In this document: piece after piece, positions 1 to 64,000 of the stretch
How the letters are laid out: each line of letters opens with the position of its first letter
How positions within the stretch are numbered: the first letter of the stretch is position 1
Source of the DNA: Acuticoccus sediminis
GTDB taxonomy: Bacteria > Pseudomonadota > Alphaproteobacteria > Rhizobiales > Amorphaceae
Length of the DNA: 64,000 nt
Reading direction: 5' to 3'
NCBI RefSeq assembly: GCF_003258595.1
Contig: NZ_QHHQ01000006.1
Span: 186,001 to 250,000, forward strand
Notes under the pieces: model-generated
Told to the model about the DNA's origin: nothing
Seen by the model: the letters and a program-made list of their open reading frames with translations, nothing else
Database searches by the model: none
Translations under genes and position numbers: made by a program

Positions 1-53
1 CCGCGGCAGCCAGCTTCCGAGTGTTCCGCATTGGCGCACAGGAGGAGGATGCT

Positions 54-536
54 ATGAGCGGAGTGATCGGACAGACACTCGGCATGACGCGGCTCTATAC
101 CGACGGCGGCGAGCAGACATTCCTGGTCGACGATTCCGGCCTGCACTTCGGCGACGGCACGACCGGCCAAAGGCCCGCCCCGTCGGAGAGCTTCGGGATC
201 TACGGTGAGGGGGGCGGCTCGCACTTCGGGGGCGTCTTCCAGCAGCAGGGGCGCATGACCACCGACGCCGACCTCAATTCCGCCTCCGACTTCGGTTTCG
301 ACACCGGTGGCGACGGCGAGGCGGCGGCGAAGATCCCCGGGCTTCACAAGGTCGGGGACGTCACGCTGAAGCGCGGGATCGTCGGCTCGTCCGTTCCCGG
401 TCACACGCCCGAATGGACGAACCACAACGACAGCGATCCGGGGACGACGGTGGTCGAGGCGGTCGTCTACACGGTGGACGAGCTGCAGTCGCACACGCTG
501 TTCCACGGGTTCGACGATCACCTCTTCATTCTGTGA
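54..536 (+). CDS. Hypothetical protein, 160 aa
   Basis: I do not recognise this protein. ATG at 54 is preferred over an in-frame GTG at 21 because a strong AGGAGGAGG ribosome site (40-48) sits just upstream. The product is acidic and glycine-rich, with no signal peptide, membrane segment or cysteine motif. The centre has a Gly/Ser/Phe-rich stretch (residues about 50-70). The C-terminus is aromatic and His-rich, ending HGFDDHLFIL. No partner gene overlaps it; the next gene starts about 240 bases downstream on the same strand. It is likely a real gene because of the ribosome site and regular third-position GC, but no function can be assigned. Confidence 0.6.
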   Translation: MSGVIGQTLGMTRLYTDGGEQTFLVDDSGLHFGDGTTGQRPAPSESFGIYGEGGGSHFGGVFQQQGRMTTDADLNSASDFGFDTGGDGEAAAKIPGLHKVGDVTLKRGIVGSSVPGHTPEWTNHNDSDPGTTVVEAVVYTVDELQSHTLFHGFDDHLFIL

Positions 537-773
537 CGTGATCCCCGGCGCGGCGCAGTGAACGGCGTGCCGCGCCAAGGTGTGCGAAATGCTCGGACCG
601 CGATCGCCGGTCGCGCGGCAGGTCGCGCCAGTCGAGGGACGCCGGTTCACGGCGGCCGGCGGGCTTACCCTGTCGTCTGATTTTGCGTCTTCTGGCGGTG
701 CGCCGAGAAGTTCGCGTTGTTAGCCTTTCCCACAACGGGGCGGACGATCCCGACGACACGGATGGGGGAAGGC

Positions 774-1622
774 ATGGCACTCGAAATCAAGGTGCTCGAC
801 TTCGGCGATATCGAGCTGGAGTCGTCCTTCCTCGTCCTGGGGCGCGACTGCGGGCGCACCCGCCGAGTGTACACCTACGGCTTCCTCATCCTCGGCGGGG
901 ACTACCCGATCCTCGTCGACACCGGTTTCCGCGACAATGCGATCATGGAGACGCTCGGCATGCGGGGCCTGTCGTTCCACGAGAACCAGGTCGAGAACCA
1001 GCTCGCCCGCCATGGCCTGAAGCCGGGGGACATCCGCTACATCTGCCACACGCACCTTCACATCGACCACGCCGGCAAGGACGACCACTTCCCGATGACG
1101 ACCACCGTGGTCGTCAACCGGCGGGAGATGGAGCATTCGGTCTCGGGACTGATGCACCCGCAGTACCCCAAGCCGGACGTCATGCACCTCGTGGAGCGGC
1201 TGCACACGCCCGGAGCCCTGCGCTTCGAGGACACCGAGCTGACCGGCGAGGTCGAGCTGATCCCCGGCGTCACCCTCGACTGGGCGGGCGCGCACACCGA
1301 GGGGTCGATGAACGTCCATGTCGAGACCGCCGAGGGCCGGGTGACCATCTGCGGCGACGTGATCTACGACATCAACGACCAGGTCGTGCGCCCCTTCAAC
1401 GAGATTCACGAGAACGAGCCGCGCGTGACCGGCAACCACTCGACCACGAAGCGGCAGGAGAAGGCGGCGATCAAGAAGCTCCTGTCCGGGTCGAAGTTCC
1501 TGCTGCCGGTGCACGACAAGCCGGCCAAGGTGGAGCGCGGCAGGATCGTCGGCCGCCTCGACATGGAGGTGCCGGGGCCGCTTCGCGAGACGGTCCCGCA
1601 GCGCCAGTGGTTCCCGGCCTGA
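774..1622 (+). CDS. Metallo-beta-lactamase-fold hydrolase, N-acyl homoserine lactonase-like
   Basis: A 282-residue cytoplasmic MBL-fold protein. The dinuclear metal motif HxHxDH is intact (H94, H96, D98, H99 in HTHLHIDHAG). A later His (GAHTEGS) and a metal-bridging Asp (CGDVIYD) complete the site. Length and motif spacing fit the AHL-lactonase (AttM/AiiA-like) group of lactone hydrolases, but the family also contains other esterases and lactonases, so quorum quenching is only a possibility. ATG at 774 follows GGGGGAAGG; an in-frame ATG at 762 is an alternative. It lies 10 bases before the SMP-30/isochorismatase fusion, so the two are probably co-transcribed, and both would act on lactone or amide-type substrates. 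Confidence 0.8.
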   Translation: MALEIKVLDFGDIELESSFLVLGRDCGRTRRVYTYGFLILGGDYPILVDTGFRDNAIMETLGMRGLSFHENQVENQLARHGLKPGDIRYICHTHLHIDHAGKDDHFPMTTTVVVNRREMEHSVSGLMHPQYPKPDVMHLVERLHTPGALRFEDTELTGEVELIPGVTLDWAGAHTEGSMNVHVETAEGRVTICGDVIYDINDQVVRPFNEIHENEPRVTGNHSTTKRQEKAAIKKLLSGSKFLLPVHDKPAKVERGRIVGRLDMEVPGPLRETVPQRQWFPA

Positions 1623-1632
1623 GGCTGCGGCG

Positions 1633-3171
1633 ATGGCCCACGACGCGCTGACACCCGCCTTCCGCGCCCTCGTCGACGAGCACGCCCCCGTCGCCCAGGT
1701 CGGCTCCGGCTTCCAGTTCACCGAGGGCCCCGTCTGGCACCCGGACGGCTACCTCCTCTTCTCCGACATCCCGGCCGACGTGCGCCGCCGCGCCGACGCG
1801 TCGGGGGTGCGCGAGGTGAAGCGCGGCACCAACAAGGGTAACGGCCAGACCTTCGACACCGACCTCAACCTCGTCGTCTGCGAGCACGCGACGTCCTCGC
1901 TGGTGCGCCTGACGCCCGGCGGCACGCGCGAGGTGCTGGCCTCGCACTTCGAGGGGCGGGAACTGAACAGCCCGAACGACGTTGTCGTCTCGTCGAAGGG
2001 CTGGATCTACTTCACCGACCCCTGGTACGGGCGGATGCCGGTCTTCGGCGTCGAGCGGCCGCGGGAGCTGGGCTTCCAGGGCGTCTACCGGGTGAAGCCG
2101 GGGATGGCGGAGCCGGAACTGGTGGTCGACCGCTACCAGTTCTCGATGCCCAACGGGCTGTGCTTCTCGCCCGACGAGTCGCGGCTCTACGTCAACGACA
2201 CGGAACAGACGAACATCCGCGTCTTCGACGTCGACGGCCAGGGGCGGCCCAGGAACGGCCGCGTCTTCGCCTCCGGCATCAAGGACTCGCTGAAGGCCGG
2301 CGTGCCGGACGGGATGAAGTGCGACTTCGAGGGCAACGTCTGGGTGACGGCGCCGGGCGGCATCTGGGTCTACGCGCCGGACGGGCGGCACATCGGCCGC
2401 GTCGCGATCCCGGAGCTCGCCGCCAACTTCCATTGGGGCGGGACCGACTGGCGCACGCTCTACGTCACCGCCTCGACCTCGCTCTATTCGCTCCCCGTCA
2501 AGGTCGGACCGCGCAGCGAGCCCTACATGCGGGCCCGGCCGTCCCGCACCTCCGCCGCTCCGGTGGAGGGCGGGCTAGAGCTCTCCCGCTGCGCCCTCAT
2601 CATCCAGGACATGCAGAACGACGTGGTGATGGAGGGCGGCGCCTTCGCGTCGTCTGGCGCGCCGGCGCACTGCCGCGAGCAGCGGGCGATCGAGAACGCC
2701 GCGCGCCTCGCCGAGCGGTGCCGCGCGCTGGGGGTGCCGGTGATCTTCGTGTGGTTCGTCGTCGATCCGGGGGCGCCGGGGATGACGTTGAACGCGCCCC
2801 TTTTCGAGGGGACGATCGAGGCGAACGCGCTGGTACGCGGCACGTGGGGCGCGGCGCCCGTGCCGGGTCTGGAGCCCCAGGGCGGCGACTACGTGGTCGA
2901 GAAGTGCCGGATGAGCGCCTGGGAGGGGACGCGCCTCGAGACGGTCCTCAAGGCGGAGGGGCGCGACACGCTGATCTCCTGCGGCGCATGGACGAACATG
3001 AGCGTCGAGCACACCGCACGCACCGGCGCCGACAAGGGCTATCTCATGATCGTCCCGGAGGACGCGTGCTCCACGATGAACGCGGACTGGCACCGCGCGT
3101 CCATCGACTACGCGCTGCAGAACGTCTCCGCCGTCACGACGACGGACGCCGTCCTCGACGCGCTCGGCTGA
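1633..3171 (+). CDS. SMP-30/gluconolactonase domain fused to isochorismatase-like domain (Cys to Ser)
   Basis: One uninterrupted 512-residue frame carries two enzymes. Residues 1 to about 300 form an SMP-30/gluconolactonase/LRE beta-propeller with the expected metal residues in FTEGPVW, NSPNDVV, MPNGLCF and a later PDGMKCD. Residues about 318-512 form an isochorismatase-like cysteine hydrolase with Asp326 (IIQDMQND) and Lys424 (VEKCRMS). The position that should be the nucleophilic Cys (TNxCVxxTAR) is Ser457 (TNMSVEHTAR, codon 3001-3003). The propeller probably opens a lactone. The second domain may be inactive, binding-only or mechanistically altered. The gene follows the MBL lactonase by 10 bases and runs convergently into the AEC carrier with a 14-base gap. 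No signal peptide is seen, so it is cytoplasmic. Confidence 0.85.
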   Translation: MAHDALTPAFRALVDEHAPVAQVGSGFQFTEGPVWHPDGYLLFSDIPADVRRRADASGVREVKRGTNKGNGQTFDTDLNLVVCEHATSSLVRLTPGGTREVLASHFEGRELNSPNDVVVSSKGWIYFTDPWYGRMPVFGVERPRELGFQGVYRVKPGMAEPELVVDRYQFSMPNGLCFSPDESRLYVNDTEQTNIRVFDVDGQGRPRNGRVFASGIKDSLKAGVPDGMKCDFEGNVWVTAPGGIWVYAPDGRHIGRVAIPELAANFHWGGTDWRTLYVTASTSLYSLPVKVGPRSEPYMRARPSRTSAAPVEGGLELSRCALIIQDMQNDVVMEGGAFASSGAPAHCREQRAIENAARLAERCRALGVPVIFVWFVVDPGAPGMTLNAPLFEGTIEANALVRGTWGAAPVPGLEPQGGDYVVEKCRMSAWEGTRLETVLKAEGRDTLISCGAWTNMSVEHTARTGADKGYLMIVPEDACSTMNADWHRASIDYALQNVSAVTTTDAVLDALG

Positions 3172-3185
3172 CGCCGGTCAGGCGG

Positions 3186-4094
3186 TCAGGCGAGGAGGGA
3201 GAGGGAGAGCATCGTCAGCACGTTGGTGTAGACGATCACCTGCGCGATCCGGCTCGTCCTGACGCCGTAGAGGACGGCGAGGCTGAACGCCATGGTGCCC
3301 GCCGGGGCGGCTGCCGCCAGCACGAAGCGGTCGGCCGCCGCCGGATTCGACGCGAACATCTCGATCGCGAGCCACACCGTGAGCGGGAAGAGCAGGAACT
3401 TCACCGCGGTGAAGACGACCACCGGCGGCTCCAGCGTCATCTTCACCTCCGACAGCAGCACCCCGAGCGCGAACAGGGCGATCGGCGGGGCCGCGTGCCC
3501 GTTGAAGTCGATGAAGGTGACGGCCGGGTGCGGGATCGTGATCCCCGCGAGGTTCACCGCGAGGCCCGCGACGATGGCGACGAGGATCGGCGAGCGTACC
3601 ACCGACGACAGCACCGCGAGTGGGGTGAACTTGCCGAGCTTCATGAGCTGCAGCGCGATGATCGCGCCGGCGAAGGTGATGGTGGAGTCGAGCGTCAGGA
3701 CCGCCGTGACCTCGAGGATGTTCTCCGCGCCGTAGAGCAGGACGGCGATGGGCAGGACGATCAGCACCGTGTTGCTGAAGATGCCGGCGAAGCTGAGGAG
3801 CACCGACTCGCCCGGACCCATCCGGAACACCTTGAGCGCCAGCAGCACGCCGAGGGTGAAGATCAGCACCTCCACCGCGAAGTAGAGGACAACCGGAGAG
3901 GGGTCGAACGTGCGGATCGGCGCGTCGATGATGAGGCCGAAGATGAGGAGCGGCAGGAAGAGCGACAGGGCGACGCGGTTCAGGATCCGCGCCTCGGACG
4001 ATGACACCACCGACCAGCGGCCCATCAGGTAGCCCACCGCGATGATCGCGTACACGGGCAGCACAGGGTCGCTGAGGACCTCGAAGATCGCCAA
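3186..4094 (-). CDS. AEC (auxin efflux carrier) family transporter
   Basis: A 302-residue, very hydrophobic protein with about ten membrane segments in two halves, the AEC/BASS-like layout. The N-terminal half begins with VLPVYAIIAVGYLMGRW, typical of the family, and the C-terminal half has the AAAAPAGTMAFSLAVLYG segment that resembles the second crossover helix. Family members export or exchange organic acids such as malate or malonate; the substrate here is unknown. It is monocistronic, convergent with the upstream hydrolases, and shares a divergent control region (4095-4315) with the LivK-type binding protein gene. Confidence 0.85.
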   Translation of the reverse strand: MAIFEVLSDPVLPVYAIIAVGYLMGRWSVVSSSEARILNRVALSLFLPLLIFGLIIDAPIRTFDPSPVVLYFAVEVLIFTLGVLLALKVFRMGPGESVLLSFAGIFSNTVLIVLPIAVLLYGAENILEVTAVLTLDSTITFAGAIIALQLMKLGKFTPLAVLSSVVRSPILVAIVAGLAVNLAGITIPHPAVTFIDFNGHAAPPIALFALGVLLSEVKMTLEPPVVVFTAVKFLLFPLTVWLAIEMFASNPAAADRFVLAAAAPAGTMAFSLAVLYGVRTSRIAQVIVYTNVLTMLSLSLLA

Positions 4095-4315
4095 GAGATC
4101 CCCCGCCGTTTCAATGTCACCCGACGCTTAAAGCGCCGCGGGAGGGACTGGCAAGCCTTCGCGGCTCCACTTCGTCGTGAAAGCTCAAAACGTCGGCTTC
4201 GCCTGTAGTCCCGGACAATTTTGAGACTATGAGGGATGACGATCTGCAACGCCGGGTCGCAAACTCTCCGGATCGGCCGCCGTCAAGAGCGGCATCATGA
4301 TCAGGGAGTGAACGA
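4095..4315. promoter_or_regulatory. Divergent intergenic region with a CTCAAAA/TTTTGAG inverted repeat
   Basis: This 221-base region separates the AEC carrier (minus) and LivK-type gene (plus) and must hold both promoters. It contains a perfect 7-base inverted repeat, CTCAAAA at 4184-4190 and TTTTGAG at 4219-4225, in a locally AT-richer stretch. No promoter boxes can be assigned with confidence, and no regulator gene is adjacent. Confidence 0.3.
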
Positions 4316-5563
4316 ATGCTACGAATGCTCATGTCGACGGTCGCCGCGTCGGCCGTTCTCGTCTCCGGTGCTGCCCTCGCACAGGACTCCGATCCCATCA
4401 AGATCGGTGTCACCGCGGTGCTCGAGGGCACGTATACCGTGCTGGGCGAGGACGGCATGCGCGGCTTCAAGCTCGCGCTGAAGCAGCATGACAACAAGGC
4501 CGGCGGCCGCCCCATCGAGTACGTGGTCGCCCCGACCGACGCGAGCCCGGATGTCGCCGTCCGCGCCGTTCGCAAGCTGATCGAGCAGGACAAGGTCGAC
4601 TTCGTCATCGGTCCGCTCTCGGGCTCGGAGGGGATCGCGGTGCGCGACCTCGCCAAGCAGTATCCCGACGTGACGATCATCGACGCCGCCTCCGGCGCGC
4701 AGGAGACGACCTACGTCAACCCGTCCGAGAACTACTTCCGCTTCAACATGGACGGCGCGCAGTGGGGCGTCGGCCTCGGCGACTACGTCGCCAACGAGAA
4801 GGGCTGGAAGTACGTCGCCTCGGTGGCGGAGGACTACTCCTTCAGCCACACCAACTTCCTCGGCTTCGCGAAGGAGTTCTGCGACGCGGGCGGCGAGATC
4901 GTCGACCGCTTCTGGGTCCCGCTCGGCACCAAGGACTTCGCCTCGGTGATCGCCGCGCTGCCCGATGACGTGGACGCGATCTACCTCGGTCTCGGCGGCG
5001 GCGACGCGGTCAACTTCCTGAACCAGTACCAGCAGGCCGGCGGCGACGCGAACCTCATCGGCGGCACCATCATGGTGGACGGCACGGTGCTCAACTCCAA
5101 GGGCTCCGCGAAACAGGCGTTGATCGGCACCCCGGCCTCCTCCGGCCAGGCCGACACCTGGGACGACCCGAAGTGGCAGGCCTACGTGAAGGCCTACCAG
5201 GACGCCTATCCGCCGTCCGAGCGCTTCGCCAGTCCCTCGCTCCTCGCCACCAACTACTACAACTCGACGAGCGCCGCGCTGCAGTGCCTCGACAAGGTCG
5301 ACGGCAAGCTCGGCGGCGGCGACCCCGAGTTCCGCCAGTGCCTCTCGACCCTCGAGCTCGACGCGCCCAACGGGCCGATCAAGCTGGACGAGAACCGCCA
5401 GGCGATCGGCACCAACTTCGTGATCGAGGTGGTGGAGCAGGACGACGGCACCCTTGCGACGAAGGTCGTGAAGAAGGTCGACGGCGTGAACCAGACCCTC
5501 GGCATGTCGAAGGAAGACTTCGACAAGATGGGCCGCCCCGGCCGCGACGTGCCGGACTGCTGA
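4316..5563 (+). CDS. LivK-type ABC transporter substrate-binding protein
   Basis: A 415-residue periplasmic binding protein of the branched-chain amino acid/amide (HAAT, LivK) class. It starts with a clear Sec signal peptide (VAASAVLVSGAALAQ, cleavage near residue 23). The mature part begins DPIKIGVTAVLEGTYTVLGEDG, the usual first strand and ligand loop, and continues with the family's IGPLSGSEG and two-lobe pattern. Conserved cysteines near the C-terminus suggest a disulfide. No permease or ATPase gene is next to it, so it is an orphan receptor here; Liv-type orphans commonly dock onto distant permeases. Its ligand may be an amide, amino acid or aromatic acid. Confidence 0.85.
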   Translation: MLRMLMSTVAASAVLVSGAALAQDSDPIKIGVTAVLEGTYTVLGEDGMRGFKLALKQHDNKAGGRPIEYVVAPTDASPDVAVRAVRKLIEQDKVDFVIGPLSGSEGIAVRDLAKQYPDVTIIDAASGAQETTYVNPSENYFRFNMDGAQWGVGLGDYVANEKGWKYVASVAEDYSFSHTNFLGFAKEFCDAGGEIVDRFWVPLGTKDFASVIAALPDDVDAIYLGLGGGDAVNFLNQYQQAGGDANLIGGTIMVDGTVLNSKGSAKQALIGTPASSGQADTWDDPKWQAYVKAYQDAYPPSERFASPSLLATNYYNSTSAALQCLDKVDGKLGGGDPEFRQCLSTLELDAPNGPIKLDENRQAIGTNFVIEVVEQDDGTLATKVVKKVDGVNQTLGMSKEDFDKMGRPGRDVPDC

Positions 5564-6091
5564 TCGCGGCACCGACCGTTCCGGCGCCGTAAGGACCCGT
5601 GGGCCGCCGGGGAGTTCATCCCCGGCTGCCTAAATGCTGACACAACGTGTGATTAATGTATGGACCGTGGTTCGCGGACAGGGCGAGCCACGGTCCGTCG
5701 TCGTTCAGCACCGCGACGGGCCGGTGTGTCGAGACGGGTGCTGTACCGATCTTGCCGGTCCGATGCCGTCTGCTGCAGCGGTCCCCCGACACCGCTGCGG
5801 ACACCCGGTCCGACCGGAACAGGATGCTCCCGACTCCGCGCCGGTCTGCGCAGTCGGCCTCCGGGGTCGTCGTCCCCACAGGGAGCCTTTCGGCCGCAGC
5901 GTACCCGACCGCTGCGGCCGAATTCCTTTCCGCCGCCTCATCGACCCGTCCCCCGCCGATGCCCGCCGGACGGTCGCGCGGCGAGGTTGCGGGGCCGCCG
6001 CCGGGCGCCTAACCTCACGGCCAAGTTGCCGGGAAACGGCACGTCACGGGAGGGCGGGGCCGGTCGGCCCTCAGCCGAGGGGAGGGCCGCT
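5564..6091. other. 528-base non-coding gap with two hairpins
   Basis: I see no convincing gene. Downstream of the LivK-type gene is a stem CCGGGGA/TCCCCGG (5607-5613 and 5619-5625) without a T tract. Next comes a perfect 9-base inverted repeat GGACCGTGG/CCACGGTCC (5662-5670 and 5688-5696) with a 17-base loop. The rest is GC-rich with no further clear signal. The open frame running through the gap into the next gene lacks a ribosome site until 6077-6087. Confidence 0.4.
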
Positions 6092-7042
6092 TTGGCCAAG
6101 TCGTTCGCGTCCGCCGGTGATCTGGCGGCCAAAGAAATCAGCTTCACCGAGATCGGCCCGGACCTGTGGGCCTTCACCGCCGAGGGTGACCCCAACACCG
6201 GCGTCATCATCGGCGACGACAGCGTCATGATCATGGACGCGCAGGCGACGCCGCGCCTTGCCGACATGGTGGTCGAGCGGATCCGCACGGTGACGGACAA
6301 GCCGATCAAGTACGTCACCCTCTCGCACTATCATGCCGTGCGCGTGCTGGGCGCGTCGGCCTACGGCGCGTCCGAGATCATCGCCTCCGACAAGTGCCGC
6401 GCGATGGTCGCCGAGCGCGGGCAGGAGGACTGGGACTCCGAGTTCGGCCGCTTCCCGCGCCTCTTCGAGGGGCACGAGTCGATCCCCGGCCTCACCTGGC
6501 CGACGATGACCTTCGCGACCCGCATGACGGTCTACCTCGGCAAGCGGCGCGTCGACCTCATGCACCTCGGCCGTGCGCATACGGCGGGCGACATCGTCGC
6601 CTGGGTGCCGGACGCGGGAGTGATGTTCACCGGCGACATCGTCGAGTACAGGTCGGCCTGCTACTGCGGCGACGCGCATTTCGCCGACTGGGGCGGCACG
6701 CTCGACGCCATCGCCGCCTTCCGCCCCGCCGCCATCGCACCCGGCCGCGGCGACGCGCTGGTGGGCGAAGCCAGGGTCACCGAGGCGCTGGCGTCGACGC
6801 GCGACTTCGTCGACAGCCACTTCCGTGCCGTCTCGCAGGTCGCCGCCCGCGGCGGGTCGCTGCGGGAGGCGGCCGACGCCGTCCGCGCCGCGTGCGACGC
6901 GAAGTTCGGCGACTTCGCCATCTACGAGCACTGCTTCCCGTTCAACGTGGCGCGCGCCTACGACGAGGCGCTCGGCATGGACACGCCCCGCATCTGGACC
7001 GCCGAGCGCGACCGCATGATGTGGGCCGCGCTCCAGGGATAG
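6092..7042 (+). CDS. Atypical MBL-fold hydrolase with an incomplete metal motif
   Basis: A 316-residue protein of the SoxH/quercetinase-like branch of the MBL fold. A TTG start at 6092 is chosen because GAGGGGAGGG (about 6077-6087) lies directly upstream and similarity to the fold begins there; the longer open frame upstream has unstructured, Arg/Pro-rich translation. The usual HxHxDH is H79-Y-H81-A-V83-R84 (SHYHAVRVLG), so the Asp and third His are absent, while HLGRAHTAGDIVAW and FTGDIVEY keep a later His and Asp. It may bind one metal or none. It sits 17 bases before an FAD monooxygenase and is probably in its operon. Confidence 0.75.
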   Translation: MAKSFASAGDLAAKEISFTEIGPDLWAFTAEGDPNTGVIIGDDSVMIMDAQATPRLADMVVERIRTVTDKPIKYVTLSHYHAVRVLGASAYGASEIIASDKCRAMVAERGQEDWDSEFGRFPRLFEGHESIPGLTWPTMTFATRMTVYLGKRRVDLMHLGRAHTAGDIVAWVPDAGVMFTGDIVEYRSACYCGDAHFADWGGTLDAIAAFRPAAIAPGRGDALVGEARVTEALASTRDFVDSHFRAVSQVAARGGSLREAADAVRAACDAKFGDFAIYEHCFPFNVARAYDEALGMDTPRIWTAERDRMMWAALQG

Positions 7043-7059
7043 GCGAGAGGAGAGGGCTC

Positions 7060-8817
7060 ATGGCACGCTATGACTACGGCCCGCTCCCCTATCGCCCCGC
7101 ACCGGAGCTGTCGGGCACGGCGAGCCGGGCGCCCGTCGTCATCGTCGGCGCGGGGCCGGTCGGACTGACGGCGGCCATCGACCTCGCCCGGCACGGCATC
7201 GCCTCCGTCGTGGTGGACGACGGCGACAAGGTCTCCGTCGGCTCGCGCGCGATCTGCTGGGCCAAGCGCACGCTGGAGATCTTCGACCGCCTCGGCGTGG
7301 CGGACCGGATGCTGGCGAAGGGGATCACCTGGAAGGTCGGCCGGCTCTTTCATGGCGACCGGGAGGTCTACAGCTTCGACCTCCTCCCCGAGGCCGGACA
7401 CAAGATGCCGGCGTTCATCAATCTCCAGCAGTATTACGTCGAGGAGTACCTGATCGACCGCGCGCGCGAGCTGGGCAACCTCATCGACCTGCGCTTCCGG
7501 AGCCGCGTCACTGACGTCGCGCAGACCGAGGCTGGCGTGACCGTGACCGTCGCCTCTCCCGACGGCACGTACGAGCTCGGCGCCGCCTGGCTTGTTGCCT
7601 GCGATGGGTCGCATTCCACCGTGCGCCGGCGACTGGGCCTCGCCTTCGAGGGGACCGCGTTCGAGGACCGCTTCCTCATCGCCGACGTGGAGATGAAGGC
7701 CGACTTCCCCTCCGAGCGCCGCTTCTGGTTCGAGCCGACGTTCCACCCCGGCGAGACGGCGCTACTCCACAAGCAGCCGGACGACATCTACCGCATCGAC
7801 CTCCAGCTCGGCCCGGATGCGGACCCGGAGGTGGAGCGGCGCCCCGACGTGGTCCGCCCTCGCATCGAGAAGGCGGTGGCCGGGCGGCCGTTCGAGATCG
7901 ACTGGGTGTCGGTCTACTCGTTCCGCTGCGCCCGCCTCGCCCGGTTCGTGCACGGGCGCGTCCTGTTCGCCGGCGACGCGGCTCACGTCGTCAGCCCGTT
8001 CGGCGCGCGCGGCGGCAACGGCGGGATCCAGGACGTCGACAATCTCGCCTGGAAGCTCGCCGCCGTCATCCGTGGCGAGGCACCGCCCGCCCTCATCGAG
8101 ACCTACGACGCCGAGCGGGTGCACGCGGCGGACGAGAACATCGTCAACTCGGCCCGCTCCACCAACTTCATGTCCCCCCGCAACAAGGCGGAGCGGATGT
8201 TCCGGGACGAGCTCCTCGCAGTCTCCTCGCACTTTCCGGCGGCGCGGCCGCTGATCAACTCGGGCCGCCTGAGCCGCCCGGCCTCGCTCGCGCCGCTCTT
8301 CGGCGGGGCCCCGCCTGGCGCCGCCGCGCCGTTGCGGCCCGGCGATCCGTGTCCGGACGCGCCGCTCGGCGAGGGGTGGCTGCTGTCGGCGCTGGGCGGC
8401 GGCTTCGTGCTCCTCGCGGTGGGGATGCCGGCGCCGGTCGTGGAAGGCGTCACCCCGCTGGAGGTTTCCGCGTGCGGCACCATCGCCGAGCGGTACGGCC
8501 GCGGTCTCGTCCTGGTACGGCCCGACCAGCATGTCGCGGCGGTGTGGCCGGAGGGCGCGAGCGCCGAGACGGTGGCGGCGGCGCGCGACGCCGTCATGGA
8601 GGGGCGCGGGGTCCACGCACTGCCGCCGCGCGCGCTGGAGGACGGCGAGGACGCCGATGCCCGCTACGCCACGCTCCTGAAGCTCCACCGCGGCCTGTCG
8701 GAGGAGGCGAGCGCCGCCCTCAACGCGCGCCTCGTGCTCGCGATGATGGCGGCCGCCGGTCCCGCCGTCACGAAGGAGGCGCTGGAGGCGGTGGGCGCCA
8801 CGATGGAAACGCGATGA
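7060..8817 (+). CDS. FAD-dependent aromatic monooxygenase (PHBH/MhpA-like)
   Basis: A 585-residue group A flavoprotein monooxygenase. The N-terminus carries the dinucleotide motif GAGPVGLTAAIDLARHG (about residues 27-43), the DG motif is CDGSHSTVRR, and the GD motif is FAGDAAHVVSPFGARGGNGG with the ensuing DVDNLAWKL, all classical for MhpA/PHBH-type hydroxylases. The C-terminal 150 residues form the thioredoxin-like domain seen in longer members. It should hydroxylate a phenolic or phenylpropanoid compound with NAD(P)H and O2. ATG at 7060 follows GGAGAGG-type sequence. It is co-oriented with the atypical MBL gene and ends 6 bases before the convergent feruloyl-CoA-synthase-like gene. Confidence 0.88.
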   Translation: MARYDYGPLPYRPAPELSGTASRAPVVIVGAGPVGLTAAIDLARHGIASVVVDDGDKVSVGSRAICWAKRTLEIFDRLGVADRMLAKGITWKVGRLFHGDREVYSFDLLPEAGHKMPAFINLQQYYVEEYLIDRARELGNLIDLRFRSRVTDVAQTEAGVTVTVASPDGTYELGAAWLVACDGSHSTVRRRLGLAFEGTAFEDRFLIADVEMKADFPSERRFWFEPTFHPGETALLHKQPDDIYRIDLQLGPDADPEVERRPDVVRPRIEKAVAGRPFEIDWVSVYSFRCARLARFVHGRVLFAGDAAHVVSPFGARGGNGGIQDVDNLAWKLAAVIRGEAPPALIETYDAERVHAADENIVNSARSTNFMSPRNKAERMFRDELLAVSSHFPAARPLINSGRLSRPASLAPLFGGAPPGAAAPLRPGDPCPDAPLGEGWLLSALGGGFVLLAVGMPAPVVEGVTPLEVSACGTIAERYGRGLVLVRPDQHVAAVWPEGASAETVAAARDAVMEGRGVHALPPRALEDGEDADARYATLLKLHRGLSEEASAALNARLVLAMMAAAGPAVTKEALEAVGATMETR

Positions 8818-8823
8818 GCCGCG

Positions 8824-10680
8824 TCAGACCCCCTGCGCCACGACCGCGGGGTCGGCCTGGATCACGCGCGGATCGTCGCCGTAGAGCGCGGCGACGAGGT
8901 CCGCCCGGTGGCGCAGCACCGCGCGCTGGTTGATCGAGCCCTTGTCCGTCACCTCGCCGCGGTCGAACGAGAGGTCGTCGTCGAGGAACATCGCCCGCAC
9001 CACGCGCGTCGCCGATCCAGTCGCCTCCGCCGCGAGCCGCGTCAGCCGCTCGGCCACGGCGGCCCGCACCGCCGGGTGGGCCAGCAGCCCGGTGCGTGAC
9101 ATTCCGGGCCCGCCCGGGACGAGTGCCGCCAGCGCCGGGACGTGGGGGATCATCAGCGCCGCCACGCGGTCGCGGTCCTCCCCGGCGATCACCGCATCGC
9201 CGACGAGGCCGCCCATCGCGTCGACGAAGGCCGCGCGGAGCGCGCCCACCGAGACGAACGTCCCCGTCGAGAGCTTGAAGTTCTCGGCGAGGCGTCCGTC
9301 GAAGAGGAAGCCGCGCGCCGGATCGCCCGGCACAGCGAAGCGCAGCGCGTCGCCGACGCGGTAGAAGCCCTCCTCGTCGAACGCACCCCGCGAGAGGTCC
9401 CCGTTGCGCCAGTAGCCGGGGGCGATGTTGGGGCCCCTCAGCCGGGCCTCCAGCTTGTCGCCGTGCGGCACCAGCTTCAGCGTCACGCCCTGCGCCGGGA
9501 TGCCGACATTGCCGGGACTGTCCTGCGGTTCCATCGAGGAGAGGGCGAACGGCCCCGTCTCGGTCGCGCCGTAGCCGGTGGAGAGGAGGATCGGTTCGCC
9601 CCGCGTCGCCGCCGCGACCGCGTTGAGACGGTCCCAGGTGTGCTGCGCCATGCTGGCGGCGGCGTACATCATCATCCGCAGCCGGGCGAAGAACGTCTCC
9701 CGCAGGAGGGGATCATCCTCCATCGCACTCAGCAGCATCTCGTAGCCCGCCGGCACGTTGAAGTACCAGGTCGGCGAAATCTCCCGCAGATTGCGGATGG
9801 TCTCGACGATCCCGTCGCGCGTCGGACGCCCGCCGTCGAGGTAGTAGGTGCCGCCATTGTAGAGCACGAGGTTGAAGTTCTTGTTGCCGGCGGCGGTGTG
9901 GTTCCAGGGCGCCCAGTCGACGATGACGGGCGGCTCCTCGCGCATGAAGGCGTAGCAGTCCGCGATCATCTCCTGATTGGAGCAGATCACCCGCTGCGTC
10001 TGGATCGAGGCCTTCGGCGAGCCGGTCGTGCCCGACGTGAACAGGAACTTCGCGACCGTGTCCGGCCCGACGGCCGCGTGCGCCGCGTCGACCGCCGGGG
10101 TCGCCTCCGTCGCGGCGAGGTCGGCGAAGCGCAGCGCCGGCCGCCCCTCGAGCCCGGCGCGGGTCAGGGCGACCGGCGTACCGGCGAAGACCGCGTCGAT
10201 GGCCCGGCCGAAGCGCGCCCCGTCGGCGGCGAACACCAGTCCGGGCGTCAGCTGCCCGGCGATGTCGCGCAGCTTGGAGAAGTCCTGCGACAGCAGCGAG
10301 TAGGCGGGCGACAGCGCCGCCGACGGCACCCCGACGTACTGCGCCCCCAGCGCCATCAGCGCGTGCTCGATGTCGTTGCCGGAGAGGATCGCGAGGGGCC
10401 GCTCCGGCGAGAGCCCGAGGTCGAGGAACGCCTGTCCGAGCGCGCGAACCACCGTCCGGCACTCGGCGTAGGTGAGGTGGCGCCAGCCGTCCCCGTCGCG
10501 TTCGGCGAGGAAGGTGCGGTCGGGCGCGGCAGCGGCCCAGTGGTCGAGCCGCTCGGTGATCTTGTCGGGGTAGGGGCCCAGCGGATCGGCCCGCCACACC
10601 AGCGTGGTCCCGTCGGCGCGGGTCTCGTGGCGGACGTCGGGCGTCCACGTCGCGAGCGGTGCAAACCGTCTGGCGGCCAT
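8824..10680 (-). CDS. fcs: Feruloyl-CoA synthase-like acyl-CoA ligase
   Basis: A 618-residue member of the ANL (AMP-binding) superfamily. The P-loop-like motif is FTSGTTGSPKA, followed by the adenylate motif STGYGATETGP and a degenerate C-terminal lid. Length and the SLLSQDFSKLR segment match the feruloyl-CoA synthase subgroup, which activates hydroxycinnamates for CoA-dependent side-chain removal. No matching feruloyl-CoA hydratase/lyase is recognised next to it, so the substrate may be another aromatic acid. It is convergent with the FAD monooxygenase (6-base gap) and divergent from the TRAP operon. Symbol given with moderate certainty. Confidence 0.78.
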   Translation of the reverse strand: MAARRFAPLATWTPDVRHETRADGTTLVWRADPLGPYPDKITERLDHWAAAAPDRTFLAERDGDGWRHLTYAECRTVVRALGQAFLDLGLSPERPLAILSGNDIEHALMALGAQYVGVPSAALSPAYSLLSQDFSKLRDIAGQLTPGLVFAADGARFGRAIDAVFAGTPVALTRAGLEGRPALRFADLAATEATPAVDAAHAAVGPDTVAKFLFTSGTTGSPKASIQTQRVICSNQEMIADCYAFMREEPPVIVDWAPWNHTAAGNKNFNLVLYNGGTYYLDGGRPTRDGIVETIRNLREISPTWYFNVPAGYEMLLSAMEDDPLLRETFFARLRMMMYAAASMAQHTWDRLNAVAAATRGEPILLSTGYGATETGPFALSSMEPQDSPGNVGIPAQGVTLKLVPHGDKLEARLRGPNIAPGYWRNGDLSRGAFDEEGFYRVGDALRFAVPGDPARGFLFDGRLAENFKLSTGTFVSVGALRAAFVDAMGGLVGDAVIAGEDRDRVAALMIPHVPALAALVPGGPGMSRTGLLAHPAVRAAVAERLTRLAAEATGSATRVVRAMFLDDDLSFDRGEVTDKGSINQRAVLRHRADLVAALYGDDPRVIQADPAVVAQGV

Positions 10681-10992
10681 TTTCGTCCTCCCTGCGTCAC
10701 GCCTGCCGGCGGCGCCGCGTTGCGCCGGTGTCTCCGGCGTCTTTCAGGCCTCGCGCGCGGCGCTTTTCATCGACCGGCCGCCCTGATACGCAGAGCGAAA
10801 CGATAGTTCGTTGCGGGGGGAATACAATGGCGCTTATGGACCGCCGTGCGGCCCGGGCCCGTCACGCCGCCGCATAATCGACGTTGCGGGCCGCCGCGTT
10901 CACCGCCAACCTGCGCGGTGCGCGGCGCGGGATCTGCGGCGCTTCAATAGATCCGGCGGCCATGGATCGCCGGACCAAGGAGGAAACGAAAC
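10681..10992. promoter_or_regulatory. Divergent intergenic region, acyl-CoA ligase and TRAP operon
   Basis: These 312 bases separate two divergent genes and have no credible coding frame. The AT-richest part (about 10,795-10,835) includes GAATACAAT, a plausible -10-like element, but no paired -35 is clear. A strong AAGGAGGAAACG ribosome site lies immediately before the dctP start. No perfect operator palindrome was found. Confidence 0.35.
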
Positions 10993-12015
10993 ATGCTGAG
11001 AACAGCGCTGGCGTGCGCCCTGTCTCTGGCCCTTCCGGGCAGTCTGGCCGCGCAGGAGGTGGAGCTCTCCTTCGCGCACTGGCTGCCGCCGACCCATCCA
11101 ATCCAGACCACGGGGTTCGAGCCGTGGGCGAAGTCGATCGAGGAGGCGTCGGAGGGCCGCATCAAGATCAACCTCTTCCCGGCCCAGCAGCTCGGTGCCG
11201 CACCCGACCACTACGACCTCGCCCGTGACGGCATCGCCGACATGGCCTGGATCAACCCGGGCTACCAGCCCGGCCGCTTCCCGCTGATCGCGGTCGGCGA
11301 GCTGCCGTTCCTCGTGTCCGACGCCAAGGGCGGCAGCCGCGCCCTCCACGAGTGGTACAGCCAGTACGCCGCCGAGGAGATGCCCGACGTCACCTTCTGC
11401 TTCGCCCAGGTCCACGATCCCGGCACGTTCCACTCCAAGACGCCGGTCCACGTGCCGGCCGACGTCGCCGGCAAGAACGTGCGCCCGGCCCACGCCACGA
11501 TGGCGCGCTTCGTCAGCCTGATCGGCGGCGCCTCGGTACAGGTGCCGGCGCCCGAGGCGCGCGAGGCCATCGCCAAGGGCGCGGCCGACATGATCACCTT
11601 CCCCTGGGAGTCGATCTACATCTTCGGCATCGACAAGGAGGTGTCCCACCACCTCGACACGCCGCTCTACGTGACGACCTTCGCGCTCGTCATGAACAAG
11701 GACATGCTGGATGGCCTCTCCGAGGAGAACCGCAAGGTCCTGATGGACCACTGCACGTCCGAGTGGGCGGAGAAGGTGGTGGACGGCTGGATCGACGTCG
11801 AGGCGGGTGGCCGCACCAAGATGGCGGAAAGCCCCGACCACACCCTCTACAAGCCCACCGCCGACGATCTCGCCAAGTGGCGCGAGGCCGCCGCACCGCT
11901 CACCGAGGAGTGGATGGCCGCGGTCAGCGAACGCGGTATCGACGCCCAGGCCGCCTACGACGGCTTCCTCGCCGCGCTCGACGCGCACGACGCGCGGATG
12001 CCCGCCGGCGATTGA
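10993..12015 (+). CDS. dctP: TRAP transporter substrate-binding protein (DctP family)
   Basis: A 340-residue periplasmic receptor for a TRAP importer. A Sec signal peptide (TALACALSLALPGSLAAQ, about 20 residues) precedes VELSFAHWLPPTHPI, the canonical DctP opening. The segment KTPVHVPADVAGKNVRPAH contains the conserved Arg that usually salt-bridges the ligand carboxylate, so the substrate is probably an organic acid. The ribosome site AAGGAGG is strong. It is followed by small and large permease genes and DUF3237, forming one plus-strand operon to 14,415. Confidence 0.88.
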   Translation: MLRTALACALSLALPGSLAAQEVELSFAHWLPPTHPIQTTGFEPWAKSIEEASEGRIKINLFPAQQLGAAPDHYDLARDGIADMAWINPGYQPGRFPLIAVGELPFLVSDAKGGSRALHEWYSQYAAEEMPDVTFCFAQVHDPGTFHSKTPVHVPADVAGKNVRPAHATMARFVSLIGGASVQVPAPEAREAIAKGAADMITFPWESIYIFGIDKEVSHHLDTPLYVTTFALVMNKDMLDGLSEENRKVLMDHCTSEWAEKVVDGWIDVEAGGRTKMAESPDHTLYKPTADDLAKWREAAAPLTEEWMAAVSERGIDAQAAYDGFLAALDAHDARMPAGD

Positions 12016-12128
12016 CGCAGCGGCCGGCCGGGACCGCCCGGGCCGGCCATTTCCCCGGCGCGGCACCGCGCCGGGCCGCGACCCTCCCGGTCATCCCCGG
12101 CAACAAAGGCGGACCCGCAGCGGTCCGA

Positions 12129-12656
12129 GTGCGTGTGGTACGGTTTCTCGAGCGATTTTGTGCAGGCACGGAGGCCGTCGCCGGCCTGCTCCTGGCGCTG
12201 GTGACGGTTCTCATCGTGGTGTCGGCGGTGGGCCGGTACCTCTTCGCCGTGCCGGTGCCCGACTCCTTCGACCTGTCGCGGCTCCTCATCGGCGCCGCGG
12301 TGATGTGGGGCTTTGCCGCGCTCGGCTTCCGCGGCTCGCACATCAAGGTCGAGATCTTCGCCGAGGCCCTGCCGCGCCCGGTCCGGCGGGTCGTCGACGC
12401 GTTCGCCTGGACTCTCGTCCTCGTCTTCGTCGTCCTCCTGGCGTGGAAGATGTTCGCCCGCGTCGACCGGGCCTACAGCGGCGGGGAGGCGACGTTCGAC
12501 CTGCGCCTCGTGGTGTGGCCGCTGCTCGGCGTCATCTGGCTCGGCGCCGCCGCCGCGGTGCTCACCGTCGCTGCCCGGCTCGGCCTGATCATCCTGCGCG
12601 GCGACACCCTGGACCATGCCGAGCGCATCGACCAGGACGACGAGGCGCACGGCTGA
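12129..12656 (+). CDS. dctQ: TRAP transporter small permease (DctQ family)
   Basis: A four-helix small membrane subunit of about 175 residues that pairs with DctM. Hydrophobic segments lie at LLLALVTVLIVVSAVGRYLF, LLIGAAVMWGFAALGF, WTLVLVFVVLLAWKMF and the final GVIWLGAAAAVLTVAARLGL. The start is uncertain: there is no ATG at a suitable place, and GTG at 12,129 or 12,135 begins VRVVRFLERF. The stop overlaps the dctM start by one base (TGATG), a translational coupling typical of TRAP operons. Confidence 0.8.
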   Translation: MRVVRFLERFCAGTEAVAGLLLALVTVLIVVSAVGRYLFAVPVPDSFDLSRLLIGAAVMWGFAALGFRGSHIKVEIFAEALPRPVRRVVDAFAWTLVLVFVVLLAWKMFARVDRAYSGGEATFDLRLVVWPLLGVIWLGAAAAVLTVAARLGLIILRGDTLDHAERIDQDDEAHG

Positions 12657-13948
12657 TGGCGCACGCTGATCTCGTTGCCGCCGGCGGCTTCGTCGCGCTC
12701 TTCGTCATGATGGCGCTGCGGGTGCCGATCGGCATCGCCATGGGGCTCGTCGGCGTGTTCGGCTTCGCCGCCGTACGCGGGTTCGGCCCGGCGCTGAACC
12801 TCCTGACCACGTCGCCCATCCGCGTCATCGCCGACTTCAACCTGTCGCTGATCCCCTTCTTCATCCTGATGGGCGTCTTCGCCACCAACTCCGGGATGAG
12901 CCGGGAGATGTTCCGCGCCGGGCAGGCCTGGCTCGGCCGGTTCCGCGGCGGCCTCGCGCTCTCCACCATCGCCGCCTGCGCGGGTTTCGCCGCGATCTGC
13001 GGCTCCTCCGTCGCGACCGCCGCGACGATGACGAAGATCGCGCTCCCCGAGATGCGGCGGTTCGGCTACCCCGAGGACGTCTCCTCCGGCGTCATCGCCG
13101 CGGGCGGCACGCTGGGGATCCTCATCCCGCCGTCCGTGGTGCTGGCGGTCTACGCCTACATCACCGAGCAGGACGTCGGCGTCCTCTTCGTGGCGGGCAT
13201 CATCCCGGGCCTGATCGCGATCCTCTTCTACATGGCGGCGGTCCGGCTCGCGCACCGGTCGTCGCTGCCGGAGGGGACTCCGTTCGACCTCAGCGAGGGG
13301 TTCGCCTCGCTGTCGGGGATCTGGGCGGTGATGCTGCTGTTCGTGCTGGTGATCGGCGCGATGTACTTCGGCGTCGTCACGCCGACGGAGGCTGCCGCGG
13401 TCGGCGCGCTGCTGACGATGCTGATCGGCGTCCTGCGCGGCCGGCTCGGCCCGCGCCTCATCATGGCGAGCCTCACCGAGGCGCTGCGGACCTCGGTCGC
13501 GATCTACACGATCCTCATCGGCGCGGTCCTCTTCGGCTACTTCCTCGCCATCACCCGCACGCCGCAGAAGCTGACGGAGTTCCTCGTCGGCCTCGACGTC
13601 GGTGCCTACGGCACGCTCGCGCTGATCCTCGGGTTCTTCCTGCTCGCCGGGTGCATCCTCGACGCGATGGCGATGATCATCCTGCTGGTGCCCATCGTCT
13701 TCCCGGTGATCCAGGGGCTGGGGTTCGATCCCATCTGGTTCGGCATCATCATCGTCGTGACGGTGGAGCTGGGGCTGATCACCCCGCCGGTGGGCATGAA
13801 CGTCTTCGTCATCAACACGATCGCGCGGGACGTGCCGCTGCAGACGATCTTCAAGGGGATCCTGCCGTTCGTGCTGGCCGATATCCTGCGGCTGATCCTC
13901 TACATCGCCTTCCCGGCGATCGTCCTCTTCCTGCCACGCACGATGTGA
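12656..13948 (+). CDS. dctM: TRAP transporter large permease (DctM family)
   Basis: A 430-residue inner-membrane subunit with about twelve hydrophobic segments, forming the Na+-coupled transport channel of the TRAP system. Family hallmarks are IPFFILMGVFATNSG, the AICGSSVATAATM segment, AAGGTLGILIPPSVV and PTEAAAVGALLTM, with PVGMNVFVIN near the C-terminus. It starts by TGATG overlap with dctQ and ends 8 bases before the DUF3237 gene. Confidence 0.9.
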   Translation: MAHADLVAAGGFVALFVMMALRVPIGIAMGLVGVFGFAAVRGFGPALNLLTTSPIRVIADFNLSLIPFFILMGVFATNSGMSREMFRAGQAWLGRFRGGLALSTIAACAGFAAICGSSVATAATMTKIALPEMRRFGYPEDVSSGVIAAGGTLGILIPPSVVLAVYAYITEQDVGVLFVAGIIPGLIAILFYMAAVRLAHRSSLPEGTPFDLSEGFASLSGIWAVMLLFVLVIGAMYFGVVTPTEAAAVGALLTMLIGVLRGRLGPRLIMASLTEALRTSVAIYTILIGAVLFGYFLAITRTPQKLTEFLVGLDVGAYGTLALILGFFLLAGCILDAMAMIILLVPIVFPVIQGLGFDPIWFGIIIVVTVELGLITPPVGMNVFVINTIARDVPLQTIFKGILPFVLADILRLILYIAFPAIVLFLPRTM

Positions 13949-13956
13949 GCGCTCCG

Positions 13957-14415
13957 ATGGCCGAACCGCCCCGCCTGTCCCACCTCATCGACCTCTACGT
14001 CGAGCTGGGTTCCCCGATGGAGCTGGGGCCGGGACGGGCCGGCCGGCGGCGGATCATCCCGATCGTGGGCGGTTCGGTGAGCGGGCGCTTCTCGGGCCGG
14101 ATCCTCAACCAGGGGGCGGACTGGCAGACGGTCTTTCCCGACGGGCTCGCCGAGCTCGACACCCGGTACGCCATCGAGACCGACGACGGCGCGCTGATCG
14201 AGATCCGCAACTTCGGCGTCCGCCACGGGCCGCCGGAGGTGCTCGCCCGGCTCGCCGCCGGCGAGAATGTGGACCCGAGCGAGTACTACATGCGGACCCA
14301 CCCGCGGTTCGAGACCGGGGCGCCGGACTACCGCTACCTCAACAGCATCATCTGCATCGGCACCGGCGCGCGCGAGGCGTCGGCGGTGCGCATGCACGTC
14401 TTCGAGGTGCTGTAG
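13957..14415 (+). CDS. DUF3237 domain-containing protein
   Basis: A 152-residue soluble protein spanning one DUF3237 domain. Characteristic pieces are GPGRAGRRRIIPIVGG, FSGRILNQGADWQ, RYAIETDDGALIEIRNFGVRHGP and the C-terminal NSIICIGTG with a closing beta strand. The family is a small beta-barrel of unknown biochemical role often found beside transporters and catabolic enzymes. Eight bases separate it from dctM, so it is very likely the last gene of the TRAP operon. Whether it is an enzyme or ligand binder is unknown. Confidence 0.82.
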   Translation: MAEPPRLSHLIDLYVELGSPMELGPGRAGRRRIIPIVGGSVSGRFSGRILNQGADWQTVFPDGLAELDTRYAIETDDGALIEIRNFGVRHGPPEVLARLAAGENVDPSEYYMRTHPRFETGAPDYRYLNSIICIGTGAREASAVRMHVFEVL

Positions 14416-14466
14416 CCGCCGCCCCCGCGCCGCAGGTGGGGGCGAGGGCCACAATGCGAACGGGAT

Positions 14467-14489
14467 CGGATCGCGAGGGGCGCGATCCG
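14467..14489. terminator. Hairpin between convergent genes
   Basis: A perfect 9-base stem CGGATCGCG/CGCGATCCG (14,467-14,475 and 14,481-14,489) with a 5-base loop lies between the convergent DUF3237 and amidohydrolase genes. There is no T tract on either side, so it is a possible, not certain, transcription stop. Confidence 0.35.
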
Positions 14490-14500
14490 GGCGTCTGTGA

Positions 14501-15394
14501 CTACGCCGCGGCGGCGGTGCTGAGCGGCAGCTTCAGGCCGTAGAGCCTGATGGCGTTGTCGCGCAGGACCTTGCGGGCCGGAGCGTCGCGCAGGCCGAGC
14601 GCGTCGAACTCGATCCGCGCGCGCTCCAGGTCCACCACCGGGTAGTCCGTACCGAACAGCACTTTGTCCTGACCGAAGGTGTTCATGTAGTGGACGAACT
14701 TCTCGTCCCAGTGCTTCGGCGCGTAGGCGTCGGTGCCGATGAAGACGTTCGGGTGCTTGTAGGCGACCGCGATCATCTCCTCGGTCCACGGCCAGCCGAT
14801 GTGGATGCCGACGAGCTTCAGGGTCGGGAAATCGCAGGCGATGGTGTCGAGGGTGATCGGCCGGCCGACGCTCTTCAGCGGCCGCTCGTCGGAGTAGCGC
14901 AGGCAGTGGCCGACCTGCATCTGGATCGGCACGCCCAGCTCGCAGCACTTGGCGTAGATCGGGTAGTAGCGCGCGTGGTCCGGCGCCATCTCGAACCAGT
15001 GCGGGTAGAGGTGCGCGCCGACGAAGCCGTATTCCCTGACGCCGCGCTCGAGCTCGGCGAGACCGTCCATGCCCTCGGTCGGGTCGACGCCGGCGAGGCC
15101 GGAGAAGCGGCCCGGGTACTTCGCGCACATCGCCGCCACCTTCTCGTAGGGGATGTGGCGGTGGATCTTGTGCATCTTGCTGCCCGCCTTGGTGGCGATC
15201 AGGAAGCAGTGCTCGACCCCGGCGCGGTCCATCTTCTCGAGAAAGGCGTCCTCGGTCAGGCCCTTGATGCGGCCTTCCTCGGCGCCGATCTTCTCGCGGA
15301 TGAACGTCTCCGCCCATCCTCGGCGCTCGAGTTCCGGATCGGCGAACTCGTAGTTCACCACCGCGTCGATCGCCATCACCCGGTTTTGCTGCAT
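14501..15394 (-). CDS. Amidohydrolase-2 family protein lacking the HxH metal pair
   Basis: A 297-residue TIM-barrel protein of the amidohydrolase-2 (ACMSD/LigW-like, PF04909) group. The first strand, where HxH is expected, reads AIDAVVNYEF (residues 8-17), so both first-shell His are missing. Later landmarks remain: VGIHIGWPWTEEM (His) and FGTDYPVVD (Asp). It may use a reduced metal site or be non-catalytic. The start at 15,394 is chosen because the barrel begins there; upstream in-frame sequence is Ala/Pro-rich. It is the last gene downstream of the Dpp-like importer and cysteine hydrolase, on the same strand. A paralogue with HxH intact lies at 26,122-27,000. Confidence 0.8.
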   Translation of the reverse strand: MQQNRVMAIDAVVNYEFADPELERRGWAETFIREKIGAEEGRIKGLTEDAFLEKMDRAGVEHCFLIATKAGSKMHKIHRHIPYEKVAAMCAKYPGRFSGLAGVDPTEGMDGLAELERGVREYGFVGAHLYPHWFEMAPDHARYYPIYAKCCELGVPIQMQVGHCLRYSDERPLKSVGRPITLDTIACDFPTLKLVGIHIGWPWTEEMIAVAYKHPNVFIGTDAYAPKHWDEKFVHYMNTFGQDKVLFGTDYPVVDLERARIEFDALGLRDAPARKVLRDNAIRLYGLKLPLSTAAAA

Positions 15395-15607
15395 TGTTCT
15401 CGTGTCCTGATCGTCCGCGTGGCGCGCCGTCGGTGCGTTGCGGCGCGATGCGGGAGGGGTTGGAGCGGTCGCGGCGGCGGGGTTGCCCGCCTCGTCCGAG
15501 GCCGCCCGTGTCACTGCGTGGAGCGTCCGGTCCGGCCCTCCGCGGTCCGTGGCCGGCGTCTCCTGGAATGTCGTGCCCGGGCCGGAGGGTCCGGGCGGCG
15601 CCGCGGC

Positions 15608-16303
15608 TCAGGCGGCGTGCTTGCCCGCCTTCAGCTCGGCGATGCGGGCGACGATGGTGTCGACCGGGGCGGTGTCGGCGTAACGGCCGCGCATCTCGGC
15701 GAGGTTGATGACGTGGAGCATCGGGTTCATGTCGCTGACCGCGTCCTCGGCGATGCAGGTCTTGTAGCCGAGGCCCATCGCGTCCACGACGCTGGCCTTG
15801 ACGCACGAGCTCGTCGTGCAGCCGGCGATGAACACGCTGTCCACGCCTGCCGCCCTGAGGCGCTCGTCGAGGTCGGTCTGGAAGAAGACCGACGGGTATT
15901 TCTTGACGATGACCGGCTCGCCCTCGGCCGGCTCGAGGCGCGGGTCGATGCCGACCTCGGGGCTGTCGGCCAGAAGGCCGTCGAGCCACGGGATCTTCTT
16001 GGCCCAGAGGCCGGCGTCGGCGAGACCCGGCTCGTAGGCGATGGTCGTGTGGAAGACCGGCAGGCCGGCATCGCGCATCGCCGCCAGCAGGACGGCCGTG
16101 CGGGCCACCTCGTCGTCGTACCCGTTGCCGCCGGAATCGAACTGCGCCGCCGCACTGGTGAACGCGATCGAGAAGTCGACGATGACGAGCGCCGGCCTCT
16201 CGCCCCACCCGACATTGTGCGGCGTCGCATAGCGCGAGGCGTAGAAGTCGAGCAGGTCGGCGATGGTGGTCGTCTTGGGGTCGAAGTCTTCGTATCTGGG
16301 CAT
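15608..16303 (-). CDS. Isochorismatase-family cysteine hydrolase (N-carbamoylsarcosine amidase-like)
   Basis: A 231-residue Rossmann-like cysteine hydrolase with the full triad: Asp in ALVIVDFSIAF, Lys in VIVKKYPSVFF and Cys in GCTTSSCVKAS. The length, about 40 residues longer at the N-terminus than nicotinamidases, resembles N-carbamoylsarcosine amidohydrolase and related amidases rather than pyrazinamidase. It probably cleaves an amide or carbamoyl bond of the compound brought in by the adjacent ABC importer. ATG at 16,303 is preceded by GAGGACATCCG. It follows the binding-protein gene by 56 bases on the same strand. Confidence 0.85.
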   Translation of the reverse strand: MPRYEDFDPKTTTIADLLDFYASRYATPHNVGWGERPALVIVDFSIAFTSAAAQFDSGGNGYDDEVARTAVLLAAMRDAGLPVFHTTIAYEPGLADAGLWAKKIPWLDGLLADSPEVGIDPRLEPAEGEPVIVKKYPSVFFQTDLDERLRAAGVDSVFIAGCTTSSCVKASVVDAMGLGYKTCIAEDAVSDMNPMLHVINLAEMRGRYADTAPVDTIVARIAELKAGKHAA

Positions 16304-16359
16304 CGGATGTCCTCGTTCGATGGGGCCGGCGCGGGACGGACCCGCGCCGGCCGTCACGA

Positions 16360-17880
16360 TCAGTGCTCGCAGGTCGCCGCGGCCTCGGCGAAGTTGAGCC
16401 GCTCGTCCGCGCGCGGCTCCCAGGCGGTCACGCAGTCGCGCACGCCGTAGGCCTGCACCTCGACGTAGATCGGGCTGAACAGCGCCTTCTCGTTGCTGAT
16501 CTGCCAGATCTTGGAGATGGCGGCCTGACGCTTCTCCTGGTCGGCGGTGGCGCGCTGCTCCTTGGCGAGCGCGTCGAGCTCGTCGGAGAACCAGTAGCCG
16601 TGGCTCTTCTCGCTCTCGTACTCGAGGCCGAGGATCAGGTCGGCGTCGAGGATCGAGATGCCGAGGGAGAACATGTACATCCCCTCGAGCGTGTTGTTGA
16701 TCCACATCGGCAGGTAGGCCGCGTAGTCCATCGGCTCCATCTCGACGTTGATGCCGGCCTGCTGCATGTAGCCCGCGATTGCCTGGGCCGACTGGGTGGC
16801 GAAGGCCCAGCGGTTGGTCGGGAACATGTACTTGATCGGCGTGCCGTCGTAGCCGGCCTCCGCGAGAAGGGCCTTGGCCTTCTCCGGGTCGTACGGCGTC
16901 GGCTCGACGGACGGGTCGTAGCCGAAGGTCACCGGCGGGGCGATCTGGCCGATCGGGTTGCCGAGGCCGCGCAGCAGGCGCTCCGTGATCGCCTTGCGGT
17001 CGATGGAGTAGTCGATCGCCTTGCGGATCTTCTCGTTGCCGAGCGGGCCGTCGTCCGGCACGTAGCCGGCGAAGACGACGCGGTTGCTCTCCACCTTGTC
17101 GATCTTGATGCCGCTCTGGCTGGACAGGCTGTCGACGAGGGGAGGCGGCAGCAGCGGCACGATGTCGATCTCGCCCGAGGCGAGGGCGGCGGCGCGGGCC
17201 GGCTCGGACGGCATCGGGATGAACTGCACCTCGGCGACCTTCGGCGCGCCCTTCCAGTAGTCCTCGTTGGCCGTGAGGGTGATGTGGTCGTCCTTCACCC
17301 ACTCCTCGACCTTGAACGGGCCGGAGCCGATCGGCTTCGTCGAGAACGCCTCCGGGCCCATCTCCTCGTAGGCCTTCTTCGGCACGATGAAGATGAGGCT
17401 GACCTGGCGGCCGAAGATGGCGTACGGCTGGTTGAGCGTGAAGCGGATGGTCGTGTCGTCGATCTTCTCGACCTTGTCGACCGCCTTGAGGTACCCGGCC
17501 GCCGGCGCGCCCGGATTGTTGATGATCGTCTCGTACGTGTAGATGATGTCGTCGGCGGTGACGGGCTCGCCGTTGTGGAAGGTCGAGCCGGTGTTCAGCT
17601 TGAAGGTCCACACCGTCGCGTCGTCGTTGACATCCCAGGACTCGGCGAGGAGCGGCTCCAGACTGCCGTCCGTGCCGATGCGGGTGAGCTGCTCGAACAC
17701 GTTCTGGAAGACGTTGAGCGACTGCGCCGCGATGTTCTGCATCGGGTCGAGCGTCGCCGGGTCGACGCTCTGGGCGACGTAGATGCTGCCCTCGGCGGCC
17801 TCGGCGCGGTCGATGGCCGCGAGCGAGAGCGCGATCGCCGCGACGGTGAGCGGGGCTTTGATGGCCTTCAGGGGTATCAT
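16360..17880 (-). CDS. Peptide/nickel-type ABC transporter substrate-binding protein (SBP family 5)
   Basis: A 506-residue periplasmic receptor of the DppA/OppA class (SBP_bac_5). It opens with a signal peptide (PLTVAAIALSLAAIDRAEAA) and the mature start SIYVAQSVDPATLDPMQN. The family signature is around WDVNDDATVWTFKLNTGSTF followed by HNGEPVTADDI. It belongs to the operon with DppBCDF-like components at 17,921-21,804. Related receptors bind peptides, opines, sugars or amide compounds; the downstream amidase-like enzymes suggest a small amide or carbamoyl compound, an inference only. Confidence 0.9.
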   Translation of the reverse strand: MIPLKAIKAPLTVAAIALSLAAIDRAEAAEGSIYVAQSVDPATLDPMQNIAAQSLNVFQNVFEQLTRIGTDGSLEPLLAESWDVNDDATVWTFKLNTGSTFHNGEPVTADDIIYTYETIINNPGAPAAGYLKAVDKVEKIDDTTIRFTLNQPYAIFGRQVSLIFIVPKKAYEEMGPEAFSTKPIGSGPFKVEEWVKDDHITLTANEDYWKGAPKVAEVQFIPMPSEPARAAALASGEIDIVPLLPPPLVDSLSSQSGIKIDKVESNRVVFAGYVPDDGPLGNEKIRKAIDYSIDRKAITERLLRGLGNPIGQIAPPVTFGYDPSVEPTPYDPEKAKALLAEAGYDGTPIKYMFPTNRWAFATQSAQAIAGYMQQAGINVEMEPMDYAAYLPMWINNTLEGMYMFSLGISILDADLILGLEYESEKSHGYWFSDELDALAKEQRATADQEKRQAAISKIWQISNEKALFSPIYVEVQAYGVRDCVTAWEPRADERLNFAEAAATCEH

Positions 17881-17920
17881 GGGGCTTCTCCTGGTGCAGG
17901 CGGGATGAGGGCTGAGGGGC

Positions 17921-18920
<1,000 letters not shown>

Positions 18921-18928
<8 letters not shown>

Positions 18929-19988
18929 CGGCCATCTCCACGCCCGGCGCGAACTCGGGCGGCGGGGCGCCGGCGGCCGACCAGGCGTCGATCTCGTCGA
19001 CGAAGTGGCAGGCCGAGAGACGCGCGGCGCCGACCGGGCGCAGCGCCGGCTCGTCCGCCGCGCAGACCGTCCGTCCGCGCGAGAGGCCGCAGCGGGGGTG
19101 GAAGACGCAGCCGGACGGGTGCTCGCCAACGGCCGGCGGCTGGCCGGGGATCGGCGACAGCGCGTGCATGTCGGTGTCGTGGCGCGGGATCGAGTTGAGG
19201 AGGCCGATGGTGTAGGGGTGCCGCGGCCCCTCGAAGAGGGGATCGACCGCGGCGCGCTCCATCATCCGCCCGCCGTACATCACGCCGACATCGTCGGAAT
19301 ATTCGGCGACGAGGCCGAGGTCGTGGGTGACGAGGATCATCGCCGCGCCGGTCTCCTCGCGCACCTTCGCCAGAACCTCCATCACCTGGGCCTGGATGGT
19401 GACGTCGAGCGCCGTCGTCGGCTCGTCGGCGATGAGGAGCTTGGGCGTGTTGGCGACGGCCATCGCGATCATCGCGCGCTGGCGCATGCCGCCGGAGAAC
19501 TCGTGCGGGTACTGGCGCACGCGCCGGGCCGGGTCGGGTACGCCGACGAGGTCGAGGAGCTCGATCGACCGGTCGCGCCGGGCCCTCGGGCTCATCGTGC
19601 GGTCGTGGATCGCGATCATCTCCTCGATCTGCCGGCCGATGGTGATCACCGGGTTGAAGGAGGTCATCGGGTCCTGGAAGATCATCGCGACCTTCGTGCC
19701 GCGCAGCGTCATCAGCTCCGCCTCGGGCAGGGCGAGCAGGTCGCGTCCCTCGAACATCGCCGTGCCGCCGGTCACCGAGACCGACGCGCTGTCGAGAAGG
19801 CCCATGAGGGCGAGCATCGTGATGCTCTTGCCGGAGCCGGACTCGCCGACGACGCTGAAGACGCCGCCCGAGGGGACGTCGAAGGAGACGTTGTTGACGA
19901 TGCGGGCGGTGCCGTCCGGCGTCGCGACGTCGATGACGAGGTCGCGCACGGACAGGACCGGTGCGGGGGTCGGGGAACCGTCGGTCAC
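18921..19988 (-). CDS. Dipeptide-type ABC transporter ATP-binding protein (DppD-like)
   Basis: A 355-residue ATPase partner of the DppF-like subunit. Walker A is GESGSGKSI, Q-loop FQDPMTSFNP, signature SGGMRQRAMIAMA, Walker B LLIADEPTTALD and H-loop ILVTHDLGLV. The C-terminal extension has GCVFHPRC and further Cys residues. A GTG start at 19,988 is assigned because GGAGG (19,995-19,999) precedes it and it begins only two bases after the permease stop. The expected ATPase heterodimer drives the permeases encoded just upstream. Confidence 0.92.
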
Positions 19989-19990
19989 AG

Positions 19991-20890
19991 TCAGCCTCCG
20001 AAACTCTGCGCGCGCCCCTCGGAGGTGAAGCGCTGGGAGAAGAACTGGACGCCGGCGATCATCATGAAGAGGACGATGCCGGGCAGCACGGCCATCCAAG
20101 GGTTGAGCTGCAGGTAGCTCTGCCCCTCGGCGATCATCAGGCCGAGGCTCGGCAGCGGCGGCTGGATGCCGAGGCCGAGATAGCTGATGGACGACTCGAT
20201 GATGATGATCGTGCCGAGCTCGTAGGAGCCGACGATGATCATCTGCGGCAGCACGTTGGGCAGGAGGTGGTGCCAGATGTTCCACCGCCACGAGGCGCCC
20301 TGCGTCTTGGCCGACAGCACGAACTCGCGCTCGCGCAGCGACAGCGCCATCGCGCGGGCGACGCGGCCGTAGGAAACCCAGCTCGTGAAGCCGAGGAGGA
20401 GGGTGAGGTTGAGGATGCTCGGCCCCACCACCGCGGTGACGGCGATCAGCAGAAGGATGCGCGGGATCGCGAGCTGCAGGTCGGCGAGGCCCATGATCGC
20501 CTGCTCGAGCGGACCGCGGAAGAAGCCCGCGACGAGGCCGAGCGTCACGCCGATGACGAGGCTGATCGCCACCGCCGCGAGACCGATGAAGCCCGAGACG
20601 CGCGTCGCGACGGCGATGCGGCTGAGGTAGTCGCGCCCCAGCGCGTCGGCGCCGAGGAGGTAGAACTTGCCACTCGGCCCGTCCGCGGTCTGGAACGGCT
20701 CGAGGTAGCCGGCGAAGAGGTCCTGCCCGTACGGGTCGTAGCTCGGCAGGAGCGGCGTCAGCAGTGCCACCGCCGCCGTCGCCGAGAGCAGGACGATGGC
20801 CGCGTAGAAGGAGAACGGCTGTCCTGTGAAGACGCCGGCGACGGAACGGGCGAGGCCGCGCTTGGCCGGGGTCGAGGTCACGGTGCTCAT
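19991..20890 (-). CDS. Dipeptide-type ABC transporter permease (DppC-like)
   Basis: A 299-residue inner-membrane permease with an N-terminal helix (FYAAIVLLSATAAVALLTPLL), a periplasmic loop containing LGADALGRDYLSRI, and five further helices. The EAA loop coupling it to the ATPases is around SYGRVARAMALSLREREFV. LGADxxGRD is diagnostic of DppC/OppC. It overlaps the DppB-like gene by four bases (ATGA) and is followed after two bases by the DppD-like gene. Confidence 0.92.
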   Translation of the reverse strand: MSTVTSTPAKRGLARSVAGVFTGQPFSFYAAIVLLSATAAVALLTPLLPSYDPYGQDLFAGYLEPFQTADGPSGKFYLLGADALGRDYLSRIAVATRVSGFIGLAAVAISLVIGVTLGLVAGFFRGPLEQAIMGLADLQLAIPRILLLIAVTAVVGPSILNLTLLLGFTSWVSYGRVARAMALSLREREFVLSAKTQGASWRWNIWHHLLPNVLPQMIIVGSYELGTIIIIESSISYLGLGIQPPLPSLGLMIAEGQSYLQLNPWMAVLPGIVLFMMIAGVQFFSQRFTSEGRAQSFGG

Positions 20891-21804
20891 GAGAGGCGCA
20901 CCCGGGGATCGAGGATGCCGTAGAGGAGATCCACAACGAGGTTGATCGTCACGAAGAGGAGCGAGGCGACGACGACGCCGGCGATCACCACCGGGTAGTC
21001 GCGCTGGACCACCGCGTCGACGACAAGCCGCCCCATGCCGGGCCAGGAGAACACAGACTCGGTGATGATCGTGCCGCCGAGCAGGATGCCGAGGTTGATA
21101 CCGGCGACGGTGATCAGCGGCAGCAGCGCGTTGGGCAGCATGTGGCGCAGGATGATCATCCGCCGCGACTGCCCCTTGGAGCGGGCGGTCCGCACGTAGT
21201 CCTGGCTCTGCTCCTCACCGAACGCCGAATCGAGCAGGCGCAGGTAGAGAGCCACCTCGAACGTCGCGAGCGTCAGGGCCGGCAGGATGAGGTGCTCGAT
21301 CCCGCCGCGTCCGCGCGAGGGCAGCCACTGCAGCACGACCGAGAAGATCAGGATCATCAGCAGGCCGAAGAAGAAGACCGGGATCGCCTGGCGGAAGAAG
21401 GCCGTCCACATCACCGCAGTGCGCAGACGCTGGCTGCCGGTGAGGCGGATCGCGAGGACTGCCGCGAACGCGATCAGGATGCCCAGGGCGAAGGCAGTGA
21501 AGGCGAGCTCGAGCGTGGCCGGCAGCCGGTCGAGGACCAGACTGGTCGCCGGGACGTGCTGGCGCAGCGACGTGCCGAGGTCGCCGACGGCCGCCTTCTG
21601 CAGGAAGAGGAGGAACTGCCACCAGAGCGGCTCCTCGAGGCCGAGCTCGGTGCGCAGCTTGAGGACGTCCTCGGCGGTCGCGTGCTCGGACAGGAGGAGG
21701 GCCGCCGGGTCGCCGGAGAGGCGCACGAGGAAGAACGAGACCGTCAGCACGCCCAGGATCGTCAGCGCCGCCTGAGCGACGCGGCGCATCAGGAACCTCA
21801 GCAC
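20887..21804 (-). CDS. Dipeptide-type ABC transporter permease (DppB-like)
   Basis: A 305-residue permease, the first gene of the minus-strand importer operon. It has the N-terminal helix with ILGVLTVSFFLVRLSGDPA, a typical DppB opening, six membrane segments, and the EAA loop near RTARSKGQSRRMIILRHML. The order DppB, DppC, DppD, DppF, binding protein, cysteine hydrolase, amidohydrolase runs for about 7.3 kb. Transcription likely starts in 21,805-22,085, next to a perfect palindrome at 21,957. Confidence 0.92.
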   Translation of the reverse strand: MLRFLMRRVAQAALTILGVLTVSFFLVRLSGDPAALLLSEHATAEDVLKLRTELGLEEPLWWQFLLFLQKAAVGDLGTSLRQHVPATSLVLDRLPATLELAFTAFALGILIAFAAVLAIRLTGSQRLRTAVMWTAFFRQAIPVFFFGLLMILIFSVVLQWLPSRGRGGIEHLILPALTLATFEVALYLRLLDSAFGEEQSQDYVRTARSKGQSRRMIILRHMLPNALLPLITVAGINLGILLGGTIITESVFSWPGMGRLVVDAVVQRDYPVVIAGVVVASLLFVTINLVVDLLYGILDPRVRLS

Positions 21805-21956
21805 GCCCGCCTCCCTGCCTGAATCAGCGGATGGGCGAAGGTGTCGTGCCCGGTACTCGCGAACCGAGCGATCACGATCCTACCGTCCATGTCGTGCCAC
21901 CATACCGGATCCCAGAGCCTCGTGTTGGTTCAAGAGGTAGTATGCATGAAACAGGC

Positions 21957-21971
21957 CATGTATGATACATG
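21957..21971. promoter_or_regulatory. Perfect 15-base palindrome, candidate GntR/FCD operator
   Basis: CATGTAT-G-ATACATG is a perfect inverted repeat with one central base, in the AT-richest part of the 281-base divergent region between the DppB-like gene and the acyl-CoA dehydrogenase gene. The ATGTATnATACAT form resembles operators of GntR-superfamily FCD regulators, and such a regulator is encoded at 24,479-25,213. The pairing of the two is inference. Confidence 0.5.
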
Positions 21972-22085
21972 AATCAGATTAGGTGCTATGCGTAGTACCT
22001 TAGCTTTCGTGTCGCACCTGCAGGCCACCGGCCGATCCCGTGATCGCGCCGTGGCCGGGCGCACCAGATCCTGGAGACCAGACCG

Positions 22086-23219
22086 ATGACGACCGCGGAT
22101 GACGAACAGCTCGTCCTTCAATCCGTCGATGCCTTCTGCGAGCGTCATCTGACACCGGCCGAGGTGCAGCGGCGGGACGAAGCGCACACGCCGGCGAACG
22201 ATCTCCTGGTGCCGATGGCCGAGATGGGCCTCATCCGCGCGCCGTTCCCGGAGGCGGTCGGCGGCATCGACCTGCCGTGGTCGTCGATGTGCAAGGTGCA
22301 GGAGCGGCTCTCCTACAGCGCCTATTTCGCCGGCTCGATCCTCAACCGGGTGCTCTCCTTCGGCATCATGCCGCTGATGGCGCACGGGACGGAGGCGCAG
22401 AAGGACGCCCTCCTGCCGGGCCTCTTCGACGGGCAGCGCGTCATCGCGCTGGCGCTCACCGAACCCGACGTCGGGTCGGACGCGCGGGCGGTGAAGACGC
22501 GCGCCGTGCGGAAGGGCGACGGCTGGGTGCTGAACGGCCGCAAGACCTGGATCAGCGACGCGGGCGGGGCCTCGCACCTCCTCACCCTGTGCCGTACGCC
22601 GGAGGAGGGGGAGCGCTCGCTCACCGCCTTCCTCGTGCCGACCGACGCGCCGGGCATCGCGATGACGACGCTGCCGAAGGTGGGCAACAACTGCATGCCG
22701 TCCTACGACATCGGCCTCGACGACGTGCCGGTGGCGGACGAGTGGCGGCTGGCGGACGTCGGCAAGGGCTTCGCTGCGGTCACCTCGGCGCTGATCTACT
22801 CGCGCGCCAGCCAGGCGGCGACCAATGTCGGCCTCGCCCAGTCCGCCGCCGACCTCGCCACGCAGTATGCGCGCGAGCGGCATCAGTTCGGCCGCGCGAT
22901 CGGCGAGTTTCAGGTGATCAAGCACCGCCTCGTCGACATGCACACCGAGGTGATGAAGGCGCGGCTGATGGTGCGCGAGCTGGCCCGCCGGATCGACATG
23001 GGCGAGGAGCCGCTGGAGATCGCCGCGATGGCCAAGATCACCGCGACCGAGGCGCTGCAGTTCGTGGTCAACCACGGCATGCAGATCATGGCGAGCGCGG
23101 GCTACTCGATGGACAGCGCCATGCAGCGGCACTGGCGCGATGCGCGCCTCTTCACCTTCGGCGAAGGGTCCAACGAGATCCAGCGCGAGATCATCGCCAA
23201 GGTGCTGCGGATCCCCTGA
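22086..23219 (+). CDS. Acyl-CoA dehydrogenase
   Basis: A 377-residue flavoprotein of the acyl-CoA dehydrogenase family, full length. FAD- and substrate-binding landmarks are ALTEPDVGSDARAVKT and KTWISDAGGASHLL. The dimer helix contains ARERHQFGRAIGEFQ. The catalytic base region is TFGEGSNEIQREIIAKVL, with Glu in the expected EG position. It should form an alpha,beta-double bond in an acyl-CoA and pass electrons to ETF. It diverges from the Dpp-like importer across the palindrome-bearing region, so both may respond to one regulator. Confidence 0.9.
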   Translation: MTTADDEQLVLQSVDAFCERHLTPAEVQRRDEAHTPANDLLVPMAEMGLIRAPFPEAVGGIDLPWSSMCKVQERLSYSAYFAGSILNRVLSFGIMPLMAHGTEAQKDALLPGLFDGQRVIALALTEPDVGSDARAVKTRAVRKGDGWVLNGRKTWISDAGGASHLLTLCRTPEEGERSLTAFLVPTDAPGIAMTTLPKVGNNCMPSYDIGLDDVPVADEWRLADVGKGFAAVTSALIYSRASQAATNVGLAQSAADLATQYARERHQFGRAIGEFQVIKHRLVDMHTEVMKARLMVRELARRIDMGEEPLEIAAMAKITATEALQFVVNHGMQIMASAGYSMDSAMQRHWRDARLFTFGEGSNEIQREIIAKVLRIP

Positions 23220-23279
23220 CCCGCGGCCGCGCGGCGCCGCCCCGCCGGTGGTGATCCGGCAGGGTGGGCCGTCCCGGTT

Positions 23280-24134
23280 CTACCGGCCGTCCAGGAAGGA
23301 GAGGAAGCCGGCGACGGTCGTCTCGGCGTCCCCCTCGGTGGAGACGCCCGGCGTCCTGAGGTGCTGCGCCCCGGGCAGCAGCGCGGCGACGGCGTCGAAG
23401 TAGACCGCGAGCATGTCGGTCGCGGCGACCGAGAGGAGCGTCGGCACGTCGACCAGCGGCAGGCGCGCCTCCTTGTCGTAGGCGAGCGCCGACTGGTACG
23501 GCAGGTGGTACGTCCGCGCCGCCTTCAGCACCTCGATCACCTTGTCGTGCAGCACGTCAGCCGGCGGCAGGCCGACGTCGCGCACGTGCGCCTTGTCCCG
23601 CTTGTACCAGGGCCAGAACAGGTACGTGTCGCGCACGAAATTGAAGATCCAGTGGATGTGCCCGCCGCTCTGGTCGACGGTGATTCCCGGCGCGTAGTTC
23701 TCCAGCAGGTCCGCCTGCTCCTCGGGTGCGTAGACCGACATGCCGTCGAGGATCATGCGGTGCACGCGGTCCTTGTGGGCGATGGCGATTTCGCAGGCGA
23801 TGTTGCCGCCGGTGTGGCTGCCGTAGAGGTCGAACCGGTCGATGCCGAGCGCGGCGAGGGCGCGGGCATGGGCGTCGGCGTAGGGGAGGATGTCGCGCGT
23901 CAGGTGCCGCGGCGGGGCGGAGTCGCCGTTGCCGAGCGTGTCCAGCGCCACAACGCGCCGCGTCCGCGCCAGGCGCTGCATCAGCGGCACCAGCATCAGC
24001 GACGAGCCCGGGGAGGGGTGGATCATGACGAGCGGCAGCCCGTCGTGGGCCTCGCCGGCGGTGCGGTAGTGCACCTGACCCTCGTCGATGTCGACGAAGC
24101 CGCGGCGGATGGGCGGTTTGGTGTCTCGTGTCAT
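23280..24134 (-). CDS. Alpha/beta-hydrolase fold protein with His at the nucleophile elbow
   Basis: A 284-residue alpha/beta hydrolase. The oxyanion strand is LVMIHPSPGSS and the next landmark VVALDTLGNGDSAPP. At the nucleophile elbow, where G-x-Ser-x-G is expected, it reads G-S106-H107-T-G109 (YGSHTGGN), putting His in the nucleophile position. Either Ser106 serves in a shifted elbow or the protein uses another chemistry or is a binder; I recall GSHTG variants elsewhere in proteobacteria, so this may be a real subgroup. The start at 24,134 begins directly before the fold. It is divergent from the GntR regulator gene. Confidence 0.8.
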   Translation of the reverse strand: MTRDTKPPIRRGFVDIDEGQVHYRTAGEAHDGLPLVMIHPSPGSSLMLVPLMQRLARTRRVVALDTLGNGDSAPPRHLTRDILPYADAHARALAALGIDRFDLYGSHTGGNIACEIAIAHKDRVHRMILDGMSVYAPEEQADLLENYAPGITVDQSGGHIHWIFNFVRDTYLFWPWYKRDKAHVRDVGLPPADVLHDKVIEVLKAARTYHLPYQSALAYDKEARLPLVDVPTLLSVAATDMLAVYFDAVAALLPGAQHLRTPGVSTEGDAETTVAGFLSFLDGR

Positions 24135-24478
24135 GGTGGCAGTCGTCTCGGCTTGCAGGGCGCGGCCCGGTCCGGCCGCGCTGGGGCGGCGATCGCGCCC
24201 GCCGCGCGCCGGAGCGGCCCTGCGCCGGAGGACCGGTTGGCGGGATGGCCGGTGAACGGGATCGCCACCACGTCGATACGGAAGATCGGCCGCCCTGGCC
24301 ATCGCCGCCCGCTCGAAAAGCCCCACGGTCCACCCGCATCCGGTCGCCTTGACGCAGGCGTTCCGCCCCGCGGACCAGGGGCAGAGTGCGCGGCTGTAAG
24401 CTGTCGACAGTTGACAGTACGCGGGCCGCGGTGCAGGTGACGGCGAACGATGTGGGCGTGAGCGGGACCGTCGGCGCA
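24135..24478. other. 344-base divergent gap before the GntR gene
   Basis: It holds no credible gene. It must contain promoters for the alpha/beta hydrolase (minus) and the GntR regulator (plus). The only clear signal is the CTGTCGACAG palindrome with a neighbouring repeat at 24,401-24,417; the frame upstream of the GntR start translates without recognisable structure. Confidence 0.4.
24401..24417. promoter_or_regulatory. CTGTCGACAG palindrome plus nearby repeat, possible operator
   Basis: A perfect 10-base palindrome (24,401-24,410) is followed after two bases by another GACAG (24,413-24,417), giving two overlapping CTGTC/GACAG pairings about 60-80 bases before the GntR start. Autoregulation by the GntR protein is plausible, but the sequence differs from the 21,957 palindrome. 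Confidence 0.3.
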
Positions 24479-25213
24479 ATGCCAATCGAAGCGATCGAGA
24501 AGCGGGCCTCGCTGAGCGATATCGCCATGGAACGGCTGGTCGATGCCGTTTCGCGCGGCGAGCTCGTCCCGGGGGAACGCTTCCAGGAGGCGGCGCTCGC
24601 CCGCCAGCTCGGGATCAGCCGCGGGCCGCTGCGCGAGGCGATCCGCCGGCTCGAGGGCCGCAATCTCCTCGTGCGCGTCCCGCACGTCGGCGTCATGGTC
24701 GCTAGCCCCTCGCCGGAGGAGATCCTCGACCTCTTCATGATGCGCGAGGCGCTGGAGGGGCTCGCCTGCCGCCTCGCCGCCGAGCGCATGACCGACGGCG
24801 AACTCGACGAGATCGACGCCGTCCTCGCCCGGCACGGCGAACAGCCCGACGTGACCTCCGGCAACGGCTACTACCAGTTCCCCGGCGACCAGGATTTCCA
24901 CTACCGGATCATCCGCGGCAGCCGCTCGGCGCGCCTCGAGGAGCTGCTCCTCGGCGAGCTGTACCATTTCATGCGGATCTTCCGTTACCAGTCGAGCGTC
25001 GAGCCCGGCCGGGCGCAGGCCGCCCACACCGAACACGTCGACGTCGCCCGGGCCCTGCGCCGGCGGGATCCGGACGCGGCCGAGGCCGCGATGCGCCTCC
25101 ACACGGCGCATGCCCGCCTCTCGATCGCCAGGGCCGTCGAACAGGCGCGGGCCCGGCACGGCGACAACAGGGATCGCGGCGGCACGGACCGCGGCAACAA
25201 GGACCAGGAGTGA
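24479..25213 (+). CDS. GntR-family transcriptional regulator, FCD ligand domain
   Basis: A 244-residue FadR-subfamily regulator. Residues about 8-75 form the winged helix, with ARQLGISRGPLREAIRRLEG as recognition region. The rest is an FCD domain with metal/ligand residues visible in DQDFHYRII, TEHVDVARAL and LHTAHARLS. Such proteins sense organic acids and repress catabolic and transport operons. ATG at 24,479 is chosen because homology begins there; ATG at 24,386 is an alternative. It ends 5 bases before the PEP-mutase-family gene, so the two form an operon, and it is the obvious candidate regulator for the nearby importer. Confidence 0.88.
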   Translation: MPIEAIEKRASLSDIAMERLVDAVSRGELVPGERFQEAALARQLGISRGPLREAIRRLEGRNLLVRVPHVGVMVASPSPEEILDLFMMREALEGLACRLAAERMTDGELDEIDAVLARHGEQPDVTSGNGYYQFPGDQDFHYRIIRGSRSARLEELLLGELYHFMRIFRYQSSVEPGRAQAAHTEHVDVARALRRRDPDAAEAAMRLHTAHARLSIARAVEQARARHGDNRDRGGTDRGNKDQE

Positions 25214-25218
25214 GAACG

Positions 25219-26103
25219 ATGGGATCAGACCATGCCCGCAGCCTGAAGCAGGCGGTCGCGGAACGGCGCGCGCTGCTCGTCCCGGGCGTGATGAACGCGC
25301 TCGCAGCCCGCGTTGCGGACGACATGGGCTTCGAGGCGCTCTACGTCACCGGCGCCGGCGTCACCAACGCCTACCTCGGCCTTCCGGACGTCGCCTTCCT
25401 GACGCTGACCCAGCTCGCCGACCATGTCGCCGCGATCCGCAACATCACGGACAAGCCGCTCCTCGTCGACGGTGACACCGGCTTCGGCAACGCGGTCAAC
25501 GTGTGGCACACCGTGCGCACCCTGGAGCAGGCCGGGGCGAGCGCCATCCAGCTCGAAGACCAGGACTTCCCCAAGCGCTGCGGCCACTTCGACGGCAAAT
25601 CCGTCATCACCGCCGCCGAAATGGAGCAGAAGGTCCGCTCCGCCGTCGACGCGCGGCGGGACGAGAACCTCCAGATCATCGCCCGCACGGACGCCTACGC
25701 CATCCACGGCCTCGACGCCGCGGTCGAGCGGGCCGAGCGCTACGTCGCCGCCGGCGCGGACATCGTCTTCGTCGAGGCGCCGAAGCGGCCGGAGGAGATC
25801 GGCGAGATCGTGCGCCGGGTGTCCGCCCCGCACCTCGTCAACATGGTGATCGGCGGGAAGACGCCGCCGATGTCCTACGAGGACCTCTCCGCCGCGGGGG
25901 CCGCGATCGTGCTCTACGCCAACGCGTCGCTGCAGGGCGCGATCTTGGGGATGCAGACGGCGCTCGGCCAGCTCCGCACGACGAAGGTGATCAGCGAGGC
26001 CGACGGCGTGGTCGCCCCGTTCTCCGAGCGCCAGCGCCTCGTCGGCAAGGACCTCGTCGACGAGATGGACACCCGCTACGGCGTCGCGGCCGACGCTTCC
26101 TGA
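25219..26103 (+). CDS. Isocitrate lyase/PEP mutase-family enzyme
   Basis: A 294-residue TIM-barrel lyase. The catalytic loop KRCGHFDGK keeps the Cys-containing KRCGH motif of methylisocitrate lyase/2,3-dimethylmalate lyase-type enzymes, and Mg2+-binding acids are in VDGDTGFGNAVNV and IQLEDQDFPK. It probably cleaves a C-C bond in a 2-hydroxy-dicarboxylic or tricarboxylic acid, yielding pyruvate, glyoxylate or similar; oxaloacetate decarboxylase activity is another option. ATG at 25,219 follows AGGAG (25,206-25,210), better placed than the GTG at 25,210. It is co-transcribed with the GntR regulator. Confidence 0.88.
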   Translation: MGSDHARSLKQAVAERRALLVPGVMNALAARVADDMGFEALYVTGAGVTNAYLGLPDVAFLTLTQLADHVAAIRNITDKPLLVDGDTGFGNAVNVWHTVRTLEQAGASAIQLEDQDFPKRCGHFDGKSVITAAEMEQKVRSAVDARRDENLQIIARTDAYAIHGLDAAVERAERYVAAGADIVFVEAPKRPEEIGEIVRRVSAPHLVNMVIGGKTPPMSYEDLSAAGAAIVLYANASLQGAILGMQTALGQLRTTKVISEADGVVAPFSERQRLVGKDLVDEMDTRYGVAADAS

Positions 26104-26121
26104 CCCGGTGCCGGGCCGGCG

Positions 26122-27000
26122 TCATCCCCTCCCGGATGGCGCCAGGCCGAGGGCCCGCACGGCGTTCTCCTTCAGGATCAGCGGGTGGACCTCCTCGCGG
26201 AAGCCGGCGGCCCGGAAGTCCTCGATCCATGCGTCGGGCGCGATCAGCGGATAGTCGGTGCCGAACAGCATCTTGCGCTTGAGCTGCGTGTTCGCGAACT
26301 GCACGAGCTGTGGCGGAAAGTACTTCGGCCGCCAGCCCGAGAGGTCGATGTAGACGTTCGGCTTGTGCAGGCAGACCGACAGCGCCTCGTCCTGCCACGG
26401 CCAGGACGGGTGCGCGATGATCACCGTCATGTCCGGGAAATCGGCGGCGACGTCGTCGAGGTGCATCGGGTTGGAGTACTTCAGGCGCAGCCCGCCGCCG
26501 CCCGGCATTCCCGTGCCGATCCCCGAATGGCCGGAGTGGAAGAGCGCCGGCAGCCTGTGCTCGGCGATCACCTCGTAGAGCTTGTAGGCCATAGGGTCGT
26601 TGGGGAAGAAGCCCTGCAGGGTGGGGTGGAACTTGAAGCCCCTGATGAGCCCGGCCTCGATCAGCTCGCGTGCCTCGCGCACGCCCATCATCCCCTTGTG
26701 CGGGTCGATGGAGGCGAACGCCATCATGATGTCCGCGTTCTCGGCCGCCGCCTCCGCCACCTCGAGGTTGGAGATGCGCCGGTTGCCGATCGTCGACTCG
26801 CTGTCGACGCAGAACATGACGAGCCCGATCCTGCGCTCCCGGTAGTAGGCGATCGTCTCGGCGATGGTCGGCCGCTCGCCGACCTTGAAGTATCGGTTCG
26901 CCGCGTCCTCGTAGGGCTGCCAGAACGTGTCCGCCGGCTGCCGGCAGGAGCGCTCGGCGTGCGTGTGGACGTCGATGGCGACGAGGTCGTCGATGTTCAT
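26122..27000 (-). CDS. Amidohydrolase-2 family metal-dependent hydrolase
   Basis: A 292-residue TIM-barrel of the same group as the gene at 14,501, but with the metal pair intact: H12 and H14 in AIDVHTHAERS. Further ligands are GFKFHPT, LFHSGHSG, IIAHPSWPWQDE and FGTDYPLIAP. Family members are decarboxylases, hydratases or lactonases of aromatic or dicarboxylic acids. It is the third gene of a minus-strand operon with the hydroxyacyl-CoA dehydrogenase and the crotonase, 26 bases downstream of the latter, so it may act on the same ring-cleavage or beta-oxidation route. Confidence 0.87.
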   Translation of the reverse strand: MNIDDLVAIDVHTHAERSCRQPADTFWQPYEDAANRYFKVGERPTIAETIAYYRERRIGLVMFCVDSESTIGNRRISNLEVAEAAAENADIMMAFASIDPHKGMMGVREARELIEAGLIRGFKFHPTLQGFFPNDPMAYKLYEVIAEHRLPALFHSGHSGIGTGMPGGGGLRLKYSNPMHLDDVAADFPDMTVIIAHPSWPWQDEALSVCLHKPNVYIDLSGWRPKYFPPQLVQFANTQLKRKMLFGTDYPLIAPDAWIEDFRAAGFREEVHPLILKENAVRALGLAPSGRG

Positions 27001-27026
27001 GGGCTTATCCCTCCGTCTAGCGCGGG

Positions 27027-27809
27027 TTAGTCCCGCGTCACCTTTCCGGCCCGCTTCTCCAGGAAGGCGGCGAGCCGTGCCTGCGTCTCGGGCGAGCCCT
27101 CCGCGAAGGAGGCCGTCAGGGACTCCATCATCAGACCCGTCTCCGGCGCGCTGGCGGCGATCCGGGGGAGGGACTGGATGATCGCGAAGTTGCTCTCGGC
27201 CGAGTTGGATGCGATCCGCCGGGCGAGGTCGACGGCGAGCGCGCGGCCCTCGCCGTCGGCCACCCGGTAGTGGCTGAGGCCGAGTGCGAGACCCTCCTCC
27301 GAGGACAGCGTGCGGCCGGTCAGCATCAGCTCCATCACTCGGTGCGCGCCGATCAGCCGGCTGATGCGCACCGAGCCGCCGCCGCCGAGGAAGAGCCCGC
27401 GCTGCCCCTCCGGCAGACCGTAGTAGGCGGACGCCTCGGCGACGCGCACGTGCGTGGAAGCGGCGAGCTCGAGCCCGCCGCCGACCACCGCGCCGTGCAT
27501 CACCGACACCACCGGTATCATGCCGAACTCGATCTCGTGGAAGGCCCGGTGCCAGGCGCGCGAGTGGGTGACCGAGGCCATCGGGGTGTGGATCGACGTC
27601 ATTTCGGAGAGGTCGAGACCGGCGCAGAAGTGCGGTCCGGCCGCGTCCAGCACCGCCGCCTTCACGCCCTCCGGCGGGGCGGCGAAGAAGGCTGCGAGGC
27701 CCGCCACCGTCTCCATGTTGAGCGCGTTCCGCTTTTCGGGGCGCGACAGGGTGAGGATCGCGACCTCGTCCTCGACGGTCAGCGAGAGGGAGCCCGGTAG
27801 GCTGTCCAT
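27027..27809 (-). CDS. Enoyl-CoA hydratase/isomerase (crotonase) family protein
   Basis: A 260-residue crotonase. The oxyanion-hole segments are GPHFCAGLDLSEM and HGAVVGGGLELAAS. The active-site Glu region is LPEGQRGLFLGGGGSVRI, with one Glu in the hydratase position and a Gly-rich loop replacing the second. It probably hydrates or isomerises an enoyl-CoA. ATG at 27,809 is 11 bases after the stop of the hydroxyacyl-CoA dehydrogenase gene, giving two consecutive beta-oxidation-type steps in one operon. Confidence 0.88.
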   Translation of the reverse strand: MDSLPGSLSLTVEDEVAILTLSRPEKRNALNMETVAGLAAFFAAPPEGVKAAVLDAAGPHFCAGLDLSEMTSIHTPMASVTHSRAWHRAFHEIEFGMIPVVSVMHGAVVGGGLELAASTHVRVAEASAYYGLPEGQRGLFLGGGGSVRISRLIGAHRVMELMLTGRTLSSEEGLALGLSHYRVADGEGRALAVDLARRIASNSAESNFAIIQSLPRIAASAPETGLMMESLTASFAEGSPETQARLAAFLEKRAGKVTRD

Positions 27810-27820
27810 GGGCGCGGGCC

Positions 27821-28771
27821 TCAGGGAAGGGCCTTGGCGGCCGCCTTGTCGCGCACCAGCTCGATGAGCAGGCGGTTGCGCGCCTCCATCATCGCGTCGA
27901 CGTCGCGGGAGGCGAGCTCCTCGGCGACGCCGTCGGCCAGGGCGTCGACCATCGCGGCGTCGAAGGTCGGGTTGCCGAGTTCGGCCCACATGTCCGTCGT
28001 CGCCTTGCCGAGCGGGCCCTCGAGCAGCCCCCTGATGCCGCCGGGGCCGCCGGAGAGGTGGATGTTGAGGAAGGGGCCGAGGAGCGCCCAGCGCAGGCCC
28101 GGACCGTGGGCGATCGCGGCGTCCACGTCCTCCACGCTGGCGATCCCGGACTGCACGATGTGGAACGCCTCCCGCCACAGTGCGATCTGCAACCGGTTGG
28201 AGACGTGGCCGCGCGCCTCCCGCTTCAGGTGGATGGGGTGCTTGCCGATCGCGCGGTAGAAGTCCATCGCGCGGGCCACGACCTCGGGCGCCGTCGCCGC
28301 GCCGCCGCCGACCTCCACCAGCGGGATGAGGTGCGGCGGGTTGAACGGGTGGGCGAGGATGACGCGCTCGGGGTGCCGGGCGCAGGCGTCCTGGAACTCG
28401 CTCACCATGATGGTGGACGTGCTCGTCGCGAGGATCGCGTGCTCGGGGGCGGCCTCGTCGAGCGCGGCGAAGAGCGTGCGCTTCATGTCGACCCGCTCGG
28501 GACCGTTCTCCTGGACGAGATCGGCACCCTCGGCGGCCTCCTCCGGCGAGGCGAAGAAGGTGAGCTTGCCGGGATCGGCGGTCGCCGCGAGGCCGATCTC
28601 GGTCAGCGCCGGCCAGTGTGCGGCGACCGCTGCGCGCAGTCGCTCCTCGGCGCCGTCGGCCGGGTCGGTCGCCGTCACCGTGAGGCCCTGCGCCAGGAAG
28701 TTGCTCACCCAGCTCGCTCCGATGACGCCGGTGCCGATCACCGCCACCCGTCCGATCGTACGCTCGCTCAT
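27821..28771 (-). CDS. 3-hydroxyacyl-CoA dehydrogenase family protein, NAD-binding
   Basis: A 316-residue dehydrogenase. Residues 8-35 form the Rossmann motif (AVIGTGVIGASW), and the catalytic region is LAHPFNPPHLIPLVEV with the active-site His, followed by a helical C-terminal domain. It resembles the L-carnitine dehydrogenase/3-hydroxybutyryl-CoA dehydrogenase group, so the substrate could be a 3-hydroxyacyl-CoA or a free 3-hydroxy acid. It is the first gene of the operon with the crotonase and the amidohydrolase. ATG at 28,771 follows GGAGGACGGAG-like sequence. Confidence 0.87.
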   Translation of the reverse strand: MSERTIGRVAVIGTGVIGASWVSNFLAQGLTVTATDPADGAEERLRAAVAAHWPALTEIGLAATADPGKLTFFASPEEAAEGADLVQENGPERVDMKRTLFAALDEAAPEHAILATSTSTIMVSEFQDACARHPERVILAHPFNPPHLIPLVEVGGGAATAPEVVARAMDFYRAIGKHPIHLKREARGHVSNRLQIALWREAFHIVQSGIASVEDVDAAIAHGPGLRWALLGPFLNIHLSGGPGGIRGLLEGPLGKATTDMWAELGNPTFDAAMVDALADGVAEELASRDVDAMMEARNRLLIELVRDKAAAKALP

Positions 28772-28864
28772 CTCCGTCCTCCCAACGTCGTCCTTTTGCG
28801 AAACTCCATACCACCAAGCGCGGCGGTGCAAACCAACCCCCGGCTGCGGCCGGCGCGAGGCGCA

Positions 28865-28894
28865 AACGAAAACGGGCCCCGCGTGGGGGCCCGT
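28865..28894 (-). terminator. Rho-independent terminator after the lactonase gene
   Basis: A perfect 9-base stem ACGGGCCCC/GGGGCCCGT (28,872-28,880 and 28,886-28,894) with a 5-base loop is followed on the minus strand by TTTTCGTTTG. It lies directly downstream of the exported lactonase gene and closes the proposed mevalonate operon. Confidence 0.8.
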
Positions 28895-28918
28895 CACGTC
28901 TCGATCCGCCGCCGGCGG

Positions 28919-29950
28919 TCAGTCCTGGTAGGCGTAGGGCGTGGAGGCCGGCGCGAGCGCCTTGGCGTGGAAGATCGTCGAACCTTCGCCGCCGTCCCAG
29001 TCGTTGGTGAAGATGTACATGTCGTCGGTGCCCGGCTTGATCACCATCGACGTGGTGCGAAGGTTGTGCCCCTCGTCGCGGCCGGGGACGAGGATCTGGC
29101 CGATCGGGAAGCCGTTCTTGTTGAACACCATGATGCGCCCCTGCGTGTACATGGCGACGTAGACGTTGCCGTCCTGGTCGGTGCGCAGCGAATCGGGCGC
29201 CGGGCCGGTGAACTGGTAGGCGACCACGGCGCCGAACGGGGCGACGGTGGTGGCGTTCGCCAGGCTCACCTTGTGGAGCCGGCCCTTGGCGAGCTCGGTG
29301 AACCAGAGCGTCTTGCCGTCCGGGCTGAGGCCGATGCCGTTGCCGATGGCGACGTTCGGGATCACCTGAACCGGCTCGCCGCCCTCGGGTCCGACGTAGT
29401 AGACGCCGCCGTCCGGCCGGGTGGAGCCGCCCTTGAAGTCGGTGAAGTAGAACCCGCCGTCCCTGTCGAACACGAGGTCGTCCGCGAGGTAGCCGGCGCT
29501 GCGCGGAACGATCTCCTCGACCGATGCGCCGTCCGGGGACACCTTCACGACGGAGCCCTCGTCGTCGAAGTTGCCGAGCTCGGCGACGTAGAGCGTTCCG
29601 TCCTTGTCGACCTCGATGCCGGCGGGGCGGAGCTCGTTCTTGCCGAGCACTTCGCTGAGCTGCATGTCCGGCGTCAGGCGGAAGATGCGCCCCTCGAACA
29701 CCTCGCAGAAGATGAGGTCGCCGTTGGGCGCGAACACCGGCCCTTCGAGCTGCATGCCGTCGTCGGAGACCTTGAACCACTCCTTCGCGGTGATCGTCGG
29801 CAGGCTCTTCTCGGCGGGCGGGATCGGCACCGGGCTCTTCATGTCCGCGGTGACGGGGAGGGCGGGAACGTCGCCGTCAGCGGTTTGAGCGTGGGCGGCG
29901 AGGGCTGGCGCGAGGCACAGGGCCGCGATCGCACAGAGGGTGCGTTTCAT
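28919..29950 (-). CDS. Exported SMP-30/Drp35-like lactonase, candidate mevalonolactonase
   Basis: A 343-residue six-bladed propeller with a clear Sec signal peptide (KRTLCAIAALCLAPALAAHAQ), so it should be periplasmic. Metal-site landmarks of the SMP-30/gluconolactonase/Drp35 family are LEGPVFAPNGDLIFCE, LADDLVFDRDGGFYF, GNGIGLSPDGKTLWF and the later PDSLRTDQDGNVYV. Family members hydrolyse lactones in a Ca2+- or Zn2+-dependent manner. It is the last gene before a terminator and follows a TRAP importer by 113 bases on the same strand, downstream of HMG-CoA reductase. I infer that it may open mevalonolactone outside the membrane before uptake. The reaction is not proven by sequence. Confidence 0.82.
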   Translation of the reverse strand: MKRTLCAIAALCLAPALAAHAQTADGDVPALPVTADMKSPVPIPPAEKSLPTITAKEWFKVSDDGMQLEGPVFAPNGDLIFCEVFEGRIFRLTPDMQLSEVLGKNELRPAGIEVDKDGTLYVAELGNFDDEGSVVKVSPDGASVEEIVPRSAGYLADDLVFDRDGGFYFTDFKGGSTRPDGGVYYVGPEGGEPVQVIPNVAIGNGIGLSPDGKTLWFTELAKGRLHKVSLANATTVAPFGAVVAYQFTGPAPDSLRTDQDGNVYVAMYTQGRIMVFNKNGFPIGQILVPGRDEGHNLRTTSMVIKPGTDDMYIFTNDWDGGEGSTIFHAKALAPASTPYAYQD

Positions 29951-30063
29951 CACTTTCCTCCAGGTGTTTGTTGTTGGCTCGGGTGGCGGTCGCACGCGGG
30001 GCGCGGCCACCTCTGCGTCGGCAACTGGCGGGTCCGCCGGCGCGTGGCCGGCGGACCGTCGCG

Positions 30064-31377
30064 CTAGTTGACCATCAGTGCCGGCAGGAAGGTCGCAAGC
30101 TTGGGGAAGGCGACCAGGATCAAGAGGCCGACGAACTGAAGAAGGAAGAACGGCAGGATACCGCGATACACCGTCGCCATCGTGAGCTGAGGCGGCAGCG
30201 TGGCCTTGATGTAGAAGAGCGTGTAGCCGAACGGCGGCGAGATGTAGCCCATCTGGATCGTCATCGCGAAGAGGACGCCGAACCACACCTGATCGAAGCC
30301 GAGGCTGTGAACCACCGGCAGGAAGACCGGCACCGTGAGCAGGATGATGCCGATCTCGTCGAGCACGGTGCCCAGGAAGATGAGGATCAGCATCATCGCC
30401 GCGAGCACCAGGTAGGGGCTCACTTCGAGACCCTCGATCGCGCCGAGCAGCGCGTCGGCACCGCCGAGCGAGGTGAAGATCGCGACGTACGCCTTCGCGC
30501 CCACCGTGATCCAGAGGATCATCGAGGTGGCCTTCAGCGTCTCCATCGACGCGTCCGTCAGCATCGACAGGCGCAGCTTGCCCCGCAGCGCCGCCGCCAG
30601 CGCCGCGCCGGCGACACCGACGGCCGCCGCCTCGGTCGGCGTCGCGATGCCGAAGAAGATCGACCCCAGCACCATCACGATGATTGCCGTCGGCAGGATC
30701 AGCGTCGTCAGCACGCCGAGCTTCTTGCGCCAGGTGACGTCCGGCATGTCGGCAGGCGCGGGCGCCTTCGTCGGGTCCAGCCAGGCGGAGATGAGGATGT
30801 AGCCGGTGTAGAGGGTGGCGAGCAGGATGCCCGGAACGATGCCGGCGATCAGCATGGTGCCGATCGAGACCTGCGCGGTCACCGCGTAGACGATCGTCAG
30901 GATCGATGGCGGGATCAGGATGCCGAGCGTGCCCGAGGCGCAGATGGTGCCGGTGGCGAGCTTCGGATCGTAGCCGCGCCGCAGCATCTCCGGCAGCGCG
31001 AGGATGCCCATCGCCGTCACCGCCGCGCCGACGACGCCGGTCATCGCCGCCATGACGACGCAGATGACGACGGTGCCCACCGCGAGACCGCCGCGCAGGC
31101 GGCCGAACCACATCTCCATCGCCCGGTAGAGATCCTCGATCACGCCGGAGCGCTGCAACAGGATCGCCATGAAGATGTAGAGCGGGATGGCGAGCAGGGA
31201 CTCCGACCGCATCGTGTCGAAGATCTGCAGGACGACGATGATGAGGGCGTTCGGGTCCCAGAAGAGGACGATGAAGAGGATCGACAGGCCGCCGAGGACG
31301 AAGGCGACCGGAAGGCCGGTCAGGAGGAAGATGGCGAGTCCTGCGAACATCGCCACCAGGATGACGTTAGGGCTCAC
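30064..31377 (-). CDS. dctM: TRAP transporter large permease (DctM family), proposed mevalonate importer
   Basis: A 437-residue membrane protein with about twelve segments. Hallmarks are CASGTLGILIPPSILTIVYA, PTEAAAVGVAG and YISPPFGYTLFYIK. It shares a four-base overlap with the upstream dctQ gene and is the transport channel of the TRAP importer encoded next to HMG-CoA reductase. Substrate assignment rests on context only. Confidence 0.9.
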   Translation of the reverse strand: MSPNVILVAMFAGLAIFLLTGLPVAFVLGGLSILFIVLFWDPNALIIVVLQIFDTMRSESLLAIPLYIFMAILLQRSGVIEDLYRAMEMWFGRLRGGLAVGTVVICVVMAAMTGVVGAAVTAMGILALPEMLRRGYDPKLATGTICASGTLGILIPPSILTIVYAVTAQVSIGTMLIAGIVPGILLATLYTGYILISAWLDPTKAPAPADMPDVTWRKKLGVLTTLILPTAIIVMVLGSIFFGIATPTEAAAVGVAGAALAAALRGKLRLSMLTDASMETLKATSMILWITVGAKAYVAIFTSLGGADALLGAIEGLEVSPYLVLAAMMLILIFLGTVLDEIGIILLTVPVFLPVVHSLGFDQVWFGVLFAMTIQMGYISPPFGYTLFYIKATLPPQLTMATVYRGILPFFLLQFVGLLILVAFPKLATFLPALMVN

Positions 31378-31913
31378 AGGGCCTCCGGCGCGTTGGCATC
31401 GTTTTCGAGCGCGTCAGTGTCGCCGAAGAGCACGCGCAGCCATTCGACCAGCGCCTGCAGGAAGAGTAGCACGAGCGAGAGCGGGATCACGAACTTCACC
31501 GGCCAGATGGGCGGGTTCCAGGTGGTGAACGACGTCTCGCCCAGCTCCCAGGACTGCACCGCGAACGGCCAGGCGTAGTAGAGAAGGATCAGCGCGAACG
31601 CCCCGATGATCGGGAAGTTCACGATGTCGAAGGCCCGGTTGAGCCACTGGGGCGCCGAGTGGCGCACCAGATCGAGGTTCACGTGACCTTTGATGTGGAG
31701 GAGGTACGGCCCGCCCAGAAGGAAGAACGGGCCGAACAGCAGCGTGGCAAGCTCCAGCCCCCAGCTCGACGGCGCGCCGAACCCGTACCGGGCCACGACC
31801 GCGTAAAGCATCACTGGCACGATCACGAGCATCAAGAGGCTCGCGAGCTTGTAGAACAGCCAGTTGACGTTCGTCACGGCCGTGGCGAAAGCGCTGATGA
31901 CTTGGGGCATCAC
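31374..31913 (-). CDS. dctQ: TRAP transporter small permease (DctQ family)
   Basis: A 179-residue small subunit with four hydrophobic segments: YKLASLLMLVIVPVMLYAVV, LLFGPFFLLGGPYLL, VNFPIIGAFALILLYYAW and FVIPLSLVLLFLQALVEWL. Both the length and the LLHIKGHVNLDLV loop after the second segment are typical of the family. It is 31 bases downstream of the binding-protein gene and overlaps dctM by four bases. Confidence 0.88.
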   Translation of the reverse strand: MMPQVISAFATAVTNVNWLFYKLASLLMLVIVPVMLYAVVARYGFGAPSSWGLELATLLFGPFFLLGGPYLLHIKGHVNLDLVRHSAPQWLNRAFDIVNFPIIGAFALILLYYAWPFAVQSWELGETSFTTWNPPIWPVKFVIPLSLVLLFLQALVEWLRVLFGDTDALENDANAPEAL

Positions 31914-31944
31914 ATGAGCCTTGCTGGAAGAAGACGGGGCGGCG

Positions 31945-32991
31945 TTAGCCGAGGAGCCCCATCTCCTCCATCAGAGCGACCTGGGAGTCGAGGATCTTCT
32001 TGGCGAGCGCGTTGCCCTTCGTGGCCTGCTCCCAGAGCTCCTTGGCCTTCGGGCGCGACGCGACGACGTCCTCGTTCGACAGCTCGAGCACCTCGACGCC
32101 CTGCTCCTTGAACGCGGCGAGGGCGCTCTCGTCGGTCTTCACCTTGTTCTGCTCGTAGGACTCGGCCGTCTCCTTGGCCGCCTCGGCGAGTGCGTCGGCG
32201 AAGCCGTCCGGCAGCTGCTTCAGCGCCGCGGCGTTGGCGACGTAGGAGGTCGACGTCGTCGGCTGGTGGACACCCGGCAGGATGATGAACTTCGCCACCT
32301 CGCCGAGACCGGCGTCGAGGTTGGCCTGCAGGTCACCGCGGTCGGCGATGTCGATCAGGCCCTTGTCGAGCGCGGAGTAGACCTCGGAGGTCGGCAGCGG
32401 CGACACCTTCACGCCGAAGCCGGACATGACGGCCGAGGCGAGACCCACGAAGCGGCCGTTCTTGCCGGCGAACTGCGAGATCTCGGTGATGCGGACCTTG
32501 GAGTGGATCGGCTCCTGGCCATAGACGGACGGGGCGATGTAGGAGAGGCCGGCCGGAGCGTAGGCTTCCTTGGCCATCTCGATGCCGCCGTGGTCGTAGA
32601 ACCAAGAATTGTACTGCGCCGCCTCGGGGAAGCCGAAGGGGATCGTCGAGGTGAAGGCCAGCGCCGGGATCTTGCCGGCCTCGTAGCCGTCGAAGGTCTT
32701 CATCATCTGGAAGGCGCCGCCGCGAACCGCGTCGAAGGCCTGCGCCGGGGGGACGATCTGGCCGGCCGAGAAGAGCTGGATCTCGAAGTCGCCGCCCGTC
32801 TTCTCGCCGACGAGGGTCACGAAGTCCTCTTCGAACTGGAGCGGGGTCGTGCCGCCGTCCCACAGCGCCTGCATGCGCCACTTGACCTTCTGGCCCTGCG
32901 CGATGGCGGGGGCGGCGAGCGGGCCGGCCGCGGCCATGACGGCGGCGCCACCGGCGAGCTTCACGAGCGTGCGGCGATTGATATTCGTCAT
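31945..32991 (-). CDS. dctP: TRAP substrate-binding protein (DctP family), proposed mevalonate receptor
   Basis: A 348-residue receptor with a twin-arginine-type leader (NRRTLVKLAGGAAVMAAAGP), so it may be exported folded by Tat. The mature start is KVKWRMQALWDGGTTPLQFEE. A YGQEPIHSKVRITEISQFAG segment corresponds to the ligand-pocket hinge, and the conserved carboxylate-binding Arg occurs in the following region (GKNGRFVGLAS). It starts 208 bases after HMG-CoA reductase, possibly with its own promoter. Mevalonate-binding TRAP receptors near HMG-CoA reductase genes have, as I recall, been reported in other alphaproteobacteria, which supports the assignment. Confidence 0.85.
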   Translation of the reverse strand: MTNINRRTLVKLAGGAAVMAAAGPLAAPAIAQGQKVKWRMQALWDGGTTPLQFEEDFVTLVGEKTGGDFEIQLFSAGQIVPPAQAFDAVRGGAFQMMKTFDGYEAGKIPALAFTSTIPFGFPEAAQYNSWFYDHGGIEMAKEAYAPAGLSYIAPSVYGQEPIHSKVRITEISQFAGKNGRFVGLASAVMSGFGVKVSPLPTSEVYSALDKGLIDIADRGDLQANLDAGLGEVAKFIILPGVHQPTTSTSYVANAAALKQLPDGFADALAEAAKETAESYEQNKVKTDESALAAFKEQGVEVLELSNEDVVASRPKAKELWEQATKGNALAKKILDSQVALMEEMGLLG

Positions 32992-33199
32992 TCTATCGTC
33001 CTCCCTGAGGATCTCTTTTGAGAATCGGGTCTTGCTGGAATTCGCAACTGATTGGGCAATTGCATAGGTCGAGAGTGGAGACCCTCGACCTTTTCGTCGC
33101 GGTTGGGGACGGAATTGTCGCGGCTGGCAAAGGACTTAACGCACCAACGCGACACGTCCTGGCGGCCGCGCCGGGCGCGGCCGTTCCGGGACGCAGCGC

Positions 33200-34492
33200 T
33201 TAGCGCGACTGCTCCAGAAGCTCGCGCGCCTTGTCGGTGCGCACGTCGCCGAGGCGGGCGAGTTCGGCCGCGATCCGCTCGATGTCGGCACCCGTGGCAC
33301 CGGCCGCGATGGCGATGTTGCGGGCGTGCAGCGCCATGTGGCCGCGCTGGATGCCTTCCGTCGCGAGCGCGCGAAGGGCGGCCATGTTCTGCGCGAGGCC
33401 GACCGCGACGATGATCTCACCGAGGTGCGACGCGCTCTTGACGTTCATGACGCGCAGCGCCGCCTGGGCCGCCGGATGCGTCTTCGTGGCACCGCCGACG
33501 AGGCCGACGGCCATCGGCATCTCGAGCGTGCCGACGAGACGGCCTTCCTTGTCCTCTTCCCACGTCGTCAGCGAGGTGTACTGACCCGAGCGTGCGGCGT
33601 AGGCGTGGGCACCCGCCTCGATGGCACGCCAGTCGTTGCCGGTCGCGACCACCACCGGGTCGACGCCGTTCATGATGCCCTTGTTGTGCGTCGCGGCACG
33701 GTAGGGATCGATCCGGGCGAACTCGTAGGCGTCGAGGATGCCGTCCATGATGCGGCGGCCGGAGAACTCCTTCGTCGCCAGCGACTGCTCGGTCAGCGTG
33801 ACCGTGGCACGGGAGAGGCGCAGGTCGGCCAGGTTGGACAGGATGCGCAGACGCACCGAGCCGCCCGTCACCTCCTCAACGATCGGGGCGACCGCTTCGG
33901 CCATCGTGTTGACGGCGTTGGCGCCCATCGCGTCGCGCACGTCGACGAGGAGGTGCATGACCACCATCGGACCGCGGCGCGACTCGGGGAAGACGTGGAC
34001 TTCGATGTCCTTGCAGCCGCCGCCGAGCTTCACCAGGAAGGCGTCGCGCGAGTTGGCCGTCTCGATGATCCGCTCCTTCGCGCCGAGGATGCGCGAGCGG
34101 GCACCGAAGGGGTCGGTGACGCCGATCACCTGCACCTGCGCGCGCATGACCGGCAGCGTGGAGGAGGTGACGAAGCCGCCGTTGTCGCGCGCGATACGCG
34201 CCATGTACGACGCGGCCGCGACCACCGACGGCTCCTCGACGGCCATCGGGATGAGGATGTCGTCGCCGTTGATGGTGAAGTTCGTCGCAACGCCCATCGG
34301 CATCTCGAAGATGCCGATCACGTTCTCGATCATGCCGTTCGCACGCTCGACGGTGAGAACGCCCTGGCCCGCGAGCGCGGCGCTGTCACCCTGCGACAGG
34401 CCGGTGGCGGTCGCGAGCTGATCGAGGCGCTCATTGGGGGCCTTGTTGCGGTACCCCTCCAAACGCGAGCTTATTTTTTGAGCCTGATCCAT
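33200..34492 (-). CDS. mvaA: Class II hydroxymethylglutaryl-CoA reductase
   Basis: A 430-residue soluble enzyme, the size of degradative Pseudomonas mevalonii HMG-CoA reductase. Active-site signatures are present: [14 protein letters not shown] (Glu), [11 protein letters not shown] (Lys), [16 protein letters not shown] (Asp) and [11 protein letters not shown] (His), with [13 protein letters not shown] for substrate binding. No membrane domain is present. With an importer and HMG-CoA lyase adjacent and no mevalonate kinase, it probably runs oxidatively, turning mevalonate and CoA into HMG-CoA with NAD+. ATG at 34,492 follows GGAAAGG; the in-frame extension to 34,561 lacks conserved residues. 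It is the first gene of the minus-strand operon. Confidence 0.93.
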
Positions 34493-34550
34493 TGCGCCTT
34501 TCCAGTCCGTCTCTTGCGCGCTTCTTCCAAGTGTTGTCTGCTTACCTAAC

Positions 34551-34615
34551 GGGACAATCAAGGGACAGTTGGTCAGTTAACTGGCGCGACTGTGCCAGTT
34601 AATAAATGGGACAAT
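34551..34615. promoter_or_regulatory. Repeat-rich divergent control region of the mevalonate locus
   Basis: Three copies of GGGACAAT/GT lie at 34,551-34,558, 34,562-34,569 (GGGACAGT, 11 bases apart) and 34,608-34,615. Between them is a perfect 9-base inverted repeat TTAACTGGC/GCCAGTTAA (34,577-34,585 and 34,594-34,602), overlapping a CAGTTAACTG palindrome at 34,574-34,583. The region is AT-richer than its surroundings and separates HMG-CoA reductase from the MocR regulator gene, so it is the likely MocR binding site. MocR proteins often use direct plus inverted repeats. Confidence 0.6.
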
Positions 34616-34618
34616 TTG

Positions 34619-36001
34619 GTGAGGGGACGGCCTGCATCGCGTGTCGATGCCGTGGTAGATGCAGTCGGAGCGCGGCTTCGAAGCGAGTCATGGAGCGTCG
34701 GGCAGCGCCTGCCGTCCATCCGAAAGGCGGCGCTCGACCATGGTGTGTCAAAAAATACCATGGCCGAAGCCTATGACAGGTTGGTCGCAGCCGGCCTCCT
34801 CGAGGTCCGGGCAGGGTCGGGCTATTATGTGGTCCGCAGGGACAGGGTGCCCGTTACGTCGGCACCGCAGCCTCATGTCAGTGCAGCCGTCGACCTCGTC
34901 TCGCTCCTGCGCGAACAGCTCGACAAGAGCTACGCCGTGCGCCCCGGCGACGGCCGCCCGCCGGCCTCCTGGATGGAAGGCTCGGAGCTGCGCCGCTGGT
35001 TCACGGCGAGCCGCGCCGTGGAGGGCGCCGACACCTTCGGCTACGGCTCCTCATACGGCCTCGCGGCCCTGCGCGAGCGGCTGCGCGTCATGCTGCTGGA
35101 GCGCTCGATCAGCGCCGCGGAGGACGGTGTCCTCCTGACCCACGGCGCCAACCACGCCCTCGACCTCATCATCCGCCACTTCCTGCGGCCGGGCGACACC
35201 GTGCTGGTGGACGACCCCGGCTATTACCCGCTGTTCGGCAAGCTCGCCCTCGCCGGGATCCGGATGGAGGGGGTGAAGCGCAACGAGGACGGGCCGGACG
35301 TCGAGGAGCTGAACGCCAAGCTCGCCCTCGGGCCCAAGGCCTTCTTCACCCAGAGCCAGGCGCACAACCCGACCGGATCCTCCCTCGCTCCGTCCGTCGC
35401 CTTCTCGATCCTCCAGGCCGCCGAGCGGTCCGGGATGATCATCGTCGAGAACGACGCCTTCGCCGACATCGTCGCGCCGACGCTTACCCGCCTCGCCGCG
35501 CTCGACCAGCTCCAGCGCGTCCTCTACGTCGGCACCTTCTCCAAGACGCTGTCGGCGAGCCTGCGCTGCGGCTTCGTCGCCGGCTCGCCGCCGGTCATCT
35601 CCGCGCTGCGCGACATCAAGATGCTGACGACGGTGGCGAGCTCGGACTACGTCGAGGCCTTCGTCCTTGGCCTCATCGAGCGCGGCCACTACCTGAGGCA
35701 CCTGCGCCGACTGCGCGCGCGCATCGAGAAGTCCCACCTCAAGACCCTGACCGCGCTGGAGGGGGCCGGCCTCAGCGTGAAGGCGCCGAAGGTTCCCGGC
35801 TTCTACGTCTGGGCCGAATTGCCGCCACGGGTGGACGAAATGGAACTCGTGAAGGCCGCCGCCGAACGCAGCATCTTCCTCGCGCCCGGAAGCCTCTTCC
35901 GGCCCAACCGCATCCCCCTCGAGCGCGGCGCCATCCGCGTCAACGTCGCCTACGGCGCCGACCAGCGCCTCATCGACTTCCTCAAATCCGCACTTCGCTG
36001 A
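34619..36001 (+). CDS. MocR-type PLP-dependent transcriptional regulator
   Basis: A 460-residue GntR/aminotransferase fusion. Residues about 5-75 form a winged helix (VGQRLPSIRKAALDHGVSK), then a linker, then a type I aminotransferase-like domain with the PLP-lysine region GTFSKTLSASLRCGF and the AHNPTGSSL and VDDPGYYPLF segments. It probably binds PLP plus an effector rather than transaminating. GTG at 34,619 is preferred because the proposed operators extend to 34,615; GTG at 34,592 or TTG at 34,616 are alternatives. It is divergent from HMG-CoA reductase and 14 bases before HMG-CoA lyase, making it the likely regulator of mevalonate use. Confidence 0.88.
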   Translation: MRGRPASRVDAVVDAVGARLRSESWSVGQRLPSIRKAALDHGVSKNTMAEAYDRLVAAGLLEVRAGSGYYVVRRDRVPVTSAPQPHVSAAVDLVSLLREQLDKSYAVRPGDGRPPASWMEGSELRRWFTASRAVEGADTFGYGSSYGLAALRERLRVMLLERSISAAEDGVLLTHGANHALDLIIRHFLRPGDTVLVDDPGYYPLFGKLALAGIRMEGVKRNEDGPDVEELNAKLALGPKAFFTQSQAHNPTGSSLAPSVAFSILQAAERSGMIIVENDAFADIVAPTLTRLAALDQLQRVLYVGTFSKTLSASLRCGFVAGSPPVISALRDIKMLTTVASSDYVEAFVLGLIERGHYLRHLRRLRARIEKSHLKTLTALEGAGLSVKAPKVPGFYVWAELPPRVDEMELVKAAAERSIFLAPGSLFRPNRIPLERGAIRVNVAYGADQRLIDFLKSALR

Positions 36002-36015
36002 ACCCGGAGCTACCC

Positions 36016-36912
36016 ATGCCTCTTCCCGACCGCGTCACCATCGTTGAGGTCGGCCCGCGCGACGGCCTGCAGAACGAGAAGGCCGTCGTCCCCGCCGCCA
36101 CGAAGGCGGAGCTGATCGACCGCCTCGCGGAGGCGGGCTGTACGGTCATCGAGGCCGGCGCGTTCGTCTCCCCCAAATGGGTGCCGCAGATGGCCGGCAC
36201 CCCCGAGGTGCTCGCCGCGATCCACAGGAAGCCCGGCGTGCGCTACCCCGTCCTGGTGCCGAACCTCAAGGGGCTGGAGGCGGCCATCGCCGCCCGGTGT
36301 GACGAGGTCGCCGTCTTCGCCAGCGCCTCCGAGGCATTCAGCCAGAAGAACATCAACTGCTCCATCGCCGAGAGCCTCGAACGCTTCGAGCCGGTGATGG
36401 AGCGCGCCCGCGAGGCCGGCGTGAAGGTCCGCGGCTACGTCTCGTGCGTCCTCGGCTGCCCCTACCAGGGGGACGTCCCGGTCGGCGACGTCGCCGCGGT
36501 CTCCAGGCGCCTCCACGAGATGGGTTGCTTCGAGGTCTCGCTCGGCGACACGATCGGCCGGGGGACGCCGGGCGCGGCGCGGGCGATGACGGCGGCTGTC
36601 GCCGAGGTGGTGCCGGTCGGGGCGCTCGCGCTCCATTTCCACGACACCTACGGCCAGGCTCTCGCCAACATCCACGCCTGCCTCGAACTCGGTATCTCGG
36701 TCCTCGACTCGGCGGTCGGCGGCGTCGGCGGCTGCCCCTACGCCAAGGGAGCCACAGGGAACGTCGCGACCGAGGACCTCGTCTACATGCTCCACGGCAT
36801 GGGCATCCCGACCGGCATCAACCTTGCCGCACTCCTGGAAGTGTCCCGCTTCGTGAGCGACGCCATCGGCCGTCCCGTGCCGTCCCACCTTGCGGCGGCG
36901 ACGGCCGCCTGA
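36016..36912 (+). CDS. mvaB: Hydroxymethylglutaryl-CoA lyase
   Basis: A 298-residue TIM-barrel aldolase of the HMG-CoA lyase/DRE-TIM group. It has VEVGPRDGLQNEK (catalytic Arg and metal Asp), HFHDTYGQALANI (metal His) and the signature GGVGGCPYAKGATGNVATED with the catalytic Cys. It cleaves HMG-CoA to acetoacetate and acetyl-CoA. It lies 14 bases after the MocR regulator on the same strand, so the regulator and lyase form one operon opposite the reductase operon. Together with the reductase it makes a short mevalonate degradation route. Confidence 0.93.
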   Translation: MPLPDRVTIVEVGPRDGLQNEKAVVPAATKAELIDRLAEAGCTVIEAGAFVSPKWVPQMAGTPEVLAAIHRKPGVRYPVLVPNLKGLEAAIAARCDEVAVFASASEAFSQKNINCSIAESLERFEPVMERAREAGVKVRGYVSCVLGCPYQGDVPVGDVAAVSRRLHEMGCFEVSLGDTIGRGTPGAARAMTAAVAEVVPVGALALHFHDTYGQALANIHACLELGISVLDSAVGGVGGCPYAKGATGNVATEDLVYMLHGMGIPTGINLAALLEVSRFVSDAIGRPVPSHLAAATAA

Positions 36913-37328
36913 GGGCGGGGTCGGGCCGGTGGCGATGGCCGCGGCCGGAATGAGCGCGGCCGGCGTGGACGTGGCTCGAAACCTGTCTTGACCGGCAGGC
37001 GGCGCCGTGCCCCGAAGGCGAGGGGCGTTCCTCCCCTCGCGCTCCCCTCCACCTCGCCGGCAGGCAGGCGTTCAGGACAGACGGCCGCGAAGGGCGGCCG
37101 GCTGGCCTGAACACCTGGCACCACGCTGGGCCGGGCTGCAGGCTCGTCAAGGGCAAGGGCTTCGCCCCGTCCTCGCCATGCTCGCCCTGCGGGCTGCGCG
37201 TGGCTCCGGGCGGCCCTTGACGACCCCGCATCCCTGAGAGCCGGGTCGGTCGGGCGGGGCGGCGCAGACGAAAACGGCGGGGCGGCCGTGAGGCGCCCCG
37301 CCGTCGTCATTGCCCGTGGTGGCGGAGG
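36913..37328. repeat. 416-base non-coding gap with nested inverted repeats
   Basis: It contains no credible gene. Two structured blocks are visible. GTTCAGG/CCTGAAC (37,070-37,076 and 37,106-37,112) encloses a CGGCCG-based stem. GTCAAGGGC/GCCCTTGAC (37,146-37,154 and 37,213-37,221) encloses a further stem built on GCCATGC/GCGTGGC and GCCCTGCGGGC. They could be REP-like repeats or a structured RNA. A terminator for the opposing nuo operon follows at 37,266-37,304. Other copies cannot be searched for here. Confidence 0.45.
37266..37304 (-). terminator. Rho-independent terminator after nuoF
   Basis: A perfect 11-base stem ACGGCGGGGCG/CGCCCCGCCGT (37,274-37,284 and 37,294-37,304) with a 9-base loop is followed on the minus strand by TTTTCGTC. 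It lies 24 bases after the nuoF stop and ends the nuoA-F transcription unit. Confidence 0.8.
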
Positions 37329-38645
<1,317 letters not shown>

Positions 38646-38697
38646 GGTGTGGCTCCGTGACGGGGTCCGGTCGGGTGACGGGTCATCAGACCCCGTC

Positions 38698-39948
38698 TCA
38701 CTTCTTCATAAGGTCCTGAGCCTGCTCGACCCAGCGCTCGCGGTCGATCCGGCCCTTGAACGCCAGATAGGCGTTCACCCATTCCTTGTTCGACTGCGTC
38801 CAGGCGGCAAGCTGCTCGAGCTTGTAGACGCCGAGTTCGCGCAGCGTCTTCTCGATCACCGGGCCGATCCCGGAGATCCGCTTCAGGTCGTCGGGCGCGC
38901 CGGCCTCGTCGAGCGTCATCGCGTGCGGCCGGTCGCCGGCGGCGTCGGCGCGTGCGCCCGCGTTGGCATCCGGCACCGGCGGGAAGGACGTGGCGGCGGG
39001 GGCCGGCTCTTCGGGTGCGGGCTCGGGGGAGGTCGCCTCGGGTGCGGCCTCGGCGGCCGGTGCGTCGGGGGAGGCGGTCTCGGCTTCCGCGGCGGTGATC
39101 GGCGTCTGCGCGGCGTCGCCACCCGGAGCGGCGCGGTCGGCCTCCTCGGCGCTCACCGGCGCACCGTCGGTCTCGACGCGGTCGGACGGGGCGCCGCCCT
39201 CGGAGCGGGTCGCCTCGACCTCGACGCGGTTGTCACCGTCCGGGCGGCCGATGTTCTGGCCGGCGGCCGCGGGGGAGGTCGGGTCCACGTCGGTGTCCGG
39301 CGCGCCGTCGCCGGGCGCCTCGGTGCCGGCAGGCTGCGGATACTCGGGGACTTCGGTGAGCGAGGTCGCGCCGGTGATCGGCTCGGACCCCTTGCGCGTG
39401 CTCTGCGGTCCGGGGGTCGGCGTGCCGCCCTTCTCCAGCGTGTCGAGGAGGGCGTTGAACGTCTCGGCGGTCAGGTCCTCGTAGGTGTCGGCGCCGATCT
39501 GCACCATCGGCGCGTTCACGCAGGCGCCCGCGCACTCCACCTCTTCCCAGGAGAAGCGGCCGTCCTGCGACAGCTCGAACGCGTGCGACGCGATGCGCTT
39601 CTTGCAGATCGACATGATGTCGTCCGACCCGCGCAGCATGCACGGCGTCGTGCCGCAGACGCCGATGTGCGCGACCGTGCCCACCGGCTGCAGCTGGAAC
39701 ATCGTGTAGAAGGTCGCGATCTCGAAGACGCGGATGTAGGGCATCTCCAGCATGTCCGCGACGAGGCGGATGGCCGGCTCCGGAAGCCAGCCGTGGTGCT
39801 GCTCCTGCGCCTTCCACAGGATCGGGATGACGGCGCTCGCCTGACGACCTTCGGGGTAGTTCTTGATCTTCGCCTTGGCCCATTCGAGGTTCTGCGGCGT
39901 GAACTCGAACGCGGCGGGCTGTTGTTCGGCGAGGCGCCTTACGGCCAT
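38698..39948 (-). CDS. nuoE: NADH-quinone oxidoreductase subunit E with C-terminal extension
   Basis: A 416-residue subunit, about twice the length of E. coli NuoE. Residues about 1-200 form the thioredoxin-like domain with the [2Fe-2S] ligands in [12 protein letters not shown] and [10 protein letters not shown]. Residues about 210-350 are low-complexity, rich in Ala, Pro, Glu and Thr. The last 70 residues form a helix-hairpin-helix-like domain ([19 protein letters not shown]). Such tails are known in some Rhizobiales complex I; their role is unclear. The gene starts 223 bases after nuoD. Confidence 0.93.
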
Positions 39949-40171
39949 GGGTCAGCTCCGGAAGTCGGCGATCGTGTCTCTCCTAGCAGGCAGACACGGG
40001 AATGTAAGTTCTGACAGTTCGACGGACGGCCCCTCGGGGAGGGGGTCGTCGCAGCAATGCAGCATCGGGGCCCCGCCGGCCACGCGGCCCGGACGGTCGC
40101 GACCTCCCGCGAAGGTGCGGGCGACCCTGGTCCGAGCGCGGTGGTCAATGGCTGCAACCCCATCCTGGGCC

Positions 40172-41356
40172 TTACCGGTCCACCTCGCCGAACACGATGT
40201 CGAGCGAGCCCAGGATCGCCGCGACGTCCGCGAGCATGTGGCCCTCGCACATGGTGTCCATCGCCTGAAGGTGCGCGAAGCCGGGCGCCTTGATCTTGCA
40301 GCGGTACGGCTTGTTCGTGCCGTCCGACACCAGATAGACGCCGAACTCGCCCTTCGGCGCCTCGACGGCCGCGTACACCTCGCCCTCGGGGACGTGGTAG
40401 CCCTCGGTGTAGAGCTTGAAGTGGTGGATGAGCGCCTCCATCGAGCGCTTCATCTCGGCCCGCTTCGGCGGAGCGACCTTGCCGTCCAGCGTGTGCACCG
40501 GGCCCGGCGTCGCGCGCAGCATGTCGATGCACTGGTGCATGATCCGGACCGACTGGCGCATCTCCTCCATGCGGATGAGATAGCGGTCGAAGCAGTCCCC
40601 GTTCTTGCCGATGGGGATGTCGAACTCCAGCTCGTCGTAGCATTCGTAGGGCTGCGACTTCCTGAGGTCCCACGCCGCGCCGGAGCCGCGCACCATCACG
40701 CCCGAGAAGCCCCAGGCCCAGCACTCGTCCAGCGACACGACGCCGATGTCGGCGTTGCGCTGGCGGAAGATGCGGTTGTCGGTGATGAGACGGTCGAGAT
40801 CGTCGACGACCTTCAGGAACGGGTCGCAGAACGCCTCGATGTCGTCGATCAGCTCCGGCGGGAGGTCCTGGTGGACGCCGCCGGGGCGGAAATAGTTCGC
40901 GTGAAGCCGCGCGCCGCAGGCGCGCTCGTAGAACATCATCAGCTTCTCGCGCTCCTCGAAGCCCCACAGCGGCGGGGTGAGGGCGCCGACGTCCATCGCC
41001 TGCGTCGTGACGTTGAGAAGGTGCGACAGGATCCGCCCGATCTCGCAGAAGAGGACGCGGATGAGCTGCGCGCGCTTCGGGATCTCGATGCCGAGGAGCT
41101 GCTCGGTCGCCAGCGCGAACGCATGCTCCTGGTTCATCGGGGCGACGTAGTCGAGACGGTCGAAGTAGGGGACCGCCTGCATGTACGTCTTGTGCTCGAT
41201 GAGCTTCTCGGTGCCGCGGTGCAGGAGGCCGATGTGCGGGTCGACGCGCGTGACGATCTCGCCGTCGAGCTCCAGGACGAGGCGGAGAACGCCGTGCGCC
41301 GCCGGGTGCTGCGGGCCGAAGTTGATGTTGAAGTTACGGACGGATTGCTCGGCCAT
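40172..41356 (-). CDS. nuoD: NADH-quinone oxidoreductase subunit D
   Basis: A 394-residue 49-kDa-type subunit that forms the quinone site with NuoB. The N-terminal [23 protein letters not shown] and [12 protein letters not shown] segments and the C-terminal ending DIVFGEVDR are typical. It is separate from NuoC, not fused as in E. coli. It begins one base after the stop of an inserted GFA-family gene, so it is co-translated with it. Confidence 0.95.
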
Positions 41357-41357
41357 C

Positions 41358-41765
41358 TCAGTCGTTCCCCGCGAAGGCTGCCATCACCTCCGCCCCGGTC
41401 ATACGCTTGCGCTCGCCCTCGAAGGCGTAGGTGTCGGGCTTCTCGTCGATGAAGACTTCCAGCGCGAGCGTGCCCGTCGGCGGACTGTCGAAGGCCGCCG
41501 CGTTGACGGCATGGAAGCTGCCGTCCTTCGTGCGGTAGCAGATGTGCGTCCCGCAGGTGGGGCAGAACAGACGCTCCGCCCAATCGGAGGAGTTGTAGAC
41601 GGTCGGCTCGCCCTTGGTGAACGTCAGCGGACCGGTCTGCACCTCGACATAGGGGCCGCCCGACCACTTGCGGCACATCGAGCAGTGGCAGGCGCCGACA
41701 TCCTCGCTCTGCAGCTCCGTCTCGAACTCGATGGCTCCGCAGAGGCAGCGTCCGGTGCGGGCCAT
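41358..41765 (-). CDS. GFA/CENP-V family zinc protein inserted in the nuo operon
   Basis: A 135-residue protein of the glutathione-dependent formaldehyde-activating (GFA) fold. Zinc ligands are [19 protein letters not shown] and [10 protein letters not shown]. Many members have no proven GFA activity. It overlaps the nuoC stop by one base and ends one base before nuoD, so it is locked into the complex I operon where standard nuo operons have nothing. A metal- or thiol-related accessory role is possible but unproven. Confidence 0.88.
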
Positions 41766-42382
41766 CAGTTCGCCGCCTTCTCGTCGCCGGGCAGGATGTA
41801 GTCCGTGCCCTCCCAGGGGGAGAGGAAGTCGAAGTCGCGGAACTGCTGCGTCAGCTTCACCGGCTCGTAGACGACGCGCTTCGCCTCGTCGTCGTAGCGC
41901 ACCTCGACGAAGCCCGTCAGCGGGAAGTCCTTGCGCAGCGGGTGGCCGTCGAAGCCGTAGTCCGTCAGCAGGCGGCGCAGGTCCGGATGGCTCGTGAAGA
42001 GGATGCCGTAAAGGTCGTACGCCTCGCGCTCGTACCAGTCGGCGGCCGGGAACAGCGAGGTGATCGACGGGACGGGCGTGACCTCGTCGGTGAGCACCTT
42101 CAGCCGGACGCGCTGGTTCTGGACCGGGGAAAGGAAGTGGTAGACCACCTCGAACCGCTCCGGCCGGGCCGGCCAGTCGACGCCGCAGATGTCGACCAGG
42201 TTGACGAACGCCGCCCGCGGGTCGTCGCGCAGGAAGCGCACCACGTCGACGATCGCCTCGCGCGTCACGGTGATCGTGAGCTGGCTGAACTCGATGCCGG
42301 ACTCCACCACGCCGTCACCGGCCTGGGTGCGGACCATCTCGGCGAGGTCCTCGAGCGCGCTGATGTCGGGTTGGAAGGCCAT
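41765..42382 (-). CDS. nuoC: NADH-quinone oxidoreductase subunit C
   Basis: A 205-residue 30-kDa-type subunit. The signature is [20 protein letters not shown] followed by [20 protein letters not shown]. The N-terminal half has [20 protein letters not shown]. It begins one base before nuoB's stop region and shares one base with the following GFA-family gene. ATG at 42,382 is the natural start; the open frame extends further without conservation. Confidence 0.95.
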
Positions 42383-42383
42383 C

Positions 42384-42974
42384 TTAACGCTCGATCGTCC
42401 CGGTGCGCCGGATTTTGCGCTGCAGAAGGAGGATGCCGTAGAGCAGCGCCTCGGCGGTCGGCGGGCAGCCGGGGACGTAGATGTCCACCGGGACGACCCG
42501 GTCGCAGCCACGCACCACCGAGTAGGAGTAGTGGTAGTAGCCGCCGCCGTTGGCGCACGAGCCCATCGACACGACGTAGCGCGGCTCGGGCATCTGGTCG
42601 TAGACCTTGCGCAGCGCCGGCGCCATCTTGTTCGTCAGCGTGCCGGCGACGATCATCACGTCGGACTGGCGGGGGGACGCGCGCGGGGCGATGCCGAAGC
42701 GCTCGACGTCGTAGCGCGGCATCGACATCTGCATCATCTCGACCGCGCAGCAGGCGAGGCCGAAGGTCATCCACATCAGGGAGCCGGTACGCGCCCACTG
42801 GATGAGCGCCTCGGTCGAGGTGAGGACGAAGCCCTTGTCGGCCAGTTCGTCCGAGATCGACCGGAAGAACTCGTCGTCCGGCTGGTTGCCCGCGACGGAC
42901 ACGCTGGTCGCCGGCGCGCCACCCGTGCCGGCACCGCGCTGGTCGAGGATCGGTTTGTCCTGCGTCAATTCCAT
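42384..42974 (-). CDS. nuoB: NADH-quinone oxidoreductase subunit B
   Basis: A 196-residue subunit carrying the N2 [4Fe-4S] cluster: tandem Cys in [10 protein letters not shown], then [10 protein letters not shown] and [11 protein letters not shown]. The N-terminal 40 residues are variable. ATG at 42,974 is preferred over one at 42,995 because the latter would fall deeper inside nuoA; at 42,974 the genes overlap by ten bases. Confidence 0.95.
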
Positions 42975-43330
42975 TCCAGCGCTCCCTTCTTCCACTCATA
43001 CACGAAGCCGATGGTGAGGATCGCGAGGAAGAGCATCACCGAGCCGAACCCGAACCAGCCGATGTTGTCGAACGACAGCACCCACGGGAACAGGAAGGCC
43101 ACCTCCAGGTCGAAGATGATGAACAGGATCGCGACCAGATAGAACCGGATGTCGAACTTCATGCGCGCATCGTCGAACGCATTGAAGCCGCACTCGTAGG
43201 CCGAAAGCTTCTCCGCGTCCGGCGCCTTGTAGGCGACGATGAACGGGATGACGAGCAGCGCAAGCCCGATGACGGTGGCGATCCCGGTAAAAATGATCAC
43301 CGGAAGGTAGCTGGTGAGGAGGTCTTCCAT
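42965..43330 (-). CDS. nuoA: NADH-quinone oxidoreductase subunit A
   Basis: A 121-residue membrane subunit with three helices ([40 protein letters not shown] and [21 protein letters not shown]) and the conserved loop [20 protein letters not shown] with the strictly conserved Cys. It is the first gene of the nuo operon, with about 400 non-coding bases upstream. Confidence 0.95.
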
Positions 43331-43725
43331 CGGTACCCCTTCGAGGCGCAGGCAGGCAGACGGTGCCGTCCTGACGCCTCATTCCATGTATGGCGTCCTT
43401 GGAATGACTCAAACCGCAGACCGCCGCAACCTGACGCGAGCATTTGCTTGGTCATCATCGACGGTTGGAGTGCATTCCAGGCCCGTCACATCGCAGGCCG
43501 GCACGCTTCAGGCAAGCGAATCCAAGGGTTGGCACCCGCCCGACCCACCACGCAATGCGACCGCGGGCCGTGAAATGCAAGCTCCCCGGCGCCGCACCCG
43601 CGGTTCCCCGTCGCGCCCGCCCGGCGGATCCGTCGCGCCGCCGCCGCGAATTGGAGCGCTTCGAGACTGGCGGGGGCCGGGATCGGCCCCGCTCACGCCG
43701 ATCGACGGCATGGAGCGGCGATTGC
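43331..43725. promoter_or_regulatory. 395-base region upstream of nuoA
   Basis: No gene is supported. The stretch should hold the nuo promoter. It has an inverted repeat CATTCCA/TGGAATG (43,380-43,386 and 43,400-43,406) and a third CATTCCA at 43,473-43,479. The remainder, towards the VOC gene, is GC-rich without clear signals. Confidence 0.35.
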
Positions 43726-44112
43726 TCAGCGTTTCGACAGGAGGTCCCAGCGGTTGCCGAACGGGTCGCGGAAGACGGCGACGGTGCCGTAGGGCTCCTG
43801 TCGCGGCGCTTCCTCGAAGCGCACACCGGCGGCGAGCAGCCGCCCGTGCTCGGAGGCGAAGTCGTCGGCGGTGAGGAAGAAGGCGACGCGCCCGCCGGTC
43901 TGCCGGCCGACCGCGTCCGCCTGTTCGGGCGCTGCCGCCCTCGCGAGGAGGAGGGCCGTGCCGCTACCGCGCGGGCGGACAACCACCCAGCGCTTGAGGG
44001 GGCCGACGGGGGTGTCCTCCACCAGCTCGAAGCCGAGGACGCCGACGTAGAACGCGATGGCCGCGTCGTAATCGGGAACGACGAGCGTGACCAAAGAGAG
44101 CGAGAGGCTCAC
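43726..44112 (-). CDS. VOC (glyoxalase/bleomycin-resistance) family protein
   Basis: A 128-residue protein with the paired beta-alpha-beta-beta-beta layout of the vicinal oxygen chelate fold. The first module is VTLVVPDYDAAIAFYVGVLGFEL, the second ends in YGTVAVFRDPFGNRWDLLSKR. The metal-ligand Glu and His common in glyoxalase I are not clearly conserved, so it may be another VOC enzyme or a binding protein. It stands alone between the nuo block and tRNA-Asp. Confidence 0.8.
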   Translation of the reverse strand: MSLSLSLVTLVVPDYDAAIAFYVGVLGFELVEDTPVGPLKRWVVVRPRGSGTALLLARAAAPEQADAVGRQTGGRVAFFLTADDFASEHGRLLAAGVRFEEAPRQEPYGTVAVFRDPFGNRWDLLSKR

Positions 44113-44184
44113 TGGAGACGATAGTCGGATGATCGAAGAGGGAGGGACTTCGGGGAAGGGGAAGTCTGCGACGCAGGGTCATGG

Positions 44185-44261
<77 letters not shown>

Positions 44262-44399
44262 GCATCCGGGCTTGGCGTTGCCGCTGTGCCCGCGAGAGCT
44301 GCTGAACTAAGGCCACCCCGCTGTCCTGTCAAGCGACTTTCAAGCGACTTTGTGGACGACCTTTCCAGATGGGCGACGGCACGCTATTCCTCCCCCCGC

Positions 44400-44476
44400 G
44401 GGCGGTTAGCTCAGCTGGTTAGAGCGGCTGGTTTACACCCAGTAGGTCGGCGGTTCGAATCCGTCACCGCCCACCA
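44400..44476 (+). tRNA. tRNA-Val (anticodon TAC)
   Basis: A complete 77-base cloverleaf. Acceptor GGGCGGT pairs with ACCGCCC, discriminator A and CCA are encoded. The anticodon loop TTTACAC gives TAC. D arm AGCTCAGCTGGTTAGAGC and T arm GGCGGTTCGAATCCGTC are standard. It is divergent from tRNA-Asp, about 140 bases away. Confidence 0.95.
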
Positions 44477-44520
44477 AGCGGTCACGTCCCTCCGATCACC
44501 GATCCTCCTTCGCCGGACGC

Positions 44521-44552
44521 AAAAAAGCCCGCAGCGCGGCGGCGTGCGGGCT
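44521..44552. terminator. Hairpin terminator between tRNA-Val and the coiled-coil gene
   Basis: An 8-base stem AGCCCGCA/TGCGGGCT (44,526-44,533 and 44,545-44,552) is preceded by six A and followed by CTTT. On the minus strand this gives a T6 tail ending the coiled-coil gene; on the plus strand the T tract is weaker but could end tRNA-Val. Confidence 0.65.
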
Positions 44553-44608
44553 CTTTCGGTCGTTCTTGCCGGCGTCCGCCGGGGGATCGCCCGGCGACGG
44601 GACGGGGG

Positions 44609-45997
44609 TCAGCCGGTGGTGCGGGCCGCCTTGAAGGCGCGGATCCGTTCGGCAAGCGTCATTTCCTCCGGCGACTTCTCCTCCGGCTGGGACCCTGCCA
44701 TGTCGATGAATTTCTGCGCCAGTTTGCGCAGCTCTTCGCGCAGGGAGGCGACTTCCGCGGCGTTGAGGGCGCTCGCCTCGCCCGCCGCCGCCTTCAGATT
44801 CGCGTTCTCGGCCCTCAACTCATCCACAGTCTTGCGCAGCGCCGCGACATCGGCGGAGCCGCCGGCCTCCGCGGCGGCCGACATGTCCTGCCGAAGCGCC
44901 TCCAGTTCGCCCAGCAGCGCGTCCTTCTCGGACCGCACGCCGTTGAGGCGCTTTCTCAGCAGCGCCACCTGATCATTGGGCGCAGCCGCGGCGGTCGCCG
45001 ATTCGCGCAGCTCCCGGACGGTCGCCTCGAGCTCGTAGATCTTCTGCTGCCGCAGCTCCAGCAGCGCCTCGCGCTGGTCGACCTTGGCCTTGGCCTCGCT
45101 CTCGAGCCGCTCGTGCGATGCAATCCTGCCCCGCATCTGGTCGAGATCGTAGGAGAGGCGGGACAGTTCCTGGTTGGCGGTGCGCTCCCGCGCCTCCACG
45201 GCCTGAAGCGCCGCCGTCAGCTCGGCCACCTTCGCCGACGAAACGCCTTCGCCCGGCGCGGTGCCGGCGGCCTTCAGCGCCTCGATGGCCTTATCGCGGT
45301 CGGCGATGGTGCGCTCGGCGGCCGCGAGGCTCTCGCGCAGCGCGGCGAGCTCGGCCGAACCGGCGGCGCCGGCCCCGGCATTCGCCTTCAGCGCGTCGCG
45401 CTCCTGGCGCAGCTCGTCCGCCTCACGCTCCGCGACCTCCCTCGCCGCCACCGCCGCGGCGAGCTCTGCGGGCGATGGTCCCTTGGGGGGATCGTTCGGG
45501 CGCACGAGGCGGTTCGTCGCCGTCGCGAGCTCCTCGCGCAGGGCCGTGATCGTCCTGGCCCGTTCCTTGGCGTCGGCGGCGGCCTTGTCGCGCTCGGCAA
45601 CCGCGGCATCGCGCTCGGCCGCCGCGGTCGCCAGCGACTTCGCGAGCGTGTCACGCTCCTCCGTCGCGGACTTGAGCCCGGCCTCGCTCTGCTGAGCGCC
45701 CGCCTTCAGGGAATCGAGTTCGCCCTTCAGTTCGGCGGCCCGGCTCTCGGCCTCGGCGACGCGCAGCGCGGCATCGCCCTCGAGGCCGCGGGTCTGGGCC
45801 GTCGCGAGCCGTCGCTCCAGCGCGGCGATCTCCACCGCGTGGTTGGCGCGCATGACGTCCTTTTCGGCCTGCATCGCGGCCAGATCGCCCGACTCGCGGT
45901 TCGACCGCTTGCTCATCACGTTCGAGATGATCGCCATCACGATGAACGCAACGACCACACCAAAGGCAGCAATCGGGAGGGTGAGGTCTTCAAACAA
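44609..45997 (-). CDS. Membrane-anchored long coiled-coil protein of unknown function
   Basis: A 462-residue protein not assigned to a named family. Residues 7-28 form one hydrophobic segment (LPIAAFGVVVAFIVMAIISNV) with a short N-terminus. The rest is almost entirely Ala/Glu/Lys/Arg/Leu-rich coiled coil, broken only by a short PNDPPKGPSP hinge near residue 170 and Gly/Ala linkers near 205-215. The C-terminus ends in MTLAERIRAFKAARTTG. It could be a cytoplasmic spacer, cell-division or polar-organising protein anchored in the inner membrane. It precedes the eipA-chpT-ctrA group and is oriented with eipA. Confidence 0.75.
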   Translation of the reverse strand: MFEDLTLPIAAFGVVVAFIVMAIISNVMSKRSNRESGDLAAMQAEKDVMRANHAVEIAALERRLATAQTRGLEGDAALRVAEAESRAAELKGELDSLKAGAQQSEAGLKSATEERDTLAKSLATAAAERDAAVAERDKAAADAKERARTITALREELATATNRLVRPNDPPKGPSPAELAAAVAAREVAEREADELRQERDALKANAGAGAAGSAELAALRESLAAAERTIADRDKAIEALKAAGTAPGEGVSSAKVAELTAALQAVEARERTANQELSRLSYDLDQMRGRIASHERLESEAKAKVDQREALLELRQQKIYELEATVRELRESATAAAAPNDQVALLRKRLNGVRSEKDALLGELEALRQDMSAAAEAGGSADVAALRKTVDELRAENANLKAAAGEASALNAAEVASLREELRKLAQKFIDMAGSQPEEKSPEEMTLAERIRAFKAARTTG

Positions 45998-46077
45998 GGG
46001 TTCACCTATTTCACCGGCTTGGAGATTGGGCTGTCATACTCTCCTCCGGCAAAGCCTGTCACGGGCGTTGGGCCGGC

Positions 46078-46722
46078 TCAGAACGGGTTCCAGGTCGGCT
46101 CCGGCGTGAACTTGAGGTACCCGACGTTGACGCCGAGCCGTGCGCCGACTCCCGTGCGCACCGGGACCAGCACCATCTCGCCCGCGACCAGCACGTTCAT
46201 GCCCAGCCCGCCGACGATGTAGGCCGAACCCTCGACCCCGCCGAAGCGTCCCATGATCGCGTAGATGTCCCGCAGACTGTAGACGAGCATCATGACCTGG
46301 CTGCCGTTGCCGCCGAAGTCCCACCCGACGGACGGACCCTGCCAGAACACCTTCTGGCGGCCGAACTGGGTGGTGTTGAGGACGCCCTCGCCGTAGCGCA
46401 GCCCGCCGAAGAACGCGCCGGACGCCTCCTCGCCGAGGATGTAGCCGTTGGGCTGGCCGAACTGGGCGAAAGCGTTCTGCAGGATCTGGGCGAGACCGCC
46501 CGAGGCCTGGCCGAAGAACTGCTGTCCGGTGACGAGAAGCTCGTCGGCCGTATAGGTTGTGACTGGCTGCACCACGGGCTGGCGCGTTCCGGCATAGGTG
46601 ACGGGAGACTGGGTGATCACCTCGCTCGTCGGGTCGACCGGCTGGATCGCCGTTTGAGCGAAGACCGGCGCCGACACGAGGGCCGCTGCGAGTGCAGCGA
46701 CGGGGACAACCTGGCGCAACAT
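46078..46722 (-). CDS. eipA: DUF1134 envelope protein, EipA-like
   Basis: A 214-residue exported protein with a Sec signal peptide (PVAALAAALVSAPVFAQ). The mature part spans one DUF1134 domain, with GQASGGLAQILQNAFAQFG, GYILGEEASGAFFGGLRYGEG and a Gly-rich C-terminal barrel (VPVRTGVGARLGVNVGYLKF). In Brucella the DUF1134 protein EipA is a periplasmic beta-barrel needed for envelope integrity and, as I recall, sits beside chpT and ctrA, as here. It is divergent from chpT. Confidence 0.82.
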   Translation of the reverse strand: MLRQVVPVAALAAALVSAPVFAQTAIQPVDPTSEVITQSPVTYAGTRQPVVQPVTTYTADELLVTGQQFFGQASGGLAQILQNAFAQFGQPNGYILGEEASGAFFGGLRYGEGVLNTTQFGRQKVFWQGPSVGWDFGGNGSQVMMLVYSLRDIYAIMGRFGGVEGSAYIVGGLGMNVLVAGEMVLVPVRTGVGARLGVNVGYLKFTPEPTWNPF

Positions 46723-46833
46723 GGGACACCTCCGACTTTACTGGTTAGGGTTCGCACGCGGCCGACCTGCGGGACGGCCGACGAATCGAGATCTTGGAAA
46801 GCGCGGCGCGGATCGCGCGCCACGGGGAATGAG

Positions 46834-47433
46834 ATGCAAAGCGAACTCGAGCTTGCGAGCCTGATGGCCTCGCGCTTGTGCCACGACATCGTCGGCCCGG
46901 TCGGTGCCATCCAGAACGGCCTGGAACTCATCGCCGAGGACGAGGCGATGGCCGAGATGGCCATGGATCTCATCAAGAAGAGCGCGCTCCAGGCGAGCGC
47001 GAAGCTGCAGTACGCGCGCATGGCCTACGGCGCGGCCGGCGGCGCGGACGAGCTCGACCCCGGCGAGGCCGGCCGCCTCACCGCCGAGCTCTTCAAGGGC
47101 GAGCGGGCGACGCTCGACTGGGCCTGGAAGGGCGGCGCCCAGCCGCGCACCGAGGTGAAGCTCGGGATGCTCCTCGCCACCTATGCGCTCGGCGCGGTGC
47201 CCCGCGGCGGCACGGTCACCGTCGAGTACGGGGAAGGGGGCCTCGTCGTCACCGCCGCCGGCGAAACGCTGCGCAACCCGCCCTTCGTCGACGTCACCAC
47301 CGGCGGCGGCGAGATCACCGACCCGCGCGGCGTCCAGGCGAAGATCATCGCCATGCTCGCCGAGAGCGGCGGCTGGCGCGTCGACGTCGCCTCGGACGGC
47401 AGCCGCATGACCTTCCGCACCGTGCGACGCTAG
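46834..47433 (+). CDS. chpT: Histidine phosphotransferase ChpT
   Basis: A 199-residue HPt protein with the ChpT layout: a two-helix dimerisation hairpin carrying the phospho-accepting His17 in SRLCHDIVGPVGAI, followed by NGLELIAED, then a degenerate ATPase-like C-terminal domain. ChpT passes phosphate from hybrid kinase CckA to CtrA and CpdR, controlling the alphaproteobacterial cell cycle. ATG at 46,834 is where conservation begins. It is convergent with ctrA across a bidirectional terminator. Confidence 0.88.
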   Translation: MQSELELASLMASRLCHDIVGPVGAIQNGLELIAEDEAMAEMAMDLIKKSALQASAKLQYARMAYGAAGGADELDPGEAGRLTAELFKGERATLDWAWKGGAQPRTEVKLGMLLATYALGAVPRGGTVTVEYGEGGLVVTAAGETLRNPPFVDVTTGGGEITDPRGVQAKIIAMLAESGGWRVDVASDGSRMTFRTVRR

Positions 47434-47496
47434 CGCGTCGCGCGATCGGCTCATTGGGGCCGCCATCACGCCGTCTTTGTTAACGTCGTAAACGCT

Positions 47497-47534
47497 AAAA
47501 CGCCTCGGCCCTGGGAGAAGGGCCGAGGCGTTTT
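47497..47534. terminator. Bidirectional terminator between chpT and ctrA
   Basis: A perfect 16-base stem (47,497-47,512 and 47,519-47,534) with loop GGGAGA. It begins AAAA and ends TTTT, so it has A/T flanks usable on both strands. It lies between the convergent chpT and ctrA genes, an ideal two-way stop. Confidence 0.92.
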
Positions 47535-47570
47535 GCGTCTCGCAGTGGGTGGGCGCCCGGGCCCCCTGTC

Positions 47571-48272
47571 TCATGCCATTTCGCGACGATGCTCGGGCTC
47601 CGGCTCGCGCAGCACGTAACCGCGGCCCCACACCGTCTCGATGTAGTTGCGCCCGCCGGTCGCCGCCGACAGCTTCTTGCGCAGCTTGCAGATGAAGACG
47701 TCGATGATCTTCAGCTCGGGCTCGTCCATCCCGCCGTAGAGATGGTTCAGGAACATCTCCTTGGTGAGCGTCGTGCCCTTCCGCAGCGAGAGGAGTTCCA
47801 GCATCTGGTACTCCTTGCCCGTCAGGTGGACGCGCTGGCCGTCGACATCCACCGTCTTGGTGTCGAGGTTCACCGCCAGCTCGCCGGTGCGGATGATGGA
47901 TTCCGCGTGGCCCTTCGAGCGGCGGACGATCGCGTTGATCCGCGCCACCAGCTCGTCCTTGTGGAAGGGCTTGGTCAGGTAGTCGTCGGCACCGAAGCCG
48001 AGCCCGCGCACCTTGTCCTCGATGTTGCCGAGACCCGACAGGATCAGGATCGGCGTATCGATCTTGGAGACGCGCAAGGTCCTGAGGACCTCGTAGCCGG
48101 ACATGTCCGGCAGATTGATATCGAGAAGGATGATGTCGTAATCGTACAGTTTCCCGAGATCGATGCCTTCTTCGCCGAGGTTCGTCGTATAGACGTTAAA
48201 CCGCTCGGAGTTCAGCATGAGCTCGATGGACTGAGCCGTGGCGCTGTCATCCTCGATCAATAGAACGCGCAT
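47571..48272 (-). CDS. ctrA: Cell-cycle master response regulator CtrA
   Basis: A 233-residue OmpR-type regulator, near-identical in its core to known alphaproteobacterial CtrA. The receiver has acidic EDD (residues 7-9), phospho-acceptor Asp51 in [11 protein letters not shown] and Lys in [10 protein letters not shown]. The DNA-binding winged helix contains [17 protein letters not shown] and [13 protein letters not shown]. CtrA controls replication, division, flagellar and envelope genes. The short acidic/His C-terminal end is less conserved and lacks the AA-type degradation tag known in Caulobacter. Convergent with chpT. Confidence 0.97.
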
Positions 48273-49034
48273 GCAAGTCCCCTCATGCGATCCGCCGGAT
48301 AGCGGGTCTTGGTAGTCAATCGGTGCGGGTCGCAGGACCCGGAACGGAAGGCCGATTCAGTGCCGAATCCTTGGTACCAAAACGGTGCATCGTCCGGCGC
48401 GGCGAGAAACGCTTGTCCAAGACTTTCGCGTCGCGGCGCGGGACACAGGAGGACCATGAGCGGATCCGGTAAACGATTGCTTAATGGCAGTGTTTTGCGC
48501 GTTAGGCTTTCCCGCATGTCCGTGCGCTGATTCCAGGGTTTCTGCGGGGTTTTGATGGCGCGACCTGTGGCATAGGTGTCACACAACCCTTAACGCGTCG
48601 CGCGATCGAAGCCAAAGGCCCGATGATGGGCCGGGCATGAAATTCACTGCCTGTTCAGCATGATGGGCCGCAGCGGCGGCGTTTTTGACCACCGCGCCAT
48701 TCCAAACCTTTCGCAATCTCCAACACGGCCGGGACCATTTCCGGACGCCATGGGCACGAAGCCGTAACCATAGGGATTCTAAGTATCGGAGCCGGCCGCA
48801 TACGAATCCCGCATCGACCCTGGGGTTTTCGGTGCCTGTGGCGAGCCGGCACCGCGAGAGGGTAAACCGATGGGAAACAAAGACTGTGCGGTCGATCAGG
48901 TTCGCTGAAGCCTCGCTCAGGCTTTCCCTCGCATCGGTTAACGCACCCGTCGGGTTTGGACAGAGCCGGCGAACCAAATTGCAAGCCGCGCCGACTAGGT
49001 TGAGCCTCGCTCAGCAAGATGGGGGGCAAAATCG
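48273..49034. other. 762-base control region upstream of ctrA
   Basis: No gene is supported. It should hold the ctrA promoters (minus) and that of the FliJ-like gene (plus). It contains three GANTC sites (48,354-48,358, 48,365-48,369, 48,529-48,533), the CcrM methylation target, and a CtrA-like half-site pair at 48,470-48,484. Isolated TTAAC elements lie near 48,592 and 48,938. The length is unusual for this gene-dense window. Confidence 0.5.
48470..48484. promoter_or_regulatory. Candidate CtrA box upstream of ctrA
   Basis: TAAA-N7-TTAA matches the CtrA consensus TTAA-N7-TTAA with one mismatch. It lies about 200 bases upstream of the ctrA start, consistent with the autoregulation known in related bacteria. 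Single sites of this length arise by chance, so this is suggestive only. Confidence 0.4.
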
Positions 49035-49391
49035 ATGAAGCCGCGCGAAAGCACGATTCAGGCTAAGGAATTCCAGGCGGGTGCGCTCCGGCGCCAGCTC
49101 GCCCAGTATGAGCGCATGATCGCCGACCTCGAGGTGATCCGCGTGGAACTCGGCAAACAGATCGAAGGTGAGGAGCGTCGCTCCGGCGTCGTCGATCCGG
49201 AGAACTTCGCCTACTCCACAGTAGCGCGGGCCGCACGCGACCGCCGCGACAATCTCACCGCGACGATCGACGACCTGTCCGACCGCCGCGCCGCGCTGGT
49301 CGACCAGCTCCGGGATATCGACGGCTTCTTCGACGCGCTCGGCGCCGCCAGCGAAGCGCACCACGCGCTCGCCCGCACCGCGGCGGCCTGA
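49035..49391 (+). CDS. FliJ-like coiled-coil protein
   Basis: A 118-residue soluble, highly helical protein. The layout (KEFQAGALRRQLAQYERMIADLE, then a second long helix with RDNLTATIDDLSDRRAALVDQLR) resembles FliJ, the chaperone/stalk of the flagellar export ATPase, and FliJ-like genes near ctrA occur in some Rhizobiales as far as I recall. No other flagellar gene is in the window, so the call is tentative; any small coiled-coil protein would look alike. Confidence 0.55.
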   Translation: MKPRESTIQAKEFQAGALRRQLAQYERMIADLEVIRVELGKQIEGEERRSGVVDPENFAYSTVARAARDRRDNLTATIDDLSDRRAALVDQLRDIDGFFDALGAASEAHHALARTAAA

Positions 49392-49579
49392 GGGCCACGC
49401 CCCGACGGCGAGCCCCCTCCGGGGCCGCCGGGCGCCGCCCGAGCCGAACCGGGCCAATCCCGAAAGATCCGATGACGTGACGCGGGCTCCGGCCCGCAAC
49501 GATGCCGCGCGGGCGGCGGGCCGGCGCGGGGAATGTCCGCCGGTCAGAGAGCCGCGACGGGGGCGGGGTCTCTTCTTCT

Positions 49580-50512
49580 CTAGTCGAAGAGGCTTGAGAC
49601 CGATTTTTCGAGCGCGGTGCGCGAGATCGCCTCGCCGATCAGCGGCGCGATCGACACGACCCGGAGCTTGTCCGCCTGCTTGATCGCGTCGGTGGCGGCG
49701 ATGGAATCGGTAATCACCAGCTCCTCGAGGCGGGAGGCCTCGATGCGCGCGACGGCACCCCCGGACAGGACGCCGTGGGTGATGAAGGCCGCGACGCTCT
49801 TGGCGTCGGCCGCCAGCAGCGCGTCCGCCGCGTTGCACAGTGTGCCGCCGGAATCGACGATGTCGTCGAACAGGATGCAGTCCCGCCCGGCGACGTTACC
49901 GATAATGTTCATCACCTCGGACTCGCCCGGCCGCTCGCGTCGCTTGTCGACGATGGCGAGGGGCGCGTCTATGCGCTTGGCGAGCTCGCGGGCCCGCACC
50001 ACGCCGCCGACGTCCGGCGAGACGACCATCAGGTTGTCGAGCGTGTAGCGCTCCTTGATGTCCCGGCTCATCACCGGGGCGATGTAGAGGTTGTCCGTCG
50101 GGATGTCGAAGAAGCCCTGGATCTGACCGGCGTGGAGGTCGACCGTCAGGACGCGGTCGGCGCCCGCGCGGGTGATGATGTTGGCCACCAGCTTGGCCGA
50201 GATCGGCGTGCGTCCGCCCATCTTCCGGTCCTGCCGGGCGTAGCCGAAGTAGGGGACCACCGCGGTGATGCGCCTCGCCGACGCGCGGACCAGCGCGTCG
50301 ATGATGATGAGGAGCTCCATCAGATTGTCGTTGGCGGGGTAGCTCGTCGACTGGATGACGAACACGTCCTCGCCGCGAACGTTCTCGCGGATCTCGACGA
50401 AGACCTCCTGGTCGGCGAACCGGCGGACGGCACATTCCGTCAGCGGAAGGTCGAGATACTGGGAGATTGCCTCGGCAAGGGGCCGGTTGGAATTGCCTGA
50501 AACGAGCTTCAT
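49580..50512 (-). CDS. prs: Ribose-phosphate pyrophosphokinase
   Basis: A 310-residue class I PRPP synthase. It has the ATP-binding loop around [20 protein letters not shown] and [19 protein letters not shown], the metal/ribose-5-phosphate region [18 protein letters not shown], and the PRPP loop [15 protein letters not shown]. It makes PRPP from ribose-5-phosphate and ATP for nucleotide, His and Trp synthesis; purF at the right end is one consumer. ATG at 50,512 starts at the conserved [16 protein letters not shown]. Confidence 0.97.
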
Positions 50513-50671
50513 AGCGCCGCCATTGGATCGGAAAGAGCGCACCGGACCGGCGCGGCACACCTAGTTAGCAACTTTTCGCCGGTGTCGGAATGTTTCGGGC
50601 GATCGTGGGGCGAACGGTTCATCAGTGCGGCAAACGCGCCACTCTGGCTGGGGACAACCCGCCCGCGCCCC

Positions 50672-51841
50672 TCATGCCAGAAGCCGCGCGTCGAGGCCAT
50701 CCCCCGGCACGAGGCGGACCTTGGCGAAGTAGGCCTCGAGCACCGCCTCGGTGAGGGCGCGTTCCGCCCCGGCGTCGAGGAACGGCGCCATGAAGGCGCG
50801 GGCGTTGGCCGAGATCCGCCGGCACGCGGCGTCATTGTCGAGGCACCATGCGAAGGCCTCCTCGAGGTCGGAGAGGTCCGGCCGTACCGGCACGTAGTGG
50901 ACGAATGGCTCCAGGTGCCGCTCGCACGCCCACGACTCGCAGCGCGGCCGCGGCATGAGTACGACGGAATTCGACGCCAGCATCCACTTCAGCCCGGACG
51001 CCACGTCGTGCCCCTCCAGGCTGAGGAGGTAGCGCGAGCCGAGGTGCTCCTCCAGCGAAAGCGTCTCCTTCACCGCGGTGCGGAGCGCGGCGGTGAGGAC
51101 CGCGTCGCCGAGATTGTCCACCGACGGGGTGAGGTGGGAGAAGCCGAGGTCGATGGCCGGGTTCGTGTTGCGCGCGTTGAACTGCGGCACGAAGGAGCGG
51201 CTGCCCCGGTCCAGGCTGCCGGGCCGGTCGAGCTGCAGCCCGGTCGTCTTGCCCCGCCACACAAGGCGGCGCGCCTTCTTCTCGAAGGGCATGTCCGCCG
51301 CCTCGACCTTGCCCAGCGACCCGAAGTGCCAGGCATAGTTGAGCGGAAAGAGGACGCTGAGCCCGGCGAAGCCGGCCGGCCGCGACTTGACGAGGGTCGG
51401 AAGCTCGTACGCCTCGACGTTGTCGGAGACGAAGACAAGGAAGGGGTGCCCGGTGGCGATCTCCCCGTGGTCCACGGAGACGGGTGCGACGTAGGTGCGG
51501 AAGAGGCGGCTCCGGCGCCGCTCGGGATGGTCGGTCAGGAACCGCCGTCCGCTGGCGTAATGCGCTGCGGCCGCCTCGAACGCCGCGCGGTCCATGCCGG
51601 TGCGGCCGATCATCTGCGGGTGGCCGGTGTCGACGCGGAAGGTGGCGGTCTCGATCGACGCCAGTGCGCCGAGACAATGGGTGAGGCGCTGGTCGAACGA
51701 GAGCGCGGGCCGGAGGGTCCGGGGCGGTGTTCCGCCGAATACAGGTTCCCAGTCGGCCCGGCCGCGTTCGCTGACGGCGAACGTCGCCGTCCGGCGCTTC
51801 TTCCTGCGACGCGAGGGGATCAGGCGTCCGAGTAGAGCCAT
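50672..51841 (-). CDS. Glycosyltransferase family 90-like protein
   Basis: A 389-residue protein resembling the CAP10/GT90 group. Family landmarks are RLVWRGKTTGLQLDRPG, followed by RYLLSLEGHDVASGLKWMLA and NSVVLMPRPRCESWACERHL with the downstream LEPFVHYVPVRPDLSDLEE. The N-terminus is basic with no signal peptide, so it is probably cytoplasmic or peripheral at the inner membrane. GT90 proteins transfer xylose or glucose onto glycans, and bacterial members modify LPS or capsule. It overlaps the preceding lipoprotein gene by 22 bases and ends the envelope-related operon. Confidence 0.78.
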   Translation of the reverse strand: MALLGRLIPSRRRKKRRTATFAVSERGRADWEPVFGGTPPRTLRPALSFDQRLTHCLGALASIETATFRVDTGHPQMIGRTGMDRAAFEAAAAHYASGRRFLTDHPERRRSRLFRTYVAPVSVDHGEIATGHPFLVFVSDNVEAYELPTLVKSRPAGFAGLSVLFPLNYAWHFGSLGKVEAADMPFEKKARRLVWRGKTTGLQLDRPGSLDRGSRSFVPQFNARNTNPAIDLGFSHLTPSVDNLGDAVLTAALRTAVKETLSLEEHLGSRYLLSLEGHDVASGLKWMLASNSVVLMPRPRCESWACERHLEPFVHYVPVRPDLSDLEEAFAWCLDNDAACRRISANARAFMAPFLDAGAERALTEAVLEAYFAKVRLVPGDGLDARLLA

Positions 51842-52311
51842 GCACGCAGGCGCGCCGCGAGGCGCCGGGCGATGATGTCGAGATCGCCCTCGCTCACCGA
51901 CGACCAGGGGTCGCCCTCGGTCGAGCTCGACCGCTTGGTCCCGGAGATCCGGTGGACGCGGCGGCCCGACACGTCCTTCACGTCGAACACGTAGAAGACG
52001 AGGGAGTTGGTGTCCTCGGACACCGCCGTCAGCGTGCCTTCCACCTGGAAGAGCGCCTTGCCGCCGGGGCGCTTGATGATCGTGAGGCCCTCGTCCTCCG
52101 AGCGGCGCCAGATCCGACGCAGGAGCTCGTCGGCGACGTTGCCGGGCATGCCGGGGAAGGGCGCGAACGCGAACGTCGCCTCCTCGGGGCGGCCGACGGC
52201 GGCGATGGGCGAGTAGGCGTTGTTCTGAACCCCGGTCGCGAGGCCGGTCAGCCGCGGCGCGTCGCAGGCCGTAAGCGCCAGCGTCAGGAGGAGGGCCAGG
52301 ACAACCCTCAT
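51820..52311 (-). CDS. Small putative lipoprotein
   Basis: A 163-residue protein with a lipoprotein signal peptide: RVVLALLLTLALTAC gives a lipobox LTAC with Cys at about residue 16. The mature domain is a small alpha/beta fold (FAFAPFPGMPGNVADELLRRI, ALFQVEGTLTAVSEDTNSLV) that I do not recognise, vaguely like envelope-stress or outer-membrane lipoproteins. ATG at 52,311 overlaps the M24 gene stop by four bases, indicating coupled translation. Function unknown. Confidence 0.72.
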   Translation of the reverse strand: MRVVLALLLTLALTACDAPRLTGLATGVQNNAYSPIAAVGRPEEATFAFAPFPGMPGNVADELLRRIWRRSEDEGLTIIKRPGGKALFQVEGTLTAVSEDTNSLVFYVFDVKDVSGRRVHRISGTKRSSSTEGDPWSSVSEGDLDIIARRLAARLRAWLYSDA

Positions 52312-53459
52312 TTGGTCAGCATTCGCGGTGCGAGCGCGGACAGCGGCTCCGGGTCGGCGTCGGTCGTCAGGAACGTGCGGCCGAGGGTCATCGCCGTCCC
52401 GCTCTCCGAATCGAGCAGGATCATATGCGCGAACAGCACCATGTTCGGCACGATCTTGGCGGGATTGGCAGGGTAGAACATGGGCCACTGCATCCAGGAC
52501 GGGGTAAATGCTGCGCCCAACGAATAGCCGCAAGCGTTTAAACGGAAGCTACCCATACCACGCTCGTGCAGCACGCGGGCATGGGCGTCGTACACATCCC
52601 CGAAGGTGTGGCCCGGACGCATCGCTTCGCGCACCTCGGAGAGCGCCGCGTCGGCCGCCTCGAACATCTCGGCATGGCGCGGGTGGGGCTCGCCGATCAC
52701 CACCGTCTCCATCATGGCGACGTGGTAGTGGCGGTAGACGCCGGCGAACTCCAGGGTGAGCTGGTCGTTGGCGTCGAGCGCGCGGCGGCCGGAGGCGTAG
52801 CGCACCAGCAGCGCCTTCTCGCCCGAGCCGATGATGAACTCGTTTGCCGGATAGTCGCCGCCGCCCGCCAGCACGGCACCCTGCATCGCGGCGAGGATCG
52901 CGCCCTCGTCGGCGCCGGGCTTCACGAGGGCGAGGCCCGATGTCAGCGCCTCGTCGGCGAGCTGGCCGGCCCTTCGCACGTACTCGATCTCCGCCGGGCT
53001 CTTCACGCTGCGCAGCTCGGGGATGATCGTCGACGCCTCGACGAGGGTGCCGAAGCTCTCGAGCTGCTCCTGGACGCGCTTGCCGTTCTTCGCGGTGAGG
53101 CCGTGGGTGTCGGTCTCGATGCCGAGGCGGCAGCCGAGGAGGTCCATCTCGAAGAGGTGGTCCTTCAGCGCCTTGGCGGGATCCGAGCCGGCACGGTCGG
53201 CCCAGACGATGATCTCGTCGATGATCGAGGTCTGCCGCGCCTGCCTGAGGTCCGCCGAACGCGTGATCAGCGCCAGTCGGCGGTTCTTGGTGACGACGAG
53301 GCACTGGAAGAAGACGAAGCCGAACGTGTCGTAGCCGGTCAGCCAGTACATGCTCTCCTGGGAGAAGAGGAGCATGGCGTCCAGACGGTGCTCCGCCATC
53401 TCGGCCTGCAGCCGGTCCATCCGCGCGTCGAATTCGTCGCAGGTAAAGTGCAGAGCCAT
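52308..53459 (-). CDS. M24-fold protein with a degenerate metal site (creatinase-like)
   Basis: A 383-residue pita-bread-fold protein with N-terminal creatinase domain and C-terminal M24 domain. The metal ligands of methionine/proline aminopeptidases are largely replaced: the usual LDxG is LEFAG, the usual D-x-T-R-T is AMMET, and GHGIG reads GYSLG. This resembles metal-free creatinase-type members, so it is probably not a classical peptidase and could cleave C-N bonds of small molecules. It sits three bases after pgeF and overlaps the lipoprotein gene. Confidence 0.8.
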   Translation of the reverse strand: MALHFTCDEFDARMDRLQAEMAEHRLDAMLLFSQESMYWLTGYDTFGFVFFQCLVVTKNRRLALITRSADLRQARQTSIIDEIIVWADRAGSDPAKALKDHLFEMDLLGCRLGIETDTHGLTAKNGKRVQEQLESFGTLVEASTIIPELRSVKSPAEIEYVRRAGQLADEALTSGLALVKPGADEGAILAAMQGAVLAGGGDYPANEFIIGSGEKALLVRYASGRRALDANDQLTLEFAGVYRHYHVAMMETVVIGEPHPRHAEMFEAADAALSEVREAMRPGHTFGDVYDAHARVLHERGMGSFRLNACGYSLGAAFTPSWMQWPMFYPANPAKIVPNMVLFAHMILLDSESGTAMTLGRTFLTTDADPEPLSALAPRMLTK

Positions 53460-53462
53460 GGG

Positions 53463-54257
53463 TCAGGCCTCCAGTGAGATGGCGCTGAGGAGGCTGCCTT
53501 GGCCGGCCTCCTTGCGGTGGGTGCGCCGACGATACGAGTAGAAGCGCGTCTCGTCCGTGTACGTGTCGCAGGCGAGGTTCTCGACCGCGCCGACGCCGGC
53601 GTGCCGCAGCCGCGCGGTGACGTAGGCGGGGAGATCGAACATCAGCCGTCCCTCGGTCTGCGAGGGGACGAAGAAGGGGGCGGTGTCGATGCCGCGCGGC
53701 GTGTCGCTGGCGAGCGAATCGCGCAGTTCCGGTCCGACCTCGTAGGAGGGCTGGGCGATGGTCGGGCCGATGGCGACGACGATGTGGTCCGCCTCGGCGC
53801 CGGCGCCCAGCATCGCGGCGAGGGTCGCCTCCAGGATGCCGCCGACGGCGCCGCGCCAGCCGGCGTGGGCGGCACCGACGACACCGTTGCGCTCGTCCGC
53901 GAAGAGGACCGGCGCGCAGTCGGCGGTGCGGATGCCGAGGGCGATGCCGGGGACGGCCGTCACCATGGCGTCCCCCTCGGGCCGGTCGAGGCTCGGGCCG
54001 GCGACAGTGTGGGCGATCGCCGAGTGCGTCTGGAAGAGCATCACGAGGTGATCGCGCGCAACGCCCATGTGGGATGCGACCCGGTTGAGGTTCTCGGCCA
54101 CCGCGACCTGATCGTCGGCCGATCCGGTGCCGGTGTTGAGCGAGGCGTAGATGCCGGTCGACACGCCGCCCTCACGGGTGAAGAAGGCATGGCGAACCCG
54201 CGGCAGCGCAAGGCTTTCGGCCGAAATCGGCTCCGGCGGACGGATCACGGGCGGCAC
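53463..54257 (-). CDS. pgeF: Peptidoglycan editing factor PgeF (laccase-domain, YfiH family)
   Basis: A 264-residue YfiH/DUF152 protein. The metal site is visible as QTHSAIAHT, RTADCAPVLFAD and AAHAGWRGAVGG. PgeF is known in E. coli to remove wrongly made UDP-MurNAc-Ser products, and the human homologue FAMIN has purine activities. The start could be GTG at 54,257 or, with GAGGG nearby, GTG at 54,248. It follows the MidA-like gene by 30 bases and precedes the M24 gene by three. Confidence 0.9.
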   Translation of the reverse strand: MPPVIRPPEPISAESLALPRVRHAFFTREGGVSTGIYASLNTGTGSADDQVAVAENLNRVASHMGVARDHLVMLFQTHSAIAHTVAGPSLDRPEGDAMVTAVPGIALGIRTADCAPVLFADERNGVVGAAHAGWRGAVGGILEATLAAMLGAGAEADHIVVAIGPTIAQPSYEVGPELRDSLASDTPRGIDTAPFFVPSQTEGRLMFDLPAYVTARLRHAGVGAVENLACDTYTDETRFYSYRRRTHRKEAGQGSLLSAISLEA

Positions 54258-54287
54258 CCTCGTTGCTGGGTCAATCGGCCGCTCCTA

Positions 54288-55388
54288 TCAGTCAGCCGGG
54301 CCGTTCACAACCTGGAAGCCGGGGGGAGGGGCCGGCCGGGCGGTGATCGCCAGCGCCTTGAAGAGGGTCCCCATTTCCCCCTCGCCAGCGCCGGCGAGGC
54401 GGCGCACCACGGCCTCGATCATCGCCCGCTCGTCGTCGCCGGCGCGCGAGCCCAGCGCGCCGGCCCGCTGCAGCAGGCCGAGGTTGACGAGGAAGTCGCC
54501 CTGGTCGACCGGGCCGTGGGCGACCGCTCCGGCGCTGGTCGCCGCCGTCGCGAGCGCGGTGAAGTCGACGTGGGCGGAGAGGTCCGACTCGCCGGGCCGG
54601 TCGAGGACGTCCACGTGCTGGTGGCCGCGCACGGCCTGCAGCGTCTCGCCGAAGCCGGTGGTGGCGTCGGGCGTGCCGGCGGTGGCGTAGCCGTAGTCGA
54701 TGACGAGCGCCGAACCGACGTCGTGGGTGACGAGGCCCTGGGCGATGGTGCGGATCATCGTCTCGGCCCCCGGCCGCAGCTCGCGCACCGCGCCCTCGGG
54801 CGCGTCGGCGGAGAGCGTCAGGGGAAAGGGCGACAGGCCGAAGGCGAGGGCGCCGTCCGCGAGGCCGACGACCCGCTCGTACCAGCGCCCGTCCCGCCGC
54901 ACGACCTGCCGCACGGGCAGCGCGTCGAAGAACTCGTTGGCGACGAGGTAGAAGGGGCGCTCGGTGGGCGGCCCGTCCGCCCAGGCGACGTTGGGGTGGA
55001 GCGGGGCGAGGGTCCTGCGCTGGAGCTGGCGCAGCCGGTCGGACGCCTCCACCAGGACGACCCGGCTCGCGCCGATGAAGCGCGGGTCGGTGGCGCAGAC
55101 CCGCAGCACGTCCCGCATCAGCGTTCCCCGGCCGGGGCCGAGCTCGACGAGGTCGAACGGGGCGGGCCGCCCGTCGGCTTGCCAGCGGTCGAGGAGGAAG
55201 GCGCCGACGATCTCGCCGAACATCTGGCTGATCTCCGGGGCGGTGATGAAGTCGCCCGCCGTGCCGAAGGGCTCGCGCTGCGCGTAGTAGCCGTCCGGAT
55301 CCGTCAGGCACGCGCTCATGAACTCGGCGACGGTGATCGGTCCGGTGAGGGCGATGCGGCGGGCGAGACGCTCGGCGACCGGGGTCAT
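54288..55388 (-). CDS. SAM-dependent methyltransferase, MidA/NDUFAF7 family
   Basis: A 366-residue protein of the DUF185/MidA family. The start contains GPITVAEFMSACLTDPDGYYA and FGTAGDFITAPEISQMFGE. The SAM-binding motif is LVELGPGRGTLMRDVLRV, followed by NEFFDALPVRQ. The mitochondrial homologue methylates an Arg of the complex I NDUFS2 (NuoD) subunit, so a complex I assembly role is plausible since nuo genes are in the same window. ATG at 55,388 overlaps the lgt stop by four bases. Confidence 0.88.
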   Translation of the reverse strand: MTPVAERLARRIALTGPITVAEFMSACLTDPDGYYAQREPFGTAGDFITAPEISQMFGEIVGAFLLDRWQADGRPAPFDLVELGPGRGTLMRDVLRVCATDPRFIGASRVVLVEASDRLRQLQRRTLAPLHPNVAWADGPPTERPFYLVANEFFDALPVRQVVRRDGRWYERVVGLADGALAFGLSPFPLTLSADAPEGAVRELRPGAETMIRTIAQGLVTHDVGSALVIDYGYATAGTPDATTGFGETLQAVRGHQHVDVLDRPGESDLSAHVDFTALATAATSAGAVAHGPVDQGDFLVNLGLLQRAGALGSRAGDDERAMIEAVVRRLAGAGEGEMGTLFKALAITARPAPPPGFQVVNGPAD

Positions 55389-56272
55389 GGCGTCTCCGGC
55401 TTGGCGCGGGCGTCGGCATCCGGTTGCGGCGCGTCCGGGTAGGCCGGGCGGGCGAGCGCGCACCATACGACGATCGCACCGATGACGATCATCGGCCCGG
55501 AGAGCATCATCCCCATCGTGAGGTCGCCGAAGAAGAAGCCGAGCTGCTGGTCCGGCATGCGGAAGGTCTCGCCGATGATGCGCATCACGCCATATCCACC
55601 CCCGAAGAGGCCGAGCGCCAGTCCCGGGCGCCTCAGCGCGCCCATTCTGACGGCGATGCCGACGATGACGAAGAGCAGCACCCCCTCCATGGCCGCCTGG
55701 TACAGCTGGCTGGGGTGGCGGGGGATGTCGCCGGCGCGCGGGTCCGGGAAGACGATGGCCCACGGAACGTCGCTCGGACGGCCCCAAAGTTCGCCGTTCA
55801 CGAAGTTCGCGAGGCGGCCGAAAAAGAGACCGATAGGTACGACGGCCGCCATCACGTCGAGGACGGCGACGAAAGAGATGCGTTTGACGTGGCAATAGGC
55901 GACGACCGCAATGATGACGCCGATAAGTCCGCCGTGGAACGCCATCCCGCCATCATTGATCCGCACCATCTTGATAGGATCGGCCAGATAGACCCCGAGA
56001 TCGTAGACGAGGATGTAGCCGAGCCGTCCGCCGACGACGATGCCGAGCGTCACCCAGGTGACGAGGTCGTCGATGTCCGTGACCGTGGGGCGGGGTCGCG
56101 TCCCCCACAGGCCGGAGGCGCGCACGAGGCGCCGGGCATAGGCCCAGCCCAGAAGGATGCCGGCGATATACGCCAGGGCATACCAGCGAATCGGAATCGA
56201 GAGGTCGGCGAAAGGGATCGGAATGACAATTGCATTCGGATCGATGGCCGGAAAAGGGATGACTGGCAGCAT
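55385..56272 (-). CDS. lgt: Prolipoprotein diacylglyceryl transferase
   Basis: A 295-residue inner-membrane enzyme with about seven membrane segments. Family landmarks are IRWYALAYIAGILLGW, MAFHGGLIGVIIAVV and GRLANFVNGELWGRPSDVPW, the Lgt signature with key Arg, Asn and Glu. It transfers diacylglycerol from phosphatidylglycerol to the lipobox Cys, and the small lipoprotein encoded downstream would be a substrate. It is the first gene of the six-gene minus-strand operon and is divergent from the ubiK-like gene. Confidence 0.95.
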   Translation of the reverse strand: MLPVIPFPAIDPNAIVIPIPFADLSIPIRWYALAYIAGILLGWAYARRLVRASGLWGTRPRPTVTDIDDLVTWVTLGIVVGGRLGYILVYDLGVYLADPIKMVRINDGGMAFHGGLIGVIIAVVAYCHVKRISFVAVLDVMAAVVPIGLFFGRLANFVNGELWGRPSDVPWAIVFPDPRAGDIPRHPSQLYQAAMEGVLLFVIVGIAVRMGALRRPGLALGLFGGGYGVMRIIGETFRMPDQQLGFFFGDLTMGMMLSGPMIVIGAIVVWCALARPAYPDAPQPDADARAKPETP

Positions 56273-56410
56273 GGGAGCACTCGCGGACTGCGGACTTATC
56301 GAGTATCGCGGGCGGGCGCGACACGCTGGTGAAGGACATCACTTGTCCGGTCGCCCGGAAGGGACCAAGTCCCTCGGAATATATACCGTCGCCTTGCACT
56401 GGAGAGCGTC

Positions 56411-56719
56411 ATGACACAGACGAACAACCGCCTCATCGACGAGATCGCCCGTCTCGCGACCGACGCGGCCGCCGTGGCCCAGGGTGCGCGGCGCGAGGTG
56501 GAGGGTGCCATGCGCTCCCAGGTCGAGCGTCTGCTCTCCGAGGCGAACGTGGTCCAGCGGGACGACTTCGAGGCGGTGAAGGCGATCGCGGTCCGCGCGG
56601 CCGACGAGGTCGACGCGCTGCGGGCTCGGGTGGAGGCCCTGGAGGCGAAATTGTCGCCGCCGGCACCGGCCGAATCCGAGGCTCCGGACACCGGGCATTC
56701 GGCCCCCGGTCCGCAATAG
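56411..56719 (+). CDS. Accessory factor UbiK family protein
   Basis: A 102-residue helical protein of the UbiK/BMFP (DUF526) family. The N-terminal amphipathic helix (NNRLIDEIARLATDAAAVA) and C-terminal coiled coil (VDALRARVEALEAKL) are typical, followed by an Ala/Pro/Ser/Glu-rich tail. UbiK assists ubiquinone biosynthesis in E. coli; related proteins are membrane-fusogenic in vitro. It is divergent from lgt and precedes the YbjN-like gene. Confidence 0.85.
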   Translation: MTQTNNRLIDEIARLATDAAAVAQGARREVEGAMRSQVERLLSEANVVQRDDFEAVKAIAVRAADEVDALRARVEALEAKLSPPAPAESEAPDTGHSAPGPQ

Positions 56720-56879
56720 TTCGGGCCGTGGACCGCGTGCGCCTCGCCCTTTCCTTGCCGCACCTTATCTGATCTCCTGTCGGCGACAGCGCGGGATTCG
56801 CTCCCCTCGCGCTCTCTACGTCGTCCCAAGCGCGGGAGCCCCGAAGGGCCTTGTCCCCCGCGTGCTGAAAGGATCAGCG

Positions 56880-57383
56880 ATGAGCTTGATCGATTACGAC
56901 GAATTCTCTCAGACCGCCAATCCCATCGACCGCATCGAAGAGGTGGCCAACGGCAACGACTGGACGTACGAGCGCGTCGGCGACGACGAAATCACCATTT
57001 CGGTCACCGGGCGGTGGAGCGCCTATCACGTCGCCTTCACCCACATGGACGAGTTCGATTCCCTCCACATCGCGGTCGCCTTCGACCTCAAGGTCACGGA
57101 ACCGCGCTACACGGAGGTGACGCGCCTGCTCGCCCTCGTCAACGAGCGGATGTGGATGGGACACTTCGACCTGTGGAGCAAGGAAGGCGTCGTCATCTTT
57201 CGCCACACGCAGCTTCTCGCGGGCGACGAGCTGCCGGCGACGAGCCACGTCCAGGCGCTTCTGTCGCACGCGGTGGAGACGTGCGACAGCCACTACCAGG
57301 CGTTCCAGTTCGTCGTATGGGCGGGGAAAAGTGCGGCGGACGCGCTCGAAGGCGCGCTCTTTGAAACCGTAGGTGAAGCGTGA
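56880..57383 (+). CDS. YbjN domain-containing protein
   Basis: A 167-residue soluble protein with the YbjN alpha/beta fold: YDEFSQTANPIDRIEEVANG, SAYHVAFTHMDEFDSLHIAV, LVNERMWMGHFDLWSKEG and VETCDSHYQAF. The family resembles type III secretion chaperones in fold and is a predicted sensory or protein-binding regulator; its role is not established. ATG at 56,880 follows AAAGGA; an in-frame start at 56,862 is weaker. The stop overlaps the proC start by four bases (GTGA). Confidence 0.88.
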   Translation: MSLIDYDEFSQTANPIDRIEEVANGNDWTYERVGDDEITISVTGRWSAYHVAFTHMDEFDSLHIAVAFDLKVTEPRYTEVTRLLALVNERMWMGHFDLWSKEGVVIFRHTQLLAGDELPATSHVQALLSHAVETCDSHYQAFQFVVWAGKSAADALEGALFETVGEA

Positions 57384-58219
57384 CCTCGGACCTGATCCGG
57401 GACGCTGAGGCCAGAGACCGAGACATGTCGCCTGAACGTCCCCTCCTTCTCGTCGGCGCCGGCAACATGGGCGGCGCCATGCTGGAAGGCTGGCTCAATG
57501 CGGGGACCGACCCGCGCTCCATCGTGGTCGTGGACCCCGCCGCCGATCTCGACACGCCGCGCCGTCCGGGCCTGCGCGTCTACACCTCGCCGCCGGACGT
57601 CGTCGCGCACACCGTCGTCCTCGCGGTGAAGCCGCAGAGCATGGCGGAGGTGCTGCCGACCCTGCAGGGCAACGTCGACGGCGACACCATCGTCATCTCC
57701 ATCGCCGCCGGCATCACGGTGGCGAAGCTGAAGACGCTGGGGCGCGGGCCGATCGTGCGATCGATCCCGAACACCCCGGCGGCGATCGGCCAGGGGATGA
57801 CCTGTGCCGTCGCGATCGACGCCACCCCGCACGTGATCGAGATCGCGAACGAGCTGCTCGGCGCGCTCGGCAAGGTGGCGTGGGTGGACGACGAGGGGCT
57901 GATCGACGCGGCGACCGCGGTCTCAGGCTCCGGTCCGGCGTACGTGTTCCACCTCGTCGAGGCGATGACCGCGGCGGGGGAGGCGGCCGGCCTACCGTCC
58001 GACGTCGCGGCGGTGCTGGCGCGGCAGACGGTCGTCGGCGCCGGTGCGCTGCTTGCGCGCAGCCCGCTTGATCCGGCCACGCTGCGCCGCAATGTGACCT
58101 CTCCGGGAGGCACGACCGCCGCCGCGCTGTCGGTCCTCGCCGACACCGGGGCGCTGACCGAGCTGATGACGCGCGCCGTCGACTCCGCGGCCAGGCGGTC
58201 CCGCGAGCTCGGCAGCTAG
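57380..58219 (+). CDS. proC: Pyrroline-5-carboxylate reductase
   Basis: A 279-residue enzyme making proline from pyrroline-5-carboxylate with NAD(P)H. Landmarks are LLVGAGNMGGAMLEGW (cofactor loop), VVLAVKPQSM, PNTPAAIGQGMT, GSGPAYVFHLVEAMT and TSPGGTTAAALSVL, the ProC signature. A GTG start at 57,380 overlaps the YbjN stop and has AGGTG upstream; ATG at 57,425 is a good alternative and would give the more usual N-terminus. Confidence 0.95.
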   Translation: MTSDLIRDAEARDRDMSPERPLLLVGAGNMGGAMLEGWLNAGTDPRSIVVVDPAADLDTPRRPGLRVYTSPPDVVAHTVVLAVKPQSMAEVLPTLQGNVDGDTIVISIAAGITVAKLKTLGRGPIVRSIPNTPAAIGQGMTCAVAIDATPHVIEIANELLGALGKVAWVDDEGLIDAATAVSGSGPAYVFHLVEAMTAAGEAAGLPSDVAAVLARQTVVGAGALLARSPLDPATLRRNVTSPGGTTAAALSVLADTGALTELMTRAVDSAARRSRELGS

Positions 58220-58317
58220 GGCCACGCCGGCAGGAGCGGCCGGCGCGATCGCAAGGCGCGGCCTGTCCAGACGGGCGCGCCGTGGGCGGGCACCCTCCCG
58301 CCCGAACGGAGGAACGG

Positions 58318-59343
58318 GTGACGACGTCCGACGCAATCATCGACGCCACGCTGGCGCTGCTCGAGACGCGGACGTTCGACCGCATCTCCCTTCAGGACAT
58401 CGCTGACGAGGCGGGCATCGGCCTCTCCGCGCTCAATGCCGCCTTCGGCAGCCGTGGCGAGATCCTCGACGCCTTCATGCGGCGGATCGACGGCGAGGTG
58501 CTGGAGGGCTCGTTCGAGGACATGGCGGACGAGCCGCCGCGCGAGCGCCTGTTCGACGTCCTGATGACCCGGCTCGACGCGCTGCGCCCCTACCGCGCGG
58601 CGCTCAGGTCGCTGATGCGCTCGGCGACCCGCGACCCGGCGCTGGCGCTCTCGCTCAACGCGCTGGCGGTGCGCTCGCAGGTGTGGATGCTGGCGGCGGC
58701 GGGCGTCGACGCGTCCGGCTTCCGCGGCGGCATCGCGGCGCAGGCGCTCTCGATGGCGTTCATGCGCGTCCTGCGGATCTTCGTGACCGAGGACGACCCC
58801 GGCATGCCGCGCACCATGGCCGCCCTCGACCAGGAGCTTCGCCGCAGCGAGAGCCGCCACAACCGCCTCGCCCGCTGGCTCGGCCCGGCCGTCCGCGCGC
58901 GCAGGGCCCGCGAGGACCCGGGCGCCGGCGTGGCGGCGGGCGCCTCCAACGGCGCGGCCCCGGCCGCCGATGCAACGGAAGCCGCCGGCTCCGCGACAGG
59001 GACGGCCCCGCGGCCCGCCCGCGCCGCCGCCGACCCCGGCCGAGCCGAGACGGTCACAGCCGCCGAAGAGCCCGCCGCGCCGACGACGCCCGAGACCGAT
59101 GCCGCGCCCGACGCCTCGGGCGGCACCGCGCGGCCGAAGGCGTCGCGGGGGACAGCTGGCAAGGCGGCTGGCCCCGCTCGAGGCTCGTCGCGCGGGGCGG
59201 CGAAGGCCGGCGCGGCGAAGGGCGCCGGAGCGAAGGGAGCGGCGGGCCGGAGCGCCAGCCCCAAGTCCCGGACGGCGCAGGCCAAACCGGCGCGGAAGAC
59301 CACTCGGGGCGGCAAGGCCCGGGACGACAGCACGGGAAACTGA
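58318..59343 (+). CDS. TetR-family regulator with a histone-H1-like C-terminal tail
   Basis: A 341-residue protein. Residues about 1-60 form a TetR helix-turn-helix (SLQDIADEAGIGLSALNAAFG), and residues 60-200 a helical effector domain (ALRSLMRSATRDPALALSLN). From about residue 205 the chain becomes Ala/Pro/Thr/Glu-rich and disordered; the last 70 residues are packed with Lys, Arg, Ala and Gly (e.g. AKAGAAKGAGAKGAAG), like bacterial histone H1 tails. The tail probably adds non-specific DNA binding. GTG at 58,318 follows GGAGGA. It lies about 100 bases after proC. Confidence 0.82.
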   Translation: MTTSDAIIDATLALLETRTFDRISLQDIADEAGIGLSALNAAFGSRGEILDAFMRRIDGEVLEGSFEDMADEPPRERLFDVLMTRLDALRPYRAALRSLMRSATRDPALALSLNALAVRSQVWMLAAAGVDASGFRGGIAAQALSMAFMRVLRIFVTEDDPGMPRTMAALDQELRRSESRHNRLARWLGPAVRARRAREDPGAGVAAGASNGAAPAADATEAAGSATGTAPRPARAAADPGRAETVTAAEEPAAPTTPETDAAPDASGGTARPKASRGTAGKAAGPARGSSRGAAKAGAAKGAGAKGAAGRSASPKSRTAQAKPARKTTRGGKARDDSTGN

Positions 59344-59409
59344 CCGGCCCGTGACAAGGGCGCCGCCGAGGAGGGTGGCGCGCTCGCGGACGCATGCTAA
59401 ACGTGGCGC

Positions 59410-59760
59410 ATGAGCGCACCGAGCACCCCTATCGTCTTCGACGACTTCATGAAAGTCGACATCCGCATCGGCACCATCGTCGCCGCGGAGCCGTTCCCCG
59501 AGGCGCGCAAGCCCGCGATCAAGATGCGCATCGACTTCGGCGAGGCCGTCGGCGAGAAGAAGTCGTCGGCCCAGATCACCGTTCACTACAAGCCGGACGA
59601 GCTCGTCGGGCGGAAGGTGATGGCCGTGGTCAATTTCCCTCCGCGCCAGATCGGCAAGTTCATGTCCGAGGTGCTTGTGCTCGGCTACGAGGACGAGGGC
59701 GGCGCCATCGTCCTCGCGGTGCCCGACAAGGACGTGCCGAACGGCGCGCGGCTGATGTGA
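59410..59760 (+). CDS. csaA: tRNA-binding domain protein, CsaA-like
   Basis: A 116-residue OB-fold protein spanning one tRNA-binding domain. The start FDDFMKVDIRIGTIVAAEPF, the SSAQITVHYKPDELVGRKV segment and the end VPNGARLM match CsaA, a homodimeric tRNA-binding, chaperone-like protein. Function in vivo is not clear. Its stop overlaps the pncA start by three bases. Confidence 0.9.
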   Translation: MSAPSTPIVFDDFMKVDIRIGTIVAAEPFPEARKPAIKMRIDFGEAVGEKKSSAQITVHYKPDELVGRKVMAVVNFPPRQIGKFMSEVLVLGYEDEGGAIVLAVPDKDVPNGARLM

Positions 59761-60353
59761 GCCACGCTCTCCTCGTCGTCGACGTCCAGAACGACTTCTG
59801 CCCCGGCGGTGCGCTCGCGGTGCCCGAGGGGGACGTCATCGTCCCCGGCATCAACGCCGCGATGGCGGAGGCCGCGGCCGTCGTCCTCACGCAGGACTGG
59901 CATCCGGCCGGCCACTCGTCGTTCGCCTCCCAGCATCCCGGCCGCGCGCCGTTCGAGATGATCGAGATGGCGTACGGCCCGCAGGTCCTGTGGCCGGACC
60001 ACTGCATCATCGGCTCCGAGGGCGCGGCGTTCCACCCGGATCTGGTGACGGACCGGGCCGAACTCATCATTCGCAAGGGCTACCACCGGTCGGTGGACAG
60101 CTACTCGGCCTTCTACGAGAACGACCGCACGACGCCGACCGGCCTCGACGGCTACCTGCGCTCGCGCGGGATCGACAGCGTGACGCTCGTCGGCCTCGCG
60201 ACCGACTTCTGCGTCGCCTATTCCGCGCGCGACGCGATCCGGCACGGCTACGAGGTGACGGTGCGGATGGAGCTCTGCCGGGCGATCGACCTCGACGGTT
60301 CGTTGGCCGCGGCGACGGTGGAGCTCGCCGGGATGGGTGTCGCGCTCGTCTGA
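59757..60353 (+). CDS. pncA: Nicotinamidase/pyrazinamidase
   Basis: A 198-residue isochorismatase-fold amidase with complete triad: Asp in VVDVQNDFCPGG, Lys in IIRKGYHRSVDSY, Cys in GLATDFCVAYSARDA. The metal site is in TQDWHPAGHSSFAS. It hydrolyses nicotinamide to nicotinic acid for NAD salvage. A GTG start at 59,757 overlaps the csaA stop, so the two are translationally coupled. Unlike the fused domain at 1,633, its nucleophilic Cys is intact. Confidence 0.93.
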   Translation: MSHALLVVDVQNDFCPGGALAVPEGDVIVPGINAAMAEAAAVVLTQDWHPAGHSSFASQHPGRAPFEMIEMAYGPQVLWPDHCIIGSEGAAFHPDLVTDRAELIIRKGYHRSVDSYSAFYENDRTTPTGLDGYLRSRGIDSVTLVGLATDFCVAYSARDAIRHGYEVTVRMELCRAIDLDGSLAAATVELAGMGVALV

Positions 60354-60429
60354 CGATCACAATTCGCAGCATCGATGGGACGATTCCGGGCCTTCTGCGT
60401 TCACTCTCCGAATTTATGTGGAGAGTGCG

Positions 60430-61119
60430 ATGCTATACACCCTGACCTTGCAGCGTATTACGCCCGTCACACCGGATACGGTACACTTGGTGTTTGATCG
60501 TCCGGCCGGGTACGATTTCTTGCCGGGACAGGCGAACCACTGGGGACTTGATATTCCCGGCTTCCGCGATGCGGGAAAGCCGTTCACGATTACGTCGCTG
60601 CCGGATCAGGACAGGCTTGAATTCGTCATCAAGATCTACAACACCGCCGAACACCCGGACCATGACGGCGTCACGGAGCGCATCGGCCGGCTGAAGCCCG
60701 GCGACAAGGTGTTCGTCGACGGGCCGTCCGGCGACATCCGCGACCGGGGGCCGGGGGTGTTCGTCGCCGGCGGCGCGGGGGTAACGCCGTTCATCCCGAT
60801 CCTGTTGCAGCGCCAGCGTGCGGGCGAGGTCGGTGGCAGCACGCTGATCTTCTCCAACAAGTGCGAGGCGGACATCATCCTGCGCGACACCTGGGAGAGC
60901 ATGGACGGGCTTCGCTCGATCTTCGTCACCACTGAGGAGGACGGGCCGCTTCACCGCGACGAGATTGACGCCGGCTTCATCGACGAGATGGTGGGCTTCG
61001 ACAACCGCTTCTATGTATGCGGTCCGCCGCCCATGATGCGCGCCGTCATCGCGGACCTGCGCGCCTACGGCGTGCCCGAGGAGCAGATCGTGGTGGAGTC
61101 GAAGTGGCTCGAGGGCTGA
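60430..61119 (+). CDS. Ferredoxin-NADP reductase-type FAD oxidoreductase
   Basis: A 229-residue two-domain flavoprotein. The FAD domain has the isoalloxazine motif KPFTITSLPDQDRLEF, then GPSGDIRD. The NAD(P) domain has VAGGAGVTPFIPIL and the C-terminal CGPPPMMRAVIADLR. No iron-sulfur or flavodoxin domain is attached, so it passes electrons to a separate partner. ATG at 60,430 is where conservation begins. It is alone, downstream of pncA on the same strand. Confidence 0.88.
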   Translation: MLYTLTLQRITPVTPDTVHLVFDRPAGYDFLPGQANHWGLDIPGFRDAGKPFTITSLPDQDRLEFVIKIYNTAEHPDHDGVTERIGRLKPGDKVFVDGPSGDIRDRGPGVFVAGGAGVTPFIPILLQRQRAGEVGGSTLIFSNKCEADIILRDTWESMDGLRSIFVTTEEDGPLHRDEIDAGFIDEMVGFDNRFYVCGPPPMMRAVIADLRAYGVPEEQIVVESKWLEG

Positions 61120-61224
61120 GCGGGCAGGGGAAGCGGCGCGTTCTGCCATAGCCCTTGCTGGCCGGCCTCCCTATGCTGCCGGGCCGAAGGCGGTCCCGAC
61201 GGCCGCATAAAGAGGGAGGCCACG

Positions 61225-61704
61225 ATGGCGGACATTCTTGCCGGAGGCTGCACGTGCGGTCGGGTACGCTATGAGATGCAGGGGCCGCCCATGATCGTCC
61301 ATGCCTGCCATTGCACCTGGTGCCAGCGCGAGACCGGCTCGGCCTTCGCCACCAACGCGATGATCGAGGCGGACCGGGTGCGCCACACCGGCGAGGAGCC
61401 GGAGATCGTCCACACGCCGAGCGCCAGCGGCAAGGGCCAGATGATCGCGCGCTGCCCGCATTGCCGGGTGGCGATCTGGAGCAACTATTCCGGGTCGGGC
61501 CCACGCATCCGCTTCGTGCGGGTCGGCTCGCTCGACAATCCGCACGCCATCGTGCCGGACATTCACATCTTCACGTCGACGAAGCGGCCATGGCTGACGC
61601 TGCCGGAGGGGGTGCCGGTCGCGGCGGAATACTACCGGCGCAGCGAGGTCTGGTCGGCGGAGAGCATTGCCCGGCGCGAGGCGGTGCTGGCCCGGCCAGA
61701 CTGA
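61225..61704 (+). CDS. GFA/CENP-V family zinc protein
   Basis: A 159-residue member of the GFA fold: GGCTCGRVRYE, ACHCTWCQRETGSAF and ARCPHCRVAIW supply the Cys zinc ligands. It is related in fold to, but clearly different from, the nuo-operon protein at 41,358. Glutathione-formaldehyde activity is not established for most members. It is monocistronic, with GGGAGGCC before the ATG, and convergent with the SDR gene. Confidence 0.87.
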   Translation: MADILAGGCTCGRVRYEMQGPPMIVHACHCTWCQRETGSAFATNAMIEADRVRHTGEEPEIVHTPSASGKGQMIARCPHCRVAIWSNYSGSGPRIRFVRVGSLDNPHAIVPDIHIFTSTKRPWLTLPEGVPVAAEYYRRSEVWSAESIARREAVLARPD

Positions 61705-61776
61705 CGGCGGCCGCCCGCTCGCCTGACCCCGAACCGGGGAGCGTCCCGGCCGGAGCGGCATTGCGAGACCCCCCCC

Positions 61777-62514
61777 CTAGACGAACGCCTTGTCGGTGAA
61801 CGACCAGGTGGCGCCGTTCCGGTCGAAGCCGGTGGCGCACATCGCGGCGATGTAGGGCGCGATCTCCTCGGGCGCCGGGAGGGTCATCGGGTCCTCGCCC
61901 GGGACGGCGGCGGCGCGCATGCCGGTTCGCACGGGACCGGGGGAGAAGAGGTTGGCGCGGATCGGCGTGTTGGCGACCTCGGCGGCGTAGGTCGCGACGA
62001 GCGCGTTCAGCGCGGCCTTGGAGATGCTGTAGACGCCCCAGTGGGCCCGCAGCTTGGTCGCGGCGCCGGACGTCAGGAACACGCAGCGCGCGGCCTCCGC
62101 GCGGCGCAGGATCGGGTCGAGCGTGCGGATGAGGCGCCAGTTGGCGGACACGTTCACCTCGAACGTCTCCTTCCACACCCTCTCGGGGATGTGGGCGAGG
62201 GGCGAGATGCGGCCCAGCACCCCGGCGTTGCCGACGAGGATGTCCAGCTTGCCCCAGCGCTCGTAGATCGAGGCGCCGAGACGGTCGACGCCGGCCCCGT
62301 CGGTCAGATTGAGGGGGACGAGGGTCGCCGAGCCGCCGACGGCCTTGATGCGGTCGTCCAGCGCCTCCAGCGGCTCGACCTTTCGGCCGACGGCGATGAC
62401 GTGGGCGCCACGGCCGGCGAGGTCGACGGCGACGGCCTCACCGATGCCGCGGGTGGCACCGGTGACGACAGCGATTTTCCCGTCCAGTCGGCCGGGGTCG
62501 GACAGTTCGTTCAC
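61777..62514 (-). CDS. Short-chain dehydrogenase/reductase
   Basis: A 245-residue classical SDR. Cofactor motif VTGATRGIGEAV (about residues 16-27), structural motif GNAGVLGR, and catalytic Ser-Tyr-Lys as LTSGAATK...YSISK. The substrate is unknown. A GTG start at 62,514 overlaps the purF stop by four bases, so it is translated as part of the purF transcript, an arrangement I recall in other Rhizobiales. Confidence 0.92.
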   Translation of the reverse strand: MNELSDPGRLDGKIAVVTGATRGIGEAVAVDLAGRGAHVIAVGRKVEPLEALDDRIKAVGGSATLVPLNLTDGAGVDRLGASIYERWGKLDILVGNAGVLGRISPLAHIPERVWKETFEVNVSANWRLIRTLDPILRRAEAARCVFLTSGAATKLRAHWGVYSISKAALNALVATYAAEVANTPIRANLFSPGPVRTGMRAAAVPGEDPMTLPAPEEIAPYIAAMCATGFDRNGATWSFTDKAFV

Positions 62515-63959
62515 GCCTTCTCCAGGAACGCGAGATGATCTTGGGGCAGGCGGTCGGTGCGGTCCGTGAGGGTCGTCGGATATTCGCCGGTGAAGCACGC
62601 GTCGCAGTACTGCGGCACGTCGTGGCGGGAATCCTGACCGGCCGCGCGGTAGAGGCCGTCGATCGACAGGTACGCCAGGCTGTCCACGCGGATGTAGCGG
62701 GTCAGCTCCTCGACGGACATGCGCGAGGCGATCAGCTTCGACTTCTCGGGCGTGTCGACGCCGTAGAAGCAGGAGTCGGTGGTCGGCGGGGAGGCGATGC
62801 GCATGTGCACCTCGGCCGCGCCCGCGTCGCGCACCATCTCGACGATCTTCATCGAGGTCGTGCCGCGGACGATGGAATCGTCGACGAGGACGACGCGCTT
62901 GCCCTTCAGCACGGAGCGGTTGGCGTTGTGCTTCAGCTTCACGCCCATGTGGCGGATCTGGTCGGACGGCTCGATGAAGGTCCGCCCGACGTAGTGGTTG
63001 CGGATGATGCCGAGCTCGAACGGGAGCCCCGCCCCCTCCGCGTAGCCGATCGCAGCCGGGGTGCCGGAGTCGGGAACGGGGACGACGATGTCCGCGTCCG
63101 CGGGCGCCTCCATCGCGAGCTCGCGGCCGATGCGCTTGCGCACCTCGTAGACCGACAGGCCGCTGATCGTGGAATCGGGGCGGGCGAAGTAGACGTACTC
63201 GAAGATGCAGAAGCGGTTGGACGGGCGGTCCGGGAAGGGGCGCACCGATTCCATGCCGCGGTCGGAGATGACGACCATCTCGCCCGGCTCGACCTCGCGC
63301 ACGAAGCGCGCGCCGATGATGTCCAGCGCGCACGTCTCGGACGCCAGCACGAAGGAGCCTTCGAAGTCGCCGATGACGAGCGGGCGGATGCCCAGCGCGT
63401 CACGGCAGCCGACCATCAGGTTGTCGGTCAGCGCGACGAGGGCGAAGGCGCCTTCGAGCTGGCGGATCGCGTCGACGAAGCGCTCGATGAACGTCGCCTT
63501 GGTGGAGGTGGCGAGGAGGTGGATGAGGACTTCCGTGTCCGACGAGGACTGGAAGATCGATCCGGAGTTGCGCAGCGTCTCGCGGAGCTTGCGCGCGTTG
63601 GTGATGTTGCCGTTGTGCGCGACGGCGAAGCCGCCGATCGCCGTCTCGGCGAACAGCGGCTGGACGTTGTGCAGGGCGGGCTCGCCCGTGGTCGAATACC
63701 GGTTGTGCCCGATCGCGCAGTCACCCTTCAGGCGGTCGATGACGTCCTGGCTGGTGAAGTTGTCGTCGACCAGGCCCATGTGTCGCTCGAGCCTGAACTT
63801 GCCGCGGTCGCAGGCGACGATACCCGCCGCCTCCTGTCCGCGGTGCTGCAGGGCGTGGAGGCCGAGCGCCGTGAGGGCGCTCGCGCCGGGGTTCCGGAAA
63901 ACCCCGAACACACCGCATTCATCGTTGAAGCGGTCAGCGGTATCGATCAGGCGTGCCAA
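62511..63959 (-). CDS. purF: Amidophosphoribosyltransferase
   Basis: A 482-residue (or longer) glutamine PRPP amidotransferase, first step of purine synthesis. The catalytic Cys lies in NDECGVFGV, about 14 residues in, so a short propeptide must be removed. Glutaminase landmarks are GHNRYSTTG and AVAHNGNITNA, and the PRPP loop is VVLVDDSIVRGTTS. A TTG at 63,959 is the only in-window start and has no clear ribosome site. The frame stays open to base 64,000, so the true start may lie outside. The stop overlaps the SDR start. Confidence 0.93.
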   Translation of the reverse strand: MARLIDTADRFNDECGVFGVFRNPGASALTALGLHALQHRGQEAAGIVACDRGKFRLERHMGLVDDNFTSQDVIDRLKGDCAIGHNRYSTTGEPALHNVQPLFAETAIGGFAVAHNGNITNARKLRETLRNSGSIFQSSSDTEVLIHLLATSTKATFIERFVDAIRQLEGAFALVALTDNLMVGCRDALGIRPLVIGDFEGSFVLASETCALDIIGARFVREVEPGEMVVISDRGMESVRPFPDRPSNRFCIFEYVYFARPDSTISGLSVYEVRKRIGRELAMEAPADADIVVPVPDSGTPAAIGYAEGAGLPFELGIIRNHYVGRTFIEPSDQIRHMGVKLKHNANRSVLKGKRVVLVDDSIVRGTTSMKIVEMVRDAGAAEVHMRIASPPTTDSCFYGVDTPEKSKLIASRMSVEELTRYIRVDSLAYLSIDGLYRAAGQDSRHDVPQYCDACFTGEYPTTLTDRTDRLPQDHLAFLEKA

Positions 63960-64000
63960 ATCAGTTCGCGCTCGTGTTGCCGCCGAGCGGTTGCGGCTGA

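Follow-up and report, generated by a model that had tools for sequence, protein, structure and literature searches.

A predicted locus for mevalonate and mevalonolactone catabolism with an exported Drp35-type lactonase

The window, a stretch of 64,000 nucleotides from Acuticoccus sediminis, holds a seven-gene locus. With it, the bacterium very probably carries a regulated gene set that imports mevalonate and degrades it as food; an exported enzyme of the same locus most likely opens mevalonolactone, making the lactone usable too. The whole locus was checked, and its genes are real and lie where previously described. Coordinates and family matches bear out the layout given in the original prediction, with the reductase, the TRAP transporter and the lactonase running one way, and a MocR regulator and HMG-CoA lyase the other. 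The features are the following.

28871-28895, minus strand: terminator-like hairpin 3' of the lactonase gene (10-pair stem, T tail)
28919-29950, minus strand: exported Drp35-type beta-propeller lactonase, predicted periplasmic mevalonolactonase (PF08450; Drp35 matches; leader judged by eye)
30064-31377, minus strand: dctM, TRAP large permease (TIGR00786, 328.7 bits; PF06808)
31374-31913, minus strand: dctQ, TRAP small permease (PF04290)
31945-32991, minus strand: dctP, TRAP receptor, predicted mevalonate receptor (PF03480; reductase-adjacent subfamily)
33200-34492, minus strand: class II HMG-CoA reductase, predicted degradative direction (TIGR00532 above cut-off; 66% identity to the Pseudomonas mevalonii enzyme)
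34551-34615, no strand assigned: predicted MocR operator with four half sites, GGGACAAT at 34551, GGGACAGT at 34562, inverted ACTGTGCC at 34589 and GGGACAAT at 34608
34592-36001, plus strand: MocR/GabR-type regulator (GntR and Aminotran_1_2 domains)
36016-36912, plus strand: HMG-CoA lyase (NF004283, 455.8 bits; PF00682)

PF03480, PF04290 and PF06808 are all matched, giving a complete DctP/DctQ/DctM TRAP set. The seven-gene order is kept in one congener (locus L054) at 85-93% identity, which indicates that the arrangement is not due to chance. A strong terminator had been claimed after the lactonase gene: the hairpin is there; a scan of 28700-37000 returned 5 terminator sites against 3.5 in shuffles, so that any single site is weak evidence. 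Genes for a 3-hydroxyacyl-CoA dehydrogenase, an enoyl-CoA hydratase and an amidohydrolase (26122-28771) lie beyond this hairpin and were left out of the pathway; they have no match of at least 60 bits in the 18-kb stretches of two TRAP-reductase loci of the same family (L164 and L167). These three genes are conserved in the congener. No acetoacetate-activation gene was found among the seven, and calling the locus self-contained was therefore too strong.

The reductase scores 419.7 bits with TIGR00532, 'HMG-CoA reductase, degradative', whose cut-off is 259.95. In an ungapped alignment, residues E83, K267, D283, H381 and D146 of the P. mevalonii enzyme are all identical; we take the first four to be catalytic and D146 to be NAD-linked. 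The proposed P. mevalonii type, a degradative class II enzyme, is thus upheld, and the locus reductase is predicted to oxidise mevalonate. Since IspH is present in the genome and no mevalonate-diphosphate decarboxylase was detected there, the degradative type of the reductase points to breakdown of mevalonate. The reaction is reversible, and a biosynthetic enzyme would run from HMG-CoA to mevalonate for isoprenoids or export. We rejected this reading, which is almost certainly wrong: IspH belongs to the MEP pathway, the decarboxylase was not found, the TIGR00532 equivalog is matched above cut-off with the presumed NAD-linked residue kept, and genes for an importer and for HMG-CoA lyase accompany the reductase gene.

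The receptor DctP has a twin-arginine-like leader, NRRTLVK...AIA-Q, as judged by eye. Across 397 genomes of the host's order, with at most 5 candidates scored per genome, its close homologues (at least 58% identity) adjoin a reductase in 19 cases out of 19; beyond these, identity falls from 58% straight to 35% or less. In this sample, the DctP subfamily occurs only beside the degradative HMG-CoA reductase. From this linkage, DctP would capture mevalonate and DctQM would import it. The nearest solved relative is the lactate receptor TTHA0766 (2zzv), which binds lactate, not mevalonate; as the names of two of the nearest solved receptors refer to lactate and to keto acids, a related acid could be the cargo, such as 3-hydroxy-3-methylglutarate, pantoate or a branched hydroxy or keto acid. 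We consider this very unlikely, given the restriction of the subfamily to mevalonate-degrading reductases. Imported 3-hydroxy-3-methylglutarate would moreover have no need of the reductase, and other reductase loci hold unrelated transporters in the same place (TctA, and Liv-type and ribose-type ABC systems), as expected if the common element is the reductase's substrate. The original prediction mentions mevalonate-binding TRAP receptors as already reported; our literature search turned up no publication describing mevalonate uptake by TRAP transporters, a weak absence, as most subscription papers lay outside the search.

The regulator combines PF00392 at residues 19-80 with PF00155 at 133-460, and its aminotransferase-like domain, where PLP would bind, shows by eye an SKT motif that contains the lysine expected for this. 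Of 45 reductase loci, 37 have MocR on the opposite strand; one of these (L163) is convergent, leaving 36 in which MocR and the reductase are divergent. With up to 3 mismatches allowed, the 19-base operator core (34551-34569) has a single occurrence in the genome (7.76 Mb), against 0 for the control. Upstream of MocR, the core scores at least 10/12 in 36 of 44 loci, compared with 20 of 2200 shuffles; the other eight, scoring 9 or less, count against it. We call it a predicted operator because the core is conserved across loci and single in the genome. As the listed MocR start, 34592, falls within the repeats, the gene probably begins a little further downstream. MocR may bind between the divergent transcripts and control this locus alone.

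The lactonase carries a Sec-type leader, MKRTLCAIAALCLAPALAAHA-Q, as judged by eye. Its best PDB matches are the Drp35 entries 2dg0 and 2dso (E 4e-86). In a Foldseek search with its AlphaFold2 model (pLDDT 89.9), the first 12 matches are all Drp35, at 43-44% identity, and the next is at 27%. Residues E48, D138, D139, N185, D236 and S237 of Drp35, which we take to be its metal and active site, are identical in all six positions. Entry 2dso is the D138N mutant of Drp35. Mevalonolactone opens slowly unaided and could enter the cell unopened, both of which count against a role for the lactonase. Statin lactones were also considered as substrates, and no evidence points to them; their opening would activate a reductase inhibitor. 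Staphylococcus aureus Drp35 is a mevalonolactonase with an activity of 478 µmol/min/mg; all other lactones in the published table are turned over at least 100 times slower, and dihydrocoumarin and 2-coumaranone are also accepted (PMC6052127). The locus enzyme is predicted to share the preference for mevalonolactone.

Scanning outwards from the lactonase, we found a reductase next to it in 8 of 79 loci, spanning Alphaproteobacteria, Gammaproteobacteria and Clostridia. By eye, the seven proteobacterial enzymes have leaders and the clostridial one does not. A whole-genome search of 27 of the 79 genomes detected the reductase in nine, adjacent to the lactonase in eight of them. The transporter in the eight linked loci is TRAP in three, TctA in four and neither in one; that the lactonase travels with TRAP rather than with the reductase is therefore rejected. 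Seen from the reductase, 35 of 37 loci in the host's order (six of the 37 being incomplete) have no lactonase, which is thus not needed for mevalonate use. The enzyme is thus an optional accessory and not a core component, being present in 2 of the 37.

The lactonase might be a mere neighbour, acting on another lactone such as a sugar or acyl-homoserine lactone, while mevalonate catabolism itself is correctly assigned. The SMP-30 family includes enzymes for many different lactones, 71 of the 79 related loci do not adjoin a reductase, and in three loci of N-type relatives the seven scanned neighbours are aldo/keto reductase, SDR, LysR and MFS proteins; the additional substrates of Drp35 (PMC6052127) also fit. 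Among 16 lactonases that have the Drp35-type aspartate, eight do not adjoin a reductase; at E 1e-40, TIGR00532 has no match in the genomes of these eight, so enzymes of this type can function where the reductase is absent. Against another lactone stand the strong preference of Drp35, the nearest characterised relative, for mevalonolactone (PMC6052127), and the pattern at position 138: D138 is kept in all ten reductase-linked proteins, and none of the 12 N-type proteins from loci L058-L085 is linked (Fisher p 0.008, with shared ancestry left out of account). The linked members are also spread over several deep branches within the Drp35-type section of the tree, and one of them groups with Drp35 itself. 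On balance, another substrate is unlikely. The proposal that the exported lactonase opens mevalonolactone is thus favoured by its kinship with Drp35, the six residues and the linkage to the reductase.

We read the locus, with a probability of about 0.8, as an inducible catabolic system for mevalonate and mevalonolactone, in which the lactone would be opened in the periplasm before uptake. This reading is supported because Drp35, biochemically shown to be a mevalonolactonase (PMC6052127), is the lactonase's nearest solved relative, because distant taxa also have the lactonase next to the degradative reductase even where the transporter is another one, and because the receptor subfamily and MocR operator accompany the reductase. 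Given what its relative does and which genes lie beside it, the lactonase would release mevalonate, to be captured by DctP and carried inward by DctQM. The reductase would convert mevalonate, CoA and NAD to HMG-CoA, and the lyase would split HMG-CoA into acetoacetate and acetyl-CoA, as established for both enzyme families; enzymes encoded outside the locus would then use the acetoacetate. MocR, bound to the repeated GGGACA(A/G)T operator, would control only these genes. More broadly, we lean slightly towards at least two bacterial phyla feeding on extracellular mevalonolactone by means of a lactonase dedicated to it, which Gram-negatives would export. Drp35-type enzymes would have entered degradative reductase loci on more than one occasion, in company with TRAP or TctA; in two further loci from the host's order, an ABC permease with a fused beta-propeller domain of another kind may take on this step. 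An aspartate at the position of Drp35 residue 138 would mark the members opening mevalonolactone.

Cholesterol and other isoprenoids are built from mevalonate, whose cyclic form is mevalonolactone. If the reading is true, it implies that nature sets both free in quantities that repay their use as food. It suggests at once what a TRAP receptor subfamily binds, which genes and operator a MocR regulator acts on, and what a family of exported lactonases does. The sensors (MocR, DctP) and the lactonase might also find use in strains for mevalonate production.

The locus resembles the mevalonate catabolism of P. mevalonii (mvaA reductase, mvaB lyase) in joining a degradative class II HMG-CoA reductase, 66% identical, to HMG-CoA lyase. 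It would differ from that operon by its TRAP importer, its divergent MocR with operator and its exported lactonase. TTHA0766, of the same family as DctP, shares 59 positions invariant in 22 reductase-linked receptors, including R180 and D217, and differs at 53 further such positions. The MocR regulators of Suvorova and Rodionov likewise combine GntR and aminotransferase domains, with operators of two to four repeats; the main text of that paper does not contain 'mevalon', 'hydroxymethylglutaryl' or 'HMG-CoA' (PMC5320631). For the lactonase, 'mevalonolactonase' was found in a single paper of the literature searched, and no paper on a lactonase in degradative reductase loci, again a weak absence with most subscription papers outside the search. 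Mevalonolactone hydrolysis by the Drp35 family is already published (PMC6052127), which narrows the novelty originally suggested; its exported, catabolic use appears new. Drp35 has the same fold and family, and its gene adjoins mevalonate-pathway genes in some staphylococci (PMC6052127). The match begins at Drp35 residue 6, which leaves no room for a leader, whereas the locus enzyme has one and would be exported; and Drp35 was studied in a biosynthetic mevalonate pathway, whereas the pathway predicted here is degradative.

All seven genes that the original prediction had described were found in its order, on its strands and at its positions, and the minus-strand series runs to a terminator-like hairpin:

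33200-34492, minus strand, HMG-CoA reductase, first in transcription order
31945-32991, minus strand, dctP, second
31374-31913, minus strand, dctQ, third
30064-31377, minus strand, dctM, fourth
28919-29950, minus strand, lactonase, fifth
28871-28895, minus strand, terminator-like hairpin after the lactonase
34592-36001, plus strand, MocR
36016-36912, plus strand, HMG-CoA lyase, 14 bases past MocR

The seven-gene order is kept in one congener genome (locus L054) at 85-93% identity. Genes for an amidohydrolase, an enoyl-CoA hydratase and a carnitine-dehydrogenase-like 3-hydroxyacyl-CoA dehydrogenase lie beyond the hairpin (26122-28771), and these three are also kept in L054, at 76-94% identity. 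Six further sampled genomes of the genus lack both the reductase (E 1e-60) and the lactonase (E 1e-30); the locus is therefore patchy, present in 2 of 8. Elsewhere in the window, a NuoE-like protein (38698-39948) carries a 2Fe-2S thioredoxin-like domain at residues 25-171 and, at its C-terminal end, ~245 additional residues that match no Pfam family.

By the NCBI equivalog model, the reductase is classed as a degradative HMG-CoA reductase, and it is 66% identical to the Pseudomonas mevalonii enzyme over 424 residues. Aligned with the latter, it retains the catalytic residues and the NAD-linked aspartate. The genome (97% complete) encodes IspH of the MEP pathway and has no match for mevalonate-diphosphate decarboxylase; mevalonate degradation is the natural reading of the reductase's role. 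HMG-CoA lyase yields acetoacetate and acetyl-CoA. No gene for acetoacetate activation is among the seven, which makes the locus less than fully self-contained, contrary to what had been proposed.

A search with the window DctP against 397 Rhizobiales genomes, scoring the best five or fewer candidates in each, returned 19 matches at 58-100% identity, the next being at most 35% identical (426 bits, then 170). As all 19 adjoin a degradative reductase, the subfamily is reductase-specific in this sample. Of the receptors with a solved structure, TTHA0766, which binds lactate, is closest to it: among positions invariant in 22 reductase-linked receptors, 59 are shared with TTHA0766, whereas 53 differ from it and are their own. 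We infer that the DctP ligand is mevalonate. The window holds a second TRAP set at 10993-13948, in which Pfam identifies DctP and the two permeases, small and large, were recognised by eye in the open frames; an amidohydrolase gene (14501-15514) comes after it.

The reductase (E up to 1e-60) occurs in 37 of the 397 Rhizobiales genomes, six of these loci ending early at contig ends. Within 8 kb, MocR lies on the opposite strand in 30 of the 37 (29 divergent, 1 convergent), HMG-CoA lyase in 21, TRAP in 19 and TctA in 1; Liv-type ABC genes adjoin the reductase in 4 more and ribose-type in 2, and no transporter of these four kinds was recognised in 11. Outside the order, eight reductase loci drawn from 398 phylum genomes have a divergent MocR in 7, TctA in 6 (one, L039, at only 35% identity), the lyase in 2, and neither TRAP nor lactonase in any. 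The core of these loci is reductase plus MocR, while transporters swap and the lactonase is an accessory. Two Rhizobiales loci (L165:11679-13799 and L045:13657-15621) have a ribose-type ABC permease domain fused in one frame to a strictosidine-synthase-like/SMP-30 beta-propeller domain, by Pfam for L165 and by similarity and absence of a stop for L045; a second, weaker match of that kind follows. These fusions appear to be another lactonase-like fold adjoining degradative HMG-CoA reductase.

The predicted operator in the divergent region (34551-34615) consists of GGGACAAT, GGGACAGT, an inverted ACTGTGCC and GGGACAAT again. Its core, ACTGTCCCTTGATTGTCCC, recurs in related loci, including those whose first gene is dctP rather than the reductase. 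A 12-base core was chosen from the same loci on which it was counted (43 plus the window, some of them near relatives). Of these 44 rows, 36 score at least 10 for it upstream of MocR and 8 at most 9, against 20 of 2200 at 10 or above in base-shuffled controls. With up to 3 mismatches, a 19-base core occurs once in the whole genome, in this locus (backward control, 0). The arrangement fits the two to four repeats of published MocR operators (PMC5320631), a source whose main text, by word search, has no mention of mevalonate or HMG-CoA.

By sequence, the solved structure nearest to the lactonase is Staphylococcus aureus Drp35 (E 4e-86), and the first 12 Foldseek matches of its AlphaFold2 model (17 sequences, pLDDT 89.9) are all Drp35, at 43-44% identity. 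At six active-site positions of Drp35 the window lactonase has the identical residue. The tabulated Drp35 rate on DL-mevalonolactone is 478 µmol/min/mg, against 3.6 for the best other lactone (PMC6052127). Judged by eye, leaders are carried by all seven proteobacterial lactonases with an adjoining reductase, which would agree with a periplasmic step in Gram-negatives, and not by the clostridial one. At 1633-3171 lies an unusual-looking open frame in which an SMP-30/gluconolactonase domain (29-281) is fused with an isochorismatase domain (320-505).

A contig profile scan anchored on the lactonase alone, with five aligned proteins as query, gave 243 relatives, the best 80 of which represent 79 distinct loci. 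Eight of the 79 have a reductase no more than about 3.2 kb away, with TRAP in three (Aurantimonas, Marinobacter, Arhodomonas); of the 37 Rhizobiales reductase loci, 2 have a Drp35-type lactonase within 8 kb. Four of the eight (Rhizobium, Brucella endophytica, Xanthomonas massiliensis, Pseudomonas MF4836) have a TctA-like transporter, called by PF01970 in the two scanned loci, L061 and L072, and by similarity in the others; an uncultured Clostridia bacterium has lyase, reductase and lactonase. In the other 71, no reductase was found within the stretch examined, which is 15 kb or less in 24 of the 79. Searching 27 whole genomes (L058-L085 without L082) found a reductase in 9, adjoining the lactonase in 8; by our estimate, random placement in a ~5 Mb genome would bring the two within 10 kb in ~0.4% of reductase-bearing genomes.

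Drp35 position 138 is D in the window lactonase, nine other reductase-linked proteins and Drp35. Among loci L058-L085 (n=28), 8 of 16 D-type and 0 of 12 N-type are linked (Fisher p 0.008, uncorrected for shared ancestry). One clade (99/99) holds 12 unlinked rows, 11 N-type plus L087 (no data at the site), and linked rows are scattered through the D part of the tree, one within Drp35's own group. The signature follows the tree imperfectly, because the N-type row of Acidovorax, the ninth reductase-bearing genome, where the reductase does not adjoin, groups with a D-type row, and both outgroup rows (L086, L088) are N. Eight D-type members have no reductase anywhere in the genome; therefore D138 alone does not predict linkage. 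N-type relatives, many from Methylobacterium and kin, include L066 (= L055), L079 (= L056), L069 (= L057), L064, L065, L067, L068 and L070. The scanned neighbours of the first three (aldo/keto reductase, SDR, LysR and MFS genes) suggest another lactone substrate.

Altogether, the sequence makes it nearly certain (probability about 0.9) that mevalonate is taken up and degraded under the control of a local MocR regulator, and the accessory of this degradation locus is probably an exported mevalonolactonase. Degradative HMG-CoA reductases, and Drp35 as a mevalonolactonase, are already known; according to a literature search, three things are apparently new: the presence of an exported lactonase at degradative loci, the prediction of mevalonate as ligand of the receptor subfamily, and the MocR regulator with its predicted operator.
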